Part shown: piece after piece, positions 1-26,176 of the stretch
Position numbering within the stretch: the first letter of the stretch is position 1
Layout of the letters: every line of letters begins with the position of its first letter
Origin: a virus
Strand: one strand, 5' to 3'
IMG/VR virus record: IMGVR_UViG_3300025668_000040
Location: 1-26,176 of that record
Length of the DNA stretch: 26,176 nt
Translations under genes and position numbers: made by a program
Notes under the pieces: model-generated
What the model saw: the letters and a program-made list of their open reading frames with translations, nothing else
The model's database searches: none
What the model was told of the DNA's origin: nothing

Positions 1-474
1 CCCACGCTCTTTACGAGCTGTTTCTAATTCTTTTAATAAATCCATTACTCTGTTGCCTGCAACTTCGCCTTGACCGTCAATACTTTCTAGTTCTGGTGTA
101 GTTAGTTTTGCAACATATTCACCGTCTTGTGTTTCTTCTTGGTATTGCTCTTGTGGCTCCATTGGGTTTCTAACAACAATGTAAGATTGATCAATACCGC
201 AACACTGACCTAAGTACTCTTGTAGTACTTGTGATGTTGTAGGATAATTAAGTTCTGTTTCAAAATATGTTACTTCCATATTTTGTAATTGTGGAAAATC
301 TAACGGACGTTCTTGAATTGGTGTTTTCTTGCCTGCTGTTATATTTACAACATCATATTTTTCAAGTGCCATTTTCATTTGTTGCACACATTCATCTGGA
401 CAATTGCCAGCAATGCCTACTTTAAACTCGTATGTTTTTTTTGCTTCTGTAAGAATTTCATTAAATTTGCGCAT
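1..474 (-). CDS. Conserved hypothetical protein, C-terminus beyond the left edge
   Basis: The frame is open from an ATG at 474 to the first base of the window, giving the first 158 residues of a longer protein. The N-terminus (MRKFNEILTEAKKTYEFKVG) is basic to amphipathic. It is followed by an alpha/beta-looking segment with CPDEC near residue 30 and a TPIQERPLDFP stretch near residues 60-70. The later part is Glu/Gln-rich and probably helical. A similar short start is familiar from small proteins in the head-gene region of marine T4-like phages, but I cannot name a function. An AGGAAA ribosome site lies 6 bases before the ATG. A late-promoter box (GATAAATA, 496-503) overlaps the stop codon of the preceding gene. 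A head or core role is inferred only from its neighbours. Confidence 0.75.
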   Translation of the reverse strand, partial: MRKFNEILTEAKKTYEFKVGIAGNCPDECVQQMKMALEKYDVVNITAGKKTPIQERPLDFPQLQNMEVTYFETELNYPTTSQVLQEYLGQCCGIDQSYIVVRNPMEPQEQYQEETQDGEYVAKLTTPELESIDGQGEVAGNRVMDLLKELETARKERG

Positions 475-494
475 GTTATGTTTCCTATTATATG

Positions 495-998
495 TTATTT
501 ATCATTATCTAGTCCTTTTAGACGTTCTAATAGACTATTCCTGTCAGTAACAACATAACCTTCACCGTTAACGAAATCATCGCCTTTGGCTCCTTTGTCA
601 CTATCTAATTTTTCTTTCTTTAATTGTAACTCAACCATTTTTAGTTTTTTGTCTAACTTAGCAACTTTAGCATCAAGGTTTGTTTTTAACATATTACCAG
701 CAACTTCAAATACTCTGCCACTGTAACGTGCTTCTACGTTCATACCTAAGTCCATTAAGTCTTCGTATGCTTGCATTGCTTTGTCTGATACTTCACTAAG
801 TTCTTTATCAGCTAAATCACCTAAACCTTTTACTTGCGGCAATGCACTTGATATCTTATCAAATTCGGCAATGTCTCGCATTGTTTCTTGTTGTTGTTCA
901 AGATGATAAGACTGTTGTTCAGTCTCTTGCATTTCTGCATCTTTTATAATTTCTTTGCTCTCGGGCAAATTTAGTAAGTCTTCTAGTTTCTTGGTCAT
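495..998 (-). CDS. gp16-like terminase small subunit (putative)
   Basis: This 167-residue protein is close in length to T4 gp16 (164). It is mostly helical. A short N-terminal segment (KKLEDLLNLPES) and a Glu/Gln-rich helix are followed by RVFEVAGNMLKTNLDAKVAK (about residues 95-114) and a Lys/Glu coiled coil (about 110-133). An EVAG-x-x-LKT-type motif before a coiled coil is the pattern I associate with gp16-like DNA-recognition subunits of marine T4-like phages. Such proteins recruit the packaging motor to DNA; the large subunit gp17 is not in this window. The gene follows the gp4-like gene, and its late box lies across that gene's stop. A generic coiled-coil head protein is the main alternative. 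Confidence 0.55.
   Translation of the reverse strand: MTKKLEDLLNLPESKEIIKDAEMQETEQQSYHLEQQQETMRDIAEFDKISSALPQVKGLGDLADKELSEVSDKAMQAYEDLMDLGMNVEARYSGRVFEVAGNMLKTNLDAKVAKLDKKLKMVELQLKKEKLDSDKGAKGDDFVNGEGYVVTDRNSLLERLKGLDNDK
496..503 (-). promoter_or_regulatory. T4-type late promoter box GATAAATA
   Basis: On the minus strand the octamer GATAAATA matches the T4 late consensus TATAAATA at 7 of 8 positions. It is followed by an AT-rich leader and an AGGAAA ribosome site before the ATG at 474. The box shares bases with the TAA stop of the upstream small-terminase-like gene. Confidence 0.6.
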
Positions 999-1025
999 GT
1001 GTCCTATACCATTATATGCTAGTTT

Positions 1026-1033
1026 TATTTATC
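1026..1033 (-). promoter_or_regulatory. T4-type late promoter box GATAAATA
   Basis: The minus-strand octamer GATAAATA lies about 27 bases before the ATG at 998. The TAA stop codon of the gp4-like gene (1029-1031) lies inside the box, so promoter and stop codon are superimposed. The arrangement matches the box at 496-503. Confidence 0.6.
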
Positions 1034-1466
1034 TTCTTTTGCCTTGGTGAAACATATCTTGTTCATTTATAATTCTAAAGAAAATATTTTTTTGACTGCA
1101 CCACGCCCTTGCAGCTTGCCACTTAGCTTGATTAATTACGTAGTGTGCTTGATTGTGTTTACTACGTCCAACCTTTTCGCGTAGAGTTTGATTAGCTGGC
1201 TTAACTTCTATTAACTCGACTCGCTTTTTACCAACTTTGTCACCATATACTATAAAAAAGTCAGGCACGTATATTGTGTTTTTTCCTGTTAATGGATTTC
1301 TATACGGAATCTTTATTGCTTCACTTGCCCATTGTTCAACACTAGTATGCTCGTCACAAAAACGCATAAAAGCAAATTCCCAACTACTGCGGTATGTTGG
1401 GGTTTTATTTCCAACATACTTTTCAGGAAATTTTAAAGTATATTTCCCTTGGGCAAATTTGGCCAT
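1029..1466 (-). CDS. gp4: gp4-like head completion protein with TnsA-type nuclease fold
   Basis: This 145-residue protein is close to the 150 residues of T4 gp4. The N-terminus MAKFAQGKYTLKFPEKYVGN and the YRSSWEFAFMRFCDEH segment (25-40) are the conserved front of the marine T4-like head-completion family. A PD-(D/E)XK-like set is visible: Glu30, Asp69 in VPDF, and Glu87-Val-Lys89 in the ELIEVKP strand. These are arranged as in TnsA/holliday-type nuclease folds. A conserved NQAKWQAARAWC helix lies at 112-123. In T4 the protein acts after DNA packaging to finish the head before tail joining; whether it cuts DNA is uncertain. Its ATG overlaps the TAA of the upstream gene by one base (TAATG), which suggests coupled translation. 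Confidence 0.75.
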   Translation of the reverse strand: MAKFAQGKYTLKFPEKYVGNKTPTYRSSWEFAFMRFCDEHTSVEQWASEAIKIPYRNPLTGKNTIYVPDFFIVYGDKVGKKRVELIEVKPANQTLREKVGRSKHNQAHYVINQAKWQAARAWCSQKNIFFRIINEQDMFHQGKRR

Positions 1467-1837
1467 TAGGAACCTTCAAGTATATTTCTTGTTTCAATTG
1501 TTGCATTTTTTTGTTTTCTAAATCCAACAACGCTTGTTCTTTTTCGATTGTAATTAAGTATTTCAGCAACAATAGAACTTAATCGTGTACTATCAATTGT
1601 TTTTAGTGTATCTAATAATTCAAATACTTTGATGTTTTCATTTTTTGCTTGTCTTAATAAAAGGGTACTAACAGCTATTGCAGCTGTTTTGTCAAATCCT
1701 GCATCTTCAAAAAATGCAATTACCACACTTAGTTCGTTGTCTGATAAATTAATTTGTGTGTTATAATAAGTGTCAAAAAATAATTGCACTCCTTTATCAG
1801 ATCTTTTTGATATGTTTGGAATTGGTAAACTACTCAT
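1466..1837 (-). CDS. Conserved hypothetical protein of the marine T4-like tail/head block
   Basis: The 123-residue product is small and largely helical. Recognisable features are IPNISKRSDKGVQLFFDTYY at the N-terminus, a helix with VVIAFFEDAGFDKTAAIAVS (about 39-58), TLLLRQAKNENIKVFELLDTL (59-79), and LSSIVAEILNYNRKRTSVVG (91-110). I associate this pattern with an uncharacterised protein that travels with tail-tube genes in marine T4-like phages; no enzyme motif is present. It is joined by one-base TAATG overlaps to both neighbours, so all three are probably translated together from one late message. A structural or assembly-factor role is inferred from position only. Confidence 0.7.
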   Translation of the reverse strand: MSSLPIPNISKRSDKGVQLFFDTYYNTQINLSDNELSVVIAFFEDAGFDKTAAIAVSTLLLRQAKNENIKVFELLDTLKTIDSTRLSSIVAEILNYNRKRTSVVGFRKQKNATIETRNILEGS

Positions 1838-3069
1838 TATACAGCTTCCTCTAAAATTTGTTTCTTATAAGATTCTCTTTGTGTAATCGGCAATGCTGCC
1901 CAAGCAGCAGTTAATCCATTAATACCAGCCCCGCCATCACTTAAAAAGTCTGCTAAGAATAATAACTTAGCTAATGAGTCTAATGCTGCTGGATTCTTAG
2001 TTAAATCTTCTACACTTAAACTAGAGTTAGTATTACTATTAGATGTAATATTACTACTTGAAGATTTTGTTACACTTTGTTGTCCGCCTGCACCTCGTGT
2101 TTTTGGTATATTAATGTCAGCTAGTCCGCCAATGTTGTCAATATTTGTTACTTGCGATATTCTAGTATAAAGATCATTAACCGCATCTGGCAAGTATGTT
2201 AAAGGTCCGTTATCATAATCAATATTAGGATCGTTATTTGTGTATTGTTCAATATTTGTATTTGCAACTAAGTCAACTTCTTCTTGTGTAGCATTAGGCA
2301 CAGCTAATGGACTTGGCTGTGTATCATAATGTACTGTTCCGAATCCAACTGGATTACCGTCATCGCCTGCTTCTACAGTTCCTCTACTATAATGAACAGC
2401 TTCGTATTGAAGCGTAATAGTATTCTGCATGAAGGTTCCGTTGTCTGAACTTTCAACTTGATCATGTTCCCAATTTGTAATTATTGGATTTACTAATGTG
2501 TATGTTGTAAACTGTGATCGTGATAATTGAGATATTTGTATATTTCTAAAAAACGGAACAGATAAATTATTATCTAATCCATATCTAAATTGGTTACGTT
2601 CTCTACCTTTGTATGTAGCATCACCGTCACCAGCTTTGTTATATGCTCCTGCATCATTCCCGTACCAGGCATCAGCATAATAGTATCTATAATATGCTTC
2701 AAGTAATGCTGTTGTTACGCCATGATTATCGTCATGAAATGTAATAGTAATAGGCTGATATTGAATTGCTGTTTGCATATTTTTTATACGATTATATTTC
2801 TTACGTGTTTCAACAGTAGCTTGAAATTTAGGTAAGTCTGCTGCTTTAACAAGCATACCAATTTCAATACCATACTTTTCAATTAATGCTTGTATAGTAT
2901 TAGCTACGTTCGGATCAATTGCAAAAAACGTATGAAACAGATATTTGGTTTTTGGTGCAAACTTTAAATTGTTGCTGAGGAATAGTCGCGAAGCATGATT
3001 GTAATCAGCTAGATTACCTTTAGGTCCATTATAGGAATTTAGGTTGTTTGAATATGCATTAGTTGTCAT
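1837..3069 (-). CDS. Tail-tube-like virion structural protein
   Basis: The 410-residue protein has two parts. Residues 1 to about 250 look like a tube-fold domain. They contain KYLFHTFFAI near residue 45, IEIGMLVKAADLPKF (about 69-83), a YNRIKNMQ segment, ITITFHDDNHGVTTALLEAY (about 107-126), RSQFTTYTLVNPIITNWEHD, and a closing LQYEAVHYSRGTV strand. This order (LPxF, xITFHDD, LVNPxI, YExVxY) is what tail-tube subunits of T4-like phages show. The remainder is Asn/Ser-rich linker and a short helical tail. It may be a minor tube, tube-initiator or baseplate-cap component beside gp19; which one cannot be told. The gene follows a terminator and has its own late box whose predicted RNA start falls on the ATG. 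Confidence 0.65.
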   Translation of the reverse strand: MTTNAYSNNLNSYNGPKGNLADYNHASRLFLSNNLKFAPKTKYLFHTFFAIDPNVANTIQALIEKYGIEIGMLVKAADLPKFQATVETRKKYNRIKNMQTAIQYQPITITFHDDNHGVTTALLEAYYRYYYADAWYGNDAGAYNKAGDGDATYKGRERNQFRYGLDNNLSVPFFRNIQISQLSRSQFTTYTLVNPIITNWEHDQVESSDNGTFMQNTITLQYEAVHYSRGTVEAGDDGNPVGFGTVHYDTQPSPLAVPNATQEEVDLVANTNIEQYTNNDPNIDYDNGPLTYLPDAVNDLYTRISQVTNIDNIGGLADINIPKTRGAGGQQSVTKSSSSNITSNSNTNSSLSVEDLTKNPAALDSLAKLLFLADFLSDGGAGINGLTAAWAALPITQRESYKKQILEEAV

Positions 3070-3074
3070 ACTAA

Positions 3075-3082
3075 TATTTATC
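3075..3082 (-). promoter_or_regulatory. Late promoter box GATAAATA placed for a leaderless message
   Basis: On the minus strand GATAAATA is followed by TTAGT and then the ATG at 3069. If the start point is six bases after the box, as in T4 late promoters, the RNA would begin at the A of the ATG. No ribosome-binding site lies between box and start codon. Confidence 0.55.
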
Positions 3083-3108
3083 TATATCTTTTATGTGCGT
3101 AGATAATA

Positions 3109-3133
3109 AAAAAGGGGCATAAAGCCCCCTTTT
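3109..3133 (-). terminator. Rho-independent terminator after gp19
   Basis: Read on the minus strand, a GGGGGC stem half, a TTTAT loop and GCCCC are followed by six T, with A-tracts on the other side. It ends transcription of the sheath-tube unit just before the late box of the next gene. The A/T flanks make it usable in both directions. Confidence 0.8.
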
Positions 3134-3152
3134 ACTGTTATGTTTAAGTAAC

Positions 3153-3779
3153 TTACGAACCGCCGCCTGTTATTAACGAACCATTCTGTCTCGGTACACT
3201 TACACCAATACCGCCATCTGCATCTGTTTGGATTGCATTGTCGTACTGCATTTCTAGTGTTACTGTTACTGGCTCATTGTTTTGATATGCTAATGAGTTA
3301 TAGTTTGCGTTAGTAATAAAGCAACCGTATAATTCAAAAGTTTCAAGAACGTTTGGCGTATACACACCGTTACCACCGTCTAAGATCTCAATACGTGTTG
3401 TAAATTTATAATCTTGACCTGATACCGGACTTGACTGTTCCATAAAATCAAATTGCTTCTGTAACTGTTCGCCTACAAGCTTCTGTACAGCATTATTTAC
3501 ATCTTCACGTAAGTTCAGTGTAATTGGTTGCCATGTGTGCTTGCCTGCTAAGTATGCTTTTGAGTTGTATGCATGTATTTCCATTGGCTCAAATGCTACT
3601 GTTGGTCTAGTTACGTCAATAACTTGTTTTGTTAGTTCTGTTGTCGGAGTTGAAACACCAAAGTTTTCCAGCGACACTCTAAAGCGGTACTGGAGCTTTG
3701 GCATTAACAAGCCCTGGCTTGCAGCTGAGTCGCCACTTGCTAACGGAACTGTGATTTTCGATAATGATGAGATTGCCAT
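3153..3779 (-). CDS. gp19: Tail tube protein gp19
   Basis: The 208-residue product is a little longer than T4 gp19 (163). It shows the tube-subunit pattern: LMPKLQYRFRVSLENFG near residues 25-41, a VIDVTRPTVAFEPMEIHAYN strand-loop (52-72) that would form the inner-tube hairpin, YLAGKHTWQPITLNLREDVN (76-95), FELYGCFITNANYN and VTVTLEMQYDNAI (about 172-184). These segments form the stacked beta rings through which DNA passes. It lies directly downstream of the sheath gene, as in T4. A late box (3806-3813) and a GGAG ribosome site 8 bases before the ATG serve it, and a terminator follows. Confidence 0.9.
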   Translation of the reverse strand: MAISSLSKITVPLASGDSAASQGLLMPKLQYRFRVSLENFGVSTPTTELTKQVIDVTRPTVAFEPMEIHAYNSKAYLAGKHTWQPITLNLREDVNNAVQKLVGEQLQKQFDFMEQSSPVSGQDYKFTTRIEILDGGNGVYTPNVLETFELYGCFITNANYNSLAYQNNEPVTVTLEMQYDNAIQTDADGGIGVSVPRQNGSLITGGGS

Positions 3780-3805
3780 TTAATTTGCTCCTAATTGCTT
3801 AATAT

Positions 3806-3813
3806 TATTTATC
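3806..3813 (-). promoter_or_regulatory. Late promoter box GATAAATA for gp19
   Basis: The minus-strand octamer lies three bases after the gp18 stop codon and about 27 bases before the gp19 ATG. This leaves room for the GGAG site (3788-3791). It would allow tube protein to be made independently of the long sheath gene. Confidence 0.6.
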
Positions 3814-3816
3814 ATC

Positions 3817-6800
3817 TTATAAGCCTGATATTTCACCAGTGTTTTTCAATCTCAACGGAATGTATATAAATTCAATTGACTTAACTGGTTCAATTGCAAT
3901 ATCAACATATAATTCGTTGCGATCTACTCTTGCTGGAGTGTTGTTTGTTTCGTCACACACAACTAAGTAGTCGTATAAGGCTCTTTGTCCTACTAGCTCA
4001 AGAAGTAAACTTTCAACTTGCTGTTTCATTTCATCTCTAGTAATTTTATCATTTGGTTCAAAGATATACGGTTTAGCAAGTGTGTTTAGTTGTGAACGTA
4101 AGTACACTACTAGTCTTGCAACGTTAATTCTATCTAACGAGCTTGCACCTCTTGCACGAGTCTTCTGTCCAAAGTTAACAAGTCCTGCGCCAGTAATAAA
4201 CGTAATTGGGTTAACACCTTGTGCATACAATGTATCACGCTGTCCTTCGTTTAAGGACGTTGAAACAAATTCGCCTCCACTACTAATGTAGCCTGTTGAA
4301 CTTGCATTGCTTACTCCGCCACGTCTTGTACCTGCTGGTGCAAACCATGGATAGCTAACTTGATCACTTAGTGCAATAGTACGCATCATCATATGACTTG
4401 GCGGAACTACAACATTGTTTCCAAAGTTATCGCTTGTAAAGCCCCATGGATAAAATACACCTAAGTATTCATCGTTAGTAACAAGTCCGTCGTCGTTATC
4501 TTCAACAGCTGCACGAACGTTTGTTCCCCATTCGTTAAGTGAAGTTGCATCTGGTGTTAGTCTTGCTGGGCTATCACCAACAACAAATGCTGTTAAGCCT
4601 CTGTCGTTGTTTAGTGTAGTTAACTCACCGATTAGTTCTGGATACCCAGGACATGCAATTAAGTTAAATCTACGTGAATCTTCATTTCTAATATCATCAT
4701 TGCTATTAACTACTGCTTGTAGTTTTTGTACAACAACTTTACGCTGTGCTTTACGTCCAAAGCTACCTGATCCGTCTTCGTTGTTTGCTGATTCAGTTAC
4801 CCAGCGATCTGCTGCATAGCTTGTCATCACTTCGTCATTAAAGCGTTTGTTAAGAGCTGTTTTATCAACATATCCAATTTCGTAACGCTTAACATTAAAT
4901 CCACTTCTACGTGTATTAAACAATAATGTACCTTTTGGATATAATGCTGGATCTGGGCAATCTGGATCTACAAAGTTTTTAGTTAACAATGATTTAATTG
5001 TTGCTGCTGTATTTCCTTTTGCTCCACTTTCGCCGTAACGTGCATCAGCAAAAACTATACCGTTTTCAGTTGTTTGGTCACCGTTATCTACTAAGTCCCA
5101 GCGATCAAGCAATGGTCCTTTGTAGCGATATATTGTTGGATAGTTTTCAATGTCACTAGTATCGATCCAAAGATCACCTGCTACTAATGCACTTGTACCA
5201 TCTGACTGTTTAGTTGGTTTTGTAGCTGAAACAATTGGTCCGTTTGCGTCAGTACCACTAACTGCATTATAGACTGGACTTGTTGAATCTTTATAGCCTA
5301 CCCAAACACTACCGTTGTTAACCATAATGTCAACTTCGTCAATAGTTGAGTTGTACCATAATTGTCCTTGACTTGCTGTATTTGACGGAGTACTGTTGCT
5401 AGGAGTATAACTTAATACTTCCCAGTTACTTACTCTGTACTCAATTGGTGCAACGTTGTTGTCAACACCTGGTTCGTCTGCAACAAAGCGTGTTCCTGCA
5501 CCTGTAACAATATTGTAAGGTGAAATACCTAACTGTGTTAATGCTGGTGCAAAACTTGATACATCATCTTTAAGTTTCATTTCGCCGCCTGTACTGTGTG
5601 TTATAACTACACGATCATTATCAACACTTGCACTAACATTTGGAATATTAGCACTTGTAATAGCAGTTGCAAGATTAGTTGCTGTATCTGTACCTTGTGC
5701 AGCTGCATTCCATAATATAGAATGTGCTGAGAATGTATTTGCTCCTGGTGAAGTTGCACTAATTTCTAGTCTATACACTTGTCCATCTGTAAAGTTAGCT
5801 GGTGTTATTACATTTGTTATTACTGTAGTTGCGCCAACTGCTGCACGTTTAAATATTTTAAAAGTAGCAAGTGGGCTAGTGTCGCCTGCAACATTAGTTT
5901 GAACAAACAAGTTACCAATTGTTAAGTTTGCGCCGCCGCCTGTTAAATCTAAATCTACAATTGCATCTTGTGCAGTTGGATATAACGGAGCCGAAACTGA
6001 ATCCCAAATCTTAGTTGCATCGTTCCACTGTTTTACTCTCCAACGAGCACCTTGATTAGGTGTAGTTGTTTTAATCCAAACACTGCCACTTGGGCGACCA
6101 TTATAGTTTGTGCCTGATTTAAATGTATCTGGAATTTCAGTGTGCTTACTAATTTGCACTGCTGGAATTAAATATTGTGTTGCTGATAGTCCTAACCAAG
6201 TTAGTACTGATGCATTGTCGTTTGGTCCTAATGCAAACGTAATTCTATCAGTTGAAGAACCTGTGTTATACAATGCTAATTCGCCGCTAACTTCAGCTGC
6301 CGAAACACCTGGAATAGCAAAGCCATTAATTGCTGCTACTACTGTTGCTATTGAATCGCCTGTAGTTACTGTTACTGTTGTGCCATTTAATAAGAACACT
6401 TCTGAACCGCTTTCGGAAGAATCTTCACCGTATGTAGTACTTGCCTTTGCACTAGTTACAGTTGGAACAGAACCAATCCACTGCGATGAACCTACTTTAA
6501 GCCAGCCACTAGTACTTCTATACCAAATTGTATTAAGTGTAGTTACTGAAACAATAGCGTAATCGCCAATTGCACCAATTGAACCTAACGGCGTATAATC
6601 TGCGTTATCAAAGTCAACTACCTGTGCTTGCTGTGTAATAGCAAGTGGCACTTTGTTAGTAAATGTTTGTCCACCTGTTACTGACTCACTAGCGTTATTC
6701 CACTGTTGAATTCCGTATACAGATGCTGCTGTATCTAACCAATATGTGCCTGCGTCTGGAGCACTTACTGGTACTGTTGACGTCGGAGAAAGTTCGCCTA

Positions 6801-7146
6801 AATCTACATTTGCTCTTACAACCCAAGCTCTGTTGCTTACGCCTAAATATGAATATGCAGCCTGTAAGCCGTATTCGTTAAGTTCACTTCCGTGAACTGG
6901 ATTATTACTTGCATCTGTTTGGAAAACAGGATCTCCAAATGTTTCAGCTAAGTCACGTTGTGATGTTAGCAAGTACGGCTTACCAGCATTTACTGCTAGT
7001 GTTCCGATTGCTGTGCCCGATGCTGAAGCATTTAGTTTATTTGCTTGCGATGCAACAAAAATTACTGGTACTGTACCTGGTTCAGCGGGTGTGTAGAAAC
7101 TTTCATCTATTACGCTTACCTGTACACCTGGTGATGTCAATGCCAT
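3817..7146 (-). CDS. gp18: Contractile tail sheath protein gp18, with a very large insertion
   Basis: The 1109-residue protein has sheath signatures at both ends. The N-terminus reads SPGVQVSVIDESFYTP, then PVIFVASQANK and a YLLTSQRDLAETFGDPVF segment, ending near residue 120. The C-terminal part (about 699-1109) contains FNLIACPGYPEL, a PPSHMMMRTIALSD segment, SLDRINVARLVVYLRSQLN and VDIAIEPVKSIEFIYIPLRL, the core that contracts. Between them lie about 575 extra residues, rich in Thr, Ser and Asn and containing several short modules of the type G-x-LWxx...W. T4 gp18 has 659 residues, so this is a giant variant with extra outer domains. An AGGAG site 8 bases before the ATG and a GGTAAATA box precede it. 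Confidence 0.92.
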   Translation of the reverse strand: MALTSPGVQVSVIDESFYTPAEPGTVPVIFVASQANKLNASASGTAIGTLAVNAGKPYLLTSQRDLAETFGDPVFQTDASNNPVHGSELNEYGLQAAYSYLGVSNRAWVVRANVDLGELSPTSTVPVSAPDAGTYWLDTAASVYGIQQWNNASESVTGGQTFTNKVPLAITQQAQVVDFDNADYTPLGSIGAIGDYAIVSVTTLNTIWYRSTSGWLKVGSSQWIGSVPTVTSAKASTTYGEDSSESGSEVFLLNGTTVTVTTGDSIATVVAAINGFAIPGVSAAEVSGELALYNTGSSTDRITFALGPNDNASVLTWLGLSATQYLIPAVQISKHTEIPDTFKSGTNYNGRPSGSVWIKTTTPNQGARWRVKQWNDATKIWDSVSAPLYPTAQDAIVDLDLTGGGANLTIGNLFVQTNVAGDTSPLATFKIFKRAAVGATTVITNVITPANFTDGQVYRLEISATSPGANTFSAHSILWNAAAQGTDTATNLATAITSANIPNVSASVDNDRVVITHSTGGEMKLKDDVSSFAPALTQLGISPYNIVTGAGTRFVADEPGVDNNVAPIEYRVSNWEVLSYTPSNSTPSNTASQGQLWYNSTIDEVDIMVNNGSVWVGYKDSTSPVYNAVSGTDANGPIVSATKPTKQSDGTSALVAGDLWIDTSDIENYPTIYRYKGPLLDRWDLVDNGDQTTENGIVFADARYGESGAKGNTAATIKSLLTKNFVDPDCPDPALYPKGTLLFNTRRSGFNVKRYEIGYVDKTALNKRFNDEVMTSYAADRWVTESANNEDGSGSFGRKAQRKVVVQKLQAVVNSNDDIRNEDSRRFNLIACPGYPELIGELTTLNNDRGLTAFVVGDSPARLTPDATSLNEWGTNVRAAVEDNDDGLVTNDEYLGVFYPWGFTSDNFGNNVVVPPSHMMMRTIALSDQVSYPWFAPAGTRRGGVSNASSTGYISSGGEFVSTSLNEGQRDTLYAQGVNPITFITGAGLVNFGQKTRARGASSLDRINVARLVVYLRSQLNTLAKPYIFEPNDKITRDEMKQQVESLLLELVGQRALYDYLVVCDETNNTPARVDRNELYVDIAIEPVKSIEFIYIPLRLKNTGEISGL

Positions 7147-7187
7147 TTTTTATTCTCCTATTGGAACTGTGTTCTGTTTATTAATTG

Positions 7188-7195
7188 TATTTACC
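7188..7195 (-). promoter_or_regulatory. Variant late promoter box GGTAAATA for gp18
   Basis: Minus-strand GGTAAATA differs from the common GATAAATA of this window by one base. It sits about 40 bases before the gp18 ATG, with an AGGAG ribosome site (7154-7160 region) in between. The fit is weaker than for the other boxes. Confidence 0.4.
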
Positions 7196-7250
7196 ATTTT
7201 AAATAAAAAAGCCTGTGCAAACACCATATAAAAAGGTACCAAAAAGGTGA

Positions 7251-7258
7251 GCTAAATA
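7251..7258 (+). promoter_or_regulatory. Late-type box GCTAAATA before the HNH gene
   Basis: GCTAAATA is followed by only four bases before the ATG at 7263. T4-like late initiation would start the RNA at or one base inside the start codon. A GGTGAG element lies upstream of the box and could act as a ribosome site only on a longer transcript. Confidence 0.4.
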
Positions 7259-7262
7259 CAGT

Positions 7263-7598
7263 ATGAGACCATTATGCAAATGCGGAGAGCGTCCTGCCGC
7301 AATAAATTACAAAAAAGGTAAGAAAACATACTATCGTAAGTTATGTGAAACTTGTTTGCGTAACGGTTTAGGACACGGTATACCTAAATGGAAACAACGT
7401 GGATACGAGAAAAAAGATGCTTGTGAGAAATGTAATTTTAAATCTAAACACCCTGAGCAGTTTAATGTATATCATATTGATGGGGATTTAGAAAATTGTC
7501 GCCCTGCTAACTTAAAAACTATATGTGCTAACTGCCAACGGGTTATTCAAAAAGATGGAGTTGTTTGGAAGCAGGGAGATCTTGTTCCTGATTTTTAA
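7263..7598 (+). CDS. Small HNH-type zinc-binding protein, probably degenerate
   Basis: The 111-residue basic protein carries zinc-type Cys pairs: C5/C7 with C28/C31, and C54/C57 with C88/C91. Between the latter pair is an HNH-like segment, NVYHIDGDLENCRPANLK (68-85), ending in ICANCQ. In the usual HNH consensus (DHIDGxxxNN...NLxxLCxxCH) the residue before the first His is Asp and the last position is His. Here they are Tyr70 and Gln92, while His71, Asp73 and Asn83 remain. Free-standing HNH genes are common insertions among T4-like structural genes. It stands alone on the plus strand between minus-strand genes, and its last 56 bases overlap the 3' end of the dNMP kinase gene. Cleavage activity is doubtful; DNA binding is plausible. 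Confidence 0.7.
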   Translation: MRPLCKCGERPAAINYKKGKKTYYRKLCETCLRNGLGHGIPKWKQRGYEKKDACEKCNFKSKHPEQFNVYHIDGDLENCRPANLKTICANCQRVIQKDGVVWKQGDLVPDF

Positions 7599-8091
7599 TA
7601 AGAATAGTTCGCATTAAGATATCTACATTTAATTTTAATCTTTCTAAGTCACTATTATTATCAATTGTATAATTACACATCCATTGTTCGATGCTCATTG
7701 AACTAGGATCTTCTGTAGGCAAATGGTCACTTCTGTCTACCCAAATAGCATAGTCAAATATTTCTTCATTCTGCATTGCAAAAAATTCACGCTTGTTACG
7801 TAGTCCGCAATAGATATCATGTTTAGCAAATAAGTTTCGTCCTAGCTTTGCTAAGTCATCTTTACAGTAATTATGGATCATGTTGTACCATTCAGTACGA
7901 TGGTTATGACGATCAACGTAACACTCATCTTCATTGGCATATCCGTATTGATCCTTTAGATCATTATAGATAAAAAGTTCTGAACAAAATTTACTTGATG
8001 ATTGGAATGTATATCCGTATGCTTCTAACATCTCGCATACCGTATCCTTGCCATGACGACCATGACCTACTACTAATAACTTAGGTAACAC
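7543..8091 (-). CDS. Deoxynucleoside monophosphate kinase (T4 gp1-like)
   Basis: The 182-residue protein opens with a P-loop, VVGHGRHGKDT (7-17), with Gly14, Lys15 and Asp16-Thr17 placed as in phage dNMP kinases. A substrate segment YTFQSSSKFCSE follows, then a helical region with GRNLFAKHDIYCGLRNKREF (about 84-103). IWVDRS (about 116-121) looks like the strand that holds the second acidic residue. Such kinases phosphorylate dNMPs to dNDPs for phage DNA synthesis in the host cytoplasm. Translation probably starts at GTG 8091, five bases after GGAG. Unlike the surrounding late genes it has a sigma70-type promoter, which fits an early or middle metabolic gene. It is shorter than T4 gp1 (241), so exact substrate use is open. 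Confidence 0.75.
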   Translation of the reverse strand: MLPKLLVVGHGRHGKDTVCEMLEAYGYTFQSSSKFCSELFIYNDLKDQYGYANEDECYVDRHNHRTEWYNMIHNYCKDDLAKLGRNLFAKHDIYCGLRNKREFFAMQNEEIFDYAIWVDRSDHLPTEDPSSMSIEQWMCNYTIDNNSDLERLKLNVDILMRTILIKNQEQDLPASKQLHLFE

Positions 8092-8109
8092 ACTAGCTCC
8101 TTATTTAAA

Positions 8110-8125
8110 TATACTTTAAAGTATA
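8110..8125. promoter_or_regulatory. Perfect 16-bp palindrome over the -10 region of the kinase promoter
   Basis: TATACTTTAAAGTATA is a perfect inverted repeat. Its right end (8120-8125) is the -10 element of the minus-strand sigma70-like promoter, and the rest covers the expected RNA start. This placement is typical of a repressor operator, but no regulator is known here. Confidence 0.45.
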
Positions 8126-8148
8126 CACTACATAAACAAGTATGTCAA
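8120..8148 (-). promoter_or_regulatory. Sigma70-type promoter for the dNMP kinase
   Basis: On the minus strand TTGACA (8143-8148), exactly 17 bases and TATACT (8120-8125) form a near-consensus host promoter. It is followed by AAGGAG and the GTG start of the kinase. It contrasts with the late boxes before neighbouring structural genes and predicts early expression. Confidence 0.75.
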
Positions 8149-8150
8149 CC

Positions 8151-8396
8151 TTAATCGTAGCCTAAATGAGCTACATTTTCCATTTCTTCTGTGAGTAGTT
8201 CTTGAACACGCTGTTCGTATGCAGCTTCGAAGCCATTTGCTCCGTACTCTGCTCTTTCTGTGTTATTCCAAAGTCTTCTAAAATAGGAGTCATATAAGTA
8301 TTCGATAGTTGCGTCTGATTCGTTTCTATCAATTAGTTGGCCTTTAATTAACCAATTATATCGGTTAGCTTCTTTACGTACTTCTGGTGAACACAT
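8151..8396 (-). CDS. Small hypothetical protein
   Basis: The 81-residue, mostly helical, acidic protein has no motif I recognise. It is rich in Glu, Tyr and Asn, with a likely long helix from GFEAAYEQRVQELLTEEMENV (55-75) and two aromatic patches (YNWLIKG, YLYDSYFRRLW). The coding call rests on a very strong AAGGAGGT ribosome site five bases before the ATG and on its tight fit between gp13 and the kinase gene. A TGTAAATA late-like box (8419-8426) lies just upstream. No signal peptide or membrane segment is visible. Confidence 0.65.
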   Translation of the reverse strand: MCSPEVRKEANRYNWLIKGQLIDRNESDATIEYLYDSYFRRLWNNTERAEYGANGFEAAYEQRVQELLTEEMENVAHLGYD

Positions 8397-8418
8397 TATG
8401 GACCTCCTTGTTACTTTG

Positions 8419-8426
8419 TATTTACA
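8419..8426 (-). promoter_or_regulatory. Variant late box TGTAAATA
   Basis: On the minus strand TGTAAATA sits about 22 bases before the ATG at 8396, with the AAGGAGGT ribosome site between them. It departs from the window's common GATAAATA at two positions, so it is a weak candidate. Confidence 0.35.
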
Positions 8427-8462
8427 AGGAACTAAAATCGTTAGCGTTAACTTCTAGGGGTT

Positions 8463-9437
8463 TTAACCTATTGTAAATCCGTAACCAACGCCGCCGCCGA
8501 CTTGTTGAATTACTTCTTGATCTAATCTTTCCATTTCTTGCATTGCTTCATTTTTAAGATCATTACCATTGAGTGTTGACCCACCTTGTGGACCTGCAAT
8601 AGTAGCAAACTTTGAACGTGCTTCGCCTAACATATACTTACAACTAGCAAGTGTGTAATCTTTGATCCACTGTTGTGCTAGATAGTCAGACAGTAATTGT
8701 TCATCTGGACGATAGTTATATGCATATAGCATTATAGTTTCTACTGCTCGAGGACGTTGTAGTAATGTTAATTTTTTAGTTGTTGAATTCCATTTAAATT
8801 CAATGAAACTACCAAACATTCTACCTACTAGTTCTTGGTATTGGCTAAACATATCATATGTTGCTAGACCGCCCATATTTGAACTTGATAACAGGTATGC
8901 ATTTGTATATGCTAAACTGAACGGATCAAACAAACTGCCGCCACCATTTTTTCCGTTTTCGTAGAGTTTGATACTAACAACATCATTTGCAGTTAACCCT
9001 GAATTAAACGTAATAGTTCTTGCATCATTGTCAATGCCATAGCTAGTCGTTGTTGTACCATTTATAGTTACTACAACTGTTGCTATAGCTGCAAGGTTAT
9101 AGTTCACATCAAACACTTGTTGAGAAGCAGACGCTATTACTGTAGTTGAGTATATTGGTCCTCCGGATGCCGAAGTTCCAGGACGTGATCCAATACTTCT
9201 GCGAAACATTTTTCTAACCTCCATAACTTCACCTGGAAGAGTGTACTCGTTAACGTCTATAATAGTATCTAGAAACAAATACGATTCTTCAACTGCATTA
9301 TCACTACGTTGTCTAAAGCGGCTTAATGCTTTATTCAATGCAGTTTCATAATGAATTGGGTCTAGTTCAACATCAATCATTCCGCCGCCGAGCATAGCGT
9401 TAACATAATCAAATACTTCTTGTTTTTTAGTGGCCAT
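8463..9437 (-). CDS. gp13: Neck protein gp13, with an inserted beta domain
   Basis: The 324-residue protein carries the marine gp13 pattern: MLGGGMIDVELDPIHYETAL (15-34), FRQRSDNAVEESYLFL (41-56), DVNEYTLPGEVMEVRKMFRR (61-80), GGLATYDMFSQYQELVGRMF, YNYRPDEQLLSDYLAQQWIK, and a C-terminal GEARSKFATIAGPQGGSTLN ending in FTIG. gp13 joins the portal to the tail as part of the head-tail neck. Residues about 86-166 are an insertion between conserved blocks. It looks like a small beta sandwich (VFDVNYN, VVVTING, ITFNSGL, VVSIKLYE) and is absent from the short marine gp13 pattern. I chose ATG 9437, ten bases after GGAG, over the in-frame TTG at 9443. Confidence 0.88.
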   Translation of the reverse strand: MATKKQEVFDYVNAMLGGGMIDVELDPIHYETALNKALSRFRQRSDNAVEESYLFLDTIIDVNEYTLPGEVMEVRKMFRRSIGSRPGTSASGGPIYSTTVIASASQQVFDVNYNLAAIATVVVTINGTTTTSYGIDNDARTITFNSGLTANDVVSIKLYENGKNGGGSLFDPFSLAYTNAYLLSSSNMGGLATYDMFSQYQELVGRMFGSFIEFKWNSTTKKLTLLQRPRAVETIMLYAYNYRPDEQLLSDYLAQQWIKDYTLASCKYMLGEARSKFATIAGPQGGSTLNGNDLKNEAMQEMERLDQEVIQQVGGGVGYGFTIG

Positions 9438-9458
9438 ATACAAAGTTCTCCGTACAAG

Positions 9459-9478
9459 TATTTATCTCGCGATAAATA
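9459..9478. promoter_or_regulatory. Back-to-back late promoters in one palindrome
   Basis: TATTTATC, a four-base spacer TCGC and GATAAATA form a perfect 8-bp inverted repeat. Each arm is a late box facing outward: the left arm serves gp13 on the minus strand (predicted start near 9453, upstream of GGAG), the right arm serves gp14 on the plus strand (predicted start near 9484). One element can therefore fire both neck genes. Confidence 0.7.
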
Positions 9479-10587
9479 TGTATATGCCAAGACTTAGTTT
9501 ATATAAACCCGAACGCGGCGCTGATTTTGAATTTCTAGATAAACAGATTCTAGAGATGTTTACTATTGGCGGGACTGATATCCATGTATACAAATACATC
9601 GGTACAGATGACGGGACAACCGCGAAAGATCATACACAAATACAAGATATGCTATTTTTAGAAAATAGAGATCGTAAGTATGATAAAGACATTTACAGAA
9701 TTAGAGGAATCTATAGTGTACAGGATAACGATTTTGACCTAAGTCAATTTGGTTTATTCTTAAGCAATGATACATTGTTTATGTCTGTACACATAAGAGG
9801 TACAGTTGAAACAATGGGAAGAAAGATTATGCCCGGCGATGTATTTGAACTTCCTCATTTAATAGATGAATATGCAGAAAACGATGCATCTGTAGCATTA
9901 AAAAGATTTTATGTTGTTGAAGACATTAATCGTTCAGCTGATGGGTTTTCACAAACTTGGTACCCACACTTATATCGTATAAAATTAAAACAAATATACG
10001 ATGGACAAGAATACAAAGACATACTTGACTTACCTGCCGTTGAAGAAGATCCAGGCGGAGACAATCTTAGAGATATTTTATCTACATACGAAAAAGAAAT
10101 GCAAATTGCACAAGCGGTAGTCAGTGAAGCAACTACTAACGTAGAAAAATCAGGGTATGACATTAGTCATTACTTTTCACTTGCTGTCGACGATGACGGT
10201 ATTGTTGAGCTAACTGAAACTAAAGATTCTTCCGGCTTGTCTCAAATGGCGCCGCCAGATAGAGCAGGATATAGAGGATATATTATCGGCGATGCTATAT
10301 CTCCTAATGGTGAAGCATTTGGGTTTGGCGTAGCATTTCCGGGTGATCCGCAAACTAATGACTATTTTTTAAGAACAGACTTTTTACCTAACCGATTATT
10401 TCAATATAAAAATAATAAATGGAACAAAGTTTATGATGTTAAACGTGCATTTGTTTATGGTGACGATAATACAAATACACAAAAAGGCGACTTTATTAAT
10501 AACACTGGTACAAACAATATTGCAGGTGAACAAGTTACTGAGAGACAAAGTTTATCTAAAGCACTTAGACCAAAGGCGGATAACTAA
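9478..10587 (+). CDS. gp14: Neck protein gp14, extended
   Basis: The 369-residue protein begins MYMPRLSLYKPERGADFEFL and continues with QILEMFTIGGTDIHVYKYIG, a start I associate with gp14 of marine T4-like phages. YDKDIYRIRGIYSVQDNDFD, GRKIMPGDVFELPHL and FYVVEDINRSADGFSQTWYP then follow. gp14 sits on top of gp13 in the neck and receives the tail. T4 gp14 has 256 residues. The extra C-terminal part includes NRLFQYKNNKWNKVYDV, resembling Trp-containing modules of gp15 and gp18 here. The late box ends on the first base of ATG 9478, so a message from that promoter would begin at the second in-frame ATG (9484); the true start may be 9484. The TAA stop overlaps the gp15 start (TAATG). Confidence 0.82.
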   Translation: MYMPRLSLYKPERGADFEFLDKQILEMFTIGGTDIHVYKYIGTDDGTTAKDHTQIQDMLFLENRDRKYDKDIYRIRGIYSVQDNDFDLSQFGLFLSNDTLFMSVHIRGTVETMGRKIMPGDVFELPHLIDEYAENDASVALKRFYVVEDINRSADGFSQTWYPHLYRIKLKQIYDGQEYKDILDLPAVEEDPGGDNLRDILSTYEKEMQIAQAVVSEATTNVEKSGYDISHYFSLAVDDDGIVELTETKDSSGLSQMAPPDRAGYRGYIIGDAISPNGEAFGFGVAFPGDPQTNDYFLRTDFLPNRLFQYKNNKWNKVYDVKRAFVYGDDNTNTQKGDFINNTGTNNIAGEQVTERQSLSKALRPKADN

Positions 10588-12011
10588 TGCAACATTTTTA
10601 TGATGGACAAATAAGAAGGTACTTGACACAGATTATACGTCTGTTTGGACAATTTAGTTATAAAGATGGTCAAGGTAGATTAGTACAAGTACCAGTTATG
10701 TATGGTGATTTAACTAGGCAAGTTGGAAGCATTTTACGTGACAATAGCGAGAACAAAATACCTAGTGCGCCACGTATGGCTGTATACATTACTAATTTAG
10801 AAATGGATACTGCAAGATTAGCTGATAGTAGTTACGTAAACAAACTAAACGTACGAGAACGTGCATATGATAGTGCAGGACAAGAATATTTAAATCAAGC
10901 AGGAAAAAATTATACAGTTGAACGCTTAATGCCTACTCCGTATACTCTTACTGTTAATGTTGATATTTGGAGTACAAATACAGATCAAAAATTACAAATA
11001 CTTGAACAAATTTTTATGTTGTTTAATCCTAGTTTAGAAATACAAACTACAGACAACTATATTGACTGGACTAGTCTAAGTGTGTTAAATATGGATAATA
11101 TTAATTTTACTTCAAGATCAATCCCAACTGGTACTGAAAACGAGATCGACGTAGCTACTATAACATTAACTACACCAATCTTTATTAGTCCGCCGGCAAA
11201 AGTTAAGAAACTTGGTGTTATTACTAAAATCATTACAGCTATATTTGCAGACAACGGACTAGAAGTAAATATAGACGAAAACGCATATACACAAAGTTTA
11301 GTTGAACAAAAAATTAAAGAAAATGAAGAAACTGATAAAATTAACAACGGGCAAGCATTAACTAATGAAGATGCATTAGTTGTTACTACATATCAAGATT
11401 ATGACATTGTGTTTATTGACGGAGTTGCTAAACTAATAAAGAACGGAGTTGTTGGATCAACTTCATGGACAGCCTGGATGATTGCACAGCCATTTATTTA
11501 TGAAGCAGGGGTAACACAACTTAGATTACAACGAAGTACAGGATTAGAGATTGTCGGAACTGTTCAAATTAATACATTAGATGAAACAGAATTACAAATT
11601 GTTTCACTTGATGAAGATTCATTACCTTCAGATAGTGACATTGTTGGGCCTAACGGTACTAGAGGAAGTATAGAATATATAATCGATCCTACACGCTTTG
11701 ATCCAAGACAAGTTCAAGATAGTTCAACAAATACTCGATTATTATTACTAGGTAGTATCGGCGATGCATCAAATGTCAACGGAGCAATTGCTTGGAAAAA
11801 TGAAGATAATAGTAATTTTGTTGCAAGCGAAAATGATATTATCGAATGGGACGGATTAAGTTGGCACATAGTCTTTGATGCTAGTTCTGTATCTAACGAA
11901 ACTTTTGTTACTAATCTTAATACACAAACTCAATACAAATGGACTGGCGAAAATTGGATATTGTCATACGAAGGCGAATATCCAAACGGCACTTGGAGAA
12001 TGACATACTAG
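10587..12011 (+). CDS. gp15: Tail completion/sheath stabiliser gp15, with a long C-terminal extension
   Basis: The 474-residue protein has a gp15-like N-terminal domain of about 230 residues. It includes QHFYDGQIRRYLTQIIRLFG, VPVMYGDLTRQVGSILRDNS, IPSAPRMAVYITNLEMDTAR, VERLMPTPYTLTVNVDIWS, QKLQILEQIFMLFNP and ATITLTTPIFISPPAKVKKL. T4 gp15 has 272 residues and caps the tail tube and sheath before joining the head. The last 240 residues are extra, acidic and Asn/Ser/Thr-rich, with two short units IIEWDGLSWHIVFD and QYKWTGENWILSYEG. Translation is coupled to gp14 by a one-base TAATG overlap. Confidence 0.82.
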   Translation: MQHFYDGQIRRYLTQIIRLFGQFSYKDGQGRLVQVPVMYGDLTRQVGSILRDNSENKIPSAPRMAVYITNLEMDTARLADSSYVNKLNVRERAYDSAGQEYLNQAGKNYTVERLMPTPYTLTVNVDIWSTNTDQKLQILEQIFMLFNPSLEIQTTDNYIDWTSLSVLNMDNINFTSRSIPTGTENEIDVATITLTTPIFISPPAKVKKLGVITKIITAIFADNGLEVNIDENAYTQSLVEQKIKENEETDKINNGQALTNEDALVVTTYQDYDIVFIDGVAKLIKNGVVGSTSWTAWMIAQPFIYEAGVTQLRLQRSTGLEIVGTVQINTLDETELQIVSLDEDSLPSDSDIVGPNGTRGSIEYIIDPTRFDPRQVQDSSTNTRLLLLGSIGDASNVNGAIAWKNEDNSNFVASENDIIEWDGLSWHIVFDASSVSNETFVTNLNTQTQYKWTGENWILSYEGEYPNGTWRMTY

Positions 12012-12024
12012 CATAATTATTAGT

Positions 12025-12456
12025 ATGAGAGACATCGTTTGTAGTGGCGCATTAATTTATTCTTTAGAATCAAACAGATTTCTATTTTTGCATAGAGCAA
12101 ATGGGAAACGTAATAACCTGTGGGGGCTTGCAGGTGGCGGTAATGAAGAGGGCGAAAGTCCTTTTGAAGGATTGCGTCGCGAAATTGAAGAAGAAATTGG
12201 CGTAATAGATATTAAGAAAACAATACCATTAGAAACTTTTATTTCTAATGACTCTAAGTTTCACTTCCATACATATCTGTGCGTTATTGAAAAAGATTTC
12301 CTACCAAAATTAAATAGCGAACATGACGGTTTTGCGTGGGTTAGTTTTGGAAAATGGCCAAAGCCCCTACATTCCGGATTAATGAACACTTTAAATAGAA
12401 AGAGTAATATTACAAAATTAAAAACAGTTATTGATGTAATAAAACTACTTGACTAA
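12025..12456 (+). CDS. Nudix hydrolase
   Basis: The 143-residue protein carries a complete Nudix box at residues 38-60: Gly38, five residues, Glu44, seven residues, then REIEEEIGV (52-60). This matches the GX5EX7REUXEEXGU signature, with Glu56 and Glu57 placed to bind the metal. It hydrolyses a nucleoside diphosphate linked to another group. The size and the N-terminal LWGLAGGG recall sugar-nucleotide hydrolases of the GDP-mannose type, but the substrate cannot be fixed. It is the first gene after gp15 and the first of the sugar island, so an ADP- or GDP-sugar is a reasonable guess. CATAATTA-TTAGT-ATG at its start resembles the leaderless late box at 3075-3082 (14 of 16 bases). Confidence 0.82.
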   Translation: MRDIVCSGALIYSLESNRFLFLHRANGKRNNLWGLAGGGNEEGESPFEGLRREIEEEIGVIDIKKTIPLETFISNDSKFHFHTYLCVIEKDFLPKLNSEHDGFAWVSFGKWPKPLHSGLMNTLNRKSNITKLKTVIDVIKLLD

Positions 12457-12477
12457 CCTAACGGAGTATAGTATAAT
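12449..12477 (+). promoter_or_regulatory. Sigma70-type promoter before hldE
   Basis: TTGACT (12449-12454), 17 bases and TATAAT (12472-12477) form a strong host-type promoter that overlaps the end of the Nudix gene. Its expected RNA start is at or next to the ATG at 12484. The GGAG at 12463-12466 lies within the promoter and is too far from the ATG (17 bases) to act well. Confidence 0.65.
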
Positions 12478-12483
12478 ATAGAT

Positions 12484-13644
12484 ATGCAAGTATTAATCAT
12501 TGGCGATATTATTATCGATAGATATATTCATGGAACTACTACTAGATTAAATCCTGAAGCACCTGTTCCTGTTGTAAATGTAACCAACGAATACGAGTCG
12601 TACGGTGGTGCATCTTTAGTATTTAAAAACTTAGAATCACTTGGTGTACATGTAACACAACTTCATTACGATGATGAAAAATCAATAAAGACAAGAGTGC
12701 TAAGTGATAATCATTATATTACACGTATTGATCAAGATGTTATTGCAAACGGAGACGGTATTGCAGATGATATTGAAGAATTAGATTTGTCTGACTTTGA
12801 ATATGTAATTTTAAGTGATTATAATAAAGGTGTGCTTGATGCTGCACCACGAATAATTAAACACTGTAATAAGCACAATTGTAAAGTTATTGTTGATCCA
12901 AAAAGACATGCAGATCATTATAAAGGTGCATGGTTAGTTAAACCTAATGCTAAAGAATTTATTGATCTTGGGTTTGATAAATGGGAAGGTAATATAATTA
13001 TCACTAGCGGCGGTAATACATGTACTGCTGAATTTGAAAAAATTAGATATATCTCTACACCTAATAACGTTGAAGTATCAGATGTAACTGGTGCTGGAGA
13101 TTGTTTTCTTGCCTCTTTTGTTTATGGATTAACAAACGGAATGAAGTTTCAAGAATGTCTTGATATTGCTGTTGTTGGTTCAACCGAAAGTGTAAAGCGG
13201 CATGGTACTTACGTTCTAACGCCTGAAGACATTAGAAAAAAGACAGTATTTACAAACGGGTGTTTTGACATACTACATACTGGGCACTTAACACTTCTTA
13301 AAGAAGCTAAAGCGCAAGGTGATTATTTGATTGTAGGATTAAATTCAGACGAGTCTATACAGAACTTAAAGGGTAACGATCGTCCTTATAATAATTTTGC
13401 TATACGTAGACAACAACTTGAATTAATTCCGTATGTAGATGAAATTATTGAATTTAGTGAAGAAACCCCTTATAATTTAATTAAAGATATAAAACCTAAT
13501 TTAATTGTTAAAGGTGGCGACTATACAATAGAAGAAGTAGTAGGTCACGATTTAGCACCTGTCTATATTGTGCCTACAGTTAAAGGACATAGTACAACAG
13601 ATATTTTAAAGGCAAGAGATGAAAATACTAATAACAGGTCATAA
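12484..13644 (+). CDS. hldE: Bifunctional heptose-7-phosphate kinase / heptose-1-phosphate adenylyltransferase (HldE-like), compact
   Basis: The 386-residue protein reproduces the two-domain layout of HldE. The N-terminal PfkB-type kinase has GDIIIDRYIHG (7-17), LNPEAPVPVVNV (22-33), ILSDYNKG (109-116), VDPKR and the catalytic DVTGAGD (200-206). The C-terminal nucleotidyltransferase has TNGCFDILHTGH (257-268, HxGH at 265-268), VGLNSD, RPYN and LIVKGGDY (340-347). The kinase phosphorylates D-glycero-D-manno-heptose 7-phosphate at C1. After GmhB removes the 7-phosphate, the second domain adds AMP to give ADP-D-glycero-beta-D-manno-heptose. E. coli HldE has 477 residues; about 80-90 are missing, mostly from the kinase middle. 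It overlaps hldD by 26 bases. Confidence 0.9.
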   Translation: MQVLIIGDIIIDRYIHGTTTRLNPEAPVPVVNVTNEYESYGGASLVFKNLESLGVHVTQLHYDDEKSIKTRVLSDNHYITRIDQDVIANGDGIADDIEELDLSDFEYVILSDYNKGVLDAAPRIIKHCNKHNCKVIVDPKRHADHYKGAWLVKPNAKEFIDLGFDKWEGNIIITSGGNTCTAEFEKIRYISTPNNVEVSDVTGAGDCFLASFVYGLTNGMKFQECLDIAVVGSTESVKRHGTYVLTPEDIRKKTVFTNGCFDILHTGHLTLLKEAKAQGDYLIVGLNSDESIQNLKGNDRPYNNFAIRRQQLELIPYVDEIIEFSEETPYNLIKDIKPNLIVKGGDYTIEEVVGHDLAPVYIVPTVKGHSTTDILKARDENTNNRS

Positions 13645-14440
13645 AGGATTTGTAGGACAGAATTTAACATTCTATTTACAAGATAATTTTGAGTTATCAG
13701 GATACGAATGGCAGGATGATTTTTTACCCGAAGTAGAAGGATTTGATTGGGTTATACACCTTGGAGCAATCTCTGCTACTACAGAAACAGATGTAGACAA
13801 AGTTATGTTACAAAACTATGAGTTTTCTAAATGGCTTTATCATCAATGTAATACTAAAGGTGTAAACTTTCAATATGCTAGTAGTGCCAGTGTATACGGT
13901 ACTAATACAGACTTTAACGAAGACGCTCCTAAGCAACCACAGAGCCCATATGCATACAGTAAATATCTATTTGATAGATGGGTATGGCAACAGCAAAAAC
14001 ATAATATTGTAGTTCAAGGATTACGTTATTTTAATGTATTTGGACCGTTTGAAGATCATAAAAATGATATGATGAGTCCAGTGAGTAAGTTTACTACCCA
14101 AGCTACAGAAACTGGAACTATAACATTATTTGAAAATAGTGACAAATATAAAAGAGATTTTATATCTGTTAATGATATTTGTAAAATACATTTACAACTA
14201 TTAAATAATAAAAAGTCAGGACTGTTTAATACAGGAACTGGCAAAGCAACAAGTTTTCAAACAGTGGCAGAAGCAATTGCTAAAAAATATAATGCAGAAA
14301 TAAACTATATAGCAATGCCTAATAAATTAAAAGGACAATATCAAGAATACACTTGCGCTGATATAAAAAAATTAAGTACAGTAACAAGTGGAATTGAATT
14401 TGAAACAGTAGAGGAATATATTAATGGATCAACCAACTAG
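13619..14440 (+). CDS. hldD: ADP-L-glycero-D-manno-heptose 6-epimerase (HldD-like)
   Basis: The 273-residue short-chain dehydrogenase-type protein starts with an NAD(P)-binding GHKGFVG (7-13). It keeps the HldD-specific WVIHLGAISATTETD (44-58), SSASVYG (88-94) and the catalytic Tyr111-Ala-Tyr-Ser-Lys115 motif. Further matches are RYFNVFGPFEDHKNDM (136-151), YKRDFISVNDI, FNTGTGKATSFQTVAEAI and a KLKGQYQEYT segment near the C-terminus, all with close counterparts in bacterial HldD. The enzyme inverts C6 of ADP-D-glycero-beta-D-manno-heptose to the L-glycero form used by heptosyltransferases. E. coli HldD has 310 residues. It overlaps hldE (26 bases) and the cupin gene (17 bases), a tight co-translated order. 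Confidence 0.9.
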   Translation: MKILITGHKGFVGQNLTFYLQDNFELSGYEWQDDFLPEVEGFDWVIHLGAISATTETDVDKVMLQNYEFSKWLYHQCNTKGVNFQYASSASVYGTNTDFNEDAPKQPQSPYAYSKYLFDRWVWQQQKHNIVVQGLRYFNVFGPFEDHKNDMMSPVSKFTTQATETGTITLFENSDKYKRDFISVNDICKIHLQLLNNKKSGLFNTGTGKATSFQTVAEAIAKKYNAEINYIAMPNKLKGQYQEYTCADIKKLSTVTSGIEFETVEEYINGSTN

Positions 14441-14810
14441 ATTAACCGGTGTAGTAAATAAGGGCTGGGGCTACGAAATGATATGGGCCACCAACGAACA
14501 CTACTGCGGTAAGATAATGGTATTTAATAGAGAAGGTGCTAAGACAAGTATGCACTTTCATAAAGAAAAAGACGAAACTTGGTTTGTAAATAGTGGAATA
14601 TTTAAAGTTGCGTATATTGATACTGATAATTCTACATTATATGAAAAAGAATTAATCGAAGGTGCAACATGGCATAATCCTCCGTTACAACCACATCAGC
14701 TAATTTGTGTTAGTAAAGAAGGAAGTGTAACTGAAGTTAGCACTGCTGATAGTGTTGAGGACAATTATAGAATTGGTCCTGGCGATAGTCAAAAAATAGA
14801 AAGTAAGTAA
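14424..14810 (+). CDS. Small cupin, sugar-phosphate isomerase/epimerase type
   Basis: The 128-residue protein has a textbook cupin motif 1: Gly38-x5-His44-x-His46-x4-Glu51-x6-Gly58. A second motif contains NPPLQPHQL, with His91 as the fourth metal ligand. The opening GWGYEMIWATNEHYCGKIM recalls the stand-alone cupin related to type II phosphomannose isomerases. The family acts on sugars or sugar phosphates, but the reaction cannot be read from sequence. Standing directly after hldD, it probably acts on the same heptose or a related sugar. An AGAGGAA ribosome site lies 8 bases before the ATG, inside hldD. Confidence 0.8.
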   Translation: MDQPTRLTGVVNKGWGYEMIWATNEHYCGKIMVFNREGAKTSMHFHKEKDETWFVNSGIFKVAYIDTDNSTLYEKELIEGATWHNPPLQPHQLICVSKEGSVTEVSTADSVEDNYRIGPGDSQKIESK

Positions 14811-15422
14811 ATGGAAATAAAAGAATTATTCCCAGTAGCTATACTAACGCATCATATAGATAAAGATATGGCCGACACAATGGAGAATGAGATTGTTCCA
14901 TTATTAGATAAGTTAGAACGTAACACACCTATACTAGATTCAGTTGGTGATGAATACATTTCTGTAGATACTATGTACACAGATTTTTGGGAAAACAAAA
15001 TTCCAGTGCATGAAATTGTTCCTGACTTTTGGGACGTAGTAAGAACAGCTGCATACGAGTATGCTGATCAAACAAGCTATTTTGTTAATCCTAATTTTAA
15101 AGTCCGTTACTGGACACAAAATTATGTAAAACAAGATAGACACGACATACATCAACATGGCATAAATGGCATAAGCGGAACCTATTTTATTAGAGCAAAT
15201 GAAAATGCAGGACCAATACGCTTCTATAATCCTAACAACACAGCCGAGTATGTTCGTGCAGGCAATCCTTTAAATAAATTTGTACAAGGACATCACGACA
15301 TATGGCCTGAAAAAGGCTTGTTGTTATTATTCCCTTCGTATATAAAACATGCTGTAGAATCTGGCAGAAATGATGATGTTGTTAGAACTTCAATATCATT
15401 TGACTGTTGTCCTGGAGTTTAA
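14811..15422 (+). CDS. 2OG-Fe(II) oxygenase-like protein, tandem copy 1
   Basis: The 203-residue protein has the double-stranded beta-helix pattern of the TIGR02466-like putative 2OG-Fe(II) oxygenases. It contains a YWTQNYVKQDRHDIHQHGIN strand with His114 and His116, GTYFIRANENAGPIRFYNP (123-141), WPEKGLLLLFPSYIKHAVES with His180, and Arg192 in VVRTSISFD, which would hold 2-oxoglutarate. The acidic iron ligand expected in a HxD/E...H triad is not obvious. The substrate is unknown; small phage members have been linked to proteins, sugars and bases. Its ATG follows the cupin stop with no gap. The next gene is a clear paralogue. Confidence 0.7.
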   Translation: MEIKELFPVAILTHHIDKDMADTMENEIVPLLDKLERNTPILDSVGDEYISVDTMYTDFWENKIPVHEIVPDFWDVVRTAAYEYADQTSYFVNPNFKVRYWTQNYVKQDRHDIHQHGINGISGTYFIRANENAGPIRFYNPNNTAEYVRAGNPLNKFVQGHHDIWPEKGLLLLFPSYIKHAVESGRNDDVVRTSISFDCCPGV

Positions 15423-15989
15423 ATGTTTACAAACTTATTTCCAATACCTATCTTACGTATAAAACTTAGTGATGAAATTGCAGATGCAATGGAGGAAAAA
15501 ATAGTTCCATTACTAGATAGTCTTAGTAGAGAAAACGATTCAGTATCTACAGATTTTTGGGAAAAGCAAATTCCAGTACATGAACTAGTACCAGACTTTT
15601 TCCAACAGGCAATTGAAGGTGCTCTTGAATTCCAAGAACATACAGGTATTGAAATAGATCCTGAAATACGTATTAAATATTGGACTCAAGATTATTTGCC
15701 AAATGATAGTCATCAAATGCATCATCACGGAATATACGGTATTAGTGGCACATATTGGGTTAGAGCAAATGAGGATGCTGGGTCATTTAGATTGTTTAGT
15801 ACAAACCCACATAGTGATTTAGTTTTACATAATAAAAAGACCGAATACACTGTAGCATACGAAGATATATGGCCTGAAAAAGGTATGATGTTATTATTCC
15901 CTTCATACATGAAACATTGTGTAATGCAAAGTGGTAAAAATGCAATTCGTACTTCTGTTTCATTTAACTTTGGATGTTCTAATGTATAA
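15423..15989 (+). CDS. 2OG-Fe(II) oxygenase-like protein, tandem copy 2
   Basis: The 188-residue protein parallels the preceding one almost throughout: an LFPIPILRIKLSDEIADAME start, STDFWEKQIPVHELVPDFF (42-60), IKYWTQDYLPNDSHQMHHHG with His100/His102, GTYWVRANEDAGSFRLF (109-125), WPEKGMMLLFPSYMKHCV with His165, and Arg176 in IRTSVSFN. It lacks the insertion near residue 40 of copy 1 and diverges after the DAGSFRLF strand, so the two probably differ in substrate. The gap to copy 1 is zero and a GGAG site lies in its tail. The stop overlaps the gmhB ATG by 8 bases. Confidence 0.7.
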   Translation: MFTNLFPIPILRIKLSDEIADAMEEKIVPLLDSLSRENDSVSTDFWEKQIPVHELVPDFFQQAIEGALEFQEHTGIEIDPEIRIKYWTQDYLPNDSHQMHHHGIYGISGTYWVRANEDAGSFRLFSTNPHSDLVLHNKKTEYTVAYEDIWPEKGMMLLFPSYMKHCVMQSGKNAIRTSVSFNFGCSNV

Positions 15990-16674
15990 AATAGACTGGA
16001 GTACAGACAAATCTAAAACAACAAAAACGTCTACAAAAAAGAGTAATATACGCTACAGTACTGACGACCCAATACCTTATTACAATAGTACAGACAACAT
16101 TGCACCTAAAGTTGTTGTAGGATTAGATCGAGACGGTGTTATTAATATTGATCAAGGCGAGTATACATATAAAGTTAAAGATTTTGTACCAATCGAGGGT
16201 AGCTTAGAAGCTGTTGCTAAAATAAGACGCCTGGGACATAAAATTGCTATTATTACTAATCAAGGCGGAATTGCTAAAGGAATGTTTTCCGAATCTGATG
16301 TAGACAAAGTACACGACTATATGTTTGAGTTACTTGGCGAAGCAGGTTGTTTAAGTGTTGATGCATTATATTATAGTGCATCGAGTTTACGTAATGATAT
16401 GTATGCTAAACCCAATGTTGGTATGTTTAAAAGATGCGAAGAAGAAAATTCATTTATTAAATTTAAGAAAGGATATTTTGTTGGAGATAAAATATCCGAT
16501 CTAAAAGCTGCATTTAAAATTGGTGCAACTCCAATACTAGTTAAAACAGGTTACGGTTTAGAAACTATAAAAGAATTAAATAAATTTTCTAATCAAAAGA
16601 TAAAAAAGAAAACTATTATATTTGATGATTTAATGTCTGTTGCTAATTGGCTGGAAAATCGATACCAAAATTAG
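15982..16674 (+). CDS. gmhB: GmhB-like heptose 1,7-bisphosphate 7-phosphatase (HAD-IIIA), zinc loop missing
   Basis: The 230-residue protein contains a HAD phosphatase: VVGLDRDGVIN (45-55) with catalytic Asp49 and Asp51, ITNQGGIAKGMF (91-102), a KPNVGMFKR segment (143-151), and YFVGDKISDLKAA (165-177) with the metal-binding GDKxSD. The TNQGGIxKG and late GDKxSD match GmhB, which removes the 7-phosphate between the two HldE steps. Residues 1-43 are an extra Lys/Ser/Thr-rich extension. The usual GmhB Cys/His zinc loop before the KPxxGM segment is replaced by SASSLRNDMYA, without Cys or His. ATG 15982 fits the family; the upstream 17 codons are the tail of the previous gene in another frame. Its last 32 bases overlap the convergent oxygenase gene. 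Confidence 0.82.
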   Translation: MYKIDWSTDKSKTTKTSTKKSNIRYSTDDPIPYYNSTDNIAPKVVVGLDRDGVINIDQGEYTYKVKDFVPIEGSLEAVAKIRRLGHKIAIITNQGGIAKGMFSESDVDKVHDYMFELLGEAGCLSVDALYYSASSLRNDMYAKPNVGMFKRCEEENSFIKFKKGYFVGDKISDLKAAFKIGATPILVKTGYGLETIKELNKFSNQKIKKKTIIFDDLMSVANWLENRYQN

Positions 16675-17260
16675 CACTAATAGATACACGCAACTTTTCT
16701 GTTTTATTATATGTTACATAGTGATCTAAGTTACTTGGAAAAAATACAATATCGCCTTCTTGCATTAAAGGATTAAATAATTTACCGTTATTTCCAGGGC
16801 CATAAAATCTTTCAGTTAAGTGAGTCGGAAACCAATTCAATGCACTATTATAAAACATAAACTGTCCACTGTCAGGATCATTATCGGGCAAGTCAAGTAC
16901 ATATGCACAACTAACTAAATTATTTCCGCCACCGTGCGAATGTACGTCTTGATGTTGATGTTGACTATATTTGTTTGCCCAGGCTCTTCCTGATAAATTT
17001 TTAAGATCATCTGGAGCCATACCTAAGTAATTAAGGTACGCTTGTAACGGTCCTTGCACATTTTCATAAAATATATCCCACGGTAATTGATTATTTTCTT
17101 CATGCGAATTATGCGTAGTTTCGCAATTACATTCCCACTGCGAACTACTATGTTGAAATGCAGTACTGTCTTTAATAAAAGATGAAAATTGTTCTTTTAT
17201 TTCGTTGTGCCCAGGCATTTCACATTTTAAAATAGGTGCACCAAAAATACTATCTATCAT
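16643..17260 (-). CDS. 2OG-Fe(II) oxygenase-like protein, minus-strand copy
   Basis: The 205-residue protein belongs to the same broad putative oxygenase class as the two plus-strand copies. It has WANKYSQHQHQDVHSHGGGN with His107/His109, SGQFMFYNSA (131-140), EGDIVFFPSNLDHYVTYN with His180, and Arg191 in LRVSISANFG. Identity with the other two is low outside these blocks, and the N-terminal half (CNCETTHNSHEEN) differs, so this is a separate lineage rather than a recent duplicate. It is the last gene of the glycosyltransferase-carbamoyltransferase unit: its start overlaps the carbamoyltransferase stop by 11 bases. Its 3' end overlaps gmhB by 32 bases. Confidence 0.72.
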   Translation of the reverse strand: MIDSIFGAPILKCEMPGHNEIKEQFSSFIKDSTAFQHSSSQWECNCETTHNSHEENNQLPWDIFYENVQGPLQAYLNYLGMAPDDLKNLSGRAWANKYSQHQHQDVHSHGGGNNLVSCAYVLDLPDNDPDSGQFMFYNSALNWFPTHLTERFYGPGNNGKLFNPLMQEGDIVFFPSNLDHYVTYNKTEKLRVSISANFGIDFPAN

Positions 17261-19052
17261 TTTTAATAGACACTTTCACATTATGTTCAGGCAAGTACAA
17301 GTACTCAATTCCACTATTAGCAAGAGTTCTAAATGCGTCATCTAATGTTTCTACTAATGGCTCTCCGCCTAAATTAAATGATGTATTAAATATAATTGGG
17401 ACGCCTGTTTGTTTATAAAACTCGTTGATTAAATCATAATAAACTTCATTCTGTTCTCTAGTTACTGTTTGTATACGACATGTGCCATCAACATGTATAA
17501 TACTCGGAATCTTTTCTGCTACACCTTCTTGACAATTCATAGCATACATCATATGTGGTGAATCTTTCATTCCACGCATATCAAACCATTCTTCTGCATG
17601 TTCAGCTAGTATAGTACCAGCAAACGGACGGAAGTATTCTCTACGTTTAATTCTATTAACATGATCTTTGCCATTTGGATCAGTTGGATCATAAAGTATA
17701 CTTCTGTTACCTAATGCACGTGGGCCTGATTCTGATCGTCCTTGAAATAATGATACAATATTCTTTTCAGTAATTAATTTAATAATATCTTCATTTGTTG
17801 CTTCAGTAACATCGGCATTGTATTGTAACGCTAACATTTCAATTTCGTCTCTTGAATATGTATTCTCAGGACCTAAGTATAAACTTTCACCAAAGGGCCG
17901 TTGTGTAGTACTTTTAGTAAGTGAATGATATCCCATCATTGCTGCACCGATAGCAGTACCAGCATCACTAGAAATAGGTTCAACGTATAAATTAATACCT
18001 TCGTCTTTTAGTTCTTTTAAGTACCAATAATTTGCAACACAGTTTAACCCATACCCGCCACTAAGTACAACATTCTTATGTCCTGTTGTTTCCACAGCCT
18101 TACGTATTAACCGCAATACTTCTGCTTGGCTTTCTGTTTGCACAGCATACGCAAGATCTCTTCTACTTTGTAGTTTAGTCAAGTCGTCAATTTTCTCAGG
18201 TGTAACTAGTTCGTTAAACCGTCCTTCATTAACTAACGCACCATTTGGATATGTAGGAATAATAACGTTTCTATCTGACGATCTCCAATTACCGCCAGCA
18301 TCAGTATACAATGGAGGAATATTATCATTAGGTTTTCCATATGGAAATAACCCCATTGTTTTACCTGCTTCAATTGATTGAAATCCGCAATACTGTGTTA
18401 CTGCTTCGTATGTTTTAACAATACCAGCAGTGTCATCAATAATAGCTTCATGTGTTTCTTTGTCTTCCATAAACCATTCACTTGTCATAGCCGGATCTCG
18501 CATTGATATATACGGTCCATTACCACCTAAATGTTTGTATACTGTATGAAAGTTATCTGGGTACGCACATGTAAAGATTGACTCTAATTCCCAAACTGTA
18601 GTATCAGTGCCACTAATGTTCATTGGAATAAATGTGCCAGCGCCGTCTACAATAACACTTACTGCCTTGTCAAATCCACTACGATAAAATGCACAGCCTG
18701 CATGTAATTTATGATGTATTCTTGATAAATCAATAACCTGAGGATGTTCCCAATTGTTTACATCTGGACCTCGTTCAATCAAGCCTAGTTTACGTGCTAG
18801 ACCTGTATACACATTGTCGCCTGTAAAATCAACTGTTGCCGCTGATTCTTCTAAACTTTGTGTATGTGCAACGAATATATAATCTAATTTATCAGTATAT
18901 TCAAGTATCTTAATCATACTTGCATATGGACCGCCGTCATACTTTTGACGACTTAGTCTTTCTTCTTCTATAGCGAATACAATTTCACCGTCTTTAAGCA
19001 AACACACACCGCCATTATGACCACGTGTTATTCCTGCTATCCACTGGCTCAT
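17250..19052 (-). CDS. Carbamoyltransferase, NodU/CmcH/TobZ family
   Basis: The 600-residue protein has the full family layout. The N-terminal ASKHA-type domain has GITRGHNGGVCLLKDGEIVF (7-26), EEERLSRQKYDGG (29-41), HHKLHA (113-118), a VIVDGAGT strand (134-140), and SGGYGLNCVAN (331-341). The C-terminal domain begins near 400, with the GRSESGPRALGNRSIL signature (438-453), RRYFRPFAG-like RREYFRPFAGT (470-480) and FNTSFNLGGEPLVET near 555-570. These enzymes use carbamoyl phosphate and ATP to put a carbamoyl group on a sugar or antibiotic hydroxyl. Next to a heptosyltransferase-like gene, a heptose hydroxyl is the likely acceptor; 7-O-carbamoyl heptose is known from Pseudomonas LPS core. Its ATG overlaps the glycosyltransferase stop (ATGA). 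Confidence 0.92.
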   Translation of the reverse strand: MSQWIAGITRGHNGGVCLLKDGEIVFAIEEERLSRQKYDGGPYASMIKILEYTDKLDYIFVAHTQSLEESAATVDFTGDNVYTGLARKLGLIERGPDVNNWEHPQVIDLSRIHHKLHAGCAFYRSGFDKAVSVIVDGAGTFIPMNISGTDTTVWELESIFTCAYPDNFHTVYKHLGGNGPYISMRDPAMTSEWFMEDKETHEAIIDDTAGIVKTYEAVTQYCGFQSIEAGKTMGLFPYGKPNDNIPPLYTDAGGNWRSSDRNVIIPTYPNGALVNEGRFNELVTPEKIDDLTKLQSRRDLAYAVQTESQAEVLRLIRKAVETTGHKNVVLSGGYGLNCVANYWYLKELKDEGINLYVEPISSDAGTAIGAAMMGYHSLTKSTTQRPFGESLYLGPENTYSRDEIEMLALQYNADVTEATNEDIIKLITEKNIVSLFQGRSESGPRALGNRSILYDPTDPNGKDHVNRIKRREYFRPFAGTILAEHAEEWFDMRGMKDSPHMMYAMNCQEGVAEKIPSIIHVDGTCRIQTVTREQNEVYYDLINEFYKQTGVPIIFNTSFNLGGEPLVETLDDAFRTLANSGIEYLYLPEHNVKVSIKNDR

Positions 19053-20014
19053 TTACTGCCTCCTACACTTAATAATGTTTTATTAGGTTTTCCTAATTTT
19101 TTTCTAATTGAATCAACAATATCTTTAGTTTGTGCTTTAGATAAATCCATACATTTGTCGTTTACTCTATCAGGTTCTTCTTCATTTGTAATTCTAATTG
19201 GACTATACACACGCATGTCTTTGCCAATATCAAAAATTGTAACACTCTTATCATCTACGTATGATGTGTTTATAGGATATGTACTTCCGATAACTACTGT
19301 TGACTGTGTATCAAGTGCTTTAGCAATATGTTGTCCTACACTATCACAACCTAAGAAATGATCTGCGGCATTAATAACTCCAGCCCATACACGTATGTCT
19401 GGTATTTGTGGTTGAGCTATAGGTATATTATCATCTTTTGTATTTTTCATATTTAATTGTATTTCGCTCATTAATATAACTGCAAAATCTTTTTTCAGTT
19501 CATTAGCAATATCAAGCATATCTTCAGCTCTAAAACTTCTTGATGTAACATCAATTAAATCTTCTTCAGTTGTTCGTCCAAACGGTTGTATTACAATTAC
19601 TTTATCTTTGCCAGTTGTTTCTTTAACTTCTTTGACTACATTTTCGCCTTGTGCTTTTTCAATTTTATTAAGATACACTGACGGAATAATAACGTCACGT
19701 AAGCCTTTGTTATTAATTTCTATATCAAACGCTTGTGCTAAACTACATTCTTGATTATAATATTCCCAAACTCTGTACGGTTCTGGCGAAACACAATTTC
19801 TTTCTTTAATAAAAGATTCAAACAATCCCTTATGCCATGTGTCGTATGCTCGTTTGTGAAGTGTTGGATGACCTTTATAAAAGTCTGTGCCTGCTTCGCA
19901 AACAATAATAAAGTCGTCGTTTGGATTTTCTTTTTCGTATGCTTCAAATGCAGGTATTGAAGTTATAACACGGCCAGCGCCGCCATTGATAAAGAAAGCT
20001 GTTGATCTTGTCAT
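19049..20014 (-). CDS. GT9/heptosyltransferase-like glycosyltransferase
   Basis: The 321-residue protein resembles GT-B enzymes of family 9 (ADP-heptose:LPS heptosyltransferases). The N-terminus reads TAFFINGGAGRVITSIPAFE (5-24), equivalent to the GGLGDxIxxTPAL loop. The C-terminal half has IVIQPFGRTTEEDL, FAVILMS and HFLGCDSVGQHIAKALDTQS followed by TVVIGSTYP, equivalent to the D-S/T-G-P-x-H donor-site motif and FGPT loop. The presence of ADP-heptose genes nearby supports heptose as donor, though the motifs are divergent. I chose ATG 20014, nine bases after AAGAGGTG; the in-frame GTG at 20026 is inside the ribosome site. It is first in a three-gene unit. Confidence 0.75.
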   Translation of the reverse strand: MTRSTAFFINGGAGRVITSIPAFEAYEKENPNDDFIIVCEAGTDFYKGHPTLHKRAYDTWHKGLFESFIKERNCVSPEPYRVWEYYNQECSLAQAFDIEINNKGLRDVIIPSVYLNKIEKAQGENVVKEVKETTGKDKVIVIQPFGRTTEEDLIDVTSRSFRAEDMLDIANELKKDFAVILMSEIQLNMKNTKDDNIPIAQPQIPDIRVWAGVINAADHFLGCDSVGQHIAKALDTQSTVVIGSTYPINTSYVDDKSVTIFDIGKDMRVYSPIRITNEEEPDRVNDKCMDLSKAQTKDIVDSIRKKLGKPNKTLLSVGGSK

Positions 20015-20029
20015 ATAATAATACACCTC

Positions 20030-20045
20030 TTAGTAAATTTACTAA
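20030..20045. promoter_or_regulatory. Perfect 16-bp palindrome in the glycosyltransferase leader
   Basis: TTAGTAAATTTACTAA is a perfect inverted repeat directly after the TATAAATA box, covering the predicted RNA start (about 20042) and the bases before AAGAGG. It could be an operator or a 5' hairpin. It has the same length as, but a different sequence from, the palindrome at 8110-8125. Confidence 0.4.
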
Positions 20046-20047
20046 AA

Positions 20048-20055
20048 TATTTATA
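20048..20055 (-). promoter_or_regulatory. Exact T4 late promoter box TATAAATA
   Basis: On the minus strand this is the exact T4 late consensus and the only exact match noted before a gene start in this window. It precedes the glycosyltransferase-carbamoyltransferase-oxygenase unit, with the predicted start about 28 bases before the ATG. This would place sugar transfer in the late phase with virion assembly. Confidence 0.65.
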
Positions 20056-20097
20056 GGTTGAATAGTATATTAAAGAAAGATCTGGCTGATAAAAAAA

Positions 20098-20120
20098 GGC
20101 TGTATAAACATACAGCCTTT
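20098..20120 (-). terminator. Rho-independent terminator after the tail-fibre block
   Basis: GGCTGTAT, loop AAAC and ATACAGCC form a perfect 8-bp stem flanked by A and T tracts (T-run on the minus strand after the stem). It closes the minus-strand fibre unit 25 bases after the stop at 20145 and separates it from the glycosyltransferase promoter. Confidence 0.85.
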
Positions 20121-20144
20121 TAGTTTTATTTGTTAATTAGGTGT

Positions 20145-20954
20145 TTATTCTAATACATCTGTGCGAGGCCAAGATGAATCTACAAATATTATAGGAACAT
20201 TTGCTTCTTGCATTGCTGCAGGGAAATCACGTAGTAATTGTCTATATACAACAAGTTTGTCCCACTTTGCTTTGTCAATGTCTTTTAGAATTAAAAATAA
20301 TGTGTCAGTATTAGAAAGTCTCTCGTCTCGTTCTATACGTAAGTCTTCCCAAGTGTTAGCTGCGCCAATTATATCTTCATTTGTATGCTTATACAAATCT
20401 AATTCATTAGTTTCAAAATTCCACACACTAAGTTTTTCGTCATACAAATCATCTGGATGAATTGGATACTCATATTCAAATGGAACATATCCTTCAGGTA
20501 CTGGTACGGATTTAGTACCCGGAGTTTCTTCCCATTCGTCTTTGTCTTTATAGTTATCATGATAGTCGGACATAACTTCTGCATCTAAAGGATATTCTCT
20601 AGCATCTAATTTAACAATTACCATTTCTTCAGTACTTGGCATGTATTGCCAGTTGTCCGTTGACTCTAGTACTTCAAACTCTCGTTGTACGTGACGAATG
20701 AGATGTGTATCTGTTTCTACCCAAAGATACAAAAATTTAGGACCTTTATATACAGTCTCAATAGTTTCAGTTTCTTCACCATCCATATAATTGTCTATTG
20801 GACATTCATAAGAGTAGTTTACTTCGACCCATTCAGTTCCGTGTTCGTCAGTCATCTCAAGGTCGGTATAGTCAATTACTTCACTATCTAGCTCGTCTCG
20901 ATTGTCATCGATGTTTGGATTTCCTTCGTCGATTATGTTTTCTTCTTCACTCAT
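20145..20954 (-). CDS. Acidic protein with tail-fibre assembly chaperone-like C-terminus
   Basis: The 269-residue protein is strongly acidic. The first 60 residues are mostly Glu/Asp/Asn (SEEENIIDEGNPNIDDNRDE). The middle has Trp/Tyr-rich beta-like stretches (FLYLWVETDTHLIRHVQREF). The end has RIERDERLSNTDTLFLILKD, KWDKLVVYRQLLRDFPAAMQ and VDSSWPRTDVLE. The last 70 residues follow the pattern of phage tail-fibre assembly chaperones: an R-x-x-R-D-x-x-L-x-x-T-D helix, then Y-R-Q-x-L-R-D-x-P and a closing W-P. Such chaperones help fibre tips trimerise and usually lie just after the fibre gene, as here. ATG 20954 lies seven bases after GGAG; ATG 20957 is also possible. The Cys-rich protein is the likely client. 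Confidence 0.65.
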   Translation of the reverse strand: MSEEENIIDEGNPNIDDNRDELDSEVIDYTDLEMTDEHGTEWVEVNYSYECPIDNYMDGEETETIETVYKGPKFLYLWVETDTHLIRHVQREFEVLESTDNWQYMPSTEEMVIVKLDAREYPLDAEVMSDYHDNYKDKDEWEETPGTKSVPVPEGYVPFEYEYPIHPDDLYDEKLSVWNFETNELDLYKHTNEDIIGAANTWEDLRIERDERLSNTDTLFLILKDIDKAKWDKLVVYRQLLRDFPAAMQEANVPIIFVDSSWPRTDVLE

Positions 20955-20957
20955 CAT

Positions 20958-21821
20958 TTAACTCCAAGTTATTCTCATCATGCCAGGCTTACCAGGAGTA
21001 CCTCTACAGTAACAAAGACCTCCACCACAAGCTGATTTCATTGAATTTGATCCACCGCCGGATACTTGTCTAAATCCTCTACAACAGTTAGTACAAGCAC
21101 AGTATTGAACACAGTTTTCAATATGATAAGTGTGTCCGTTACTAATTCCCCAAGATGCTGAAACTGACGTGTGTCGTCCAACACAGTCACAGTTTCCTCT
21201 GTACTTAATAAATGCTGGTTCGTCACCTAAGTCTACCCAGTCAAACTTTTGACAAAAACATAGTCCGTTAGCACACATGCCGTCTGTTCTGTTACCTTGG
21301 TTATTACATCTGCAACTACAGTAAAGGTTATATCCGCCTCTGCCGCCTGTCATACATGTACAACATAAGCATCGTCCTTCAAATCGTGTCATACATCCTC
21401 TTGGTGCATCGCAACATGCAGTAAAACACCCGCAACCGTTGTTTGTTGTACCGTTGCCGCCTGCGCCAATACACCAGCAGTAAATACATCCTGGTGCAAA
21501 GCATCCGGCCTGTCTAAATAGTGTTCTACGACCGTAGTAGCCACTCATTGATCCACAGCTAACCATGTCACACCAGCAACCTTGACAACAGTGTCCTGCG
21601 CCCGAGCCGCCTCCGCTCCACATTTCAAATTGTACTGTTTGGGCACAATCAGGTACTGTCCAAGTTCCTGTTCGTTGACAGTGTGATCTACATGTGTGTG
21701 GACCACAACATACTAAACAAGTGTTAAAGCAAGTACATGTACCACCTGGAGATCTACCAGCTGTTCGCTGACAAGTCCCGTCTGGGTATTTCATACCCGT
21801 GCTAATCATCTCAGTTGCCAT
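20958..21821 (-). CDS. Cysteine-rich glycine-rich tail-tip adhesin candidate
   Basis: The 287-residue protein has 43 cysteines (15 percent) spread over its whole length as CxC, CC and CxxC groups. Beneath these is the framework of glycine-rich phage adhesins: GTWTVPDCAQTVQFEMWSGG (52-71) corresponds to the usual TWTVPxGVTxVxVEVWGGGG start, with further GGG/GGRGG loops and a GTPGKPGMMRITWS end. Gly, Asn, Tyr and Arg are common; Lys and Leu are rare. There is no signal peptide. It follows the S74 fibre by one base and precedes the chaperone-like gene, so it is probably a fibre-tip or baseplate receptor-binding protein. The cysteines could form disulfides after lysis or bind metal. A GGGAG site lies 9 bases before the ATG. 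Confidence 0.75.
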   Translation of the reverse strand: MATEMISTGMKYPDGTCQRTAGRSPGGTCTCFNTCLVCCGPHTCRSHCQRTGTWTVPDCAQTVQFEMWSGGGSGAGHCCQGCWCDMVSCGSMSGYYGRRTLFRQAGCFAPGCIYCWCIGAGGNGTTNNGCGCFTACCDAPRGCMTRFEGRCLCCTCMTGGRGGYNLYCSCRCNNQGNRTDGMCANGLCFCQKFDWVDLGDEPAFIKYRGNCDCVGRHTSVSASWGISNGHTYHIENCVQYCACTNCCRGFRQVSGGGSNSMKSACGGGLCYCRGTPGKPGMMRITWS

Positions 21822-21822
21822 A

Positions 21823-24024
21823 TTATGCGTCTCCCTTTAATGTATTTATTTCTTGTTTTAATTCTTTAATTGCTTCAACTAATAGTGGTACAATTCTTTC
21901 GTATTGTAGTGTTATGTAGTTTTCGCCTGAAAGGCTTTCGCCTTCCTCACCTCTATCAAACGGTGCATCAAAAATTACTTGAGGAATAACTGCTTGAACC
22001 TCTTGAGCAATTAGACCTACTTCTTCAACTTCTGCACTAAAACCTGCTTCTATTGCTTTTTCATTCCAGTTATATGTTACGCCATTAAGTGACATAACTT
22101 TATCTAATGCACCTGTAATGTTTGTAACGTTTGTTTTAAGTCTAGCATCTGATGTGTTTGAAACAATATTTTCAGTAGCAGTAATACGTCCTGCAACGTT
22201 TGGATCTGCTGTGTTAACGCCTATACAACGTATACTTGTCATATTCTTAGATGCGTCAATAACGTCACTGCCAGCCATTTGGAATGATCCAACGTTTACG
22301 TTAACACCTGCATCATCTTTAATTTGGAACCAAATCTTATTGCTGTCTTCTGGCTCATAAAAATCAAAGCCTTCGCCTGATACCAGTCTAATTGCACCAT
22401 CAACACCTGAGTCACTTGATCCGTTAAATGTAATTTGTGGCTGTGCGTTTCCGTATAACACTAAACCTGGACCGTTTACATTTAACGTGCCGTTCATAGT
22501 ATGTGAGTCACTTGTAGCATTACCTAATGTACCGTTACCGTTATAACTAAATGTTCCACTTGCACTTAAATTTGTAAATGAGCCAGTAGATCCTGATATT
22601 GACATGTTACTAATTGTACCACTACCCGGAGATAGTGTTAACGATCCAGCTGGTGAAATTGTAACTGTACCTGTGCCAGTCGGCGATAGTGTAACATTTT
22701 TATTTGATGGACTTAATGTAACTGTGTCGTTAGCATCTAATGATGTAAACTGTCCTGAACTTCTTGATACGTTACCAATTGCTCCTACAAATCCGCCCCC
22801 ACTATATATTCTTTTAGCAATACTTGCTCCGCCTTCGCAACGTAGCTGTCCTGTATCGCCTGTAGCATTTGTTGCCTCTCCGGTGCCTGTAATGTCAACT
22901 ACGCCACTTGCATTTATACTTGTAAATGTACCTGTATTGCTTGATACATTGCCAATTGGGCCTTGGAAACTACCTGCATAAATTGCACCGCTTGCACCAA
23001 TTCCGCCTGTTACTACTAGTGTACCTGATGTAGTATTAGTTGACGCTGTATTTTTTGTAAGTGTTACTGAATCGCTTGCAGTTAATGTAGTAAACCCGCC
23101 GGTACTTTTTGTTGCTGCACCGATTGGAGTATTATCCATTGCGCCAGCAAATATTGATCCGCCGACTCCTAGTCCACCTGTTACAACAACTGCTCCACTT
23201 CCTACACCTGAACTTGCAGTTGATGAACTAAATGTTGTATTACCACTTGCATTAAGTGTTGTAAATCTACCTGTGCCTGCTGTAGTAGCACCAACGTTGA
23301 TGCCGTCCATGTTACCAGCTGTATCAGAAGTAATAGTTACTGTGTCACCTGATCCAATTACTACTGGTCCACCTGGATCAATAGTTACTGAACTAGTTGC
23401 ACCTGTTGGTGATATATTAATTGTTTGTGCAGCTGCTGTAAAGTCTAAATTACCTGGAAATGCTGTTGGCTTTCCTGCTTCGCCGAGTGTAATTGTTCCT
23501 GTTGTAGATGCTAAAGTTAAATCACCTGCTGGTCTAATAGTAGCTTGCCCGCCTGGCTGAACTGAAACGGAAGATTGCGGACTAATGTCTACTGTGCCTG
23601 TGCCTGTTGGTTTGATTTGTACATTTGCATCTGCTGGATTTAGTTCTACTGGACCATCTGCATTTAATAAAGCATTTGTTGTTAACGGTAATTCAAATAC
23701 TGTAGTACCAGCTAACGCACTTGTTAGTACGTAGTTTGCACCATCTGATGTTAATTGGTATGTTGAGTTAGTTGGAATATCTACTGACGATCCTAGTGTA
23801 ACACCGTTACCTGTAATTTGTCCTGCTGCTGTACTAATAGTAATCATGTCAGCAGTTGCATTATAGAACGTTTGTCTACTACCTGGAAAAAACACTGGAC
23901 TTACCATTGTTACTTCGTATCCTGGTGTACCTGTCAACGATATTATTCCGCCAGTGAATGCGTAAGTGAATTCAGTTTCACTATCTACCTCCAGTGTTTG
24001 CGGTGCTGTATTATAACGTGCCAT
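21823..24024 (-). CDS. Repeat-containing tail fibre with S74 intramolecular chaperone
   Basis: The 733-residue protein has four parts. Residues 1-110 form a virion-attachment-type beta domain. About 110-250 carry short Ser/Thr/Gly beta repeats (NVQIKPTGTGTVDISP). About 251-536 hold five copies of a 57-residue unit beginning TGxFTxLxAS. After a jelly-roll-like region (NAQPQITFNGSSDSGVDGAI, then FDFYEPED) comes the S74 chaperone, with the SDARLK self-cleavage dyad Ser625-Asp626, then YNWN, VEEVGLIAQEVQAVIPQV and a C-terminal coiled coil (ALVEAIKELKQEI-like). The chaperone trimerises the fibre and then cuts itself off. It is preceded by AGGGGAA and lies in one unit with the small structural gene and the Cys-rich gene. 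Confidence 0.88.
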   Translation of the reverse strand: MARYNTAPQTLEVDSETEFTYAFTGGIISLTGTPGYEVTMVSPVFFPGSRQTFYNATADMITISTAAGQITGNGVTLGSSVDIPTNSTYQLTSDGANYVLTSALAGTTVFELPLTTNALLNADGPVELNPADANVQIKPTGTGTVDISPQSSVSVQPGGQATIRPAGDLTLASTTGTITLGEAGKPTAFPGNLDFTAAAQTINISPTGATSSVTIDPGGPVVIGSGDTVTITSDTAGNMDGINVGATTAGTGRFTTLNASGNTTFSSSTASSGVGSGAVVVTGGLGVGGSIFAGAMDNTPIGAATKSTGGFTTLTASDSVTLTKNTASTNTTSGTLVVTGGIGASGAIYAGSFQGPIGNVSSNTGTFTSINASGVVDITGTGEATNATGDTGQLRCEGGASIAKRIYSGGGFVGAIGNVSRSSGQFTSLDANDTVTLSPSNKNVTLSPTGTGTVTISPAGSLTLSPGSGTISNMSISGSTGSFTNLSASGTFSYNGNGTLGNATSDSHTMNGTLNVNGPGLVLYGNAQPQITFNGSSDSGVDGAIRLVSGEGFDFYEPEDSNKIWFQIKDDAGVNVNVGSFQMAGSDVIDASKNMTSIRCIGVNTADPNVAGRITATENIVSNTSDARLKTNVTNITGALDKVMSLNGVTYNWNEKAIEAGFSAEVEEVGLIAQEVQAVIPQVIFDAPFDRGEEGESLSGENYITLQYERIVPLLVEAIKELKQEINTLKGDA
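21843..21850 (-). promoter_or_regulatory. Late-type box AATAAATA before the Cys-rich gene
   Basis: The minus-strand octamer AATAAATA lies inside the last codons of the S74 fibre gene, 22 bases before the ATG at 21821. The GGGAG ribosome site (21831-21835) falls after the predicted RNA start (near 21837). It could raise expression of the last two genes of the fibre unit. Confidence 0.5.
22417..23274 (-). repeat. Five in-frame copies of a 57-residue fibre repeat
   Basis: Units start at protein residues near 251, 308, 364, 423 and 480 with T/S-G-x-F-T-x-L/I-x-A. The first three continue to a VVVTGGLGVGGSIFAG-type stretch and a PIGxxxxS end. Copies 4 and 5 are more divergent. Spacing is 56-59 residues. 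They build a regular fibre shaft. Confidence 0.75.
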
Positions 24025-24043
24025 TCTTAATTCCCCTGTCTAA

Positions 24044-24364
24044 TTATGTTGTCGATGTTTCAATGCCGTACACTGTAATTCCAACGTCATTAGAGTTTAC
24101 ATTTGCTACTATATTTAGTCCGCCCTGCATAACTAAACCTGTACGTTCAAATACACCGTTTGGAATAATAACTGTATTCCACTCAATCCATTCTTCAGCA
24201 GTAGGTGTTGCCGTTGTTGCCATTGCCAGCTTCATCGAAATCGATGTTGCATTTCTGTTTGTGATTGATACATTAGCTATCGAATACGTTCCTACTGGTA
24301 CTGTGTACACAGTAGTATTCGTATCTGTTGTTAGATCCTGTACTCCTAATCTTCCTGTTGCCAT
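24044..24364 (-). CDS. Small virion structural protein of marine T4-like phages
   Basis: The 106-residue protein reads as one small beta domain: MATGRLGVQDLTTDTNTTVY, VPVGTYSIANVSITNRNATS (22-41), ISMKLAMATTATPTAEEWIE, and NGVFERTGLVMQGGLNIVAN leading to GITVYGIETSTT. The pattern (GRLGxxDL, TVYTVPxGT, NRN, ERTGxVM, VxGIE) is familiar from a small conserved protein beside tail-fibre genes in T4-like cyanophages. It is thought to be part of the virion, perhaps a fibre-network collar, though its function is not established. A GGAG site (24376-24379) lies 11 bases before the ATG, with a late-like GATAAATT directly after it. It lies between two large fibre genes and is probably cotranscribed with them. 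Confidence 0.75.
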   Translation of the reverse strand: MATGRLGVQDLTTDTNTTVYTVPVGTYSIANVSITNRNATSISMKLAMATTATPTAEEWIEWNTVIIPNGVFERTGLVMQGGLNIVANVNSNDVGITVYGIETSTT

Positions 24365-24379
24365 TTTAATTTATCTCCG

Positions 24380-26176
24380 TTATCTGCTTAAGAAGTATCC
24401 AAGTGCTACAGGTGCGCCGTCTATGCCACCTGTAAAGTTCATCTTCGCTTTAATATTTAGCTGACCGCCGCTGGTAGTTGTTATTTCATCATTTGCAATG
24501 AATACAACACCTGCTGTTAATGTGTTAACGTTCAAGCTACTCTGTCCACCACCAATCTGTGCGGTGATGTACGATTTAATTGCTCTTTGTGTTGGAACAA
24601 TATTGTCACTGTTTTCTGTAAAGAACGGGTCTGTACTAAACTGTGTAATAACTGCTGAGCCAATACCAACCGCAATACCACCAAGTTGCAATGACTGCAA
24701 TCCTGCTAAGTTAAATGCGTCAGCATCCAATGTTGCAGTACCTGTGGACTGTTGCACTCCAAACAATCCGCCAACGTTAAAGTTACCATCTTGGTCAGTA
24801 CTTGTAAAGAATACTCGTCCGCCTCCACTGCTTAACTGTTGTGCTGCAATACTTGCTGTTGTGATATCAACAAATGGATAGTTAGTTTTTGCTTGGTTAC
24901 CTGTACCAATATACAAGAAGTCATGTCCTGTTAGACGTACTTGTGAATACTTGTTAGTAGTTGTAATTACTGTACCGTCTTTTGGAGCATTTAATACTGT
25001 TAGTCCTGGACTTACTTGGAATGTTGCTGTGTAGCTTCCAGGCTGTCCGATAACATTACTAATTGTAACCAACTTATAATAGCTACCATCAATGCCTGCA
25101 AATTCAACATTTGATCCTGGTTCTGGTAATTCAAACAATCCTTTAACAGCAATAAACGTACTTGGTTGATACAAGTCTGCGGTACCATCGCCTGCTAATT
25201 CAGCTGTTGCTGTTGTATAACCTGTACCTCTGTTAGTAAAGGTTGGGTTAGCTAATGCACCACTTCTAATTCTTGGATTAACTGCTGCATCAATTGTTGA
25301 GTTAGGATCAGTAATTGTTACTACTGGCCCTGCTTCAAACGATACTGTTCCAATATTATCTGTTGTAACAGTTGTAATATCAAAACTTGCGCCACCTGAT
25401 GTTAAACTTACTTCAATATTACCACCCGATAATGCACTAATATAGTACAGTGTTTCACTACTTAATCCAATAGTTTCTAAAGCAGTACCGTCAAATGTAA
25501 TTGGTTGTCCGACATACATATTCCAGGTTAGCGATAATGCTATTGTATTAGGTGCTGTTGTACTTGTTATAGTTCCAGTTGGATAATTACTTCCTGGTTC
25601 TCTTAAAGTTAATGTAGTAACTGATCCGTCAGCTACATACGCTCTACCAATCGGTGTTGCGCCTGTTGCAATATACTGTCCAGTAGTATTAGCAGCATTA
25701 GAAGCAGCTGCCCAAGTTGGGTTATTCGATGGGTTACCAAATGCAAACGCTTTAAACGTTTCGGTACCAGATTCTAATCTTGGTGTCCAAATCAGTCCAT
25801 CTTGGCTAGCAGCCCAATCCGATGATCCTGCTCTCGATGCAAGGAATAATCCTTGACCATATTCTATACCTATCCATCCTGTATTGAACATATTTGCTAA
25901 AGTTGTTCCTACTGTAACCCAATTTGTTCCTTCATCGACACTAACTGCATAATCACCACTTGCACTTATTGCAACAAATCTTCCGTTACCGTAAGTGATG
26001 TCAATCCAATCAGTTGAACTTCCTGGCAATGTGCCGCCTACTGTCCAAACAATACCGTTAGTTGATATTGCAGAAGCACCGTTATCATTTAGTGCTACAA
26101 ATTTAGTTGCACCAAATGCTAGTGCAACAAAGTTGCCAGCTGCCGGGGTAGTAATTGTTCTTGATACCCAAGTTGA
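24380..26176 (-). CDS. Large virion structural protein, N-terminus beyond the right edge
   Basis: The frame is open to the last base, giving the C-terminal 598 residues. The first 190 carry Trp-rich propeller-like units of the form F-V-A-I/L-x-x-x-G-x-x-A-x-S-x-x-x-G-x-x-W (FVALNDNGASAISTNGIVW, then FVAISASGDYAVSVDEGTNW, then FLASRAGSSDWAASQDGLIW). A beta-rich middle follows. The C-terminal 200 residues include HDFLYIGTGN, GGRVFFTSTDQDGNFNVGGL, FSTDPFFTENSDNIVPTQRA and SLNVNTLTAGVVFIANDEIT, ending MNFTGGIDGAPVALGYFLSR. This C-terminal block is one I associate with large structural proteins of T4-like cyanophages. A baseplate-attached fibre or tail-spike role is inferred from position upstream of the fibre genes. 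Confidence 0.8.
   Translation of the reverse strand, partial: STWVSRTITTPAAGNFVALAFGATKFVALNDNGASAISTNGIVWTVGGTLPGSSTDWIDITYGNGRFVAISASGDYAVSVDEGTNWVTVGTTLANMFNTGWIGIEYGQGLFLASRAGSSDWAASQDGLIWTPRLESGTETFKAFAFGNPSNNPTWAAASNAANTTGQYIATGATPIGRAYVADGSVTTLTLREPGSNYPTGTITSTTAPNTIALSLTWNMYVGQPITFDGTALETIGLSSETLYYISALSGGNIEVSLTSGGASFDITTVTTDNIGTVSFEAGPVVTITDPNSTIDAAVNPRIRSGALANPTFTNRGTGYTTATAELAGDGTADLYQPSTFIAVKGLFELPEPGSNVEFAGIDGSYYKLVTISNVIGQPGSYTATFQVSPGLTVLNAPKDGTVITTTNKYSQVRLTGHDFLYIGTGNQAKTNYPFVDITTASIAAQQLSSGGGRVFFTSTDQDGNFNVGGLFGVQQSTGTATLDADAFNLAGLQSLQLGGIAVGIGSAVITQFSTDPFFTENSDNIVPTQRAIKSYITAQIGGGQSSLNVNTLTAGVVFIANDEITTTSGGQLNIKAKMNFTGGIDGAPVALGYFLSR

Follow-up and report, generated by a model that had tools for sequence, protein, structure and literature searches.

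The pathway to ADP-heptose is itself known, and the phage form discussed here differs from it. For the LPS genes of cyanophage P-SSM2, the part of a 2010 review that deals with them offers only a suggestion of function, host masking (PMC2984593). Such cyanophage "LPS genes" look odd because cyanobacterial LPS is reported, in the part of the source concerned with its composition, to be without heptose (PMC4390846). A precedent for protein heptosylation from ADP-heptose is provided by the TibC/BAHT autotransporter heptosyltransferases, and the section on TibC gives Asp-110 as its catalytic Asp (PMC4358343). In the open-licence literature, we found no on-point papers on phage-encoded ADP-heptose, on heptose LPS of P-SSM2, or on a phage carbamoyltransferase together with heptose.

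The window (the whole 26,176-nucleotide stretch of viral DNA that was analyzed) covers part of the genome of a large marine phage, a jumbo-type myovirus whose sheath is closest to those of Phosso, PA5oct-type phages and Atu_ph07. In the reading that we prefer, and to which we would give close to even chances, phage genes would make ADP-heptose, with a cupin possibly acting as the first enzyme. At a late stage of infection, two enzymes encoded next to the tail-fibre genes, a GT9-fold transferase and an O-carbamoyltransferase, would then attach heptose and carbamoyl to a virion protein. The likeliest acceptors would be the tail-adhesin-like proteins rich in Cys or the fibre encoded next to them, both of which are candidates, and the modification might play a role in adsorption.

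HldE-, HldD- and GmhB-like enzymes

The block at 12484-20026 carries HldE-, HldD- and GmhB-type genes together with genes for a NodU/TobZ-type carbamoyltransferase and a GT9-fold protein, and all five are open reading frames. A first-pass annotation had named these five genes at this location, and they are indeed present, four of them identified by profile and the GT9-like gene by its predicted fold. Its gene list left out a NUDIX hydrolase (12025..12456, plus strand; Pfam NUDIX E=2.3e-15), a cupin and three 2OG-Fe(II) oxygenases [14811..15422 and 15423..15989 on the plus strand and 16643..17260 on the minus strand; PF13759 E=2.2e-15, 1.1e-14 and 2.2e-13, respectively]. Close relatives of the window (L006-L018) also have the NUDIX hydrolase beside the cassette.

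For each of the HldE-, HldD- and GmhB-like proteins the best NCBIfam match is a heptose model, and all three score under the NCBIfam cut-offs. The HldE-like protein (12484..13644, plus strand; PRK11316 E=9.1e-80) is a fusion of a shortened heptose-7-phosphate kinase and an adenylyltransferase. The kinase matches rfaE domain I (E=1.7e-50; 172 bits, below the TIGR02198 cut-off of 345) and the adenylyltransferase rfaE domain II (E=3.4e-43; 146.9 bits, below the TIGR02199 cut-off of 181.5). The translation shows TGAGD, DPK and NxxE motifs as well as HTGH, the latter in the adenylyltransferase. Aligned to E. coli HldE, the kinase lacks 27 residues (3+24) at one place and 17 at another, and similar gaps occur in all six phage kinases aligned. 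By sequence, the nearest PDB entry is a putative cytidylyltransferase (5x9q, E=8.9e-24), followed by an ethanolamine-phosphate cytidylyltransferase (3elb, E=8e-20) and by the heptose-7-phosphate kinase 4e84 (E=1.4e-18, residues 2-55 only).

The HldD-like ADP-heptose 6-epimerase (13619..14440, plus strand) matches TIGR02197 with E=6.3e-76 and 255.5 bits, below the cut-off of 274.6. Among PDB sequences it is closest to E. coli HldD (E=2.4e-52), and the alignment takes in the YxxxK and HK..M segments. The GmhB-like HAD phosphatase (15982..16674, ATG at 15982, plus strand) matches PRK08942 with E=1.3e-39 and 135.6 bits, below the cut-off of 178. Its nearest PDB entry is a D,D-heptose 1,7-bisphosphate phosphatase (4pnh, E=1.6e-20), to which its HAD motif DxD (LDRDGVIN) aligns. 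E. coli-type GmhB has a Cys-rich zinc loop; no such loop was found in the GmhB-like protein, which has two Cys in total, neither of them within the loop. Profile searches and nearest PDB sequences thus agree with the earlier placement of these enzymes in heptose families rather than in other sugar families.

The entry step and the cupin

The first-pass annotation had also noted that GmhA is absent. We find the same: GmhA (PF13580) was found neither in the window's record, which is only 26 kb, nor in any of 18 related phage records, which include four complete cyanophage genomes and some fragments. A cyanophage protein annotated "phosphoheptose isomerase" was considered as a GmhA and rejected, since five aligned sequences carry the HAD-type motifs DxDxT, TAR, GKP and DD. 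Of the five PDB matches of its profile, two are clear: 1.3e-16 to 9iqw, named "capsule biosynthesis protein", and 3.6e-9 to 1xpj, a hypothetical protein with a HAD fold; no sugar-isomerase-domain protein was found among the five. Pfam gives weak HAD matches for two of the five sequences and nothing for the other three. This protein looks, from its motifs, like a mini-HAD phosphatase, and the label that it carries in several phage records would need correction.

From the lack of GmhA it had been concluded that the host must supply the entry step. This conclusion is now doubtful, as a cupin with most of the D-lyxose isomerase residues (14424..14810, plus strand) tracks the pathway in phages. Its profile and residues make it a candidate for the ketol-isomerase role that GmhA usually fills. 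The cupin family profile matches a D-lyxose isomerase (2y0o, E=1e-4) and an L-ribose isomerase (5avp, E=1.2e-4). For the Thermofilum D-lyxose isomerase, the part of the study describing its active site lists eight sugar/metal contacts and three positions whose mutation abolishes activity (PMC8378251). Seven of the eight contacts are kept in the window cupin (K30, H44, H46, K49, E51, H91 and E104), while the eighth is Val111. K49 and E104 correspond to two of the three reported-essential positions and are invariant in 32 of 32 sequences; Val111 lies at the third, where 15 of the 32 relatives have Asp.

The distribution of the cupin points in the same direction. It is present in 17 of the 18 related phage records, and in 16 of them the match is strong (E below 1e-40); strong HldD occurs in the same 16. 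The P-SSM2 cupin is YP_214543. Among 80 IMG/VR stretches analyzed, 26 carry both cupin and HldD, one HldD only, one the cupin only and 52 neither. Two records depart from this pattern, and both may be incomplete: L063/G004 (145 kb) has the GT9-like/carbamoyltransferase pair but lacks the cupin and shows just a trace of HldD, and L030/G008 is without HldD. Moreover, the cupin heads heptose operons in three archaeal (Woesearchaeota) MAGs, in which cupin, HldD, kinase and adenylyltransferase lie in tandem, with GmhB in two of the three, and the kinases exceed the curated cut-off. Because the cupin keeps seven of the eight contacts, tracks HldD in phages and heads archaeal heptose operons, the phage may after all encode the entry step, and the cupin is possibly a stand-in for GmhA. 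In the open-licence literature we found no report of a heptose isomerase of the cupin type; if the assignment is true, the cupin would fill a gap in the heptose annotation of phages and of some archaea.

A different role for the cupin is a serious contender, to which we give somewhat less than even chances. In this scenario, host GmhA or sedoheptulose chemistry feeds the pathway, and the cupin has its substrate further downstream, such as a nucleotide-linked keto sugar. Cupins are versatile, and the fold search is unspecific, with CapF, a quercetinase and others outscoring the lyxose isomerases; Val111 at a reported-essential position also fits such a role. In cellular assemblies, a neighbouring heptose kinase is lacking at 9 of 19 cupin loci, and several such genomes have GmhA-like genes. 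Overall, a GmhA-like gene was detected in 6 of the 10 searched genomes with the cupin, including one of the three archaea, at 115-208 bits, none above the cut-off of 209. Against a later role stand the seven of eight contact residues shared with D-lyxose isomerase and the presence of the same cupin in archaeal heptose operons; in the other two archaeal genomes the GmhA models match only frames of at least 364 aa, although these MAGs may be incomplete.

The GT9-like protein, the carbamoyltransferase and the tail genes

The carbamoyltransferase (17250..19052, minus strand; PF16861 E=1.8e-60) has both expected domains, PF02543 Carbam_trans_N (98.4 bits, cut-off 24) and PF16861 Carbam_trans_C (203.8 bits, cut-off 27), and matches 7xb6 (E=2.4e-59) and TobZ (E=1.9e-45) in the PDB. 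The adjacent GT9-like gene (19049..20026, minus strand) starts with GTG at 20026, though ATG at 20014 is likelier. Its product has a GT9 fold according to the predicted model (pLDDT 86.4, pTM 0.87), from which its putative GT9 membership is taken. The fold matches are the GT9 protein 3tov (Z 22.0; rmsd 3.8 over 281 residues), WaaF (19.1), TibC (18.8) and WaaC (17.6). Three plant NDH-complex chains rank among them at Z 18.1-18.7, with the next entry at 11.9. Profiles of the GT9-like family gave no GT9 match among PDB sequences.

In all 31 family members, Arg19 (numbered from GTG) occupies the position of the catalytic Asp of WaaC/WaaF, which follows the first Gly-rich loop and is Asp13 in WaaC. 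This placement follows from model residue 7 corresponding to residue 1 of 1psw/2h1f, such that residue 19 matches residue 13 provided that the initial stretch has no gap. The transfer reaction may therefore differ or be absent. Taken further, the heptose genes might work while the GT9-like protein takes a different donor, or has lost catalysis and serves in sugar binding or assembly; the target of the carbamoyltransferase would then be the virion protein or another small molecule. The Arg19 substitution, the Pfam Glyco_transf_9 match of just E=0.0072 (below the cut-off) and the ranking of the same-fold plant chains with the enzymes are consistent with this idea. We nevertheless regard it as quite improbable, given the invariant Asp228 and His233 in the C-terminal motif and the HldE match in 22 of the 23 phage records in which 80% or more of the GT9-like length is matched (the remaining record is a 4-kb fragment).

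The gene pair is linked to tail genes. Upstream of it lie a tail-fibre-assembly-like gene (20145..20957; phrog_4912 E=2.9e-8), a gene for a Cys/Gly-rich tail-adhesin-like protein with 43 Cys in 287 aa (20958..21821; PF21722 Gly_rich_2 E=7.7e-5, slightly under the cut-off) and a tail fibre gene (21823..24024; phrog_5668 tail fibre E=4.6e-27), all on the minus strand. The second is our candidate acceptor and the third the alternative candidate. In IMG/VR relatives the GT9-like gene is followed by the carbamoyltransferase gene in 74 of 74 cases. Cys-rich adhesin-like genes lie directly upstream of the GT9-like gene in all 69 testable relatives, and downstream in 1 of 63.

A T4-type late-promoter-like site, TATAAATA, lies at 20048..20055 on the minus strand and is the sole exact match in the window. 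It is not significant by itself because 4.27 such sites are expected; TAAATA occurs 44 times with 49.9 expected, and late promoters were thus rejected on the window alone. The case for them is made from conservation across relatives. Counted over distinct stretches (80 b before and 15 b after the ORF start, with a mononucleotide shuffle as control), TAAATA is near the GT9-like gene start in 53 of 68 sequences (11.3 expected), relatives not being independent. The motif is likewise found at gp13 (9/9) and CRICH (7/8) and is scarce at the synthesis genes (kinase 1/30, HldD 0/27, separate adenylyltransferase 0/13) and at NUDIX (0/13). It is also rare at other Cys-rich copies (14/140, 8.6 expected), S74 (1/8) and GP15 (1/12).

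According to the first-pass annotation, the product would alter the host surface. In such a model, heptose or carbamoylated heptose on host LPS or capsule would hide receptors or exclude other phages. The enzymes are of the LPS core synthesis type, fold comparison of the GT9-like protein places WaaC and WaaF near the top, and host masking has appeared in print for the P-SSM2 LPS genes (see above). Furthermore, the heptose genes of P-TIM68 sit in a more extensive sugar cluster that includes other glycosyltransferases but lacks a GT9-like gene of the window's family. However, the proposal is weakened by the tail-fibre neighbourhood and the late-promoter motif, which seem late for exclusion. For the cyanophage copies only, it is weakened as well by the reported absence of heptoses and KDO from cyanobacterial LPS, so that their hosts have no known heptose acceptor, as far as that account of LPS goes (PMC4390846). 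We consider host-surface remodelling unlikely, though still worth bearing in mind. Because the pair is tied to tail genes and to the late-promoter motif, late virion glycosylation fits better.

Several observations were counted against late virion glycosylation with a cupin entry. These are heptose genes in phages without the GT9-like gene, such as P-TIM68; Arg19, the kinase gaps, Val111 and the unspecific cupin fold match; cupin loci without a heptose kinase and GmhA-like genes in cupin genomes; the gene gaps in L063/G004 and L030/G008; and the scarcity of the late motif at other Cys-rich copies, S74 and GP15. A broader claim is more doubtful, namely that at least two marine myovirus lineages make ADP-heptose from sedoheptulose 7-phosphate with a new, cupin-type phosphoheptose isomerase, found also in some archaea, and place carbamoylated heptose late on their own Cys-rich adhesins. 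Heptose attached to phage DNA is a further, speculative idea. If the sugar ends up on the virion, mass spectrometry of phages in culture could test the function of the cyanophage "LPS genes".

Comparison with known systems

The window shares with the cellular-type ADP-heptose route the kinase, phosphatase, adenylyltransferase and epimerase families and keeps the HldE domain order. It differs in being phage-encoded, in having possibly a cupin where no GmhA was found, in its shortened kinase and in a GmhB without the zinc cysteines. The cyanophages P-SSM2, S-SSM7 and Sf-FS3 have the same LPS-type cassette adjoining tail fibres, with identities to the window of 44-59% for the GT9-like protein and 48-67% for the carbamoyltransferase. 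What sets the window's phage apart from them is its jumbo-type backbone, the fusion of its HldE, and a GmhB where they have the mini-HAD.

The TibC/BAHT heptosyltransferases share the fold of the GT9-like protein. The latter has no N-terminal barrel (the alignment begins at TibC residue 88), no CxxC of the four-Cys iron finger present in TibC/BAHT, Arg for the catalytic Asp and no autotransporter. Finally, the D-lyxose/D-mannose and L-ribose isomerases, also cupins, have the YCxK, HxH, K.E, H and E residues in common with the window cupin, which is shorter (128 aa vs about 175-270 aa) and carries Val111. Unlike these isomerases, the window cupin, a candidate enzyme, is linked to heptose phosphate genes.

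Gene families and phage setting

Profile and PDB sequence matches show that the five genes named in the first-pass annotation are real and belong to the families stated, with HldE (12484-13644, + strand), HldD (13619-14440, +) and GmhB (15982-16674, +) scoring below curated cut-offs. The window is a fragment forming a complete IMG/VR record (26,176 b), and its backbone is that of a jumbo-type phage with a contractile tail. The sheath (3817-7146) is nearest to those of Sinorhizobium phage Phosso (469 kb), Pseudomonas PA5oct-type phages (~287 kb) and Agrobacterium Atu_ph07 (490 kb). On the strand opposite to the sheath block lies an HNH-endonuclease-like ORF (7263-7598, +; phrog_10822, E=0.00024). 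A 335-kb contig from a Neomarinimicrobiota MAG (L094) carries neck genes related to those in the window and the same sugar-gene block, with a GT9-like gene of the window's family ~11 kb away.

In P-SSM2, S-SSM7 and Sf-FS3, genes for the GT9-like protein, carbamoyltransferase, nucleotidyltransferase, kinase, small HAD, cupin and epimerase adjoin tail fibres. Between the window and Sf-FS3, the carbamoyltransferases are 67% and the GT9-like proteins 59% identical; identity is 32-44% for HldE, HldD and the cupin and 24% over 161 residues for gp15, while gp13 and gp14 gave no match. From these comparisons, we infer that the transferase pair was probably exchanged between distant myovirus lineages. 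GmhB-like genes are few in the phage collection (8 records); the best match (40%) is in marine virus AG-345-O18, which has GmhB and the mini-HAD together. In cyanophage P-TIM68, the heptose genes (10796-14559) lie in a larger sugar cluster without this family's GT9-like gene, beside a transketolase-like gene that adjoins the kinase.

The entry step and the cupin

The absence of GmhA noted initially extends beyond the window: PF13580 matched 0/18 related phage records and 9/14 control genomes. The cyanophage "phosphoheptose isomerase" is a protein of 108-114 aa with HAD phosphatase motifs (P-SSM2, 13113-13457; P-TIM68, 14221-14559; cyanophage stretches L002, 20708-21043, and L004, 17827-18153), and its annotation looks wrong. 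The protein looks like a mini-HAD and is therefore a phosphatase candidate. One cyanophage paper (PMC7378029) lists a "phosphoheptose isomerase" that may reflect this annotation.

The cupin (14424-14810, +) occurs in 17 of the 18 related phage records and is strong in 16, which are the same 16 that have a strong HldD. Top matches of its profile are D-lyxose and L-ribose isomerases at modest E values (1e-4 to 8e-4), the general cupin 3d82 being among them. Eight contacts are reported for the Thermofilum D-lyxose isomerase (PMC8378251); mapped via the profile alignment, the window cupin keeps seven (K30, H44, H46, K49, E51, H91 and E104), and the eighth position is Val111. Mutation at the positions of K49, E104 and Val111 abolishes D-lyxose isomerase activity (PMC8378251). 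Val111 therefore counts against the isomerase reading, since this position is reported to be essential. Asp113, two residues further on, is invariant.

A scan of cellular assemblies gave 19 cupin loci. In three Woesearchaeota MAGs (L107, L111 and L112), the cupin leads heptose operons in which HldD, an adenylyltransferase and a full-length kinase that passes the cut-off stand in tandem with it; L112 has GmhB in the operon, L111 has it fused to the adenylyltransferase, and none was detected at L107. Upstream of the L112 operon, ORF 172-837 appears GT9-like by eye. A kinase and an adenylyltransferase lie near the cupin at seven loci (L094, L095 and L102-L106), with phage neck genes also present at L094, L095 and L102. 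No heptose kinase lies near the cupin at nine loci (L096-L101 and L108-L110). Whole-genome searches for six of these found a kinase of the same family elsewhere in five (306-349 bits) and none of that family in the L110 genome. GmhA models matched a GmhA-like gene in 6 of 10 genomes searched, including that of L112, at 115-208 bits (cut-off 209); the genomes of L107, L111, L097 and L110 gave only weak TIGR00441 matches in frames of at least 323 aa, and that of L097 additionally one 278-aa frame by PF13580.

Linkage to tail genes and late-promoter motif

Linkage was scored in the best 80 of at least 557 confirmed IMG/VR relatives of the GT9-like gene (19049-20026, −). The carbamoyltransferase (17250-19052, − in the window) lies 3′ on the same strand in 74/74 loci whose downstream sequence reaches 1.5 kb or more: the two genes overlap or are at most 9 b apart in 55 and are separated by 0.5-1.9 kb in 19. 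In two of the 80 loci, the sequence stops at the GT9-like gene. Same-strand Cys-rich genes (6% Cys or more, length 120 aa or more) lie no further than 6 kb upstream in 69/69 loci that have 1.8 kb or more on that side, as three copies in 53; the count is 49/49 once near-identical GT9-like proteins are removed. Downstream, on either strand, they occur in 1/63. The tail-fibre-assembly-like gene (20145-20957, −) sits between the Cys-rich genes and the GT9-like gene in the window and in relatives where the profile detects it. By eye, a terminator-like hairpin followed by a T run (20120-20091, −) separates it from the GT9-like gene. The Cys/Gly-rich families (20958-21821 in the window, and relatives) comprise proteins of 260-290 aa with ~10-15% Cys and a terminal GG.GG.G(L/V)V(R/K)-like stretch at the C-terminal end. 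Their genes often stand as tandem triplets, and the proteins are tail-adhesin-like and very unusual in composition.

HldE is matched in 22 of the 23 phage records (about ten distinct phages) where the GT9-like match covers 80% or more of the protein. Excluded from this count were three further records in which identity to the GT9-like protein is 24-26% across roughly three quarters of it; none of the three is among the best 40 of 65 HldE matches listed. The converse link fails, as P-TIM68, S-T4 and Sf-CH5/CH8 match HldE but are absent from the 26 GT9-like records. Masking of the host surface, the rival and older idea, was suggested for the 24 LPS genes of P-SSM2, as reported in a review (PMC2984593). 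The first-pass annotation was right in its observation and its gene families and partly right in its interpretation; host-surface masking is weakened to the less probable reading.

Distinct sequences were counted for motifs from 80 b before to 15 b after gene starts. At the GT9-like gene, TAAATA occurs in 53/68 (11.3 expected) and TATAAATA in 27/68 (1.4 expected). On the tail side, TAAATA is near the start of gp13 (9/9), gp14 (5/9), close homologues of the window's Cys-rich gene (7/8) and the sheath gene (1/1). Counts are 1/30 for the kinase, 0/27 for HldD, 0/13 for the separate adenylyltransferase, 2/38 for GmhB, 4/26 for the cupin (3.5 expected), 0/13 for NUDIX, 0/31 for the 2OG-Fe(II) oxygenases, 3/70 for the carbamoyltransferase and 0/11 for the assembly-like gene. 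The low counts at further Cys-rich genes (14/140; 8.6 expected), S74 (1/8) and GP15 (1/12) count against a simple late-promoter picture; a shared upstream promoter would explain them.

Proposed route and known systems

GT9 structures match the predicted model of the GT9-like protein (pLDDT 86.4), and plant NDH chains rank among them. Arg19, present in 31/31 sequences, occupies the position of the WaaC/WaaF catalytic Asp (in WaaC, presumably Asp13). Because Arg19 replaces this residue, the protein would be at most an altered GT9, and sugar transfer is a putative activity. In the proposed route, the cupin would turn sedoheptulose 7-phosphate, which a reported phage transaldolase (PMC2984593) could supply, into heptose 7-phosphate. 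The HldE kinase would then phosphorylate position 1, the GmhB-like phosphatase remove the 7-phosphate, HldE adenylylate and HldD epimerize at position 6. Late transfer of the heptose onto a tail protein, plus carbamoylation, would follow; as a guess, the adjoining 2OG oxygenases could hydroxylate the acceptor.

TibC offers a precedent for protein heptosylation by the same fold (PMC4358343), although it has a barrel and an iron finger and the phage GT9-like protein has neither. Two papers (PMC9146016, PMC10436341) assign cyanophage carbamoyltransferases to pyrimidine synthesis; that in the window is of the NodU/TobZ O-carbamoyltransferase type. The pathway itself is known and its phage setting, with a link to tail genes, is new; the isomerase is possibly new.
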